In this document: positions 1-64,000 of the stretch, piece by piece
Position numbering within the stretch: the first letter of the stretch is position 1
Layout of the letters: each line of letters opens with the position of its first letter
DNA from: Isoetes taiwanensis
Lineage: Eukaryota; Streptophyta; Lycopodiopsida; Isoetales; Isoetaceae
Assembly (NCBI GenBank): GCA_021234155.1
Contig: JAJEKV010000017.1
Span: 16,474,416 to 16,538,415 of the forward strand
DNA: 64,000 nucleotides
Reading direction: 5' to 3'
Program-made: the position numbers and the translations under genes
Notes under the pieces: model-generated
What the model was told of the DNA's origin: nothing
What the model saw: only the letters and a program-made list of their open reading frames with translations
Database searches by the model: none

Positions 1-45
1 ACTGTTACAGAGATTGGGGGACTGCTACAGAGTTTGGGGGACTGT
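1..45. repeat. short tandem repeat at window edge
   Basis: Three successive copies of a roughly 20-bp unit of the form ACTGTTACAGAGATTGGGGG. The inverted partner region near 18650-18675 has only one unit, so the array expanded in this copy. Confidence 0.7.
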
Positions 46-1614
46 TACAGAGATTGGTGATACTTTCAAACAAAAGCATTGTGACAACGTGTAAGAGTCA
101 TAGGAGATTGATGGTGCTTACATACAAAAGCATTGTGATGGCAGTGCATTGAGAGTTGTTGGATTATATGCTCATGAGTTATGCTTGCTCTCTGTTATAG
201 TTGTTATGGGGAATGCTTCTACAAATTTAGATATACAGTATGGAAATAATAAATGGCATATCCTAAGGTTTGTACTTAAGATGCTGATTTCTTAATTGGG
301 GAAACTTGATTTGATTGTAGAAAGGCACCCTTCTCAAAATCATTCCATAAATAGCATTCTCTGGAGGATATTGAATTTTTTTGGTAAGGGTTTAAGTCCA
401 TGTATCATATCGAGTCACTAAATATGGAATTCATCATAGAGATCCCCGGATATTATATTTCAAACGATGTGCACCCTAGACTACCCTTGTCGTCCCAAAT
501 CATCATAGACTATAATTATGCTATATATTTGAAACGATGTGCACCCTAGACTACCCTTGTCGTCGGATTCGTCGATGCCATGGCCAGAGCGTATGTTAAG
601 ACCTTTGGGCGCCTCTCATTTCAATTAATGGTCATTTATGATTTGGGTTGCCATGCTTTTGGACGGTTGTGCCTATGATTTTAGAACGTGAAATATGGGA
701 GCTCGAATCCCTACTAAAATAAACCAATGTCTTAATAAGATTGTTTTGACCAATACAACTAGCGAACTAACTGTTGCCATGCTATGGCAGCATAGAAGAG
801 CATTGCACATAAGGACATGTTTAAACCTGCATATTGACTTGAGCATATGAATATGAGTATTACAGATTTGAAGACTTTCATCCCTGAAGATCACAAGTAG
901 ACACTTGCTTGAAGAGCCAAGGAGAGGACATTCATTGAAGAACACACAAGCTAAGCAAAGAAGTGAGATTCAAGCAAAACAAGCTAGAATTTGAAGATTG
1001 GAAGACCCCTCAAATTGACTTGATATGTGGTTAATTTTTGAGTTCTTAGCATGAGTACCATTTCACATGATTCACCTCTAGAGTTCATCACCTTGTTCCT
1101 ATTCAAAAATACCCCACTTGCCTCATATTCCATGTCTCACCTTCATATCCCTTTGCAAATTTGGCAAATAGCCTTTTCTCTAGACAAAACATATCATTCG
1201 TGCACCATTCACATATCACACACTCATTATGTCACCACCACATTCAAAAAGCAAAAAATTCCACTCAATTTGGCCTCTCCCATGATCTAAGATCATATTC
1301 TCTCTCTAAAAGTCAAACTAGAGAGAGAAAGTGCACTAAATCATGAAAAAGGCAAACAAACAAGTTGTTACACAAAAGTTGCAAGCTTATGTGCACTAGT
1401 GCCAAATTGATCCATGTCACCATCCAAAATTGCCAAATCATCATCCACATTACCACCAATACTTGCCATGTCATCACATACATGTCACCCTTCATAAAAA
1501 TTCATTCTTTCAGAATTTGACCTAAGTAAAGTCATTTTGACACTTAAGGGGACATGTCATCATCACATTGTGCCACATCATCACCAATGCCTCGACATCA
1601 CCCTACACATGTCA
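36..1614 (+). repeat. left arm of a 1.6-kb dispersed inverted repeat
   Basis: The reverse complement of this stretch is found at 17126-18675 with high similarity and small indels. The match starts near GGTGATACTTTC and ends at a CATGTCA about 25 bp before the large duplicated block. No intact gene is visible. Two near-identical pieces around CGATGTGCACCCTAGACTACC (about 463-500 and 532-568) form a local duplication that the other arm lacks. Short frames in both arms are conserved only because the DNA is. Confidence 0.85.
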
Positions 1615-1918
1615 CACACACATCATTTCCACCTCACAAAAAGTTTTGACTAGAAAAAAGACATTTTGCCAACTTATTGACACATCATCATCCCATACTG
1701 CCATGTCATCCTCCATTTGCCAACTCACAATACTAACTTGCCACTTCATCATTTTTGCCCCATTTTGAGTTAAAAAAAAGCCAAAATGTTCTTTTTGCAA
1801 AAACGATTCTTCCATTTCATAGAGCATCAAAAAAGAGTCCATGTGCAAAAAAGAATTTTCAAAAAAGACCTTGTTTAGACCTTCATTTTTGAGTTATTGG
1901 GAATCGTGCCAAAGTTAA

Positions 1919-1953
1919 AAAAAAAAAAGGAAAAAAAAAAAAAAAAAAAAAAT
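1919..1953 (+). repeat. poly-A tract
   Basis: A run of A interrupted once by GG. Copy 2 has an equivalent A tract at 29142-29170. It sits just before the C-rich promoter-like segment. Confidence 0.8.
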
Positions 1954-1995
1954 CCTACCCCCCCGGCCTAGACTCTCCCCCATCCAATCTCCCCC

Positions 1996-2100
1996 CGCCA
2001 CGTGGTACACCCGGGCATGTGGGACGGTAACGAACCGAACCCCACGCGGGCATAACATGTAATATTAATAGTCCACGTGTTCCAGGCCTTATATATCCAG
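1996..2100 (+). promoter_or_regulatory. LTR-like promoter: two G-boxes and a TATA box
   Basis: CACGTG occurs at 1999-2004 and 2074-2079 and a TATATA at 2090-2095, with normal plant promoter spacing. Copy 2 keeps the TATA box and one G-box near 29213. The position ahead of gag-like sequence suggests the 5' LTR of the degraded Ty3-like element, but I could not find LTR ends or a primer binding site. Confidence 0.45.
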
Positions 2101-3419
2101 GTCTCCCTTCCTGAAAAACGCCTGTGGGATATTGTGCACAAAACTTTCAAGAACCCTAAATCCAATTCATGCCAAGATCCGGCTTTTTCTTCTGAATTAA
2201 CCACCTAGTCATGGCAGAACACCATCGGATCTACTCATTCTAGGCTAAGAACTACAAAACTAAATCAAAAGACAAGATTATGAGCCGGAATTGCCAAAAA
2301 CGGACTGAGACGGAGCATTTTGGAAAGGGGAATTGTTCACAGAGAATTTTCAACGGCTTTGGGCGCGAGAATTGATCAAGATTACTTATTTTGAGACCGG
2401 TTTTGAAGGACACTTGTTTGAATCTGCCTTCCGAGCTTCAGAATCTATGGATTACCTGATGCTACCAACTTATTTGCTATTTTGAAGACTATTTTGATCT
2501 TGTGCCCAAGACTACAGAGCTTGGGAATTTGTTTTATGATTGTGTGATATTGAGATGAATGAAAAACCGACCCTTGGTGACATATCTGAGTTTAATTTGC
2601 ACTCAACTTTCAAAACAAGGTAAAACAATAAGGTGAAAACACAAATTTGAAGGTGTATTGTTTATCAAAAGCATATTGGGGGCTAAATTACATCATATCT
2701 CACTCTGTAGGTCTGAATTCCACATCATAACTAGACTAAGTTGCATTCAAGGTCAATTAGTGCATACATTCAAGAGGTTTTGTGATTGCAAATAGATCAA
2801 TTGCATTTATAGAGAGAGTCCATCAAGAAAAAAGCACAAAAAGCTGAAAAAACATTAAAAGATCATTCTAAACTTGCCTATCTTTGCATTTCTCAAGTTA
2901 AAATTGCATTCTCAAGTTTTCTACTGCATTTCTGATCAAACAAGCACTCCTTCCTTAATTGTAGACCAATAAAAGCTGTAGACTACACCTAGAGCTCAGG
3001 AAAGATCATCAAAAAATTGATTTGCCAAAATCTGCTTGCTGTTTTCTACTGTAATAGTCTGTCAGCAAAAATCTTGGATTTCAAGTCTTTCCTGCATCTA
3101 CTTTTGCAAAAAGAGTGTTTGATCCTTGTGTGCAGACATATCAGAGAGAGAATCAAGTGTCAGAACTCAAAAAAGCTTCAAATCTTTCGATCTGCAAAAA
3201 ATGCTCATTGCCAGGGATATTGACTTATTTTGACCCTGTCAGAAGTACATATTTGAGTGACCTCTGTAGATCTTTTGGCATCTGACTTTTGCCCTTACAT
3301 CTGAAATTTGAACTCGTGGCTCCCATAAGAAACAATGAAACTTCTGAGCATGCTGAAGCACAAGAGAATTATTAGACTTTTCTGCAGTACCAGGAGTAAA
3401 TATACAAGCAAATGCAGGT
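2101..3419 (+). other. non-coding leader of Ty3-like relic, copy 1
   Basis: AT-rich sequence with no credible long frame. It is collinear with copy 2, which has about 258 extra bases at 30533-30790. Probably LTR and untranslated leader of the gag relic that follows. Confidence 0.4.
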
Positions 3420-4255
3420 ATGCCTTGCCACTATTTTGAGTTGAACATGCCAATTCCTGCTCCTACTTTTGATCCAAGTATGAATGCCAATAACTTTTTG
3501 AAAACTTTTGAGGAATACTATCAGGAATATGGACACAAAAAAGCATGTAAGTTTTCTGAATTCAAGAAATGTTTTAAAAATGATGAAGTGAGAGCAAGAT
3601 TGGAATATGTCATGAGTCTAGGAGCTAATTCATGGGATGAAATAGTTAAGAAATTCTTGGCAAGATTTGGTAAGCTGCTTGACCCACAAGAGCTGATCTT
3701 TGAGTTGCAAACCTTTCACATTAAACATGGTGAGAGTGTGCATCAGTATGTTGAAAGATTCAATCTTTATCTTGCCAAATGTCAATATCCTTTGCATCTT
3801 GTAGCATCATTCATCAAAGGTTTGAGCAGCAGACCAAGAATACACAGGAAAATGCTCAAAATCCAAAAGCAAGAGGGATTTGACACAATACACAAAGCTT
3901 TTACAAAGGCTACTGCCAAGGCTGAAATAGCCAAAGTGTCTGAAGCTTTGGTTGAAGTTACAAAGTAGCTTCAAGAAATGAAGAGTTCTAGACCCGAGAA
4001 GAGGATATACCCTCCATGTGTTCATCGCTCAAGAAACACTTACTCATCAGACTATTGTTAGTATAGACCTTGCACCAAGTGTGGTAAGAGAGGGCATTTT
4101 GGTAAAGAATGCCATGTTTGTGCTTTCTACAAAGCAGTAGGCCATTATGAAGATAGGTGCAGTGTTAAAGAAAACTTTGCTAGACAAGAAAAGTCTAAAA
4201 CTAATGAGCCAAGTGCTTCTATTAGATTTTTGTAGAAAATTGAAGAACATGAAGA
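3420..4255 (+). pseudogene. Ty3/gypsy-like Gag relic, copy 1
   Basis: The frame from 3420 encodes a helical Gag-type capsid region (FEEYYQEYGHKKACKF, then FLARFGKLLDPQ and a VHQYVERFNLYLAKCQ segment). A zinc knuckle CX2CX4HX4C (CTKCGKRGHFGKEC) follows around 4072-4113, with a second Cys/His cluster directly after it. Stops interrupt it at 3966 and twice later, so it cannot make full Gag. Compared with copy 2 it lacks about 165 bp between capsid and knuckle. Gag packages the RNA of LTR elements in cytoplasmic particles. The assignment to Ty3/gypsy rests on the knuckle plus the protease that follows. Confidence 0.75.
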
Positions 4256-4484
4256 AATCATGGCTGTTCATACAAGAGGGATGAATAACTCAAAAGATAA
4301 AGAGCAAGTTCAAGTGAATGAGAAGGCCAATGCACTCATACACAAGGAAAACGAGCCAAATATGGTTGTACCTCCTCCCCCTGGTCAAAAATACTTGAAA
4401 AAGGATAAGGAGAGCAAGAATTTTGAATCTTTGCTTAAAATTCCAAAATCAGTGTTGATTTGCTGACTTTACTGAAGTTGCCCT

Positions 4485-5090
4485 ATCTTATAGAAGAAAG
4501 GTTCTGAATCTAACCAAAGAGAATGAATTTGCCCTCACAAATCACATTGAGGAGCATGTCTTGACTCAAGAAGACTATGATCCAGGAGCTTTCACATGTA
4601 TAGCCAGAATGGGAAAAAAGATATTAACCAAAGTGCTGCTAGATGGAGGATCACCACTTCATGTGATGCCTCATCATATCATGAGATTGTGTTGTCTAGA
4701 AATTGACAAAAAAGCTCCCGTGGTGTCGATGTGGAAGGGATTGTTGTGGTTGCTAAATTTCTGGTTGTTGCATTTGAAGGAATAGATGAGAAATTTTATA
4801 TCTATGATCTGCTCTTGGGAAGAAAGTGGTTGTCAACAGTGGATGCAAGACTTGTATGGTCAAGAGGAGAATGTACCATATCAAATGGCAGAAAAAAGGT
4901 AACACTCTACAATAAGGTGGAAAACTTTGAAGCTTTAAATTTCATTGAACAAGATATTCTGGTGCCAAATCCTTGTGGTGAATATGAGCTTCAAGTACAA
5001 GAGCCAAAAGTTCCTATTGAGGTAAATTTATCACACATAACCGAATTCGATAATTACTGCTGTGGAAGCAGCACAGTCACAGCAATTTAA
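4485..5090 (+). pseudogene. retroviral-type aspartic protease relic, copy 1
   Basis: Frames from 4485 encode LLDGGSPLHVMP, which matches the plant Ty3/gypsy protease active-site region, although the usual D-S/T-G is D-G-G here. Further on comes LLLGRKWLSTVDARLVWS, the ILGRPWL-like core of the same family. A deletion and frame change near 4725 removes sequence that copy 2 keeps. The protease would cleave Gag-Pol. No reverse transcriptase of this element follows; after 5090 the sequence changes to unrelated copia DNA. Confidence 0.7.
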
Positions 5091-5384
5091 TTCGGCTAGT
5101 TAACCAAGCAGGGTAATAGGATCTCGATTGAGGATTTTGTTGAATCTAATGACTGGCAATTGATTATTTAGAATGGTACAAATAATTGATTTCGATAATT
5201 ACTGCTGTAGAGCAGTACAATCACAACAATTTGATCCGATCCAAGAAACTCCAAGAAAGAAGGAAAGGAAGAAAGGTTCGACGGTTTAGGATCCCATGGG
5301 TGGGATTTAGTGCTAAAATAAAATTTAAAAATTCAGTTACGCCCGTTAATTAGCGCTATTATTTAGGGCTAAAAATGGCGTCAT

Positions 5385-5990
5385 TTATGCCACCGTAGCA
5401 TGCGAGGACCCATGTGAATATTGATCTGAAGGTATTTTTTCAATCGCATGATCATTGAAGATATCTGCATCAGAATACTCACGAACGTTTGATAGAACAT
5501 CATGATTAATAGACTGTGAAGGAGACTGGATCATAACATTTTCATTAACAACAATATCTCTATAGCAGCATCGCACAACTTTCTCAGAAACCAAATGAAA
5601 TAGTCAATAGACGGGTGCATTATCACCATAACCTAAAAAGATAACCGTTTGAGCAATTGGCTGTAACTTAGTCTGTTTCTCCTTTGGAATATAAGCATAG
5701 GCTTGAGATCCAAATACATTAAAATGTTCACTTGTAGGCTTTTGGCCATGCCATACCTCAAATGGTGTAATCAATGGACTTCAACTAAATGTACTTGCTG
5801 CTTCAACCCAGAACTTGATATTCAATCCAGAATGATGTGCATACTTCAAATAGTATTTAAAACAATCATGTTTTTATGTTTAACAACTCCATTACATCGT
5901 GTTGTATGAGGAACTGTAGACTCTCGCAAAATACCAACATTGGCACAAAAAGAATCAAATATATCATTTTTGAATTCACACCATTGTCAC
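5385..5990 (-). pseudogene. Ty1/copia integrase C-terminal relic, copy 1
   Basis: Minus-strand pieces read, in order, DNGVNSK near 5985, then TPFEVWHGQKP, AYAYIPKEKQTKL, FLGYGDNAPVY and VSEKVVRCCYRDIVVNEN. This is the order of the end of a copia integrase core (P-E-W-GxKP) followed by the GY...R.y....v..DV.F.E segment. Stops and frameshifts break it. It lies opposite to the copia RNase H relic at 7340-8040, so the two come from different insertions or an inversion. Copy 2 carries the same relic at 33344-33940. Confidence 0.7.
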
Positions 5991-7228
5991 TGCAAATACT
6001 TTATAAAGGCATCTCCATTTGCAATTCTACCATGGCCCTTCATTTGCAAAACCTGGAGAAAGTTTCAGATTTCCTTAAATATATATATTATACTAGAGGT
6101 TATTATATGCTTATAGTTCTTAGTTTGACAAAAGAGATTTTGAATATATTCATATTTTTGTACACAAAATCTACACTTTTTAGTATATGTAGTTTGAATG
6201 AAATCCAACAATTATTGTACTAAGAAGATATCACAACATAACAAAAGGGAAAAAGAGATCGACATTTTCAATGTAATGCTATTGTTATTGATAGGAGCAA
6301 CATTGATTAAATATAAGGCAAATGCGGCCACAAGATCCGCACGGGGGGTTGCTCTGTCTGGTGGTCCAGGATAAAGACTATCTCGACCCAACTTTCGGGT
6401 CTTTTACAGATGTTGAACTCGTAGAGAACAACATGCACTTACCAAGGCATAGAGCAGATCGGTCGATACTAGTTTTTGCAAGCACATTTCACAATCTTCT
6501 GGGAACGAGAACCTTGCATCTTATATGTTTGCTTAGAAGGATATTTGCATAAAATCTTTAAAAGCTCTATTTTATGTTATGTTTATGATAATGTCCAATA
6601 ATAAATCCCAACAATAATTGTTCATATATGATTTGATATAAATGCTAGGACAAAAGTAGGTGCATTTGGTAACATGCCCCTATTCTAGAATTAACCTATA
6701 AAACATGGTCATGCTTGGTAAAGTATTTCGTGTTTGGCTCCATTCATTTCTCTTAGTAAACTGTGGAACAAAAGTTCCAGAAGGAAATAAGGGGGACTGT
6801 CACACTTCAAGCTTGATCATGATTATGGTTCCAAGGGAACAAATTATTTGTGGAACTAATGAATAAGTTATGTGTTAAAAGTTCTGATTAGATTAAGCAA
6901 TGAAGGGAATTTTAATTTTATTTCTCATGATTTAATCTAATGTTCTAAAAGCATCTTACAACTGAGATATTTTGGTGAACAAAATCAGCATAGAAGATGT
7001 TATTGGGTGAGGCGTAAACAACAAAGACAATTAATGTTGCAGATAACATGCACATGATAAGATGCTCATTAGAAATCTGCCTCTGCAAATTTGAAACAAA
7101 GGTTGGGTCTTGTGAAATGCTTATCCATCGTTATCCATTAGCGATCGAGCAGTTACATTTCATTATATTGCTTAAGGTTCTTCTTATACCATTGGTTCAA
7201 TTATTTTAATTAGCTACCAGAAGCTTAT
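5991..7228 (+). other. non-coding LTR-like stretch, copy 1
   Basis: No gene seen. A purine run AAGGGGGAC at about 6789-6797 followed by TGTCACAC resembles a polypurine tract and LTR start, but copy 2 has lost it and no partner LTR was found. AT-rich throughout. Confidence 0.3.
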
Positions 7229-7339
7229 TTGTCTAATTTTTCGAACATGAGGTTACATCTAAACCATCTAATGGTGCAAACAACAACCCTAATGGTGCAA
7301 ACAAACCATCTAACAGTTGCATCTAAACAACATCTAATG

Positions 7340-8040
7340 GTGCAAGCAGAAAAAAATGGTGTAGAAATGGAAATTATCTCCTATAGAGAGCTAATAGGTT
7401 GCCTGCTTTATTTAGCCAACAATACTAGGCCTGACATTGTAAATTTGTTGAGCAGACATTGTAACTGTCCCACCAAAAAAACATTGGGTACGAGCAAAGC
7501 ATGTACTCAAATATCTCAAAGGAACATCCATGCATGGTATAACATTTACTTCAAATGACCTAAGGTTGATTGGTTTCAGTGATGCAGATTACAAGATTAC
7601 AGAGGAGATTTGAGTACAAGGAAATCAGCCTCTGGATATGTAATATGTCTTAGGAGGAGCTATTGCATGGAGAAGCAAAAAGCAAAAAGCTATTGCAATG
7701 TCATCACTAGAAGAGTATGCAGGAAGTTCTTTGATAGTAAAGGGACTAGTTTAGCTAGAAGATTACTACAGGAAGTTCTTTGATAGTAAAGGGACTAGTT
7801 TAGCTAGAAGATTACTTGATGAACTGGACTGCATAGCTATAGTAACTACAACATGAGAGGACTAAGCACATAGAATTGAACACACTTCACTAGAAATTTG
7901 GCAAGAAAAGAGGAAAAGGCTCTATGCAGATGATATACGATGAAGTATATCATTGAACACACTTCATTAGAAATTTGGCAAGAAAAGAGGAAAAGGCTCT
8001 ATGCAGATGATATACGATGAAGTATATCAGTACAAATATG
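7340..8040 (+). pseudogene. Ty1/copia RT-end and RNase H relic, copy 1
   Basis: Plus-strand frames read YRELIGCLLYLANNTRPDI (the end of copia reverse transcriptase). After frame changes come GFSDADY, ASGYVICL and AIAWRSKKQKAIAMSS, the conserved copia RNase H series including the D of SDADY. The last part corresponds to the RTKHIELN region. An 80-bp tandem duplication (about 7886-8029) repeats the segment around TTGGCAAGAAAAGAGG. Copy 2 shares these defects but is split by the 3.95-kb element inside the RT part. Confidence 0.8.
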
Positions 8041-8332
8041 CAAGACGCAAGACGTATTTAGAACTTCAAGTTTATCTCGGTGAATTCCGAGATAAACTTG
8101 TGATGTTATAAATTTATGTGATGAAGGAGAAGTATTAGGTGTTGAACATCTATTGATTACTTATGTTCATTAAATTCCAGCAAACATGCCTTTAAGATTC
8201 AACAGATGTGCGTATCCATAGTCTTCTCTCAATTCGCTCTTGCAATACCATTTGTGATCAGCTCTTGTCTAGTTTTTTCTAACAACTTGCAGATTGCTAG
8301 AAAATACACAGCCATGTGCGCAGAGAAAGTTG

Positions 8333-9760
8333 CTAATGATGGAGATCATGTAGAAGTTTGACAAATGATTCCAATGAAGAACTGGTAGAAGCTGCTGCAT
8401 GTCTGGCTTGTACACTGAGCAAACTAGCTCTCTGTCTGATGCTTAGACCAGCAGGATCATCACTCATTATTAAAGCCACAGCCTTTTCAAACTCTTGATG
8501 GTCTGCAATATCATTTGAAGCTTTTTTAATCTCCAAACCAACTCCTAGACCCTCTTCCACCATTTTGCAGTCCAGCATTTGGTCAAACAAGTAGGGCAAG
8601 ATCAGTAAAGGCACACCCATGAAAAAACTTTCAAGACATGAATTCCAGCCTCCATGGCTCAAGAATGCTCCTATTGCACTATGCTGCAAGATTTGAAGCT
8701 GAGGAGCCCAGCCACATACTATTCTTCCATATCCTTGGCTCCTCTCTAAAAATTCCTGTGACAACTTTTCCACTACCATGTTATGCTCCATTCTCCATAC
8801 CCATAAAAATGGTTGCTTCAAAGCTTCTAACCCTTTTGCAATCTCTACTGCCTGTTCATCAGGTATTGCAACCACACTTCCAAACGAAATGTACAAAACA
8901 GAGGCCTTTCTTTGTAAATTTAACCACTCTATGCATTCATTTTCATTTTCTGTTCTAAAATCTGGGATCATTGGTCCTACCATGTAAACAGGAACCGGGT
9001 TAAGGCTACCTGAATTAATGGCTTGCAGTCCACCCGTTTCCGCTTCTTCAAAGCTGTTGATTAACATAGCCGAAGCTCTTCGAGCTCTCTCTGCAAATAA
9101 GACTAAAAAATCAACCAAAGGGGATCCCTCTCTAAGGGCAGTGCTCATATGTCTTGATCTCAAATCTTGAAGGGTTAATCCTGGCAGATGCACAAGATCA
9201 TCCATGCTTTCCTGTCGGATTGGGATCTTACCTTCCTTTATCAGATTTGGGACCTGAAGGGTAGATGCAAGAAATGTGGCTGACGAAGTGTAAAACAAGA
9301 TCCAGGGCATCCCAACCCTAGTGGCTATATCTTCAATCCAAGACATTACATGATCTGTTATTATACAGCAAGGCGCAAACAAGTCGCGATTTGTGGATAA
9401 ATCCTGTATGAAGTCTTCAATCTGGGCACTGAGTTGAGGGGATTGACCTAACATCCATGTAATAATATTGTCAACTTTGTTGGAGCCTGCTTCCGTGTAG
9501 AAAGAGGAATCAAGTTCGTCTGATGGCTCTAGATAATGAGTATTAATGAACGGATTTGCCATGAAGGAAGATCGAGCATTAGAGTGGGACAAATCTTCTG
9601 ATTTCTCTTTGAGAATTATGAGCGTTGTGTAAATGCCAAGGGAGGCAAATCTTTGGGCGAGCATAGTGGCTGGAATGAAATGGCCCTGTGCAGGAAAGGG
9701 GATAAGAAGAATGTGGAGAGGGGCTCCATTCAAGGGCTTAGCTTCAAGCGCCATAGCCAT
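8333..9760 (-). CDS. family 1 UDP-glycosyltransferase, apparently intact
   Basis: A single intronless frame of 475 codons from the ATG at 9760; an in-frame GTG two codons upstream is unlikely to be used. The N-terminal acceptor domain has the PFPAQGHFIP motif with the catalytic His at residue 27 and the activating Asp in ITDHV at about 136. The 44-residue PSPG donor box runs from W351 to Q394, with HGGWNSCLES and a final DQ. Terminal Gln is usual for enzymes preferring UDP-glucose. Such enzymes transfer sugar to small acceptors (flavonoids, hormones, terpenoids) in the cytosol; the acceptor cannot be predicted. Length and motifs match the family. A broken duplicate lies at 40937-42316. No neighbouring pathway genes are visible; the flanks are transposon relics. 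Confidence 0.95.
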   Translation of the reverse strand: MAMALEAKPLNGAPLHILLIPFPAQGHFIPATMLAQRFASLGIYTTLIILKEKSEDLSHSNARSSFMANPFINTHYLEPSDELDSSFYTEAGSNKVDNIITWMLGQSPQLSAQIEDFIQDLSTNRDLFAPCCIITDHVMSWIEDIATRVGMPWILFYTSSATFLASTLQVPNLIKEGKIPIRQESMDDLVHLPGLTLQDLRSRHMSTALREGSPLVDFLVLFAERARRASAMLINSFEEAETGGLQAINSGSLNPVPVYMVGPMIPDFRTENENECIEWLNLQRKASVLYISFGSVVAIPDEQAVEIAKGLEALKQPFLWVWRMEHNMVVEKLSQEFLERSQGYGRIVCGWAPQLQILQHSAIGAFLSHGGWNSCLESFFMGVPLLILPYLFDQMLDCKMVEEGLGVGLEIKKASNDIADHQEFEKAVALIMSDDPAGLSIRQRASLLSVQARHAAASTSSSLESFVKLLHDLHH

Positions 9761-9862
9761 AGCCACACAAGTTCAACTCGGACCTCTGATGGATTTTAGT
9801 AAGACAGCATTGGTGGAGCTCTTGGTTGCAGCAAGGCAGCCTCTAAAAAGGTGTTTAGCCTT

Positions 9863-10472
9863 CATCTTTACTTGTCATTTTTACTTTGAAAACTACCAAA
9901 ATACCACTATGAGTTTATACTAGAAAAAGTGCCCAGTGTGTTGCTGGACTTTTCATCAGGCATAAATTATAAAACTAATAAAGATGGTGAATTTAGAGTG
10001 GGAACATCTAAAAGGCAGTAAATATATGTGTACAAATGTAAAAAACACAAGTTATATTGCACATCTTTGACATTCTTGTGAGTCTATCTATAACCAAGAA
10101 CCTCTTGAGTTATAGAGCTCACATGGTACTCAAAAGGAAAACATTTGATTTTCGACGCATGCTTCAAAGATCCAACTCAAGGAGAACATTTTCACCACAT
10201 CTTAAGATTCAACACATGCAAGTTTTCACCTTGAGTTGGGCATCTTTAAAGATTCACATGCAAGCTTTCTAGATTACAAATGCCAAGGTGGTTAACACCA
10301 CGAATTTCAAAATATCATAATGAGTCATGTATTCATTGTCCCATTGTCTCTCTTAAGCCATGTGATTGCCAACTTCTTTTTATACTTGATCCTTGTTTGG
10401 GCAAAAAAGTCTACATTCATGCTTTAAATAAAAGTTCATAATGAAAAGCCAAGTGACTCACAGGTAGCAATA
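9863..10472. other. intergenic, with a short dispersed repeat
   Basis: No gene. About 9880-9920 resembles the arm sequence of the inverted repeat at 42450-43680 (ACTACCAAAATACC...). The following AGAAAAAGTGCCCAGTGTG...CTGGAC recurs near 47128, marking a small dispersed repeat. Confidence 0.4.
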
Positions 10473-10624
10473 CAATATGGAAACAGGGTCGCATTTATTC
10501 CCTGGCGTCCATTCAGCTGCTGACACGTGTCAGCCCCCTACAATCCGGAATGGAAGTTGGGTCTTCCAATTTCGGATGACTGGTTTAGCAGGTTTCCATG
10601 TTTTTTTTCTCTGTTTTCTTCATG

Positions 10625-10995
10625 TTATTTTTTCACTCAAACTTACACTCAAACTTTCACTGTTTATTACACTCAAACTTACACTCACTTACACACTGAT
10701 TCAAAACATCAAAACATTCAAAAAATCATTGTATTTCAAACATCATTCAAAACATGACTGTATTCATTCAAAACTCATTCAAAACATCACTGTATTTAAG
10801 TCATCACTATATTTAAAACATCCCTGTATTCAAAATATCACTGTATCTTCACTGCATCACTGGATCATTCAAAACATCACTGTATCACTGCTAGATACTC
10901 TATCATAACTCCTGCAAGGTCATCTCCTGCTAGATGCTACTGGATCATAACTCCTGCAAGGTCATCTCCTGCGATGTCATCTCCTGCAAGACATA
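10625..10995. repeat. degenerate short tandem repeats
   Basis: Repeats of CATTCAAAACATCACTGTAT type occupy about 10690-10885. They are followed by copies of CTCCTGCAAGGTCATCTCCTG (about 10908-10990). This is the non-coding tail between the recombinase gene and the left inverted repeat. Confidence 0.7.
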
Positions 10996-11049
10996 ATATA
11001 GAATAAACAAAACATAATACAATGTGGAAACAAACAAACTAATTAAAAC

Positions 11050-13495
11050 TTACAATGATTTTACTAATGATCCTGCCTCACTCAAGCTGCCAACGTTTAT
11101 AACAAAATTCTCAATCCTATTACCTGTGATTGATACTCTCCCAGCACTAGAAAAAACATTTTCATCACTGAAATACTTCTTCAATGCTGGCTTCTCATTC
11201 AACACATGATCTAGGTCACTCATATACGCATCGTCAATAACGACAGGAGCAAAAACTCTACTAGAACAACCTGCAATTAAATTAAAAACAATAAATAAAC
11301 CTGCAACTTCAAGAATTCAAAGAAATAGAAAATATTTAATTACCAGAAGTTCCAGCAATATTTGATACATCTTGCAGCGGAACAGAATTTGAAGAACAGA
11401 GACCAGCCGCCTTTTCCGCATTACCAGATAGGCCAGCATTCAAAGTCTGTACGTTAGCAGAAAAAGACTCGACATACGTCTTACCAGAGTTTAAACATTC
11501 CATCGCAGACGCCTTTGCCACAATTCCACTCTGATCATACCTCTGATAAGACTCCAGATTTTTATGCCCTGTAATTCTCATTCCCATCTCTATCGGAACA
11601 CCTGAAACTGACATCGGTGTGATCGCCGTGGTCCTGCAACTTTTATTTGTATAGTTACCTTCTAAATTACAGATTGCTGCCATATCTCTCAGCCAAGTAC
11701 CAATAGTCTTCGAAGACACATGATTAGTGTTATACCAAGGCTCAGTTCTAGGACGATTTATGGCCTGCAAGAAGACAAACCTGCCATCAAATTTGTCCTT
11801 CACCTCATACTTCGGCAACCTAAATTCCAAGTGCTTCCCGCACTCTATAACATCCTTCTCATAGCATCTTACCGGCTCACGAAAATCCTCAGGTTTACAT
11901 TTATTTATTCTGTCATGCCAATTTTTACTCGTCGTCTCGCAATACTCAAGGTATTCCCTAACAAAGTCCTTCCCAATTGCAAACTGGAAATCACACACCT
12001 TACGCAACTCTCTGCCGCCGCGAATAAGAAATCTAGACATGCAATAAAATGCAAACCTCTTTTGCAAGCCCAAATTATTGGTTACTTGATGTGTTTCATG
12101 TCCCAAAATCCGAGATTGATCTTCCCTGCTAATAATGTCAGACTTCTTCCGCTTTGGAATGCATCCGGCTGCAACAGACTCTTGCATTGCCACCTCCAAT
12201 GCTTTACGTGCCTTTATGAACTTTATATCATGGTAAGTATCAATTAACTTCTCTTCTGTCTTATTCTGAATCATTCTTGCATCCTGTGCACGACGCAAAA
12301 TTCTGTTAAATCCTCTATACAAATTCTGCAACCTGCAGAAAAACAATATAAAAATATGTTAAAACCTGCCACCTAAATATTACAAACAAATATAAAAACA
12401 AATCAGAACTTACGTATCAGGAGGATAGCACTTCCCATCAAGTCGGCGCACACACAACATGAATTCCTCCAAATTATCGGCCAGCTCTCCCAAGGGAATT
12501 TCTTCAATCGCTTTATCTATTGATTTTCCAACGTGCAATCTCCATGCATCAAATCGATCCTTGATCCAGTCATCCTTCGTTTCAGATGGATTTACGAATG
12601 GTGCATTCACCCTCTTAACAAGCTCGGGATCCAAAGCAGTAATCCCACCAATACATAATGCCTTCTTTCCACAACGACTATCAATTCCAATATCTCCAAC
12701 TCTGCCATTTTCTACCTCTGCAATACCGCTGCCATCTTCTACATCTCTGCCATCTTCAAACGGAGTACCAAGAAAGAAAGAAGAACAACTCTCTTCCAAA
12801 CTTGCACCACCTAAAAGAAACAAAATACATTACTGAACTAAACTCTACGGACCAGCAGAACAGACCAGAAAAATAAATAAAAGAACCCTACATACCAGCT
12901 GCATTTACAACCATAGAATCATTTGCATCTAAAATCCTAGCTCCAGAACTCGTGCCTCCAGAAACATCTGCACATGAACTCGTGCCTCCAGCATCTGCAT
13001 TTGAAGTCGTGCCTCCACAAGCATCTGCAACAGCAAAGGAACGTTGAATGCAAGAATAAATTAATCTTTAATTAGAATAGAACTTACCTTTGCCATCACA
13101 AGAATCTAGGGCAGCTAAATCCGAACAAGAAATCGAAAGAATGCTGCATTTTTCAGCTGAAATACCTGCAACATAAAAACTAAGTCGCCTCAGCTAGTCT
13201 GATCCTTAAAACTCATGAAGATTCATAAAAAAACTCATCAACATTTACTAAAAAGTCGTCAAGATCAACATCTACCTGCATTATTTCGATCCACTACTCC
13301 AACTTCGCTCAAAGAACCAGCTGGTAAAGCTAAGGAAGAAAAATCAGCTTGCATAGCCACAAAAAACTCCAATACTGCAAAAATCAAGACAAAAATGCCT
13401 TGAGCAAGCTTTCTTCTGGCCACCGCCTTAGCCATTCGAAGGGAAATCGTGCCGGAATGCATAGGCGGCCTCCCTGAGTGCCTCGACGCAGTCAT
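11050..13495 (-). CDS. Crypton-like tyrosine recombinase, six exons
   Basis: Exons on the minus strand: 13495-13276, 13165-13088, 13024-12896, 12810-12414, 12332-11344 and 11270-11050. Every junction is GT-AG and the phase is kept throughout, giving 677 codons. Exons 4-5 hold the core-binding domain: DAWR, then LGELADNLEEFMLCVRRLDG, YPPDT and LYRGFNRILRR. This is the layout seen in Crypton and ZMYM2/KIAA1958-type recombinases. The catalytic domain ends with a CRTTAI segment (Arg), ITGHKNLESY (His) and QRYDQ (candidate Tyr), the usual R..H..Y order. The upstream catalytic Arg/Lys could not be placed. No stop or frameshift was found, unlike nearly every other mobile gene here. Such enzymes cut and rejoin DNA to excise and integrate circular elements. 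It could instead be a domesticated recombinase. Confidence 0.75.
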
Positions 13496-14774
13496 GGCCG
13501 CAGGGAAAAAGGGGGGCAAATTTTGCTCCCCTGTTTCCATATTGATGGGGAAAGGAAATTGGGTCCCAATTTCTGGTCTAGCCGGTGACCCACTCCCGGC
13601 TACCGCCGGTCGCGGGACCCCACCGGCTGGACCGGAAATTGGTCCCCAATTTCCTTTCCCCCATACATAATAGCTACAATATATTTTAATGAACCTCAGA
13701 ATTAGCAATAGCTACAATATATTTTGACGAACCCTCTTTGTGCATAGGTGTACAATTAGTAAGCTAGATATCTCAAGCTGCAAGCTTTGCCACGCAATCT
13801 TAATGAACAATAATTGCAAAATGTGAAGCCCATTGAATGTCTTCAAATGCCCAATAAATAGTCTTATTCACATGCCTTGTGTAGTTCTAGTTACCTTGAT
13901 CTCTTACGTAATGACCTGACGTTTAAGTAACTAAATTGGTCTAGTACATACTGCAAGTTTGGCATCAGTTGTTTTTGACAAGGGCAGAACTATAATCTAT
14001 CATGGTCCTTAAATCAAAATGCTTCCATCTAAATTGGTAACTGATAAGTCAAATGCCTATAGAAGTTAAGAAAGCACAACCCATCAGGTGGCATAAAGTT
14101 AATTGACTACAAAAAAGCGTCTTCCTTGCCATTATCTAACATTTGGTTCACAAAGTGCCAAGTTTTAGCATGTATCCTGCTTCTTTCATCTAATCAATTA
14201 AACTATTTAGCATGGCATACTTGTGGATGGGCTAAGTCACCAACAATAAATTTATGCACTTTGCTATTGACTTCAAGCCATGCCTTTACAGGTTTTTTCC
14301 AAAACTGTCCCTCTAGAAATTACTTTTGTTGTAGTAAGCATCTTGGGACACCAGCTTACAGCTAGAAATCACAAGATGCAAAACCTTTTAAACAAAGCTT
14401 AGGCTAAGTTTAGTGTGAATGCAAAAAGAATGAGGCAAGAAATGGCACTTACGATTTGCAAATTTGCAACTTCAGCTACAAGCTTATATTAACAATATCT
14501 GGAGATGTCACATCGATTTACTTCCTCCTTATTCTTGTCATTCGACATATTTGCAGTCCATGGGCATCATCTCCAGTGTTAAACAAAAGGTAGCTTAAAA
14601 CATGGCCCTTAGATTTAAGACTGACATATAGCAACATCTAAATTACCTAAAGTCGATTTAAATTGGTGGCTAAATTGCCTAGTTGCTTCATTTAAGGTTC
14701 TGTCTGCAACAATGAATTGATATAATAAATGCCAGGCAATCATACCTCTTTGCAATTACTCTATTTTCCTACAT
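13329..14774 (+). repeat. duplicated block X, copy 1
   Basis: Matches 22992-24440 in direct orientation. The outer parts are almost identical. The middle (about 13905-14500) is clearly more diverged, with many substitutions and small indels. It includes part of exon 1 of the recombinase gene, its right inverted repeat and the foldback. The rest holds no gene. Confidence 0.92.
13547..13664. repeat. GC-rich foldback of about 118 bp
   Basis: Two arms of about 45 bp (GGGGAAAGGAAATTGGG... and its near-perfect inverse ending ...CCCAATTTCCTTTCCCC) surround a GC-rich centre with CCGGC repeats. A related single arm lies at 10548-10592. It abuts the right inverted repeat of the recombinase element and is copied at 23210-23327. 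Confidence 0.85.
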
Positions 14775-15117
14775 CTTGCAGACTTTTTTGTGTTTTAGAA
14801 AATGGACTTCCATTCTCTTGAAGTTGGATCCCAATAGCAAAAACGCTCGAGTAAAACATGTAACGTAAAAAAATGCTTGGTATTTTGAGATGATGAACCA
14901 CTTGAACCAATAAATGTTCTAGTAATGTGAAGATCCTACAAGCACAACTGATAAATGGTACATGCATAGAAAAGCCAAAGCAAAGGCAGGCCAACGGCAT
15001 AGTACATGCAGTCATGATGCTACTTTCCTCCCCATGTATATACACATGCTGGAAATAATGCAAGGCTTCATTTCCATGTTTTTCCTGTGCATATCCTGTA
15101 TTTTACCACGCTTGCCA

Positions 15118-15345
15118 CTACGCATTCCTGCTAGTATAGCATGAACACACTACAAATATAATGCTCCAAGAAATTGCATTTCTATGGCAAAAATTGATAA
15201 GATTGATAAACATTTTGAAGGCATAAAATTTCACATGTATAATACATGCCCAAACTAAGTTCGCCACATATTTATCCTGTCTGGTACCACTTTTCACTAT
15301 GTGGGCATGTGCTCTCTTGCAATGTGACATGGCCTTGGCAATGGA
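15118..15345 (-). pseudogene. PPR-protein-like relic
   Basis: Minus-strand text reads CKRAHAHIVKSGTRQDKYVANLV and then ends NAISWSIIF. This resembles the plant PPR series G..IHAHIIKSG...D.YV.NAL followed by ...DVVSWNAMI. Only about 75 residues are preserved and the middle is poor. Intact PPR proteins bind organelle RNA; this piece could not. The call rests on motif resemblance alone. Confidence 0.5.
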
Positions 15346-15349
15346 AGAC

Positions 15350-17125
15350 CACTTATACTAGTAAGACAAATCTGTAAGAGACGGGCTGCTTTTGTACAAC
15401 CAAGATATGCTTCCTGCAATACACAAACTGATGCCAACTTTTTTTGCTCAATTACATATAATTGACTCCATCATTTGCAATTATATGGCTAAATATATCA
15501 TCAATATGGGTCATTGGCTGTAATAGTAGACATCTGTCATTTGGCTTATAACTATAGCCAGTGAGTAAAGAAAGGATGCCCTCCAATATCAGGGTTAGTA
15601 ACATTAGCAACTGCCATGCATTTTTTTGACACCAGCAAACCAGCTACATATCATAGAACAATATCTTTCCTGCAACCAAATATATTGATGTTGATGTGTA
15701 ATATGTGTTTCTACTAAATTAGCCGCAACCAGTGTTTGGTTTGCGTCATCTTTGCCTTAGGTATATATCTCCATTCTGCATAAAAGCAGTTCACAAACTG
15801 CATTTGCTTTCCAGAATAGATATGATTACAGCCCAATCCAGTTGCCCACTTGTACCAGAGCAACACCGTTGCATATTGACAAAGAAACATTACTATTTGT
15901 TCCTTATGTAAATGGGCAAGGAGGAAGTAAAAACTATAGAGAGTCTCAAATGGTTTCCAAAGACAACTTGCCAGGTCATATTCAAGCAATAGACATCCCT
16001 GACTTGAACATCCATTGGGTCCAACTTTTCATGGAAATAGTCAAGAATGCAATGAGCTTGATTTCTTTGTCCTCAGTCATTATTTGACCTTTATTGCTCC
16101 TCTCAACAAACTCAGTCATTGCTACCATACCAAATGCAGTAATCAATGTCCACTCAGAGCACCAATATGAATTTGCACCTCCACTCCTATTTCCACGTAT
16201 ACTAAACTTCATCTAATGGAGAATTAAGCATCATCCACTTAAAGTGGTTTTGCTAATAATATAAGTTGCTAAACTTCATCTAATGGAGAATCAAGTATCA
16301 TCCAATCAAAGTGGTTTTGCTAATAATATAAGTTGCTACTCGCATATTGTCTTGGCTAAAAAATACTTTAGGGGTACTAGTAAGTGGTAAGCTCAGAACA
16401 TACAACTATTTTTTGCACGCAGAACTACACTTTCTAGCTTGTGTATTAAAGTCATGACCGATGTGTGCTATCTCGAGCTTAATCAGACGGAATTCGCAAT
16501 TCTTTACAATTCCATACAAGATCTTGTCTAGTATGCAAAATAAAAACTATAAATGGTAATACAAAGGGAGTCACTGCACCTCAGCAAAGACACTTCAAAG
16601 CTTGCACTATGAGGAGACAACAAACAAGTTTACCTACTGCAAAAGAAATGGCTCATGTTTTAGATTAGCTCCTCTCCATGGTTGTGGTGTTAGAACAGGT
16701 TTTTCTAATGGCATTCGAAAGGTGTAGAAGTTGCCCTGACTGAATTGACTGAATTGGCAGCCAATGGCGAACCACAAAGGCAATTCAAAGAACGATCTTT
16801 GCGACAAAAATCGTAAAAACATGTTGTCAGAACGAAATTGCAACAGGCAGCCTGGGAATGAAAGCTTCTGGCTATTACAAATTTCATGGAGGTACTTGCA
16901 TGGCGTATAATAATAAATTGATTTTAAGTTCTTCATAGCCATGAAACTTGTCTTACATGCGTATTTAATAACTGCAATTTTCATCCCAAGAGAAATTCCC
17001 AAAAATGGAATGCTCTTCTCAATGGGCATATTTTGTAGCAAGGATCAATCCTTGTGTTTATCTATATCACCAAATCCTCAAGAATAACAATTCCGCATGC
17101 ACTCTAAAAGAACAATAATAATTTC
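15350..17125. other. no recognisable gene
   Basis: AT-rich. A 60-bp direct repeat lies at about 16205-16260 and 16266-16335 (AAACTTCATCTAATGGAGAAT...GTTTTGCTAATAATATAAG). A 135-codon minus frame at 16634-17041 has no family I recognise. Confidence 0.4.
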
Positions 17126-18675
17126 CTGACATGTGTAGGGTGATGTGGAGGCATTGGTGATGATGTGGCACAATGTGATGATGACATGTCCCCTTAAGTA
17201 TCAAAATGACTTTACTTAGGTCAAATTTTGAAAGAATGATTTTTTATGAAGGGTGACATGTATGTGATGACATGGCAAGTCTTGGTGGTAATGTGGATGA
17301 TGATTTGGCAATTTTGGATGGTGACATGGATCAATTTGGCACTAATGCACATAAGCTTGCAACTTTTGTGTAACAACTTGTTTGTTTGCCTTTTTCATGC
17401 TTTTCTTAGGAATTTTGTGCACTTTCTCTCTCTAGTTTGACTTTTAGAGAGAGAATATGATCTTAGATCATGGGAGAGGCCAAATTGAGTGGAATTTTTT
17501 GCTTTTTGAATGTGTGATGTGTGAATGGTGCATGAATGATATGTTTTGTCTAGAGAAAAGGCTATTTGGGATATGAAGGTGAGACATGGAATATGAGGCA
17601 AGTGGGGTATTTTTGAATAGGAACAAGGTGATGAACTCTAGAGGTGAATCATGTGAAATGGTACTCATGCCAAGAACTCAAAAATTAGCCACATATCGAG
17701 TCAATTTGAGGGGTCTTCCAATCTTCAAATTCTAGCTTGTTTTGCTTGAATCTCACTTCTTTGCTTAGCTTGTGTGATCTTCAATGAATGTCCTCTCCTT
17801 GGCTCTTCAAGCAAGTGTCTACTTGTGATCTTCAGGGATGAAAGTCTTCAAATCTGTAATACTCATATTCATATGCTCAAGTCAATATGCAGGTTTAAAC
17901 ATGTCCTTATGTGCAATGCTCTTCTATGCTGCCATAGCATCGCAACAGTTAGTTCGCTGGTTGTATTGGTCAAAACAATCTTATTAAGACATTGATTTAT
18001 ATTAGTAGGGATTCGAGCTCCCGTATTCCACGTTCTAAAATCATAGGCACAACTGTGTTTCATATTTCAAAAGCATGGCAACCCAAATCACAAATGACCA
18101 TTAATGGAAATGAGAGTTGCCCAGAGGTCTTAACATATGCTCTGGCCATGGCATCGACGAATCCGACGACAGGGGTAGTCTAGGGTGCACATCGTTTCAA
18201 ATATATAGCATAATTATAGTCTATTATGATTTGGGACGACTGCAGTTTGAAATATAATATACGGGGATGTCTATGATGAATTCCATATTTAGTGACTCGA
18301 TATGATACATGGACTTAAACCCCTACCAAAAAAATTCCATATCCTCTAGAGAATGCTATTTATGGAATGATTTTGAGAAGGGTGCCTTTCTACAATCAAA
18401 TCAAGTTTCCTCAATTAAGAAATCAGCATCTTAAGTACAAACCTTAGGATATGCCATTTATTATTTCCATACTGTATATCTAAATTTGTAGAAGCATTCC
18501 CCATAACAACTATAACAGAGAGCAAGCGTAACTCATGAGCATATAATCCAACAACTCTCAATGCACTGCCATTACAATGCTTTTGTATGTAAGCACCATC
18601 AATCTCCTATGACTCTTACACGTTGTCACAATGCTTTTGTTTGAAAGTATCACCAATCTCCATAACAGTCCTCCA
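17126..18675 (-). repeat. right arm of the 1.6-kb dispersed inverted repeat
   Basis: Reverse complement of 36-1614. It lies inside the 5.4-kb segment 14775-20148 and so may have arrived with it. It has one copy of the CGATGTGCACCC motif where the left arm has two. Confidence 0.85.
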
Positions 18676-20148
18676 AACAAATCTAGAGCATGATAGCAAG
18701 AGAGTTTGCCCAAATGCATCTATAGTCATGCATGTGAAACTACTAACTCTCAGGTCACATGTTAGTGGCAAAAGGCTTTGGAGGCCCCAAATATTCAATG
18801 GTTGGGCACATAGAGTTTGGAGGACTTGCCAATTGAAACTTGAGCTTATTGTGCTCTCTTTTTTGATGCATTCTATTCAGGCCATTCTCTTACACAGAGA
18901 GCATGAGATGGTTGCTCAAATTCTGAAGCTCTATAAGTATGTGTGCCACCAAGTATGGTGAAGTTATTTTATCCCCACCATAATGTTTGTAAGAAAAAAA
19001 GTGAACAATCTAATAGCCAAGATGGAATATGCCTTGATAAGGATGTTGCTATATCAAGGCAATACTCCTCAACCTCCCCACAAATTAAGTATCAGCTCTT
19101 GTAATGATGCATAATGAGCAATGAGATTCATAGCAAGTAGCATTGATAAAGATTTAATGGAGTCTATAATCCTGATTAATTATCAACTCCTATTTTCAAA
19201 TGCTCAGCTTATTTTTTCTCCCTGTCACATATCTAAATATCACATGTCTAACTAGCTTGTTGATTTGCTAACTCTTGCACTTTCTATCCATTGGTCTGCA
19301 ATTGGACCAGTGGACAAGATGCTGACACGTAAATGCAAGCTAAGAGTAATTCTGCTCGTGGTGCCAATAGCACGCCATGTGCCAAAGTTTCTTTCAACGA
19401 ATGTCAGCCAAATCTCTGTTGTTCGTTCTTCTTAGAATTCACCGGCGGTTTTTGGGTTGTCCCTAGAGGGACAAACTCTCGCTCATGTGGGGTTCCGGCA
19501 TATTCTAAGTATATGCCAAAATATGCCTAGAAATGTCGAAAATCGCTCCAAACTTATTGTTGCCTATAAATTGGCGGTCACCAGCTAGCCGCTACCCGGC
19601 ACCGCCATGGTTGTTCCGTACCTCCCAAGCCTTGGGAACATGCTAGAGGTAGAAATACCACTCAGTCTCCCGTTGCTCCATCATTCATAGGAGGCAGTAA
19701 TACAACAATAGTAGCATCAGGTGCTAATGGTCCTGTTGTTTCAAGGAATTGACGAGAGCCAATGGGGTTGTACCTTGAATGGTGAGAAAATAAAAGCCAG
19801 ATTGTTTAAGGATTATAAAAAAGTACAACGAGACTGGAACTTTGATTCAAATATTCAGCTATTTAGCAAGCCAATAAACCATTGTCCAGTTTCCAAAGCA
19901 GTAACTGTTTTTCAGGTGTAGGATGATTGAAGCTGTGGGGATAGCTTGCAGGGCATATCTGATTTGTACAAGGTAAGTATCAAAGTTCTGCCCCATTTCA
20001 ATATTAGTATTTATTAATGTCTTACTATCGATGTAGGAAAACAAGCCATTACTTGGAATCATGTTTTCTCCTTAAGTTGTTCTTGCTTTTCCAATAATTG
20101 CATCATGTATAACGTACATGCCAGGGTGTAAGCAAATGTTCTTAGCAA
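18676..20148. other. no recognisable gene
   Basis: A minus frame at 18616-18798 and short plus frames show no family signature. The remainder is mixed AT-rich DNA. Confidence 0.4.
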
Positions 20149-22996
20149 ACATATCTGGAGCATGTTGTTGTGGCAAAAGATATGCATATTTTGTGAGCTT
20201 GTGGAAAAAAAAGAAAAGAAACAACTAGCTTTGGTGGTGGTTCTAGAAGGCATCAGCACGTTATTCGCACAGGTACTATATTTTAAATATAGGGGCTTTT
20301 GATAATTTTGTAGCATTTTTCATTTGCCCTTACCATTGCTAAATATGTTGCAGTTGCACCTGATAATTGTAAGCGTAAGTCCCATGCTGCTTATTAGAAA
20401 GGTGAATTTGATAATGGCATTAAAATGCTCTCTTTTTTTAAACTGAAGAATTGACACAATGATCCGGGCAAGATGCAGACACCGACAATCTAGGACGTTC
20501 TATGGACAATACGAATCTAGTACAGATAGTTTTTTGTCTTTCATATTCTTCTTGTTGTTTTTGATGCCACACTTTTTTTCCCTCTTCTTGTTTTGTTTTC
20601 ATGTTAAGAATGGTAAAGATCTGCCCAAATTCATCGTGTCCCCGTACAATGACAGTTTGAAGCTTGACAAAGTAATAGAGTAGGCTAGAAGGGATGAAGG
20701 GCTAATAGAAGAGCATGATTTAAGAGTAAAATTGCCAAGGAATAGCACACTGTCATTGTCTACTCTGTAGCTCGTTAGGGAGTAAGAAAACTTCATAAAG
20801 AGAATGCACTTGAGAGATAAAGGAAGGAAGAGCTGATGCCAAATCCAACAAGCCCAACTCCATCATAGAAGTTCCTAGTGATAGCATAATAGAAGTCCAT
20901 AGAAGCATATTGTTGAATTGCATGATATAGCAGTAAAGGAAGTGGTCTGTGATGATTTAGTACAACTGAAGGACATGAATTGAAGGGAAAAGCATCCGCA
21001 TCTGCAAATTTACAAAAGTTGCATTTGAACACACTACATTACTTGTGCACTTTGGTCAGGGGTTCAAACCCCTTCTTTAGATGTCATTTCTTGATGGGAG
21101 TTGCTAGGGGTCATATTAATGATGAACCCCGACGTAGCAGAACTTTCTGTTGATACATGTCCATATGGTCCATTCGGCGCAACCCGATATGGATAGGATA
21201 TGAAGGTGTCTACTAGACTTGACTATTTGGTGACTTCCTTACTATGGACCTTAAACAAAAGAATTAAAAATACTCGTGACTTCCTAAGGCAGGAGATATC
21301 TCTGCCTACAAAGTGTACATGTACCACAAAAGTTTTGCTCAACGGATGTGTGGCGAGTTGGTATAGACCTAGTGATGCCTAAGATCACTAGGCAAATCAA
21401 GAATTTGCGGCAGCTGGGGACTCCCCTTGACTTGCAGAATGCAGTGTATAGACTGTACGAGGCATGCTCAGGCCGTATCACATCGTCAGGACAGCCGGTA
21501 ATCAGTAGTATTGGAGTGCGTCAAGGTTGCCCCCTCTCCCCCACACTCTTTGGCCTGTACATTGACTAGCTGGAAGATTGGCTCTCTGAGCATGGAGGTG
21601 CGGACGCCCATCTCATGCATCACACAATCCGGCAACTCATATATGTTGACGATGTCAACCTCCTGGCCTATACTCCAGAGGACATGCAACGCCACTGGAT
21701 GCTCGACACGTTTTGCCGATTCAGGCATGAAAGTTAACTTGGCCAAAAATAGGGTGCTGCTAGTCTCATCATCCCGTCAGCCAAGGCTTCCCTCATTCAC
21801 TTACCAGGGACAGGATGTAGAGGTGTCTCCGACCTACAAGTACTTGGGGATTGAGTTCTCTACTACCATCCATTGGGATGCTGCCATCAGGTTGCGGGTC
21901 ACGATAGGTTGGAAAGCACTCTATGCCATGCAGAATAACAGCCACAAGGCAGAGTTGTATGCCTGGGGCCACTAGTCACACTTATTTCGGGCATTGGTCA
22001 AGCCGGTCCTTTTATATGGGGCAGAAGTATGGGGTTCCGTGATATCTCTCAACACCTGGAATGACCTCGAGCAGGTGCAGAAAGCATTCTTGGCACGAGC
22101 CCTTGGGGTAAAGTCCACAGTTCCATACCAGATCCTACTCCAGGAGGCAGGTTTTCTGCCTCTTCAACGGGCTGCATTGGAATGCCATATCATTTACTTC
22201 CAGAAGGTGGTCGTTATGGGTGATACACATTTGCCCAACCTTGCTTTGGCCATGGCGATGGGTCCCCAATGCCTGAAAGCATGCTGGAAGGACAAGCAAG
22301 CTCAGTGGTTCTCATGCTGGGGTGTACAGGCAAACAGATGTGTACATGTAAGGACAAAGAAAGATCACAAGGCACTTAAGTTGTACCTAGATGCTACTTT
22401 CCTTCGCAAGCTCTGGGATGCAGATGCTCTGACGCATGTTAAGCTGGCACACTATTAGCAGCAAGTCAATCCCAGGCTCACGAGAGGCCCACACCAGTAC
22501 TTATACACCCAGTTGCCCATGAAGAAGCGCAGACTTATAGCTTCCATTTGCACGGGTGCACATCGCCTCCGTATTGAAACAGGACGTTGGGCTCGGGAAG
22601 CACGAGAGCAAAGGCTTTGCTAGTGTTGCCACCAGGGCGCCATTGAGGATGAATGTCATGCCCTCTAGATCTGCCCAGCTTTGCCCATATCAGAGAGCGG
22701 TATGTTCAATTACTAGTGCCTGGCCAACCGTTGCATGAGTTGTTGAATACGGCGTCAGTGGGTTTGTTGGGGTCATACCTCCAGGAGGTTATGGATGCAC
22801 GGACTCAGTTGTGTCTTCTGGGACGGCATTGAACTGTCCTACACAATTGTACAACATGCCAGCAGACTTATTACTGCTAAGGTTTTTCCCTCGAAAACCC
22901 TTCGGGGCGGGGGTTTTTTAATCCTGTCAGTAATACGTTTGCTGCTCTCTTTTTTTGTTTGGGTCCCATAGGCCAGTCGGTCTCAGTGGACGCTAA
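20149..22996 (+). mobile_element. LINE-containing block, copy A
   Basis: Nearly identical to 24437-27285. The first 1.1 kb has no recognised gene; LINE reverse transcriptase begins about 21290. The 3' end runs through TTTTTCCCTCGAAAACCC and ends GTGGACGCTAA, where it joins block X copy 2 directly, with no (TTCTA)n tail. Confidence 0.85.
21290..22870 (+). pseudogene. non-LTR reverse transcriptase relic, copy A
   Basis: Frames encode GVRQGCPLSPTLFGLYID followed by a stop at 21568, then IYVDDVNLL (the catalytic Y-x-D-D box, about 21642-21653). After these come KYLGIEF, a VKPVLLYGAEVWG segment and a C-terminal Cys/His region near 22625-22665 (GAIEDECHALLD). This is the order of a LINE ORF2 palm-thumb-zinc region, truncated before the endonuclease. 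Frameshifts near 21690-21740 that copy B lacks destroy the palm frame. Copy B is therefore closer to the ancestor. Confidence 0.88.
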
Positions 22997-24440
22997 GGAA
23001 GAAAAATCAGCTTGCATAGCCACAAAAAACTCCAATACTGCAAAAATCAAGACAAAAATGCCTTGAGCAAGCTTTCTTCTGGCCACCGCCTTAGCCATTC
23101 GAAGGGAAATCGTGCCGGAATGCATAGGCGGCCTCCCTGAGTGCCTCGACGCAGTCATGGCCGCAGGGAAAAAGGGGGGCAAATTTTGCTCCCCTGTTTC
23201 CATATTGATGGGGAAAGGAAATTGGGTCCCAATTTCTGGTCTAGCCGGTGACCCACTCCCGGCTACCGCCGGTCGCGGGACCCCACCGGCTGGACCGGAA
23301 ATTGGTCCCCAATTTCCTTTCCCCCATACATAATAGCTACAATATATTTTAATGAACCTCAGAATTAGCAATAGCTACAATATATTTTGACGAACCCTCT
23401 TTGTGCATAGGTGTACAATTAGTAAGCTAGATATCTCAAGCTGCAAGCTTTGCCACGCAATCTTAATGAACAATAATTGCAAAATGTGAAGCCCATTGAA
23501 TGTCTTCAAATGCCCAATAAATAGTCTTATTCACATGCCTTGTGTAGTTCTAGTTACCTTGATCTCTTACGTAATGACGACGTTTAAGTAACTAAATTGG
23601 TCATTACATCTTTGCAAGTTTGGCATCAGTTGTTTTTGACAAGGGCAGAACTATAATCTATCATGGTCCTTAAATCAAAATGCTTCCATCTAAATTGGTA
23701 ACTGATAAGTCAAATGCCTATAGAAGTTAAGAAAGCACAACCCATCGGGGTGGCATAAAGTTAATTGACTACAAAAAGCATCTTCCTTACCATTATCTGA
23801 CATTTGGTTCACAATGAAGTCAAGTTTTGGCGTGTATCCTGCTTCTTTCATCTAATCAATCAAACTATTTTGCATGGCATACTTGTGGATGGGCTGTGTC
23901 ACCAACAGTAAATTCATGCACCTTGCTATTGACTTCAATCCATGCCTTTGCAGGTTTTTTCCAAAACCTTCCCTCTAGAAATTACTTTTGTTGTAGTAAA
24001 AGCATCTTGGGACACCAGCTTACAAGCTTACAGCTAGAAATCACAAGATGCAAAACCTCTGAAACGATGCTTAGGCTAAGTGAAGTGTGAATGCAAAAAG
24101 GAATGAGGCAGGAAATGGCACTTACTATTGCAACTTCTGCTGCAAGCTTATATTAACAACATCTGGAGATGTCAAATCTATTTACTTTTCCTTTTTATTC
24201 TTGTCATTCAACATATTTGCAGTCCATGGGCATCATCTCCAGTGTTAAACAAAAGGTAGCTTAAAACATGGCCCTTAGATTTAAGACTGACATATAGCAA
24301 CATCTAAATTACCTAAAGTCGATTTAAATTGGTGGCTAAATTGCCTAGTTGCTTCATTTAAGGTTCTGTCTGCAACAATGAATTGATATAATAAATGCCA
24401 GGCAATCATACCTCTTTGCAATTACTCTATTTTCCTACAT
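22992..24440 (+). repeat. duplicated block X, copy 2
   Basis: Matches 13329-14774. Its left edge joins the LINE end through the shared bases GCTAA; its right edge joins the next LINE block through ACAT. It carries the foldback and the right inverted repeat of the recombinase element but only part of exon 1, so it cannot encode a recombinase. Confidence 0.9.
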
Positions 24441-27288
24441 ATCTGGAGCATGTTGTTGTGGCAAAAGATATGCATATTTTGTGAGCTTGTGGAAAAAAAA
24501 GAAAAGAAACAACTAGCTTTGGTGGTGGTTCTAGAAGGCATCAGCACGTTATTCGCACAGGTACTATATTTTAAATATAGGGGCTTTTGATAATTTTGTA
24601 GCATTTTTCATTTGCCCTTACCATTGCTAAATATGTTGCAGTTGCACCTGATAATTGTAAGCGTAAGTCCCATGCTGCTTATTAGAAAGGTGAATTTGAT
24701 AATGGCATTAAAATGCTCTCTTTTTTTAAACTGAAGAATTGACACAATGATCCGGGCAAGATGCAGACACCGACAATCTAGGACGTTCTATGGACAATAC
24801 GAATCTAGTACAGATAGTTTTTTGTCTTTCATATTCTTCTTGTTGTTTTTGATGCCACACTTTTTTTCCCTCTTCTTGTTTTGTTTTCATGTTAAGAATG
24901 GTAAAGATCTGCCCAAATTCATCGTGTCCCCGTACAATGACAGTTTGAAGCTTGACAAAGTAATAGAGTAGGCTAGAAGGGATGAAGGGCTAATAGAAGA
25001 GCATGATTTAAGAGTAAAATTGCCAAGGAATAGCACACTGTCATTGTCTACTCTGTAGCTCGTTAGGGAGTAAGAAAACTTCATAAAGAGAATGCACTTG
25101 AGAGATAAAGGAAGGAAGAGCTTGATGCCAAATCCAACAAGCCCAACTCCATCATAGAAGTTCCTAGTGATAGCATAATAGAAGTCCATAGAAGCATATT
25201 GTTGAATTGCATGATATAGCAGTAAAGGAAGTGGTCTGTGATGATTTAGTACAACTGAAGGACATGAATTGAAGGGAAAAGCATCCGCATCTGCAAATTT
25301 ACAAAAGTTGCATTTGAACACACTACATTACTTGTGCACTTTGGTCAGGGGTTCAAACCCCTTCTTTAGATGTCATTTCTTGATGGGAGTTGCTAGGGGT
25401 CATATTAATGATGAACCCCGACGTAGCAGAACTTTCTGTTGATACATGTCCATATGGTCCATTCGGCGCAACCCGATATGGATAGGATATGAAGGTGTCT
25501 ACTAGACTTGACTATTTGGTGACTTCCTTACTATGGACCTTAAACAAAAGAATTAAAAATACTCGTGACTTCCTAAGGCAGGAGATATCTCTGCCTACAA
25601 AGTGTACATGTACCACAAAAGTTTTGCTCAACGGATGTGTGGCGAGTTGGTATAGACCTAGTGATGCCTAAGATCACTAGGCAAATCAAGAATTTGCGGC
25701 AGCTGGGGACTCCCCTTGACTTGCAGAATGCAGTGTATAGACTGTACGAGGCATGCTCAGGCCGTATCACATCGTCAGGACAGCCGGTAATCAGTAGTAT
25801 TGGAGTGCGTCAAGGTTGCCCCCTCTCCCCCACACTCTTTGGCCTGTACATTGACTAGCTGGAAGATTGGCTCTCTGAGCATGGAGGTGCGGACGCCCAT
25901 CTCATGCATCACACAATCCGGCAACTCATATATGTTGACGATGTCAACCTCCTGGCCTATACTCCAGAGGACATGCAACGTCACCTGGATGCTCTCGACA
26001 CGTTTTGCCGATTCACCGGCATGCGAGTTAACTTGGCCAAAAATAGGGTGCTGCTAGTCTCATCATCCCGTCAGCCAAGGCTTCCCTCATTCACTTACCA
26101 GGGACAGGATGTAGAGGTGTCTCCGACCTACAAGTACTTGGGGATTGAGTTCTCTACTACCATCCATTGGGATGCTGCCATCAGGTTGCGGGTCACGATA
26201 GGTTGGAAAGCACTCTATGCCATGCAGAATAACAGCCACAAGGCAGAGTTGTATGCCTGGGGCCACTAGTCACACTTATTTCGGGCATTGGTCAAGCCGG
26301 TCCTTTTATATGGGGCAGAAGTATGGGGTTCCGTGATATCTCTCAACACCTGGAATGACCTCGAGCAGGTGCAGAAAGCATTCTTGGCACGAGCCCTTGG
26401 GGTAAAGTCCACAGTTCCATACCAGATCCTACTCCAGGAGGCAGGTTTTCTGCCTCTTCAACGGGCTGCATTGGAATGCCATATCATTTACTTCTAGAAG
26501 GTGGTCGTTATGGGTGATACACATTTGCCCAACCTTGCTTTGGCCATGGCGATGGGTCCCCAATGCCTGAAAGCATGCTGGAAGGACAAGCAAGCTCAGT
26601 GGTTCTCATCTTTGGGGTGTCAGGCAAGCGGATGTGTACATGTAAGGACAAAGAAAGATCACAAGGCACTTAAGTTGTACCTAGATGCTACTTTCCTTCG
26701 CAAGCTCACGGGATCAGATGCTCGGCGATGTTAGTGGCACACTATTAGCGACAAGTCAATCCAGTGCTCACGAGAGGCCCACACCAGTACTTATACACCC
26801 AGTTGCCCATGAAGAAGCGCAGACTTATAGCTTCCATTTGCACGGGTGCACATCGCCTCCGTATTGAAACAGGACGTTGGGCTCGGGAAGCACGAGAGCA
26901 AAGGCTTTGCTAGTGTTGCCACCAGGGCGCCATTGAGGATGAATGTCATGCCCTCTAGATCTGCCCAGCTTTGCCCATATCAGAGAGCGGTATGTTCAAT
27001 TACTAGTGCCTGGCCAACCGTTGCATGAGTTGTTGAATACGGCGTCAGTGGGTTTGTTGGGGTCATACCTCCAGGAGGTTATGGATGCACGGACTCAGTT
27101 GTGTCTTCTGGGACGGCATTGAACTGTCCTACACAATTGTACAACATGCCAGCAGACTTATTACTGCTAAGGTTTTTCCCTCGAAAACCCTTCGGGGCGG
27201 GGGTTTTTTAATCCTGTCAGTAATACGTTTGCTGCTCTCTTTTTTTGTTTGGGTCCCATAGGCCAGTCGGTCTCAGTGGACGCTAAAA
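24437..27288 (+). mobile_element. LINE-containing block, copy B
   Basis: Second, better-preserved copy of 20149-22996. It continues past GTGGACGCTAA into AAAATC and a pentameric tail, so this copy retains the natural 3' end of the LINE. Confidence 0.88.
25579..27160 (+). pseudogene. non-LTR reverse transcriptase relic, copy B
   Basis: Same motif series as copy A, with QGCPLSP near 25815, a stop at 25856 just after LYID, and YVDD at about 25931-25942. An open stretch of 121 codons (25904-26269) covers the palm and KYLGIEF. A stop at 26267 and another near 26496 break the rest. The shared first stop shows both copies come from an already defective LINE. The 5' truncation is typical of LINE insertion by target-primed reverse transcription. 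Confidence 0.88.
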
Positions 27289-27323
27289 ATCTATTCTATT
27301 CTATTCTATTCTATTCTATTCTA
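27289..27323 (+). repeat. (TTCTA)n LINE tail
   Basis: About seven TTCTA units directly after the LINE 3' end. The same tail follows a related 3' end at 48425-48499. Confidence 0.9.
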
Positions 27324-28865
27324 AGAGAGTTAACGTAATGATTTATGTTAGGAACGATGATCTTACTGCTTTTGTACGAACGATGATATTTTGTTATGAA
27401 TTATATAATGTTGGTGCAACTGGGCCTTTGCTTATTTATTTACACTGCGTGAACATTCCAGGCTCCTTCGACGTTCATCCTCCTTATTTACAAGATGAAC
27501 TCACCTTCATTGCTTTTTTTTCGAGTAGATATATTTTGTTGTGTCAAATAACTTCGAGTACCAATAAGCCCTTCCATGTGTAAATTTAGCAATTCATGCC
27601 CTTCCGTATGTACATATCTAGCGTGACATATAGCAGACTGCAAAACAAAATATGAACTTATTTATTACATGCTATATTAGCTATTGCTTATCTGTTACAT
27701 GCTATATTAGTGTTATCAGGTGCAGGGGCTACGAACCTGCATATGATAAGCACCAGGAATACAAGGAGAGCAACTATATGCTGGAGCAATAAGATAACCT
27801 ATCATACCTGAAAGATATTTGCGCATACACCTTCTGTAACAACCTATCAATTACAGCTAAATTTTCAGAAGATGCATGTAAGCTTTTCTGGCACATTATC
27901 CATGCATTTGTTATCAAATACTTTGGATCAAATCCCTGAGCTTTGTTGAAGTTGCCTTTTGAGGAGCAATTGGATGCATACAAAGAAAAATTTATTGCAT
28001 TTATTTCTCCATTGTCTTGCTACACCGTTATTTGCATGTCCAACCAGAAACATCTCATTTTTATTATTACGTAATCTCTTCCGGCAATTGCATCAGAATA
28101 TATTTTTGTCATCTTATGTTTAGCCTTCTATCTTTTCTTGGATGATAGGGTCTGTGTATATTCTTGGATTTTCGTTATCACATAATCTCTTCTGGCAATT
28201 GCATCATATATAGGCATCCTCTAAACTAGCGACTAGATGGATTTGTTATAGTTTGGCTGGCTCCTTCCCAAGGAGTATGGATGCAATAGAATTGACAATT
28301 CTTTTTTAGAATAGTTAAACTCCATCATATCAGATATTCGTGCAATGACTTTGCACATGAATAAATGTTCGATAGCTACCAGGTATAGGCAAATAGACTA
28401 GATATATCTATAAGCGGTTCTTATGAATCTAAACATCCATCTTCCTTTGTATACTCAAGGATTTTCTAGCAGTCTGCTAAGAAAATGAATAAGTGTGACA
28501 ACTAGCTATTACTGGTATGAAGGGAATCTTATTCCCCTTTCCTTGGTGCATAAAACTCTGGAAATATAGAAGACTGTCAAAAAAGGCCATTCTAAGAGCT
28601 GCATTATTTGATACATTCTTGACCATACACATTTCTACAGTAGCAAGCGACCACACTCTAATTTCAGCATGCGGGGCATGCTCCAAAAAGTTGGTAAATG
28701 AATGGATTGATTGTTCTTAGAGGAGGTAAGCCATTATAATAAAGTTAACGATATTTGCTATTGTATGTTTAAACAACTCTTTCGTTGCTTTTCCTTTGCT
28801 TTTTGATAGATGGATGATGGAACAAGAAGTAAGTCCTAGACCTTACTGAAGGCATTCTTACATAA
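27324..28865. other. no recognisable gene
   Basis: AT-rich. It contains short direct repeats (TTATTACATGCTATATTAG and CATAATCTCTTCTGGCAATTG variants). A minus frame at 28477-28686 faintly recalls PPR text but is too weak to call. Confidence 0.4.
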
Positions 28866-29142
28866 CAAAAGTTTTGACTAGAAAAAAGACATTTTGCCAA
28901 CTTGTTGACACATCATCATCCCATACTGCCATGTCATCCTCCATTTGCCAACTCACAATACCAACTTGCCACTTCATCATTTTTGCCCCATTTTGAGTTA
29001 AAAAAGCCAAATGTTCTTTTTGCAAAAAAGATTCTTCTATTTCATAGAGCATCAAAAAAGAGTCCATGTGCAAAAAAGAATTTAAAAAAAAAAAATTCTT
29101 TAGACCTTCATTTTTGAGTTATTGGGAATCGTGCCAAAGTTC

Positions 29143-29173
<31 letters not shown>

Positions 29174-30907
29174 CTATGTACCCCTCCCCCCCATCCAATC
29201 TCCCCCCGCCACGTGGTACATTCGGATGTGTGGGACGGTAACGGACCGAACCCCAGGTGGGCATAGCATGTAATATTAATAGTCCACATGTTCCAGGCCT
29301 TATATATCCAAGTCTCCCTTCCTGAAAAACGCCTGTGGGATATTGTGCACAAAACTCTCAAGAACCCTAAATCCGATTCATGCCAAGATCCGGCCTTTTC
29401 TTCTGAATTAACCACCTAATCATGGCAGACCACCGTCGGATCTACTCATTTTAGGCCAAGAACTACAAAACTAAATCAAAAGACAAGATTATGAGCCGGA
29501 ACTGCCAAAAACGGACTGGAACGGAGCATTTTGGAAAGGGGAATTGTTCACAGAGAATTTTCAACAGCTTTGGGCGCGAGAATTGATCAAGATTACTTAT
29601 TTTGAGACCGGTTTTGAAGGACACTTGTTTGAATCTGCCTTCCGAGCTTCAGAATCTATGGATTACCTGATGCTACCAACTTATTTGCTATTTTGAAGAC
29701 TATTTTGATCCTGTGCCCAAGACTACAGAGCTTGGGAATTTGTTTTATGATTGTGCAATATTGAGATGAATGAAAATCCGACCCTTGGTGACATATCTGA
29801 GTTTAATTTGCACTCAACTTTTTCAAAGCAAGGTAAAACAATAAGGTGAAAACGAAATTTGAAGGTGTATTGTTTATTAAAAGCATATTGTGGGCTAAAT
29901 TACATCATATCTCACTCTGTAGGTCTAAATTCCACATCATAACTAGACTAAGTTGCATTCAAAGTCAATTAGTGCATACATTCAAGAGGTTTTGTGATTG
30001 CAAATAGATCAATTGCATTTATAGAGAGTAATCCATCAAGAAAAAGGCACAAAAAGCTGAAAAAACATTAAAAGATCATTCTAGACTTGCCTGTTCCTAG
30101 TAGTCTCGCATATCTTTGCATTTCTCAAGTTAAAATTGCATTCTCAAGTTTTCTACTGCATTTCTGATCAAACAATCACTCCTTCCTTAATTGTAGACCA
30201 CTAAAAGCTGTAGACTATGCCTAAAGCTCAGGAAAGATCATCAAAAAAATGATTTGCCAAAATTTGCTTGCTGTTTTCTCACTGTAATAGTCTGTCTGCA
30301 GAAATCTTGGATTTCAAGTCTTTCCTACATCTACTTTTTTAAAAAGAATGTTTGATCCTTGTGTGCAGACATATCTGAGAGAGAATCAAGTGTCAGAACT
30401 CAAAAAAGATTCATATCTTTCGATCTGCAAAAAATTGCTCATTGCCAGGGATATTGACTTATTTTGACCCTGTCAAAAGTACATATTGAGTGACCTCTGC
30501 AGATCTTTTGGCATCTGACTTTTGCCCATACATTCCTTGAGATCTTCAGTAGCTCTAGCATTTGGAATCATGATCAGATCTTTCTCAGCTTGCAAATGGC
30601 ATCATTCTTTCTTAGGCAATCTTTTTTCTAATTTGGGAAAGCACTTCTAAACTTGTGTTCAGACTTTCTTGTTTGGATTTTCTCACACAGAGTGGTTGCC
30701 TTAAGCAACCTGGAGGTTCTAAACCTTTGAGGTTGAAGGTTTGCCAGGAACACCTTCAACATTTTGGAGGTCCTACGGACATCATTACCTGGAATTTGAA
30801 CTCGTGGCTCCCATAAGAAACAATGAAACTTCTGAGCATGCTGAAGCACAAGAGAATCATGAGACTTCTCTGCAGTACCAGGAGTAAGTATACAAGCAAA
30901 TGCAGTT

Positions 30908-31924
30908 ATGCTTTGCCACTATTTTGAGTTGAACATGCCAATTCCTGCTCCCATTTTTGATCCAAGTATGAATGCCAATAACGTTTTGAACACTTTTGAG
31001 GAATACTATCAGGAATATGGACACAAAAAAGCATGTAAGTTTTCTGAATTCAAGAAATGTTTTAAAAATGATGAAGTGAGAGCAAGGTTGGAATATATCA
31101 TGAGTCTAGGAGCTAATTCATGGAATGAAATAGTTAAGAAATTCTTGGCAAGATTTGGTAAGCTGCTTGACCCACAAGATTTGATCTTTGAGTTGCAAAC
31201 CCTTCACATTAAACATGGTGAGAGTGTGCATCAGTATGTTGAAAGATTCAATCTTTATCTTGCCAAATGTCAAATCAATCAAGTAGCTAACCACCCTTTG
31301 CATCTTGTAGCTTCATTCATCAGAGGTTTAAGCAGCAGACCAAGAATACACAGGAAAATGCTCAAAATCCAAAAGCAAGAGGGATTTGACACAATACACA
31401 AAGCTTTTACAAAGGCTACTGAAATTGATGACATGATTTATCTCCCTGATGAAATGCACTCACCTCATGATCCTTTCTTTCCAGATTATGAGCAGGAGTA
31501 CTTGGGATTTGGACCAGTGCCAATCTATGCTGTTCAAAAAGACAAGAAGAAATAAAAAATGGAAGATGCACAAGGTCCTGTAGCTGATGTCAAGGCTGAA
31601 ATAACCAAAGTGTCTGAAGCTTTGGTTGAAGTTACAAAGCAGCTTCAAGAAATGAAAAGTTCTAGACCCGAGAAGAGGATATACCCTCCAGGTGCTCATT
31701 GCTCAAGAAACACTTACTCATCAGACTATTGTTGGTATAGACCTTGCACCAAGTGTGGTAAGAGAGGGCATTTTGGTAAAGAATGCCCTGTTTGTGCTTT
31801 CTACAAAGCAGTAGGCCATTATGAAGATAGGTGCAGTGTTAAAGAATACTTTGCTAGACAAGAAAAGTCTAAAACTAATGAGCCAAGTGCTTCTATTAGA
31901 TTTGTGCAGAAAATTGAAGAATAA
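30908..31924 (+). pseudogene. Ty3/gypsy-like Gag relic, copy 2
   Basis: Better preserved than copy 1. A 215-codon frame (30908-31555) carries the capsid-like helices and a C-terminal stretch ending GPVPIYAVQKDKKK. After one stop, a second frame of 121 codons (31559-31924) holds the CTKCGKRGHFGKEC knuckle and a second Cys/His cluster. The stop between the two may be natural or decay. The region just downstream is shortened relative to copy 1 and contains a MITE. Confidence 0.78.
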
Positions 31925-32006
31925 GAAGAAATCATGGCTGTTCATACAAGAGGGATGAATAACTCAAAAGATAAAGAGCAAGTTCAAGTGAATGAGGAGG
32001 CCAGAG

Positions 32007-32245
32007 CCCGGGGGATTCACACAAAAGACCCGTATAAACATAGTGAGTGTGTGGAAGGGGGTTTTTTCTTGATGTTTTCGTACATATACTAGGGTTTTAA
32101 ATCCCCCTCATATTGACATTCTAGTGTATTTTCTCCACGGAAGGGGTGTTTTTCCAACACTTTTGCGTACGTATATAGGGGTGTTTCTTCTCATCTTAAG
32201 CACGCAGGTGGCATATGCTCATGTGACAAAGGTGAATCCCCCGGG
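32007..32245. mobile_element. 239-bp MITE with 8-bp target duplication
   Basis: Ends are inverted repeats CCCGGGGGATTCAC and GTGAATCCCCCGGG (14 bp). GGCCAGAG is duplicated on both sides (31999-32006 and 32246-32253). An 8-bp duplication points to hAT-type or similar transposase. The insertion is absent from copy 1, so it is younger than the segmental duplication. It has no coding capacity. Confidence 0.92.
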
Positions 32246-32309
32246 GGCCAGAGCAAGGATTTTGTTAAAATTCCAAAATCAGTGTTGATTTGCTGACTTT
32301 ACGGAAGAT

Positions 32310-32989
32310 TGCCCTATCTTATAAAAAAAAGGTTCTGAATCTAACCAAAGAGAATGAATTTGCCCTCACAAATCACATTGAGGAGCATGTCTTGACTCAA
32401 GAAGACTATGATCCAGGAGCTTTCACATGTATAGCCAGAATGGGAAAAAAGATATTAACCAAAGTGCTGCTAGATGGAGGATCACCACTTAATGTGATGC
32501 CTCATCATATCATGAGATTGTGTGTCTAGAAATTGACAAAAAAGCTCCCGTGGTGTTAAAATCATTTTCTAACACTAAAATTAATCCTATGGGAATAGTA
32601 AGCAATGTGCCAATCGATGTAGAAGGGATTGTTGTGGCTGCTAAATTTCTGGTTGTTGTATTTGAAGGAATAGATGAGAAATCTGATATCTATGATCTGC
32701 TCTTGGGAAGAAAATGGTTGTCAACAGTGGATGCAAGACTTGTATGGTCAAGAGGAGAATGTACCATATCAAATGGCAGAAAAAAGTAACACTCTACAAT
32801 AAGGTGGGAGAATTTGAAGCTTTAAATTTCATTGAACAAGATATTCTGGTGCCAAATCCTTGTGGTGAATATGAGCTTACTGCACCTGAGCAAGTACCAG
32901 AGCCAAAAGTTCCTATTGAGGTAAATTTGTCACAAATAACCGAATTCGATAATTACTGCTGTGGAAGCAGCACAGTCACAGCAATTTAA
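32310..32989 (+). pseudogene. retroviral-type aspartic protease relic, copy 2
   Basis: Frames hold LLDGGSPLNVMPHHI and then, after a frame change at 32522, INPMGIVSNVPIDVEG and DLLLGRKWLSTVDARL. This copy keeps the middle of the protease that copy 1 deleted. A second frame change occurs near 32787 in an A run. The region ends with the same CCGSSTVTAI stop as copy 1. Confidence 0.72.
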
Positions 32990-33343
32990 TCCGGCTAGTT
33001 AGCCAAGCAGGGTAATGGGATCTCGATTGGGGCTTTTGTTGAATCTAATGACTGGCAATTGATTGTTTAGAATGGTACAAATAATTGATTTCGATAATTA
33101 TTGCTATAGAGCAGTACAGTCACAGGAATTTGTCCGGCCAGTTAACCAAGCATGGGTACGGGGATTTCGATGGGGAGTAGCTATGTTTCTGAATCCGATC
33201 CAAGAAACTCCAAGAAAGAAGGAAAGGAAGAAAGGTTCGACGGTTTAGGATCCCATGGGCGGGATTTAGTGCTAAAATAAAATTTAAAAATTCAGTTACG
33301 CCCCTTAATTAGCGCTATTATTTAGGGCTAAAAATGGTGTCAT

Positions 33344-33940
33344 TTATGCCACCATAGCATGCGAGGACCCATGTGAATATTGATCTGAAGGTATTTTTTC
33401 AATAGCATGATCATTGAAGATATCTGCATCAGAATACGCACGAACGTTTGATAGAACATCATGATTAATAGACTGTGAAGGAGAATGGATCATAACATTT
33501 TCATTAACAACAATATCTCTATAGCGGCATAACACAACTTTCTCAGAAACCAAATCAAATAGTCAATAGACGGGTGCATTATCACCATAACCTAAAAAGA
33601 TAACCTTTTGAGCAATTGGCTGTAACTTAGTCTGTTTCTCCTTTGGAATATTAGCATAGGCTTGAGATCCAAATACTTTAAAACGTTTACTTGTAGGCTT
33701 TTGGCCATGCCATACCTCAAATGGTGTAATCAATATTGGACTTCAATTAAATGTACTTGTTGCTTCAACCCAGAACTTGATATTCAATCCAGAATGATGT
33801 GCATGCTTCAAATAGTATTTAAAACAGTCATGTTTTTATGTTTAACAATTCCATTACATTGTGTTGTATGAGGAACTGTAGACTCTCGCAAAATACCAAC
33901 ATTGGCACAAAAAGAATCAAATATATCATTTTTTTTTGAA
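33344..33940 (-). pseudogene. Ty1/copia integrase C-terminal relic, copy 2
   Basis: Same minus-strand relic as 5385-5990, with equivalent stops. Its upstream part is separated by the LINE fragment inserted at 33930-34608. Confidence 0.68.
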
Positions 33941-34608
33941 GAACGTGTTTTACTTCATATTATACACTCAAAATATTACAAAGTACTTCCAGAAGTAAGA
34001 AATGTCCGTGAAGCATCAATCACTTTTAGATGATCACTCCATATTGGAATTTTAATACGATCAGGCCAATTGGAGATCTGAAAGCAATTATACAACTTCT
34101 TACGAATTTCTTGAAGCACCACCTGAGAAGAAATACGCTTATCATAAAAGACCTTTCTTCGCCTTCGCTTCCATACACTCCATATTAGCCAAGACTTTGC
34201 CATGTGAAATGCAATCCTTTTAGAAGCAGTCCACTGATTTGGATAAATACCCAAAAGAAAGTGCTGACTATCCAAAGATACTCCAAAAAGAGAATGCAGC
34301 CAGGACCTAAGACTACTCAGCTCTGCACACAAATATAAACAGTGCTCCAATGTTTCAATGCACCGCTCACACATTGGGCAAAGTGGGCTTACTCCCGGCT
34401 TAAAGCGATGAACCATCTCATTAACTCTCAAAGAGCGATGAATCACCTGCCAAAGTAGAACATTTACCTTTGGAGGAGTATATTTAGACCAAACAAGGTT
34501 CCAGATGGATTGCCATTGAGAAGGCAAAGTCTGTAAGTGCCATTTTCGAGAAGGTGATAAAGTATTTGAGGATGTAAGCAATCTGTAGCATGAACTGACT
34601 AGCTTCTT
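33930..34608 (-). mobile_element. 5'-truncated poly-A LINE fragment with zf-RVT domain
   Basis: The 680 bp have no counterpart in copy 1, where the join reads through AATATATCATTTTTGAATTC. The minus-strand frame 34581-33976 (201 codons) reads NLVWSKYTPPKVNVLLWQ, then CPMCERCIETLEHCLYLC and WLIWSVWKRRR. This is the zinc-binding domain at the end of plant LINE ORF2. An A tract (T run at 33930-33938 on plus) marks its 3' end. The frame is open, so the insertion is fairly young. Its poly-A tail sets it apart from the (TTCTA)n LINE. Confidence 0.88.
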
Positions 34609-36035
34609 GAATTCACACCATTGTCACTGCAAATACTTTATAAAGGCATCTCCATTTGCAATTCTACCATGGCCCTTCATTTGCAAAACCTGGAGAAAGT
34701 TTCAGATTTCTTTAAATATATATATTATACTAGAGGTTATTATATGCTTATAGTTCTTAGTTTGATAAAAGAGATTTTAATTCTATATATTCATATTTTT
34801 GTACACAAAATCTACACTTTTTAGTATATGTAGTTTGAATGAAATCCAACAATTATTGTACTAAGAAGATATCACAACATAACAAAAGGGAAAAAGAGAT
34901 CGACATTATTGCATAGTGGCATATCAAATTCAATGTAATGCTATTGTTATTGATAGGAGCAGCATTGATTAAATATAAGGCAAATGCGGCCACAAGATCC
35001 GCACGGGGGGTCGCTCTGTCTGGTGGTCCAGGATAAAGACTATCTCGACCCAACTTTCGGGTCTTTTACGGATGTTGAACCAGTAGAGAACAACATGCAC
35101 TTACCAAGGCATAGAGCAGATCGGTCGACACTAGTTTTTGCAAGCACATTTCACAATCTTCTCTTGCATCTTATATGTTTGCTTAGAAGGATATTTGCAT
35201 AAAATCTTTAAAAGCTCTATTTTATGTTATGTTTATGATAATATCCAATAATAAATCCCAACAATAAGTTTTCATATGATTTGATATAAATGCTAGGACA
35301 AAAGTAGGTGCATTTGGTAATATGCCCCTATTCTAGAATTAACCTATAAAACATGGTCATGCTTGGTAAAGTGTTTCGTGCTTGGCTCCATTCATTTCTC
35401 TTAGTAAACTGTGGAACAAAAGCTCCAGAAGGAAATACGAGGGACTGTCACACTTCAAGCTTGATCGTGATTGTGGTTCCAAGGGAACAAATTTGTGGAA
35501 CTAATGAATAAGTTATGTGTTAAAAGTTCTGTTTAGATTAAGCCATGAAGGGAATTTTAATTTCATTTCTCATGATTTAATCTAATGTTCTAAAAGCATC
35601 TTACAACTGAGATATTTTGGTGAACAAAATCAGCATAGAAGATGTTATCAGGTGAGGCGTAAACAACAAAGACAATTAATGTTGCAGATAACATGCACAT
35701 GATAAGATGCTCATTAGAAATCTGCCTCTGCAAATTTGAAACAGAGGTTGGGTCTTGTGAAATGCTTATCCATCGTTATCCATTAGTGATCGAGCAGTTA
35801 CATTTCATTATATGGCATAAGGTTCTTCTTATACCATTGGTTCAATTATTTTAATTAGCTACCAGAAGCTTATTTGTCTAATTTTTCGAACACGAGGTTA
35901 CATCTAAACCATCTAATGGTGCAAACAACAACCCTAATGGTGCAAACAAACCATCTAACAGTTGCATCTAAACAACACCTAATGGTGCAAGCAGTGGTGT
36001 AGAAATGGAAATTATCCCCTATAGAGAGCTAATAG
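34609..36035. other. non-coding LTR-like stretch, copy 2
   Basis: Collinear with 5970-7390 of copy 1. No gene seen. Confidence 0.4.
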
Positions 36036-36588
36036 CATTAGAGTTTTTTTGAGGTCAAATAAGGGCCTTGTAAGAGTATATTGGGGGGGCTGCCACGTAG
36101 GATCCCGAACCTACCTTCCCCCCCTCCATACCTAACTTTCACTCTCCCCTAACCTAACTTCCCCCCCTCCGAACCTAACCTCGTACCTAACTTTGCAATC
36201 ATTATTTCCTAACGACCACAAAATTTAATGATTACATCTAAGATTTTCCTTTTCCCACCATCGAGCTTCAGCCATCGAGCTTCAGCGCCATCGAGCTTGC
36301 CATTGCGCCATCGAGCGCCAACGACCTTGCCATCGCGCCCAAGCATTGTTTGAATTCGAATTATGGCGGATTCTTGCCAGCAAATTTCGCTCTGTTTGTT
36401 GGCAAGAATCTTCCTAATTCTAAGCTCCGCTCCGGTTCTCGGTCTTTTCCAACGTCAATGGCAAAGGTATTTGGTTTCCAAGTTGTCATTGCATTCCTTT
36501 GAGTGTTCTTGGTTCTAATACTTGTGTTTCAGGATCAAACTAATTCCGAGGGTCAATTTAGAGTGCAATTGCCAAAAGGATGCCTGCC

Positions 36589-37322
36589 TTACAGGAATAA
36601 GTTCACTTGGAAGCAACCAATAGATAAAGATGCATTGCGAGCTTTTGGAGCTATGAATATAGACCTCTGGCTAAAGGCCAACTTCTCAGAGACCTCCTCT
36701 TCAAATACCTCCTCATTCTCCTCGTTTTCCAGTAGGAGTTTCTTTTTTGCAGGATCTATTTGCTCCTCTACTGGTGAGGCAGGACATTCTATTTGAGCGA
36801 CCTCCACACTTGAAGAACCGGCATCTTGGTTTGACTTATTGTAAATCATGTATGTGTTGAACATAATATCTACATTGCCTTTTTTCCTGCACAGTTTTGC
36901 AGGTAGTCTCCTCAAAAACCTCCTAATTCGGTCTTGATCAGCCTTTAGAAATATCTTAATTAAAGCTTGCATGCTCAGTAAAGGCAAATCAGTCACATAA
37001 CATGGTTTCAGGTCAGATCCAGCTCTAGCCATGAAGCTATGAAGAATGCACCCATATGCAACCTGTTACACTCTACCATAACGTCTACTGTCAGGCAAAA
37101 ATTATTGTATACAGTAGTTGCATCAACTAGCTCCTCTATCTCCTCCTCAAACTCTTTTGGATGCTTCTGACGAAAATTCCATTCTTTCTCTACTATATTA
37201 TCATACCATGTGCTAAACAACTCCCATGCCTTATCTGATTTACTTTTTACCATTCTCGTTGAGCAACACCTTGATTTGTGATAGTTTGAAGGTGAGTGCC
37301 TTAGTAGCAACTTGATATGCAA
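36589..37322 (-). CDS. unrecognised ORFs inside the TIR element
   Basis: Two overlapping minus frames: 37322-37008 (WELFSTWYDNIVEKEW...) and 37032-36589 (ALIKIFLKADQDRIRRFL...), ending with an acidic ENEENEEVFEEE tail. The change of frame at the overlap suggests an intron or a decay event. I do not recognise the family. They could be part of the element's own multi-exon gene or a captured host fragment. Confidence 0.35.
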
Positions 37323-37719
37323 GAGTGACTAACTGCGAAGTAGCTACGGTCTTGAAAATAACGTTCCATATTTTATGTTATACACAATTTCAAGCACCGT
37401 GGCTACGGTCTTAAAAATTTACTTCCATATTTTATGTTATACACATTTATGCACCGTGGCTACAGTGCAAAAACAACACTTTCTTATTTTATAGCTGCCA
37501 TACAAGAAGAGGTTCAATTGAAGGGAGGAAGTTAATGAGGATGCTTTCAGTAATTTAGAGCAATGAACATTGAGATTTAGGCAATGACAACTTTTTTGTT
37601 TCATTAAATTTTGAGTAGTGTTTTGTGAGTTCAAAAGTAGTCTCTCGTTAGTTATTGTCAAATTGACTATGAAAAGTGGGGCACAAAGTGGTTCTGATTG
37701 TGAAATGCATGTATCCGAT

Positions 37720-37806
37720 TAGGGTTGTGGACATGGCAAATTCAAGACCGTGTAATACGGTCTATAAAGAAAGAAAGAAAGAAAGAAAGAAAGAACGGAA
37801 AAAAAA

Positions 37807-37843
<37 letters not shown>

Positions 37844-38345
37844 TAGTTACAGTGCGAAATGCATGTATCCGTCGGGCTGTGGACATGGCAAGTCGCCAAG
37901 ATCGTAACTCACGCCCTAAAAAAAAAAAGGAAAAAAAAAAAAAAAAATTAGGGCGTGGTTACGGGCGAAATGCATGTATCCGTCGGGCCGTGGACATGGC
38001 AAATTCAAGATCCTTGTAACCACGACCTTTTTTTTTTTAGGGCGTGGATTTGATCTGAAAATGCATGTATCCGTCGGGCCGTGGATATGGCAAATTCGCC
38101 AAGATGTAACCTCCTTTTTTTTTTTTTAGGGCGTGGTTCTGAAAATGAAATGCATGTATCCTTCGGGCTGTGGACATGGCAAATTCGCACTGTAGCTATG
38201 CCCCTAAAAAAAAGGTACGAAAAAAAAGGGCACAGTGGTTACAATGCGAAATGCATGTATTCATTGGGCTGTGGACATGGCAACCGTAGCCACGCCCTAA
38301 AAAGAAAGAAATAAAGTGTTGCATAATAGCCACAGTACGAAATGC
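37720..38345. repeat. tandem array of GAAATGCATGTATCC units
   Basis: About seven imperfect units of 80-100 bp, each with GAAATGCATGTATCC, GGGC(T/C)GTGGACATGGCAA and an A or T run. A (GAAA)n at about 37768-37795 and (CA)n at 37810-37840 lie inside. Confidence 0.85.
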
Positions 38346-38856
38346 ATATGGCAAATGCGCACTGTAACCACGCTCTTGAGATTGTTAATGAAATACAGAT
38401 TTGAATCTACAACCTGTTCATTAGAAACCTAGAGTCTCAGGCCTCAACCCTAGTGGTTTTCCATGCTGGCATCGGGGTTGGCCCCTTAAGTGATCCCATC
38501 AAACCTCTAATGAATTTCGCATCGTAGCTACGGTGCGAAAACAACACTTCCATATTTTATGTTATACATAATTTCGCACCGTGCCTATGGTGGGAAAACA
38601 ACACTTCCTTATTTTATGATATTCATATCTTCGCATCGTAGCTACTTTAATTTTTTATGTTACACTGAAAGCAAACCTTTCCAATCAATATACAATAGAT
38701 CTCCAATTAATCGTCACTTATATTTATATTACATAGATTCATATACAGATGCAATATCGGAACCGAACCATGTCTTGACTTATCCTGCATTCAGTAGATT
38801 CAGCTCCATCATGAAGTCGAGCACTCCAACCTTCAAGAAATAGACTATCTAAAAAA

Positions 38857-39560
38857 CTATCCACCGACTGTCGGAATTGTAAACATCTTGAATAAGGCAA
38901 TGAACAAATCAATTCTTAAATTTGTCTTCACATGCCCGCAGAAACCTCCCTTCTCCTTCAATGCCGTAAACATTTCCTGTGACAACTTACTCCGTGCTAG
39001 TAAGACAGAAGTGGCATTCAGAGGCCTGCAGTATAGCTCGGACAAGCTGGGCAATGGAAGCTCAATAAGCTTGGATCTTCGTAGAGAGTATTCATACCTC
39101 CAGAACCATATACCCCTTTTCTGTGAGCTGCACTGGTATGCTACCTTCGAACAACAAGGAGCCCATATCTTGGTGAAAGCAATGGAATACACTACTGTGA
39201 AGAGATTGTATTCTACACATCAGCTATACACAAACCTGAGAGAATAGGAATGAACTGGATAAGTAACTGAACTAATTTAGATATGGATTGCATAGAAGTA
39301 CATACTTACAATTTGCTTCTAACCGTGGGAAAGTTCTTCGCTTGCTTATTTTTTCTTTTGCCATATTTGTTGGAGTGTATACATGACTCACTTGTACAAA
39401 TATCGCTTTGCCTGATCGAAAACCGACCACCAAAGCCTTCCAATGTTGCATCTTTTGACTCGCTATTCTCTTCGCATTCCAGGTTGGAGTGTAACAAAGC
39501 TCCCGGTCGACACCACGAAGCTTTCAAAGTCATTTCGATTGTGATAGAGCTTATAGCCAT
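38857..39560 (-). CDS. possible exons of an unrecognised gene in the TIR element
   Basis: Minus frame 39560-39306 ends at a strong donor (GTAAGTAT at about 39308). A second frame 39192-38857 lies beyond a pyrimidine-rich CTCTCAG acceptor near 39242. The arrangement looks like a spliced gene, but no domain is recognisable. Together with 37322-36589 it may be one gene interrupted by the tandem array. Confidence 0.3.
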
Positions 39561-39983
39561 CTAAAGTCACAGAATTCAAATTAGAATGTGGAGCAGAATC
39601 AAAATACTAGGAAAGGCTCGGTGATTTTACCTTGACCGAAGCTTTTTTGTGGTCGAAACTCACTTTGGCGCAGGTCGAAGCTATTCCCGAGCAAATCGAA
39701 GTTCCCTTGGCGCGGGCAATCGATCTTCGCGCAAACTTTGTTGAAGAAAATACCTGAGCGGGAATTGAGGGCGGGAGCTAACGGTCATAATTGCTACGTG
39801 TGTAATCTGACACCCGAAGCTAGAGGCACGGATATTACCGAAGCTACATGCAGTTGACACCTGGAATGGCGAAACCAAGGCTCGGTAAAAAAACTCTGTA
39901 CAAGCTCGGCTCTCCATTGGCCGCGAGCTTTTTGACGTGGCATCGAGTAAGGGCCCTTAATTGACCTCAAAAAAACTCTAATG

Positions 39984-40640
39984 GTTGCCTGCTTTATTTA
40001 GCCAACAATACTAGGCCTGACATTGCATATATTGTAAATTTGTTGAGCAGACATTCTAACTGTCCCACCAAAAAAACATTGGGTACGAGCAAAGCATGTA
40101 CTCAAATATCTCAAAGGAACATCCATGCATGGTATAACATTTACTTCAAATGACCTAAGATTGATTGGTTTCAGTGATGCAGATTACAGAGGAGATTTGA
40201 GTACAAGGAAATCAGCCTCTGGATATGTAATATCTCTTAGGAGGAGCTATTGCATGGAGAAGCAAAAAGCAAAAAGCAAAAAGCTATTGCAATGTCATCA
40301 GTAGAAGAGTGTGCAGGAAGGGACTAGTTTAGCTAGAAGATTACTACAGGAAGTTCTTTGATAGTAAAGGGACTAGTTTAGCTAGAAGATTACTTGATGA
40401 ACTGGAATGCAAACAGGGTGAACCAGCATGTGCTGCATAGCTATAGTAACTACAACATGAGAGGACTAAGCACATAGAATTGAACACACTTCACTAGAAA
40501 TTTGGCAAGAAAAGCGGAAAAGGCTCTATGCAGATGATATACGATGAAGTATATCATTGAACACACTTCACTAGAAATTTGGCAAGAAAAGAGGAAAACG
40601 CTCTAGGCAGATGATATACGATGAAGTATATCAGTACAAA
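39984..40640 (+). pseudogene. Ty1/copia RT-end and RNase H relic, copy 2
   Basis: Continuation of the relic split by the TIR element: ANNTRPDI, GFSDADYRGDLSTRKSASGY and AIAMSS are readable after frame changes. It keeps GDLSTRK, which copy 1 disrupted. It also carries the 80-bp tandem duplication (about 40486-40632). Confidence 0.78.
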
Positions 40641-40936
40641 TATGCAAGATGCAAGGCGTATTTAGAACTTCAAGGTTATCTCTGTGAATTCAGAGATAAA
40701 CTTGTGATGTTATAAATATATGTGATGAAGGAGAAGTATTAGGTGTTGAACATCTATTGATTACTTATGTTCATTAGATTCCAGCAAATATGCCTTTAAG
40801 ATTCAACAGATGTGCGTATCCATAGTCTTCTCTCAATTCGCTCTGGCAATACCATTTGTAATCAGCTCTTGTCTAGTTTTTTCTAGCAACTTGCAGATTG
40901 CTAGAAAATACACAACCGTGTGCGCAGAGAAAGTTG

Positions 40937-42316
40937 CTAATGATGGAGATCATGTAGAAGTTTGACAAATGATTCCAATGAAGAACTGGTAGAAGCTGCT
41001 GCATGTCTGGCTTGTACACTGAGCAAACTAGCTCTCTGTCTGATGCTTAGACTAGCAGGATCATCACTCATTATTAAAGCCACCTTTTCAAACTCTTGAT
41101 GGTCTGCAATACCATTTGAAGCTTTTTTAATCTCCAAACCAACTCCTAGACCCTCTTCCACCATTTTGCAGTCCAGCATTTGGTCAAACAAGTAGGGCCC
41201 ATGGCTCAAGAATGCTCCTATTGCACTATGCTGCAAGATTTGAAGCTGAGGAGCCCAGCCACATACTATTCTTCCATATCCTTGGCTCCTTTCTAAAAAT
41301 TCCTGTGACAACTTTTCCACTACGTAATGTTATGCTCCATTCTCCATACCCATAAAAATGGTTGCTTCAAAGCTTCTAACCCTTTTGCAATCTCTACTGC
41401 CTGTTCATCAGGTATTGCAACCACACTTCCAAACGAAATGTACCAAACAGAGGCCTTGCTTTGTGAATTTAACCACTCTATGTATTCATTTTCATTTTCT
41501 GTTCTAAAATTTGGGATCATTGGCCCTACCATATAAACAGGAACCGGGTTAAGGTTACCTGAATTAATGGCTTGCAGTCCACCCGTTTCCGCTTCTTCAA
41601 AGCTGTTGATTAACATAGCCGAAGCTCTTCGAGTTCTCTCTGCAATTAAGACTAACATATCAACCAAAGGGGATCCCTCTCTAAGGGCAGTGCTCAATGC
41701 TCATATGTCTTAATCTCAAATCTTGAAGGGTTAATCCTGGCAGATGCACAAGATCATCCATGCTTTCCTGCCGGATTGGGATCTTACCTTTCTTTATCAG
41801 ATTTGGGACCTGAAGGGTAGATGCAAGAAATGTGGCTGACGAAGTGTAAAACAAGATCCAGGGCATCCCAACCCTAATGGCTATATCTTCAATCCAAGAC
41901 ATTACATGATCTGTTATTATACAGCAAGGCGCAAACAAGTCGCGATTTGTGGATAAATCACGTATGAAGTCTTCAATCTGGGCACTGAGTTGAGGGGATT
42001 GACCCAACATCCATGTAATGCGATTGTCAACTTTGTTGGAGCGTGCTTCCGAGTAGAAAGAGGAATCAAGTTCGTTTGATGGCTCTAGATAATGAGTATT
42101 AATGAACGGATTTGCCATGAAGGAAGATCGAGCATTAGAGTGGGACAAATCTTCTGATTTCTCTTTGAGAATTATGAGCGTTGTGTAAATGCCAAGGGAG
42201 GCAAATCTTTGGGCGAGCATAGTGGCTGGAATGAAATGGCCCTGTGCAGGAAAGGGGACAAGAAGAATGTGGAGAGGGGCTCCATTCAAGGGCTTAGCTT
42301 CAAGCGCCATAGCCAT
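40937..42316 (-). pseudogene. broken duplicate of the UDP-glycosyltransferase
   Basis: Very close to 8333-9760 but disabled at three points. Seven extra bases (AATGCTC) near 41693 shift the frame after HMS. A change near 41322 gives a stop after EHNIT. An in-frame loss of 54 bp near 41198 removes 18 residues of the PSPG box, from the W-N-S of HGGWNS to just before PYLFDQ. The lost residues contact UDP-sugar, so catalysis would fail even without the frameshifts. A 3-bp loss near 41083 is also present. Confidence 0.95.
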
Positions 42317-42449
42317 AGCCACACAAGTTCAACTCGGACCTCTGATGGATTTTAGTAAGACAGCATTGGTGGAGCTCTTGATTGCAGCAAGGCAGCCTCT
42401 TAAAAAGGTGTTTAGCCTATCTTTTTGTCCTTTTTAGTTTGGAAAATAC

Positions 42450-43690
42450 CCCTTTAGCCTATTTTTTGTCCTTTTTAGTTTGGAAAATACCCCTATGAAT
42501 TACCAATATGCCCTTTATGCGTTTTAAAATTACCAAAATGTCCTTGGCTCAAATAAATACACAAATAAACATACGAACAAATTACTAATTTTCCCCTACA
42601 CACCAAACTTATTTACCAAAATCCCCCTACGCACTGGGTAAAAGCATGTTAGGGTGTCCCTTAAAAAGTATTATTTAGTGACCAAAAAAGTACCTAAAAA
42701 GATACCCAGGACTGGGTACTGGGTACCTGTGTAATATCTCAATAAAAGGTACATTCTAGAACTTTTATATATATTTTGGTCTCCAGTAGCATTATCTTTA
42801 TCTTAACTTTGAATATTAATGCGTCCTTGACTTTTATTTTGGACTTTTGTACTAGTTTTAATGAAAATAAAAATGAGAAAGTACCTAGTTCTGAAGTACC
42901 TAGTGTATGTACTTTTGCAGGTTCCAAAAGTGGTACACCCTAACATGCTTTTACCCACTAAACTTAATTACGAAAATGCCATTATATACTAATTTTGATC
43001 AATCTATACCAAACTAATCAACCAAAATGCCATACACACCAAACTTAAGCACCAAAATACCCCCTGCATACTAAACTTAATTAACAAGATGCCCTTACAT
43101 ACTTATCCTACTCAATCTATAATAAATGCTTCAAGAATAAAAGTTTAAATTCAACAAAGAGATTAGAGAAGTCACAATCATCACTGAATTGGAGCCCTAC
43201 AACTGCATGCATCAGGTCTATTCCATTACACATTCCATTCAAATATTCCTCTTCTTTACATCTTCTTCTCCCGTATGCATGCATTTAAATTTTGGACGTC
43301 CAAGAGATCTACGTATGGCTAGTGATAACATGCCTCAAATAGCATCATCGTGCGCTAAAACAATAAGAAACGATGGCTCCTTGTAAGCATCGCAACAAGA
43401 CTCTGTAGGGGTATTTTGGTAATTAAGATTGATGTATAGGGCATTTTGGTAATTAAATATAGTGTTGATTGATCCAAATTGGTATGTAATGCCATTTTGG
43501 TAATTAAGTTTGGTGTGTAGGGGTATTTTGGTAATTAAGTTTGATATGTAGGGACAAATTGGTAATTTATTTATATATTTATTTGAGTCAGGGGCATTTT
43601 CATAATTTTGAAACTCATAAGGGCATTTTGGTAATTATATAAACTCATAGGGGCATTTTGGTAGTTTCCCTTTTAGTTTTTTCTGTCTTG
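42450..43690. repeat. long imperfect inverted repeat built on CCAAAATGCCC units
   Basis: The left side (42450-42635 and 42957-43120) is rich in ACCAAAATGCCCCTACACACC units. The right side (43400-43690) carries the inverse GGTAATTAAGTTTGGTGTGTAGGGG units, and several longer stretches pair (for example GACTCAAATAAATA...). A 321-bp MITE sits in the left arm. Looks like a foldback or MITE with tandem subterminal repeats; a related arm fragment lies at about 9880-9920. No gene. Confidence 0.75.
42636..42956. mobile_element. 321-bp MITE with 22-bp terminal inverted repeats
   Basis: Starts GGGTAAAAGCATGTTAGGGT and ends with its perfect inverse (22 bp match). ACT is duplicated on both sides (42633-42635 and 42957-42959). 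The interior has GTACCTA / GGGTACTGGGTACC repeats. A 3-bp duplication fits CACTA- or PIF-type transposases, though the ends match neither consensus. Confidence 0.88.
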
Positions 43691-43821
43691 TTGTTAATGG
43701 TACCATTGGTATGCAATACATTCCTTTCTTGTGGGTCCAAAAAGCCTTTACACTGGGTAAGATCATTTTATGTTGAGAGATGATCATTGCACACGAATTG
43801 TTATTTTATGGGTGAAAATAA

Positions 43822-44230
43822 GTTTACCCTTGTTTTGCTGATTCATTCCCAGGGTTTTCCTTCCAGCAGAATCACATAAATAGTGCAGTAGTTGCGCAGT
43901 CAACGCTGACTGCATTTGGCCCTTAGCCAATTTTTTGCTCAGATTTTTTAGCATGGAAAGCTCGACAAATACCAGCTCCAAATCAGTTCTAGCGACTTCT
44001 ATATTGGTCGGAATGAGAGGGATTAGGCTTGCTGGTCCTTGCAAACTAAAAATCTCCTCAAGCGTCTCCGTATTTGATCAGTTCCAAGATCACAAAAATC
44101 TGCCCTCAAAATGCGCAGTAACCCACTTACTGCGCAGTTTGAGTGGGTGATTCTGCCGGATGGAATTTTTTTGCTTTGATTCTGCCAAAATGGATATTTT
44201 TGTGACAGAATTACCAAAACAAGGATAAAC
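43822..44230. mobile_element. possible 409-bp MITE in a gag relic
   Basis: GTTTACCCTTGTTTTG at the left pairs imperfectly with CAAAACAAGGATAAAC at the right. It lies at the edge of the Gag-like frame 44668-44240, which stops being readable there. No clear target duplication. Confidence 0.4.
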
Positions 44231-44239
44231 ATATGGCCA

Positions 44240-44668
44240 TACTCGGAATGGTGGCCCTACTACTTGTTCAACCTCCTCCTTCTGTTGTGCTGCCTCTTGG
44301 TCGGGTTCATGGATCACAAGCTCCCCAATCACCAATCTTCCTGTCATTTTGTGCGCTTTTCCCTTTCTTATTCCCCTTCTACCACCGTCTCTTTCCCTAT
44401 CCCTTCCTTTTCTTCTGGTACTCCCGCTCCTCTTGTTCTTCAGTTTGCTCCTCCTACTCTCCTATTCTTCCTCTGAAAATGTTGAGCCCAGGATTTTCGC
44501 TTGCGGCGACTCCATAGAGGAACTTGCTGACACACTGGGGGCTTGGTCTCCTATAGAATTGTAGGATTCGTCAGACAAATCCGAGCTGCTAGGGTCTCCT
44601 TCCTTCCTTCCTTGAGTGCTTTCCTGGAGGAATTTGCTTCCTCCACAATCACTTGTGCATCTAAACAT
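44240..44668 (-). pseudogene. N-terminal Gag-like relic of an LTR element
   Basis: The minus frame from 44668 begins 94 bp after a primer binding site and reads FRCTSDCGGSKFLQES followed by acidic, serine-rich text (DPSSSDLSDESYNSIGD). After frame changes, an EEREYQKKRK-like basic stretch follows. Position and composition suit the start of a Gag polyprotein, but there is no diagnostic motif. It is cut off at the possible MITE. Confidence 0.45.
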
Positions 44669-44761
44669 AGTCTAGGGTCTCTTAACTCTCCTAATTTAGG
44701 CTAGTTATTTATCTATCGTAGGGCCATGGCCAGTGTCTGATCTTGGTCAACCGAGACCATT

Positions 44762-44773
44762 GCTCTGATACCA
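44762..44773 (-). other. primer binding site (initiator Met-tRNA type)
   Basis: The minus strand reads TGGTATCAGAGC, the complement of the initiator tRNA 3' end used by many plant LTR elements. It lies one base after an ACA LTR end (plus strand TGTAGCGC from 44775). Confidence 0.8.
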
Positions 44774-44774
44774 T

Positions 44775-44940
44775 TGTAGCGCTCCTTGCACTATATGGAA
44801 GCCCCCCGTGTATATCAAAGGACCTTTCCCATCTAACAGCTCCCCGCCATATGGGCCCTCCATCTAACTCATGTCTGGGATGGTCAGACAGACGAGCAGA
44901 AGATACGGAAATGTCATTCTGTCTCATCCTCTAGGGGCTC
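44775..44940 (-). mobile_element. LTR 3' part next to the PBS
   Basis: Begins TGTAGCGCTCC on the plus strand, which is the LTR's own 3' terminus. The other LTR end could not be located, so only the securely placed part is given. Confidence 0.5.
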
Positions 44941-46600
44941 CTACATGAGCCAAAGCAAAACATATAATATAAGCACTAGCAATACTACCTCAAACGGTGG
45001 GTACTGATGATCATCCACAGGAGGGGCTGATAGAGTGGTTAACCCTAGCCATTTTCTATTGGCAGCCCAAGTCATTGCCATAACTCGGTCTGATCAGGCT
45101 GAATCAGATAGGCTATCAGATTCACATTTGCAGATAGGTTGAATCAGGCTCTACAGTGACTGTAATAGTACCACCAAATGAGACTACTCCAAGTTCCATC
45201 TCCTCGGTCCGATGGGGTAGGAAAGGACAAGCCCCCATCCGTTATTTTAGGTTAAATCTTAAAGTTTTAAGATAAAGGTTTCACATCTCTTTGGTTTAAA
45301 ATTTCGTTAAAAATTGGGAGTAATTTTTAACCCGATGGATTCCAAGTCACTTACATTTTTATTAGGTCAAAATTTAATAATTGGTTAAATTGTTTAATGC
45401 TTCGTAGCCAAAATTTAGCCCTACCTTTGGAGCATGGTTAAGTTCGGAAGCGCAAGTCGCCATAAGTAGTTCGAAGGATGTCTCGACGTCAATAGCAGGT
45501 TCGTGATATTTGGTGCATTTTCTTTCCGTTTTCTGCATTCCTCTGTAATGAAGCAAATGCTCATATTCTTTAATACACTCATCACCAAAATGGCCCCAAG
45601 TGAGAGGGTAATGCAAGGTATAACAATGGACTACTTGAGAATATACCCTAGCTAAAATCACAATTAAAATAGTGGTATGTTGTTTTATGAGCCTATTTGT
45701 TCTCATGAACAAGAGGAAATAGTGCATAACTTTACGTATTGACTTTGCCAATGTATCTGTTGGAATAGACAAGTCTATCTATCTTCCTGTCTATTTGTCT
45801 GCCTATACCTGTAAGAGTTTAGAATCGAATTTTATTTGATATTGTCCAATTCACATTGGTCCTACAAATAAACAAACAGAGTAGTGAGTCACTATTGATG
45901 CACTATTTACAGTAAAAAGCTAGATATAAGTTTAAAGACCAAATAAATATACCTCACTATAGCACTATTTATAGCTTGGCATCAAATTTCACTTATCAAG
46001 GAAAATACTGTCCATTTCATAATAGTCACAAACTGGCTTGGACTATTTACAGTAAAAAGCAAGGTATAAGTTCAAAGCCCAAATGAATAAACCATGGTAT
46101 ACCTCGCAGTGATCAAACATGAACAACCCCTAAATAGAAGACAAAGATCTAGTCTGCACAAAGAAGGCATCAACACATTCCAAATGTAGTATGAAAAATA
46201 TGTCTCTAGTAAATGTATGCTAAGAGAAAATTGGTCAAATTCAAACTGCTCAGATGCCAAAAGAATGTAGAGGGCATTAGCAAGCAACCTATAAAACATA
46301 ATAAATAAGTAGATATGACGTTCCCCTATAAAATACGATATAAATATGTACATTCTAAGCCACGTCGTGATACAAATCTACATTAGTAGATTGTATGCAC
46401 TTAGTATGGGGGCATGACTAAGTTATTTATATAACTTAGCCAACCTAAGGTGGGAACCCATTTCCACATGGATTCATCTATAGGTGACCTGCCACACTCT
46501 ATTGGAGCCAAGAAACTGGCAGAATGCTTTCAAAACCAATTCACTGGGGTAAGATAGAGGAGAGTGGAATTTCCTGTGCAGGGATAAAATCCGGGAACAT
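44941..46600. other. no recognisable gene
   Basis: Probably further LTR and unrelated repeats. A 132-codon minus frame (45374-45772) has no known motif. TTTACAGTAAAAAGC...GTATAAGTT recurs at about 45908 and 46046, marking a 140-bp direct repeat. Confidence 0.4.
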
Positions 46601-46724
46601 CCCCCCGCCTACTTAGGTACTGTATGGATACGCAGGAAGAGGTGCTGCCAGCGGAGGGTCATTAATGTAATGATGTGGAGGTGCAGACACACGTTTCGCG
46701 AATCGCATGGCCACGAGGGAGGGG

Positions 46725-46800
46725 TGTACCTGGCCCTAACATATAAAAGCCAAACCCTAACCCTAGGCCACTTTTTAGCTCCATTAGCTTCTGATCTTAG
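46725..46800 (+). promoter_or_regulatory. LTR-like promoter: TATA and telo-box
   Basis: TATAAAA at 46742-46748 is followed by AAACCCTAACCCTA at 46752-46765, the plant telo-box, usually found near transcription starts. A similar AAACCCTAACCC box occurs inside the LTR at 59331, suggesting a related LTR family. Confidence 0.45.
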
Positions 46801-46999
46801 TTCCACTCACAGCTCCGATTCAGAGATCATCGACAGTACAGGTCGCAATAACAACCCCAAGAGCACTTCCGCACCAAAGGGAGGAGCATCTATTCCAAAC
46901 TGCCTGCACTCCATCCCAGGAGCAGGAGGCAATTCTTCAAGAACAGATATTTTGAGTCGATTCTTAGGTAGTTTATCTAAAAGTTAGCATTCCAGATGA

Positions 47000-48044
47000 G
47001 TTAGCATGTTGTACTTCTAATAGAGCCTCTCTAGAACCCATAGTTTTGATTATGAACCTTAACTATAAATTAGATGCATGTGATTAGGATTAGTTATTCT
47101 GGCTATTTATCAACTTATGTTGATATAGAAAAAGTGCCCAGCGTTGCTGGGCTTTCATGGAAAACATATTAAAAAAGCTAACTTTATTAAAAGCATGTAA
47201 ATGTTTGATGGCTTTTGAAACACCACGTGCATTAGTAGTACCATCTTCATTGAGGCTAGGATATTTCAGTTGGTGTTAAAAGTGGGCCAGACATGAAAAG
47301 GAGCAATCTCAAAGGTAATGAAAAATTGCTAACAAAGCTAAAGATTGCACAAATTAAGTTCTTACACATACAATTTTAACTATTTGGTGTAAAGCCCACG
47401 TCTTTGTAGATCAGTATTATGCAAAAACAGAGTATCACTCTTAGAAAACAATCATCGTCGAATATGCATAGTGCTCTCATTGCACAAAGCTTTTTCATTT
47501 CAATCATAATGGTTAAATGTTTATTCATATCCATTTCTCGACCAAGATCCAATTTTTACTAATAAAATGTGTAACTTTCTCCAGAAGATACATTTATCAA
47601 CATACAAAATTTGCAAAACCTGAAGGTTTTGTTCAGCATGCATTAAGATACGTTTATCAACATAATTTGCAAGGCCTAAAAGTCTTGTTCAATATGCAGT
47701 GCAAATTCGTCTTCTAAGCTATTGCGAGGCTATCAAAACATTATGTTTGAAGGTAGAGTAGTGGTTGCATCATATGGAAACCACTATGATCACCCATACA
47801 TGGCTGTGCAGGTACTCTTGAACCTTCTCCACAATAGCATAAACTCCTTCTCTTATCACAAAATGTTGAGCAACAAGAAAAGAGCTAAATTGAGACCGTA
47901 GGACACAATCATTTCATCTATAACTTCAAATAGGAGCACAATATTTGAACTATCAAATGAATTCTAATGCCATGCTATGCCTCTTGATCAATAAACTCTC
48001 TACGAAAGTTGTTTGTATTGGTAGTTTTTAAACGTGGATTATAT
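47000..48044. other. no recognisable gene; short dispersed repeat
   Basis: AGAAAAAGTGCCCAGCGTTG at about 47128 repeats the element seen at 9921. Otherwise AT-rich with no coding signal. Confidence 0.4.
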
Positions 48045-48499
48045 AACAAACTACCTTTCGAGGTAGGGGTTTTTAAATCCTAGTAGTAGGGTCAAAGCAT
48101 GGAGCTGGGGGGCATTTTTGCGCCAGCCAAGCACCCCCTAAGCACCTAATGCGGGAAATTTTACTTATTTTTATCTTTTTTTCTATAACTCCGATGAAGC
48201 TGAAATTTTGTATTCCAAGGCGTAATATGAATGCGTTTCAGAGAAAAATATCAAAAAAATAAAAGAAAAATATTTTTTAAAAATACAAAGAAAATAGCTC
48301 TGGAAAGCACCCCCTAAGCACCATGTGTATTTTGACACAAAAAGTGTCCCCACCTCCAAAAAGAATGCTTGTACTAGCCCATTGTATGGGTCCCATGACC
48401 TATTGGTCTCCGTGGACGTTAAAAAAACTATTCTATTCTATTCTATTCTATTCTATTCTATATTCTATTCTATTCTATTCTATTCTATTCTATTCTATT
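48045..48499 (+). mobile_element. 3' end of a second LINE with (TTCTA)n tail
   Basis: TAGGGGTTTTTAAATCCT at 48063 and GGGTCCCATGACC...GGTCTCCGTGGACGTTAAAAA near 48390-48425 align with the 3' end of the LINE at 27180-27288. The same pentamer tail follows (48427-48499). The middle (48100-48320) differs and includes a repeated AGCACCCCCTAAGCACC. Confidence 0.75.
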
Positions 48500-49362
48500 A
48501 GGAGCAAGTCGTTTGTATCGCACAAACATGAACAAAATGGTTGCATATTAGCCCCTCTATAGAGTTTGTCCTATCAGACAATGACATGATGCATCGTGAT
48601 ATATCTTCATATTGTTCAAGGAACAAATTGCATTGCCCGCAATAAATTGCCTTGCCCATGGTGACACATCTACTTACAAGCCTAGAAATGACCAATATAA
48701 ATTAAAGAAATATATTATCATCTGATTGTGCTAAGAACCAAAGAATTTGCTTTTGAGAGAAAAGAAACATTACCACAAACCTGGAAAAATATACCAACCT
48801 CTCTAAATATATTGCTACCCACAACTCTTGCCATATATTTGCCATCATCCCTGTAGATTAGTATTTGGAAAGCTGTGATGGAACCTGTCTTGGAAAGCTG
48901 TGTTGTCTGCACGAAGAGTATTCTAAGAACTTGGCAACATATTAAGGGTGTCGATGGGAATTTAAATGCATGCTTCTTGTAATCATTTACAGTGAGGATC
49001 TTGAGATTCATAGTAACTATATAGAAGCAGCAGCAAAGACTGGTCAGCCGAAGGAAGTGGAACGGGTCACCTCTACAATGGAAGCTAGACTTCCAGATGC
49101 CTACCTCTGATAAACGCCTCTGATCGATTTGGTTTTGTCCTGGATCTTACACATTACTTTGGTTTTGTCCCGAATCTTACACATTACCTTTACTCAAAAT
49201 ATGCTTCAGGATATTGAAGGATATGTACAAAAGGTAGGCATTCGGACATGTATATTTGTATAATTTTATTTGTATATTTGTATATTTTGTATATTTTATT
49301 CTCTGGGGGTCCGTCATATGTCCTCATGGACACTGCCAATGTGGCATATGACGTGAAAATTA

Positions 49363-49545
<183 letters not shown>

Positions 49546-49562
49546 AGAATTAGTGTGTGAAA

Positions 49563-50260
49563 ATGACTATACATGTTGATCCATCCAATGCACCACTTCT
49601 TGTTGGACAGGAGAGCTTTTGGACTGAAGATTTTATTAAGCTGTGTGAGACTTCTTTTGCCAGTTGAGCTTTTCGTGAAGGAATGTGAGAAAACGTTAGT
49701 CCATTTTGATTTGTGTTTCTAGCCGATGCATAATCGTTTGAGGCTATTAACACAGTCCTTGGAGCACCTTGTGAGTGAAGGGAATCAAAATGTGCATGTC
49801 CATAATGCGTTTGGCAAAATTATCATTGACACAAATAATAATCCTGAGCATTTTCTCACAACGGATCCTTATTACGATTCACATATTGTGGGCAAGCACT
49901 GTAAAAAGTGCAATCCCACATTAGCTGCTATTGCTTATAGATGGGAACTTTGTGATGATGAGGTTATTAATATGACTAATAAGAACTCTCTCTTTAGGGT
50001 GCAAGCAAGGTATGTGACTCTTCTAGGTAATATATCAAAGAAGTTCCTTAACCGACACATTGTATACTTTATGGAGATATATGGTAGAGCATATGGAACC
50101 TAATCTGTGGGTAAAGGTTCTTGCTCCAGAGAATCCCTACAGACGTCAGCTTATTTCAAGCAGTGTCAACTGCTTTGCCAGAAAGCAAGAATCTTGATCA
50201 GGTGTCTACAAATCGTGACTATTCCTTGCTAGAACTCATCAAGGATGGAGTCCGCTAAAG
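49563..50260 (+). pseudogene. clathrin heavy chain fragment
   Basis: Plus-strand frames read [89 protein letters not shown] and LAPENPYRRQLI. This is the unmistakable order of the clathrin heavy-chain repeat leg, roughly residues 800-1050 of the ~1700-residue protein. Stops and frameshifts break it and no introns are evident. Intact clathrin heavy chain builds endocytic coat triskelions. The next part of the same protein is found inverted at 56590-57425. Confidence 0.92.
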
Positions 50261-51649
50261 AGAGTTTGATATGTATTATTGCCTTGTCATCTCAATGCTG
50301 TTAAGCATGAAAATCAGCAATATCCTTGGCATCCAATGCAAGTTCCTGGCCACTAACAATTCCCCCAACTCCTTCATCTTTGAGAATGAAGATCATTCTG
50401 TTTTTCCATTGCTTGAAACCTATGCCATCACTCTCAGCCCACTTAGTGCTTTGATGCCATGTCAAGGTTACACTAAGAAAGGGAGAGAAGGGAATGCACA
50501 CCGATATCCGAGAGTGGAAGTGTTATGTATCAATATATGAAGTACAATGATATAAACAAACAGTGACACTAAGAATAGTATTAGCCTTTCAACCACTGCC
50601 CACTAATAATGGACGTTACTTAGTTAGGTCGGTACTCAGTCTGTTAAAGTGCTTAGTCAGCACTTATGTGCCGAGTGCTGTAAGTGCTTATGCATCACAT
50701 CTAGCAGCAAGATGGTGATCTCAATATCATATATCTCGACAAGGGTGTAATAGCCATCTTATCAAGTGGGATGCAATGAGTAAGCGACTGCTTGAGAAGA
50801 TATAGACCAGGAAGGGTCATCCTCCTGATTCAACAGCCTCCAAATGAATTTTAGAATAAGAACTTTACTTTGAAATAAGAAGTCAATCATATCCAGACCA
50901 CCTACTCACTCAGTTGCACACTCTTTTGTATCCCCCAAGAGGAAGTTTCTAATGATGGCTATGAGTTCTTGCACCTTGGTCCGTGGAGCTAGCAAGCAAG
51001 ATACCATGTACACAAATGCGCTACTAAGCGCAGATGTGACGCCCCCTGCTAAATATACGGTGCACGGCCGTACACTCCGCACACCGAAACCAAACGCTGT
51101 TATGACTTCTGCCTGCACTTCCTATCCGGCTTCCTGGCAAGATCATCCTGTTTGAGTTACTGTGAGAATTACGATGATCTGAGTTGTGATAATGGGTGAA
51201 AAACCCTGCTGGCGGCCTGCCTTTTGTTCTCAGAAGTCTGCTAATCTGCTGCGAGGTTGCCCTACCAAAAATGACGCCATAGCCAATTGACGCAGCACAA
51301 GAACACAAAATGTTGTGTTACCTGGGTTATGGCCGCGATGTGGATAGCACATGAAACGGAGTTACTGGAGAAAACAAGAGCTTAAGGAGAGGATTTGACG
51401 GAGCGGATTCCTCCGAAGCGGATGAGGACAAAAACGTGGCATCGTTGGAAATTTTTTCCCAAATATTTTTCCCTCACGATTTTTTCCCCCACCCAGGAAT
51501 CTGAAGCATGCCTAAGGCATATAATTCTTATTTTAAGATAAAAATTCAACTTTCTAAAGAACATGCATAATATTTGTTGATCCATTTTGAAGGTATATTT
51601 AGGACAGTGCTCTTTGATGCACATGATCATCTTCTATAGTTTCTAACAC
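50261..51649. other. no recognisable gene
   Basis: Weak frames only. TGTGACGCCCCC...ATATACGGTG at 51034 resembles the start of the LTR at 59130 (TGTGACATTCC...ATATACGGT), a possible LTR remnant. Confidence 0.35.
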
Positions 51650-51845
51650 TAAATTACAGAAGGTTTACATAGGCTAAATAGGTTTACTGCATAGGTTTAA
51701 TAGGCTTTCATAGGATTAATGTATAGGTTTACACGAGTTTAATCATTTCAATGTGCTTTCATAGGTTTTATACATAGGTTTACATAGTTTTAATGCATAG
51801 CATTCATAGATTTAACGCATAAGTTTAATAGGTTTTATGAACCAT
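51650..51845. repeat. degenerate ATAGGTTTA repeats
   Basis: About ten loose copies of (C)ATAGGTTTA/ATAGGTTTTA spaced 15-25 bp apart. Confidence 0.7.
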
Positions 51846-51879
51846 TTTGAAATGGTGCTCTACAAAAATAACCTCTGGC

Positions 51880-52450
51880 CCTTTTCCACTCTGATTGCCT
51901 TTTTTGACCTGCGTTTTTTCATTTTGAAGGGCCTCAAAACTGCATTTTTCACTATGAGGTGCTTTTCTCGCTCGTGAGCCGAGAAAGGATATCAAACCTG
52001 CGTTTTTCGGTTTTAAAGGCCTCAGAACTGCGTTTTTCACTCTGAGCTGCCTTTCTCGGCTCGCGAGTCGAGAAAGGATCTGAAACCTGCATTTTTCATT
52101 CTGAAGGGCTTAAGAACTGCGTTTTTTACTCTGAGCTGCCTTTCTCGACTCGAGAATTGAAGAATATCAAACTTGCGTTTTTCAGTTTGAAAGACCTCAG
52201 AACTGTGTTTTTCACTCTGAGCTGCCTTTCTCGACTCGCGAGTGGAGAAAAGGCCTCAAACCTGTGTTTTTCACTTTGAAAGGCCTTAGGACTACGCTTT
52301 TCACTCTGAGCTGCCTTTCTCGACTCTCGAGTCGAGAAAGGGCCTCAAACCTGCGTTTTCACTTTGAAGGGCCTCATACCTATGTTTTTTACTTTGAAGG
52401 CCCCCGAACTGCGTTTTCCACTCTAAAATGGCCTTCAAAACTAGTTTTTA
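51880..52450. repeat. minisatellite of about 88-bp units with an internal palindrome
   Basis: Five units, each with CCTGCGTTTTTCA, TTTGAAGGGCCTCA, CACTCTGAGCTGCC and a palindrome of the type TTTCTCGACTCGCGAG followed by its inverse (centres near 51975, 52062, 52150, 52235, 52325). Units differ by substitutions, mostly in the palindrome centre. Confidence 0.88.
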
Positions 52451-53149
52451 TTTTGATTGTCTTGTCTGTGGCAGCACTTGACTAACTTGATTTTGTCTTT
52501 TGCAGTCTTTATCCCGACCAGATAGTACATGCTCGAGAGCAATAGAAAGACCCCTTCATTGAAGAAAGGAGGCGAGAAGAGGGTGGTGACATCGGTTTGA
52601 CAGCCCATATTGCATCTACCCATACAAATTTCTGTCGTTTTTAAGTTTCTCCCGTGACTTGGAATAGTTTGGAGGGCGCTCCATAAGTTGTTCCCATTAG
52701 ATGGTCCATGTGTAAAAAGAGTGTAATCATTGGGATAGCACGACGGCCATGGTCTCTTCGTCCATTGTAAAATAAATTCTAATGATATTATTTATGAATA
52801 AAAATTCATTGAATACTAGCACTTTATTTGGATAAAGTAAACAATTCCATTGGTTTTAGATGTGTTTTTTAGTTTCTCAACTTACACATTTGAGAAATCG
52901 AGGCCATTTTTGTTCCTTATGTTTTCTAGAAATAAATCTTATTTTCAAACACTAATGGGGCCTAAAACAATTCTCGCATCCTTTTTCTGTAAAATAACAA
53001 GGTTCCAAAAAAAAAAATGGGAATCGCATGTGACCCACTTTAATTAAATGCGACTTATAAGTTATGTACATGTACAAGATATATTACAAATGTGAATACA
53101 ATTTTCATGGGCAGTAATTTTTTACAACCAGATCATAATCTGTAGGGTT
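52451..53149. other. no recognisable gene
   Basis: AT-rich spacer at the 3' side of the minus-strand gene below. Confidence 0.4.
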
Positions 53150-53798
53150 CACTTCTCCTTGCAAATTTGATCTACTACTTAGGAAAGCAGGCACTGTAGG
53201 GGCTGATATCAGAGAGCCAAACATCTGTAGTGTTTCTACTGACACCTAATTCTCTTCATTTACATTATTTGGGTGCCATGTCGGAGGATTTATGCTGCGG
53301 TCTACATTCAAGCAACATTTGATAGGGTTATCATCCACCAAACATATCTGCTCTTCTTGAAATCCTTCTATCACCTCCAAGGCCTAATGTGTATTCTTGA
53401 TGAAGATATTCTTTGCTTCATGTTCTGGTCAACGAACAATCCCACAATTACCTTGATCTAAAATAATATAGAAATCAAAGTTCTTCAACTCTAGAACAAC
53501 TTCTTTAATTTCTAATAATTGTTTCTCAACATGGATGACCATATACCAATGTTGGCTTTGTCCTTCAGATGGCTCAACAATTTGTCAACACTAGGTCTTG
53601 GATACACCCAAATGGTCTTTGTCTCTAGAACCCCTCCAGGAAAAGGAGGTGCAGCACGATACTCTGCTTTGGAAACGAACTTGATAAGAACTCCATTCAG
53701 GTCGAAGAGGATAAGTTCGTTGTTATTTGAAGTAGTTTCCTCTTTGCACAATGCATATTTTAAGTTAACAAAATTTTTTGAAATTCAAGAATAATATA

Positions 53799-53866
53799 CT
53801 CGCGCTACACGCGATACATGCTAACTAAATGGTCAATATAAAGAAGAACTCGCGCTGCGCGCGAGA
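53799..53866. repeat. CTCGCGC-type palindromes in the last intron
   Basis: Two copies: ACTCGCGCTACACGCGATAC at 53799-53818 and ACTCGCGCTGCGCGCGAG at 53849-53866. The same motif is in the upstream intron at 55776-55882. Confidence 0.85.
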
Positions 53867-55775
53867 TGACTTACACTTTTGTGGGTGAAGTCGCCTTTTC
53901 TCCCTTCCTGGATGTCCCATCTTCTACTTCAGCTCTAATAGGACTAGTGTCAGTTTGTTCAGGAAGAACATAAGCATTCTGTATAGATGGTTCCTGTAAA
54001 TTTACCTCAAGAATTCTCTCTTCTTCTGATAAGACCTTCACCAACTTCTCCTGAGTTAGTGGATCCATGATTGGTGGCGATTTTGGTGGTGGTGGATTCA
54101 ATTTCACTTTCTTCTGAAGCAGACTCTTCATCAGAGATAGTTTCTTCTAAAGTGCCATCCCTTGCATCCTCCTCAGACTTTTGCTCAGTCTCCCTCTTCT
54201 TTCTCTCCTTCTTCTCTGCATCCTTTTGACCTTGTCGATTCTCCCTCTGTGCTTGCTTCACTTGATATGTCAGATGATGCTTCTCCACATCGGGATAATA
54301 CAGCTCCAAAAACTCTTTCTGCTGCTCGGTGGCCACCCAGCTTTAAACTTTTCTGCCATTGGCTCGAGCTTCACGCCCAACCGTACCATTGACAAAGTAG
54401 TCACAGACTAAGCCTCCCTTGGGTATAGATGTATCCACGAGGTAGAAAACCAACTGCGAGCTTAGTCTGTACTTGTTTACTGCACCTCCCTTCAGGCCAA
54501 CCTGTTTGTACTCAGGTTGGAGGTAAGCTCATCAGTCCAATGGTAATTATCCAAGCTCTCCTTCTCTGTAAATCTGAGTCTCGGATCAGGAAGCTTTTGG
54601 GGACGACTCTTGTGTGCGTCGTAAACTGCATCTGCTACTTTATTTATGATTACGTAAGTGACCATTGTTATGCCATAAGTGACATAACTGTTCTTAGCAG
54701 GCGTCCCATCTATCAGCACTCCGTGGCATACACTCATATTGCCTCTATCTGAGTGGTGGCCTGCAACATCTTTGGATATTCCTTTGCGGGTTCAGACAGG
54801 AACACAATTGTGATGTATTCTTCGTGGTCTGTTTGAGACAATTTGAGAGCATGGAGACGTAATAATCTATATCCTAAGGGTATGTTTGACAGTCCACCAC
54901 AAACAATGAAGCTTTCTTTGGAATAGACTGGGTGGCAACAACCAGAGACCCTGACATGACTTCACCATGAATGTTTCTGAGACTTCTCAGGAATGTCCAA
55001 GTCCCCACTGACTGACTCTGCACTTCAGCTCCACACGGATATCTTTGATGGTAGATGGGCTGGGTTTTTCTTATTCTTGGATTTATATGCTTGAATAAAT
55101 CCAGGCAACCACTTTGAGTATCTGAGCAGGTCTTCATCAGTTATTTTCATCATGTCCAAGATACCTTACTCAGATAGGTTTTCTATTCCAGATATCTCAA
55201 AGAGTTCCTTCGAGATGGCCTCCCTCATGACAAGGAGGTCTTTCGTGGACTTGCAGGCCTCTGTAAAGGATGGTACGTCTTTGATTTTTGAGACCTTCAC
55301 AAAGACATGTCCATCCATAATAGACTGGAGCACCTTGAGAATTTCTTCTTTCCTTAACCCATGTGCACTCCTCAAGTCTATGACTATAAAATCTTCAAGA
55401 TATCCTTTTTCAGGTTTCCCTGCCTTTCGTACAAGCTCTCGTGCTGTCCACTTGTTCCACACCTCATTCCATTTGTCCCACACATGATCAGGACTAAACA
55501 CTATGTGGTAGGAATCAGAGGGTCCTTCTTTGGACTTCTCTTTCGTGCCACTTTCCTCTTCCTCCTCTGCAACATCCTTCTTTTTTTGTATGATGACCTT
55601 GCTGATTATCTTTATCATTTCCTCGTAGAAGTTGTCCTTCTTCTCCCCCTGCTTCTTTCTTTTTGAAATTGGACGGCCAAGCTCAATCCATTGATTTCTA
55701 GCTTGCCTCAACTGCATGGGATATGGTCTGAGATAAGAATATAAAACCATAAGTTAGTACCATATAGATGTGGAT

Positions 55776-55882
55776 TTTGCGCGTAGCCCGAGTATGCTGA
55801 AACAAGATAACAAAAAACTTACTCGCGCTACGCGTGAGACTGCAGTCCAAGATTGGTCCGTAGTCTCGCGCGTAGCGCGAGT
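55776..55882. repeat. CTCGCGC-type palindromes in the first intron
   Basis: GCGCGTAGCCCGAG at about 55777, ACTCGCGCTACGCGTGAGAC near 55822 and AGTCTCGCGCGTAGCGCGAG near 55861. The last two also pair with each other as a larger inverted repeat. Confidence 0.85.
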
Positions 55883-56160
55883 TGATTATTGCAGAATAAG
55901 AAACAAAGTCACTTACGAGTTGTATTGTACCACCCTTGCAATCGTGTTCAAGTCTGCACTTATTGTAGTCAGTGCAAGTTGAGGCATGTAGTGACTAAGG
56001 ATTCGGCATTGCCTGTAACTGAAGTGCTTTCAGTACTCGTTGGCATCTACCTTATCCATTTTCTCTATAAGCGCCTTCGCTGCCTCAACTGAATGTTGTC
56101 CATCAATGACAATGTAATGCACCATGTCGCTCTTCCTTAGGTCATCACATGTGATATGGC

Positions 56161-56589
56161 TTGTCATTGACTGATATGGATGACTTACTTATATTGTTTA
56201 TTCTGTTTTACTTTTCAGATCTATTTCTACGATAAAGGATGCATATAGTTGTGCCTGGGATCTTTACTGATAGATTCAATAAAATAGAAGATAAGTGCTT
56301 CAATTCTTTACAAACTTCTTTGATACATAGATCTATAGTTGTAGCTGGACATTCCCATTTTCTGGTTAATAGGAGAAAATGTGTATTTTGTAGTCCATCA
56401 TCCATTAATTGGAGAGTTCAAAGAGCTGATGTACTGCTCTGATTCTACACTACTCAATCTAAATACAACTGTTCCTGATAAAGCTTGCCAACACTAATGC
56501 CTTGCCATCATAGCCTAGCTGTTGTGTTGCTTTTTAGTTCTAATTTGTTTAAACTTTCTTTTTCAGTTGGAACAATCATTATATGCATC
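56161..56589. other. no recognisable gene
   Basis: Between the DGQH exon and the clathrin fragment. Only short frames. Confidence 0.4.
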
Positions 56590-57425
56590 TGCAACGACAT
56601 TTGCCACTTTTACTACGACATCCTTAAACTGCAGAGGATTCCATGCATCTGGAGAATGGTTCATAGTTGTTGCAGCTTTATTGTCGCGCTCATCAATTGA
56701 ATATACAAATATGTAAGCTCCTCCCAATGTTGTTGTTGGTCACAGACTTTATTTACTTTGGAATATTCATGTGGGTCGAGAAAAGCTTCAAGTGCTCTAT
56801 CAACTTCTCTAGATTATTTTTCATAGAGTGCCCAGCTCTGTAAGGACACCCATATGTGCACATTCCAGTCCTAGGCCACTTTTCATCAAGGTAACAAGTT
56901 CATCAAATCTGCCCTTATTTTGGTAATATTAGCTTGCCAAGCACATTGACAAGATGACCCCGCCCCAGTTAGAGAGATATGGGAAGATGATTTTGACAGC
57001 CTCATATATAACTTCTCATCAAACAGTTTATCTCCATAGCTTTGGAGATTTGTAGCACTAGGATATGAAATAACTCTTCAACTACTGCCAAAATGACTTC
57101 GTTAAACTGTGTAGCATCATTGGCTCGAATAAATGAGTCAAGTCAATAGCATCACTCACAAACCTTTCTCTCAGTTGAGCCTTAGCTACTGGGCTCCAAA
57201 CCTTATCTTCTTCAACAGGCAAAGCAAATTCCACTACACGCTCTATGCGTCAGATGTTATCAAGGAGGACATTTACAGCCTGTTTGCACTTGAATATGGC
57301 AAATGCTTCTTTGTAAAGTTGAGCCCCAACGGCAGTATCTCCAACAGCAGAGTATCTCCAACAGCAGAGCAACAAGACCATCAGAGTTGTCCAATGTATT
57401 TCTATAATCCATAACTCTGGACTTA
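56590..57425 (-). pseudogene. clathrin heavy chain fragment, inverted continuation
   Basis: Minus-strand pieces in order are [91 protein letters not shown], then [20 protein letters not shown]. These are consecutive clathrin heavy-chain segments following the part at 49563-50260, with an internal deletion after the SNW segment and many frame changes. The orientation is opposite to the first fragment, so a single pseudogene was probably broken by an inversion, or two fragments inserted separately. No function is expected. Confidence 0.9.
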
Positions 57426-57436
57426 TCTGCCTTGAT

Positions 57437-57652
57437 TAGGATAAACGACAGATATTGCAATATTTGGTTAAGTGGAAACACTTACCTACGGAGGATGCTA
57501 CCTGGGTCTTTAAACAAGACCTTGACAAGGCTTACCCTGACTTTATGCAACAATGTCAGGGGCGGACCATCCACGATGCTATCGACTCCGACTCCACTGA
57601 TATGTCATTGTCCAGTAGATCCGATAGGGATCATGCAGGGAGGTTGGGGTAG
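57437..57652 (+). pseudogene. Ty3/gypsy chromovirus integrase chromodomain end
   Basis: The frame ending at 57652 begins RQILQYLVKWKHLPTEDATW, a clear chromodomain (Y.VKWKG.P.E.ATWE type), followed by a short acidic C-terminus. Chromodomains at the end of chromovirus integrase direct insertion to modified chromatin. Everything upstream of the chromodomain is missing: minus-strand clathrin sequence abuts at 57425. The 3' untranslated region, polypurine tract and LTR follow in the expected order. Confidence 0.85.
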
Positions 57653-58153
57653 ATGCATCCTAGGATGGGGGAAATTGCCTTTAAGCATCTTAGGTCGCAA
57701 CCGTCTCCGGCTAAAATAGGAACAATGCCATTCCTTATGCCGCGACGACTTGCAAGCCCTAGGCATTATAAGATCCCCTTCATATCAGTCTTTTTATTAG
57801 TTTTATTAAGGTGGTGGTCCCTTCAACCACAACTTTCTATAATTAATTTGACTACTCACGTATTGATATCTGCAGGTGTGTAGTGTGCACAACAGCATCT
57901 GCAGTTTGGAAGACTCACTTTCAGGAGTCATGTTATGTTTTCTTAAGTTATCTGTATCTTATGGTCCACTAAGGACCTTGTTGTCAAGCATAATCAGTGT
58001 GTTAAGTCATGGTGTGAAAGGACTTCGGTCCATAGCTTTGATCGTTTATAATCCTTTTGTAATCTCCTATATTTTACAATAAAGTATCCACTCTCTTTTT
58101 CTTTTACTAATGATTCTTTCATCCATCCTTAATGCTGAGGACAGTATTATTCC

Positions 58154-58161
58154 AAGGGGGG
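58154..58161 (+). other. polypurine tract of the chromovirus relic
   Basis: AAGGGGGG, five bases before the LTR start at 58167. It primes plus-strand DNA synthesis in LTR elements. Confidence 0.65.
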
Positions 58162-58166
58162 TAGAA

Positions 58167-59129
58167 TATGACGTTCCATGTAAGTATACGGTATACATAT
58201 ATCGTACCTGACACATCACCAAGATATTGGGAACCATTGGGGATTAACTTAGGAGGGATTATTGACATTAAACTAACCTAAGTAGCCAAGTAGGCTGGTT
58301 AGAATGTGCCACTTGGCCTCAGTCGATTGGCCAAGGGCAGGTTGCCAACTTTGGGTGGCAAATTGAGTCCCCCATCCTAATTCTATCCAAATTCGAGTTT
58401 GGGAAGAGCAGAGGAAGGAGGAAGCTGTTACAACCTAACACCTGACCAGTTCTATGGACGTTCTTCGAGACAACAGGTCTAGCCAGGACACGGGTCAGTT
58501 TCTAGGTAGTTGTGTGCTTCTAACCCTTTTTTGAGGTAGATGGATGATTAGATTCTATGTTATGATCTATTTATGATGATTATAGATGTTGTATCAGATT
58601 CTGTTCTCTCTTTCTGTTCCTCCTGTGATGTATGGATTTAAGGGGAGTAGAGGCCTGAAAGCTATTTAGATTTAGTGATGTTCCTAGCTAGAACCTTTTA
58701 AATCCCAGTAAATGCGGCTTGTGCACAAGAGGCCATCTGGCTGGGGATGCTATGATGTGATTCAGCACCAGATAACGAGTATGATGGTGAATCGGGGGTG
58801 GGGTCTTGCCTAGCGCGGCTACAAGACTCCTACAGTGTGCTAGGCTTATAGTCGATCACGAAGAGGGCCGGGTATGGGTCTGATACTTCCTGGGTCGCAG
58901 GTGTCGAGCCAATATGATTGGGCGCCCTGGGCTCGAACGGGCAGGTGAGCCGGCCTTTAGATTTAGGGGAGTAAGTCGGGTACGAATGCGGGGGTCACTG
59001 AGGGGGCATGCGTTCTCTAGCACACCCAGGGATCCGTCATACTCGGGGAGGGGACGCCTCTCCGACTTGCCTCATCGGACCGGGGAGATGTAACCCGGAG
59101 TAGTTCCATAGGGTGATTCCATGGGATTG
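58167..59129 (+). mobile_element. LTR A, 3' LTR of the chromovirus relic, truncated
   Basis: Starts TATGACGTTCC with TATACGGTATAC nearby. Its interior resembles LTR B at matching places (for example AGTAGAGGCCT...AAAGC at 58648 versus 59769, and CGGGGAGATGTAACCC versus CGGGGAGATGCAACCC at 60131). The last ~500 bp expected from LTR B are missing; LTR B begins exactly where it stops. Confidence 0.7.
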
Positions 59130-60648
59130 TGTGACATTCCAGTACGATATACGGTCCCAAGACATATACCGTACTGCACCGTCACGCGTACACGCCATCC
59201 CAACTGACGTGTACGCCGACGTGTAGCCAAGCAAGTAGCGCCCTAGGGGGCAACTTGCAAGGGTGCGCACATTTACTAATGTGTGCACTTTAACCCACTA
59301 AATATTAAGTGGGCATACCAAGGGTCGTGGAAACCCTAACCCTAACTGATAGCCTATGTATGCAACCAAACCCTAACTTTCCCTTTTCATCCACAGCCCT
59401 TCCGAGCTCCGTTTCGCGCGCTCCAAGAGTCAATCTCGACTCCCGAGACCTGCCTGAGCAGTCTAGCTTGTCAGCTTCCCTTTCCGACCGCATCTCCAAG
59501 CAAGACAGCGACATGGAAGCATTCCGAGCAGGAGGAGCAAGCCAGGGATCAGGTATTTTGTCAATTCAATAGCCTAATCTGCCTCCCAGACGTAGAGTTA
59601 GCAGGTTTAGCCTATTGAATTGCCTATAGCAGCCACATAGACCTCTAGATAGCGAGCCATAACTAAAGAACCTAACTTCTGTGATGTAGATTAGATATTA
59701 TTCTTTAGTTCTTCGATGATATGGATGTATTGATGATCTATGTGGACTCATTGTATTGGGAAGGGGGTAGAGGCCTAAAAGCCTAGTAATTGATGCTCCT
59801 AGATAGTCCTCTTTAGTGCACTACTAAATTTCGGCCTGTGTACAAGAGCCACACCTGGTTGTGGGTGAAAAGGCCAGACTGGCTCATAAGGGGGTTCATG
59901 TCCTGACTCATGAGAATGATCCCTCTGGTGTGTAAAGCCTACCAGGGATCCCTGTGGACTAGGTCTAATGGCTTGTCACTGCGTGTGGGCGAGGCATGGG
60001 CTCGACACCCGTGGAGTGATCGCCATTTGTCTCCATTGGGTTCAAGCCGGATAAGGGCAAAGGGCCCTCTAGTCACCTTGAGTCGGCATGTAGATCTCGG
60101 AGGGAGTGATCCCTACACCGCCCCATCGGGCGGGGAGATGCAACCCAGGAATAGCCCCTTTGGCTATGCATCCGGCGGGCTACAGTCAGGTCCCAACACT
60201 TTTTAGCCTACTCTGCAAAGTGTGCACAGGAGGGGTGGATGGAGCGGACTACCCAATTGCCATGTTCCTTTGCCAGCCAACTCCACTGTTATTGCACTCT
60301 GTCTGCTTGATCTCTGGAGACCCAAGCTTGTCAGTCCACCCTTGTGTCTGAGCCTGGGTAGAACTCCCTTATGTGATGTACTGATCTTTGTCTATGCAGA
60401 TATGTGGTGAGCCATCCCTCGTGGTGGTCATATGATATTGATGTATGTGCTACTGACGTGTATATTACGCTTCCGCAGCTAGGTAGGCATTGAGGGAGAC
60501 AGGGTAAATGACCTCTTCATTCTTCCCACTGGAACATTCAAGGTTGCAGTGATACGTGGAGGGCCCTATATTAGCATGGAGCTGGTATGGGGGATGAACT
60601 CCTGTTGGTATACGGTGAGTGTACCGTATATGAGTAGGGGACGTCACA
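59130..60648 (+). mobile_element. LTR B, 5' LTR of the histone-H3-bearing element
   Basis: Runs from TGTGACATTCC to GGACGTCACA, which are inverted at the tips as LTRs are, with a primer binding site one base later. It contains telo-boxes at 59331-59346 and 59368-59377. Size is 1519 bp. The matching 3' LTR would lie beyond the window. Confidence 0.75.
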
Positions 60649-60649
60649 G

Positions 60650-60661
60650 TGGTATCAGAAC
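60650..60661 (+). other. primer binding site TGGTATCAGAAC
   Basis: Twelve bases complementary to a Met-tRNA-type 3' end, one base off the common TGGTATCAGAGC. It defines the start of the internal region of the element with LTR B. Confidence 0.8.
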
Positions 60662-60850
60662 AATGTTCTTGGAGACCAAGAGCAAAGCACTGGCCATGCT
60701 CCCAGTAGCACTAACTTGATAGAAACCTCAGACCTCGAAAAAGTCGAAATTTTTTTCATTTTTTTTGTAGTATATGCAAAGCTAGTAACAGTTAGGAGAA
60801 TTGGAACATAAGAAGACTAAAAAGTTGAGCTAAATTTTTCTAAGGTAAGG

Positions 60851-60923
60851 AATGTCTCACACCATGCGCCAGAGCACAAACCTAAAATTTAGGTCAAGCC
60901 CTGGGCGTATCATGTGAGACATT
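60851..60923. repeat. 73-bp hairpin repeat, copy 1
   Basis: AATGTCTCACACCATGCGCC pairs with GGCGTATCATGTGAGACATT. The loop carries ACCTAAAATTTAGGT, itself nearly palindromic. Confidence 0.88.
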
Positions 60924-61063
60924 AGGCCCTAATCACCTTAATACTTGATGAATTTTAATAAGGTAACATGCTAGATCGAGTTTTAAGGTAAGAATTAGCT
61001 AGATTTGTATATTACACCCCTAGAAATATGCCTAGAAATCATATAATTTAGTCTAAAATCCAC

Positions 61064-61135
61064 AATGTCTCACACCATGCACCAGAGCCTTGATCTAAAT
61101 ATTAGCTCGGGGCCCCAGCGCATAATGTGAGACAT
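61064..61135. repeat. 73-bp hairpin repeat, copy 2
   Basis: Diverged copy: AATGTCTCACACCATGCACC pairs with GCGCATAATGTGAGACAT. Located about 210 bp before the H3-like ATG. Confidence 0.85.
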
Positions 61136-61344
61136 GTGCTTAGAAAGTTCTGAAATAAGTATATGTTTCAAGTCAATAGGTGCCCTGGCACATTAAAAAG
61201 AGCAACTTAAAATTTGACCTAAAATTGCCCAAGCTATAAATAGACCTAGACCCCCCTCATTTGTACGTTCCCTCTTTAGAAAATTGCACCCGCCTTTTGA
61301 GGCGATTTTTGGGCGCCCGACCTCCGATCGACGAGTCGTAAGAC

Positions 61345-62637
61345 ATGGCGAGAACCAAACAAACTGCTCGGGTTCCTCGAGGAGACGGAACAGCCAGCGC
61401 CCAGCTACAGGAGATGCTTCGGGAGCATCTTCTCGCCAGAGGAGGCCAACCTTCATCGAGTGACGGGACAGAGTCAGAGGAGCACCAAGCAGAAGGATCC
61501 CAGCAGGGAGCACAAGATGACCTGGCCAACATCATCGACCAGGAGATAGACCAGCAGGTAGACGAGGAGGAGGTGCACTCGGATGCCCCAACCGAAGTGC
61601 TGAGGAAGAAGGAGACGACCAAATCCAGAGAGTCCTCGAGCAGATGGAGAAGGAGAGGCGAGAAAGGGTGGAGCAGGAGCGGAAGGCGAAGGTACATGAA
61701 GAGCAGAGGGAGCCAAACCCCGAGCCGACCGAGGAGGAGCAGCTCGAGGCATGGATCCGGATGCACGAGGTAAAGGAGTGGCGCCCACAGAAGAAAAGGG
61801 CCGAGAAGAAGAGAAAGAGGGAGGAAAACGAAGCAAAGGAGGCCGAATTGAAGAAGAAGCTCAAGGGAAAAGGCGTCAAGGGAAAAGGCGTCGAGCAGCC
61901 AAGAGAAGATTAAAGAAGACTCCTTTGACAAAGGTTGTCATTCAAGAGCGGCCAGCAGACAGCCCCCATCATCCTCGGATGACTCGGATGATGAGGATTA
62001 CAACCCTCATCAGCAAGATGGAAGCTTTCCAAGCCCCCGGGCGAAGAGCACACAGACCCCGAGCCACAAGTGCAGGCACCCTCGCCTTATCCAACTTGGG
62101 GGACAGAGAAGGACTCCAAGAAGCCGCCGCGACCCGCCAGGGAGTCCTACGTGATAGACCCTATCAGGGTCTACCAGAAGAAGTTCAGGGCATACCAGGC
62201 GTACATGAAGAAGTGGGAGGCTTACAACTCCTACTATCAGGCGAACAAGGTCACGTACGTCGCAGGTGGACGGCCGTCGAAGAAGCAGACTCTGAAGCCG
62301 CCCCCCTGAGAAGCCAGTTCCTCCGAAGAAGCCACCAGCGAGGAAAGCCAAGCCGAACCTAGCAAGAGCCATCAGAGAGATCCGACACTTCCAGCAGAGT
62401 TTCGGTTTTCTAATCCCTCGTGCTCCTTTTGCCAGGCTCGTAAAGGAAGTCGTGCAAGAATATGACACCAGCATGAGGGTAACTGGCGAGATGCTGCTAG
62501 CCCTACAAGAAGCAGCGGAGCACAAACTCGTGCAGCATTTTGAAGGCGCAACGGCGTGCACGGTACACGCAAAAAAGGTAACCTTAATGAAGAAAGATAT
62601 GCACTTAGCCAGTCATATCAAAGGAGAGCCTTACTAA
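61345..62637 (+). CDS. histone H3-like protein in the gag position of an LTR element
   Basis: The ATG at 61345 lies in a good plant context (AGACATGGCG), 684 bp after the PBS. The first nine residues are MARTKQTAR, identical to histone H3. Then come Q/E-rich text, a long charged helix (EKERRERVEQERK), a basic KKRAEKKRKRE cluster, an acidic SDDSDDEDYNP stretch and a Y-rich YQKKFRAYQAYMKKWEAY segment. The last 90 codons (62365-62637) are an H3 fold. They include REIRHFQQS (alpha N), PFARLVKEVVQEY (alpha 1), ALQEAAE and CTVHAKKVTLM (alpha 2 and loop 2), and KDMHLASHIKGE (alpha 3), about half identical to plant H3. Loop 1 has normal length, unlike CenH3. Frame changes near 61595, 61850, 62030 and in a C run at 62300 mean decay or sequence error. 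It may be Gag fused to, or replaced by, a captured H3. Confidence 0.8.
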
Positions 62638-62774
62638 AATTGTAAATCAAAAATTTTGTGAATACAAAGTGTTTTTGAGTAGATTATGTGCATAAATGTA
62701 CTTAACTAAGTTGAATTAGCAAGTAATAGCTTTTGTTTCAGTCGAATTGGACATATTTAGGTCAATTAGTGAGG

Positions 62775-62845
62775 AATGTCTCACACCGTGCGCTAGAAGC
62801 CAAACCTAAAATTTAGGTCGAGCCCTGGGCGCATGATATGAGACC
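62775..62845. repeat. 73-bp hairpin repeat, copy 3
   Basis: AATGTCTCACACCGTGCGCT pairs with GGGCGCATGATATGAGACCTT; the ACCTAAAATTTAGGT loop is kept. Lies 138 bp after the H3-like stop codon. Confidence 0.86.
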
Positions 62846-62976
62846 TTCACATCAAAACTAGACCAAAACACCTCCAAATTGACCAAGTAAGGGGTCAATC
62901 TTGCCTAACTCGATGAGACTAGCATGATTTGACCCCTAGTTACCCAGATTCGACAAGTATTGACCAAGATAGGCCA

Positions 62977-63022
62977 AATGTCTCACACCATGCGCCAGAA
63001 GCCAAACCTAAAATTTAGGTCG
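62977..63022. repeat. 73-bp hairpin repeat, copy 4, left half only
   Basis: Identical to copies 1 and 3 through ACCTAAAATTTAGGTCG, then replaced by tRNA-like sequence. Confidence 0.8.
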
Positions 63023-63054
63023 TAGAAAAGGCTTTTAAAATTTTTATGTTGTGT

Positions 63055-63115
63055 GGGGGATTCAAACCCTGGCCATTGACCCCCCAGCCCCCCATTCTAA
63101 CCACTAGACCAAGCA
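63055..63115 (-). other. tRNA-like / SINE head
   Basis: The minus strand reads TTGGTCTAGTGGTTAGAAT (A-box type) and, 30 bases later, AGGGTTTGAATCCCC (B-box type). Spacing and words match a tRNA gene, but the acceptor stem is not evident, so a tRNA-derived SINE or tRNA relic is more likely than a working tRNA. Confidence 0.6.
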
Positions 63116-63200
63116 TTAACTCTATGAACAACTTATGTTTCAAATATACTTAAGGGTAATGTTCCCATTAAGATAAAATAGACTATAACATTCTAGGTAG

Positions 63201-63268
63201 TTCAAGAAAGTTCTAGAATGTTCTGGAAGGCTCTAGAAAGTTCTAGAATCTTCTAGAAAGTTCTAGAA
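63201..63268. promoter_or_regulatory. phased heat-shock-element array
   Basis: Seven consecutive 10-bp units of TTCnnGAAnn with no spacing error (the fourth starts CTC). This is the ideal binding pattern for heat-shock factor trimers, and 14 inverted pentamers in a row is exceptional. It may be a simple 10-bp satellite by origin. Confidence 0.7.
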
Positions 63269-63910
63269 CATAAGAGAATCTAGGGGGGATCTAAGAAAAT
63301 TCTTCCAAAAAGTTCCAAATTGTTCTAATAAGTTTTAGAATGTTCTAGAATGTAGGGGAATCTACGGGAATGTAAGGAAATCTAGGGAAATACTTCCAGA
63401 AAGTTCTAGAATATATTGAAAGTCTTAGAATGTTCCAGAAAGTCTTAGAATGTTCTAAAAAGTTCTAGAATGTAAAGGAATCCAGAAGAATCTAATAGAA
63501 TCTAAGAAAATCTTATAAAATGTAAGAGAATCTAGGAAAATATTTAAAAGCCTAAGGGAATCTCTTAAAATCTGGGGGATCTAAGGGAATCTTCATAAAA
63601 TCTAAGGGAATCTAAAAAAATGTTGATGAAACCTTAGAGTATCTAGGGGAATCTTTATAGAATCTCTTTGAATCTCATATAATGTAAGGGAACCTAGGGC
63701 AATCTCATAAAGTCTAAAGGGATCTAAGGGAATCTAAGGGGATCTAGGGGGATCTTCATAGAATCTTGGAGAATCTACGGAAATCTAATGGAATCTAGAG
63801 GGAATCTTATAAAATTTAGAGGAATCTACACGAAACCTCCAAGAGAAACTTGGTAGAATCTTAGAGAATCTATGAATTTAGAGTATTCTTAAAAGATTCT
63901 TTTAGAATGT
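63269..63910. repeat. degenerate GGGAATCTA / TTCTAGAA repeats
   Basis: About 640 bp of loosely repeated 8-12-bp words (AGTTCTAGAATG, GGGAATCTAAGG). The left third still has many TTCnnGAA pairs; the right part drifts to GGGAATCT(A)n. Confidence 0.85.
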
Positions 63911-64000
63911 AGGGCACGACAAGAACTTGCAGCATAGGAACATGCTAAAACTCGGACATGCACCGTAGGACGCATTAAATTTCTTGTATAAATATATTTT

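Follow-up and report, generated by a model that had tools for sequence, protein, structure and literature searches.

The window, a 64,000-nucleotide stretch of Isoetes taiwanensis DNA, contains the 5′ half of a chromodomain Ty3/Gypsy retrotransposon that carries a histone H3-like gene as an extra first gene, ahead of gag. Across the copies compared, which were taken from the best-scoring matches and mostly picked for long frames, this gene is under purifying selection, about as strict as that on gag and pol. The element spans positions 59130-72291 of the extended contig, its 3′ half being read from the next 30 kb of contig beyond the window, so that it continues well past the span of 59130..62637 given in the original prediction. 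It is about 13.2 kb long, and a 5-bp target-site duplication, GATTG, flanks both outer ends, with the 5′ copy at 59125..59129 (plus strand, as are all window features below) and its partner after the 3′ LTR, beyond the window. The 5′ LTR (TGTGAC...GTCACA; 59130..60648) is supported by its match to the 3′ LTR and by further matches in the genome, and one base after it lies the primer-binding site TGGTATCAGAAC (60650..60661), which we take to be of the initiator tRNA-Met type. The H3-like gene follows at 61345..62637. Alignment with other copies revealed a stretch absent from them at 63023..63973, a region where the window copy lacks their second ORF; from 63974 to 64000 the internal part is again alignable, towards a gag that starts beyond the window. 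In the window continuation, domain searches placed gag to chromodomain at 64291-69456, and the 3′ LTR occupies 70275-72291, in two pieces split by an insert that match the 5′ LTR at 96.4% and 99.4%. The divergence between the two LTRs is 0.048 (K2P) in a MAFFT alignment, whereas the two pieces aligned by BLAST differ by 3.6% and 0.6%. Both pol and a 3′ LTR, which had been proposed as something to look for downstream, are thus present.

The gene order after the primer site is H3-like gene, gag with a CCHC knuckle, protease, RT, RNase H, integrase and chromodomain. The order from gag through protease, RT and RNase H to integrase is found in the window copy itself, though frame-broken, and its integrase-core fragment scores 28.7 bits, under the Pfam cut-off of 32.6. 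The chromodomain at the integrase C terminus matches PF00385 with 39.0 bits (cut-off 25.1). We assigned the element to the chromoviruses by domain content and order, at a level above the individual clades (Tekay, CRM, Galadriel, Reina, Tcn1). Because gag is present downstream, the H3-like protein does not sit where Gag should be, as had first been claimed, and a replacement of Gag by this protein is ruled out by the downstream gag with its CCHC knuckle.

The H3-like gene consists of a tail, a charged linker, an H3 fold and a stop. Its ATG at 61345 opens MARTKQTARVPRGDG in the window copy, where the H3 N-terminal tail MARTKQTAR (61345..61371) is followed by V instead of K at H3 position 9. About 330 codons separate the end of the tail from the fold match (62362..62619), which is supported by profile and structure-sequence matches: the frame 62296-62637 matches Pfam PF00125 with an E-value of 4.6e-24 (85.5 bits, cut-off 26.4), the best solved match is H3.3 (chain 7ux9_E, 1.7e-22), and the listed solved relatives are H3 proteins. 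The LTR, primer-binding site, MARTKQTAR start and H3 fold named in the original prediction are therefore all in place. As for its charged linker of about 340 codons within one frame, the linker stands, at about 330 codons, while the single frame is open in several relatives and not in the window copy, whose reading frame shifts four times (frames 1/0/1/0/1) from tail to fold. Because of these four changes, we consider the window copy decayed.

The alignment of further copies, suggested as a way to mend the frame, yielded open frames of 402-429 aa in nine relatives, each with the ARTKQTAR tail, about 330 charged residues and the H3 fold. Over the 457 alignment columns of these nine copies, M1, A2, R3, T4, K5, Q6, T7 and R9 are invariant, and the tail is followed by a variable stretch, the charged linker, a conserved block (PPPYPTW...KKQTLKPP) and the fold. 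A tail-like start occurs in 19 of 27 sequences (the 27 include L007, on the wrong strand only) and is exactly MARTKQTAR in 14 of the 19; beyond these, copy E3 is without the ATG and copy E8 reads MARIKQTARL. At H3 position 9, ten of the 19 tails have V, eight have K and one has P, so that loss of K9 is not general. The protein departs from the canonical H3 layout, contiguous over about 136 residues with an RPGT segment before the fold, in that it has a long linker and this segment is replaced. Within the fold, compared with H3 up to residue 133 in 26 copies, H113 and D123 are retained in 26/26, C110, R116, L126, R49 and R69 in 25/26, and R83 in 24/26; we take these residues to be the H4, H3 and DNA contacts of H3. 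The departures are R63 (P in 26/26), R128 (S in 26/26), residues 84-89 and the segment before residue 46, and because of them deposition just like that of ordinary H3 is doubtful.

The window leader contains 14 short upstream ATG frames, none of which extends to the H3 ATG, and no Rfam match was found within 57000-64000. Four stem-loop repeats flank the H3-like gene at similar places in most copies, with none shown by E7 and E8. In the window, two lie in the leader (60850..60926, fold z-score −7.4; 61063..61139, −5.0) and one after the H3 gene (62774..62849, −5.7); the fourth (62976..63052) has lost its 3′ arm in the window copy and folds no better than shuffles (0.24). Among six folded stretches, that of L011, set beside the repeat, gave a z-score of 0.50 and no fold. 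Covariation is weak, with a double change in 1 of 16 pairs (21 sequences) and an unfavourable covariation term of +0.26.

To place the window copy among its relatives, we searched the genome (1,658,258,908 bases, 1110 contigs). With the H3 fold as query, the best 150 of 9059 first-look candidates were scored, and among these 150 matches 21 list a frame of at least 400 aa, 17 of them stop-free within the match. With the LTR as query, 40 places were scored of 10948 candidates. Six of the 40, counting that of the window element, are followed on the same strand by an H3 match at a distance of 1596-1648 bp, and one further place lies about 8 kb from an H3 match. The remaining ones could be paired with none of the 150 H3 matches listed; since these represent a small fraction of the candidates, this pairing count is limited. 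In ten copies examined over 20 kb each (E1-E10), the distance from the LTR end to the fold downstream of it is about 1.6 kb in seven, and in E1 the LTR lies 3.5 kb 5′. The main LTR match of E8 and E9 is located beyond the fold, on its 3′ side, and that of E9 is inverted. The LTR pairs are clean in the window copy and E7, and in E4 a second LTR is followed by internal sequence. Same-strand gag-like sequence follows in the window copy, E4, E5, E7 and partly E8, is inverted in E9, and was not found within the 20-kb stretches of E1, E2, E3, E6 and E10. Between H3 and gag, a second ORF is present in whole or part in 8 of the 10 copies (absent from E1, E3 and the window copy) and matches no Pfam or NCBIfam family at cut-off. 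No relatives were found in a viral-contig collection. The association of LTR and H3 frame, which the original prediction had proposed to seek elsewhere in the genome, thus recurs (7/10 copies, 6/40 scored LTR places), and the copies and their LTR linkage speak against the case it had named as its refutation, a solitary host pseudogene in a chance LTR context. The fold E-values together with the genomic copies exclude chance, and with the selection described below they rule out a chance match or a lone pseudogene.

We estimated selection on the fold from 26 of the 27 sequences, leaving out L007 and skipping stops in 5 of the 26 rows. Over 325 pairs, mean dN is 0.092, mean dS 1.28 and median dN/dS 0.066 (interquartile 0.050-0.093), these being Nei-Gojobori counts from custom scripts on non-independent pairs, with a mean dS near saturation. 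For comparison, dN/dS of gag is 0.03-0.13 in seven pairs and 0.46 in one near-identical pair (two pairs were not computable), and that of pol is 0.02-0.24 in 12 pairs. The low protein divergence set against high silent divergence therefore indicates that the H3-like gene is about as constrained as gag and pol. That the H3 frame is kept across copies bears out the earlier view of an H3-type gene captured by an LTR element.

A canonical H3 query returned, among the 150 best of 9031 candidates, 15 matches at 97-99% identity, presumably host genes, and 135 at 72-87%, whose frames reach 567 aa. The latter led to a second H3-bearing lineage, family V, in which three long-frame examples (410-421 aa) start with MANTKS or MAPTKS and end in an H3 fold; five more places belong to this family, three of which have stops upstream of the fold. 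The element context comes from one copy, which has a single LTR-type end with a primer-binding site and no LTR pair, followed by the H3 gene, unknown ORFs, gag, protease and integrase, RT being missing. Family V and the window family are 51-55% identical in gag pieces, 51% in protease and 71-77% in integrase pieces, and therefore two diverged lineages retain an H3 gene at the corresponding position. The gene order and a weak match between their second ORFs (31%, 3.5e-05) point to the two kinds of element being related. Of three comparisons of the family V fold, one gave 5 silent and no protein changes, and two gave 42-43 silent against 2 protein changes (ratio 0.008). Judged by its residues, this fold looks H3.3-like (L90, and THAIL in the relative L056, which we assume to be diagnostic of H3.3).

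That selection keeps the H3 gene intact suggests that the retrotransposon builds or imitates part of the host chromatin. Our leading hypothesis, to which we give a probability of roughly 0.42, is that the H3-like protein is a nuclear H3 variant owned by the element, which favours element expression or weakens K9-type silencing. According to this model, the protein would pair with host H4 via the conserved H3 surface and expose the outermost part of the H3 tail, with K4, to the readers and writers of the host, its own linker replacing the other modifiable parts of the tail, namely K14-K36 and also K9 in roughly half of the copies examined. Entry into nucleosomes or mimicry of them, as the original prediction had it, would be plausible on this view. 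It would be deposited at, or compete for, the chromatin of element copies, such that their expression may be favoured or their K9-type silencing weakened. A more elaborate version appears unlikely: here the protein would be the element's own nucleosome subunit, free of most silencing sites and loaded together with H4 onto newly made element DNA, which would render the copies resistant to silencing. In its closed-loop form, the integrase chromodomain would recognize variant-bearing chromatin and guide new copies there, and the window family and family V would represent two versions of one strategy.

The main rival to the nuclear-variant hypothesis, which we hold to be possible if somewhat unlikely, is that the protein acts as a decoy comparable to viral histone mimics, with ARTKQTAR on a long arm occupying H3-tail readers and writers or chaperones without entering nucleosomes. 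The long linker and the replacement of the chaperone-side fold residues 84-89 agree with it, as does the distribution of constraint along the protein. In 16 long-frame copies (pairs with dS <1), the median dN/dS is 0.078 for residues 1-9, a ratio drawn from 9 codons and 29 pairs, and is far higher, 0.57, for residues 10-36 (108 pairs); it is 0.22 for the linker (31 pairs), 0.17 for the pre-fold segment (59 pairs) and 0.081 for the fold (28 pairs). Most of the linker is thus less conserved than residues 1-9, yet 29 of 320 nine-codon windows within residues 10-337 match them in conservation. However, the fold is kept as strictly as the tail, and the family V fold is nearly canonical and very strongly constrained, yet that protein starts with a MANTKS-like sequence and not with ARTKQTAR.

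Two further explanations seem improbable to us, to a similar degree. In the first, which takes up the packaging role originally proposed, the H3-like protein would compact RNA or cDNA of the element inside particles, or coat the cDNA en route to the nucleus, as its basic, charged linker, its DNA-binding fold and the position of its gene as the first on the genomic RNA might lead one to expect. This explanation is weakened by the presence of a normal gag with a CCHC knuckle, and the exact H3 tail end would serve no packaging need. In the second, the window-family fold would derive from CENH3 and direct the element, or the chromatin formed on it, towards centromeres. An H3 phylogeny had been proposed to trace the gene, and in our fold trees family V falls with canonical H3 (96/93) while the window family falls on the plant CENH3 side (85/74), on a long branch and with few reference sequences, lycophyte CENH3 not being among them, so that its ancestor may have been either H3 or CENH3. 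With groups named after the trees had been seen, placing the window family with H3 is disfavoured (p-AU 0.034), as is uniting it with family V in one clade (p-AU 0.030). Shared words such as REIRHFQ, LIP and VTLMKKD (P0031) also favour the CENH3 side. Against such a CENH3 origin, loop 1 has the length of that of H3, with no gap, whereas Arabidopsis CENH3 presumably has a loop 1 two residues longer, and the tail reads MARTKQTAR, not MARTKH. The genome search singled out no host CENH3, and the five candidates examined among the 150 listed matches all proved to be family V or its kin.

Finally, that the gene is a mere passenger, transduced from the host and useless to the element, is very improbable, the broken state of the window copy and many others notwithstanding, because of the purifying selection between copies despite heavy silent divergence; an H3 gene also occupies the corresponding position in both lineages, and the few-copy, pol-less and unselected profile of a transduced host gene or non-autonomous element does not describe the family.

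The order of LTR, primer-binding site, gag, protease, RT, RNase H, integrase and chromodomain is that of plant chromoviruses as described in the parts consulted of PMC3350952, from which the window element differs by its extra 5′ H3-variant gene. Extra genes conserved over several rounds of transposition are also described, in the portions covered, for the additional ORFs of plant LTR retrotransposons (PMC7264820) and for an orchid Gypsy element with an RNA-demethylase domain (PMC9289625). Unlike the H3-like gene, the ORFs reported there are for the most part located after pol and ahead of the 3′ LTR, or code for other kinds of domain, and the same portions make no mention of a histone gene among them. 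Large DNA viruses offer mobile agents with histone genes, some with extended or divergent H3 tails (PMC9145170, sections covered), whereas the window gene belongs to a retroelement; the main text of that review has no match to "retrovir" or "retrotranspos". The word "histone" is absent from the main text of two Isoetes genome papers (PMC10541799, PMC8566536). We found no retroelement-encoded histone in the literature searched, which leaves aside preprints and many subscription papers, and in the texts covered, including parts of PMC9145170 and PMC12477816, core histones are otherwise reported from cells and DNA viruses. If confirmed, this would be a retrotransposon that carries and maintains its own core histone, and resistance to silencing by changing the nucleosome itself would become testable for mobile elements. 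The two lineages with differently diverged folds would offer a natural test of which H3 features are indispensable to a parasite, and mobile elements may inflate histone gene counts in such genomes.

CENH3/CENP-A and long-tailed H3 variants resemble the window family in joining an H3 fold to a long N-terminal extension, and cenH3 tails of 170 and >520 residues are cited in the portion covered of PMC9145170. CENH3/CENP-A are, however, host genes, whereas the window family has the exact ARTKQTAR, an H3-length loop 1 and a high copy number, and is element-borne. Regarding the linker, we found no outside protein covering it among 50 matches (best-sharing 7993 candidates scored; coverage at most 29%). 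Extended H3 proteins in the database (P0002-P0009, P0023, P0029 and others) likewise combine an H3 tail start, a long linker and the fold, but no similarity of their linkers to that of the window family was seen at this coverage. These proteins fall into multi-member clusters, of 77 members for P0023 and 121 for P0080.

Family V, the second and diverged element lineage of this genome, has an H3 gene at the same place, and one of its loci, covered by the fetched genome stretches L050, L046 and L049, corresponds to G000:C1018:19361480-19372060. The first gene of this family encodes 410-421 aa and ends in a nearly canonical H3 fold, and the gene order runs from this H3-type gene through unknown ORFs to gag-pol. 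Sequence comparison shows that the second ORF, located between H3 and gag in both the window family (L021:6091-7505, on a further fetched stretch) and family V (L049:235-1410), is weakly related between the two (31% identity, 3.5e-05); a Pfam search with these ORFs found no family above the cut-off. Directly on its 5′ side, the window element adjoins the 3′ end of another chromodomain element (window 57440-59129; PF00385, 1.3e-08), which contains LTR-like sequence that matches the family V LTR side at 71% identity across ~500 bp.

The H3 gene of the window element is flanked by four stem-loop repeats of ~75 nt each (window 60850-63052), two before and two after the gene, and most other element copies have them at similar places. 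Covariation in these repeats is weak, and an Rfam search of window 57000-64000 gave no match.

Outside the window family, the protein database holds unnamed extended H3 proteins (P0002-P0009, P0023, P0029, P0051 and P0080), each in a multi-member cluster, in which an H3 tail start is followed by a linker of 150-600 aa and then by the H3 fold. Several of the extended H3 database proteins have a common linker motif, which is absent from the window family. In another, P0046, the stretch after the H3 fold is a putative H4-like fold, as judged by eye.

Elsewhere, a large segmental duplication (window 1639-9897 and 28867-42450; 90-96% identity in pieces) carries an intact UDP-glycosyltransferase frame in one arm (8333-9772, minus strand) and a shorter copy in the other (41681-42328, minus strand). 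A 340-aa frame (11336-12358, minus strand) matches tyrosine recombinases weakly (PF00589 at 21.9 bits, under the cut-off of 27.1) and possibly represents a Crypton-like or related element. Lastly, a 2.85-kb direct repeat (20149-22996 and 24437-27286; 99% identity) is perhaps a recent element or an LTR-type pair.
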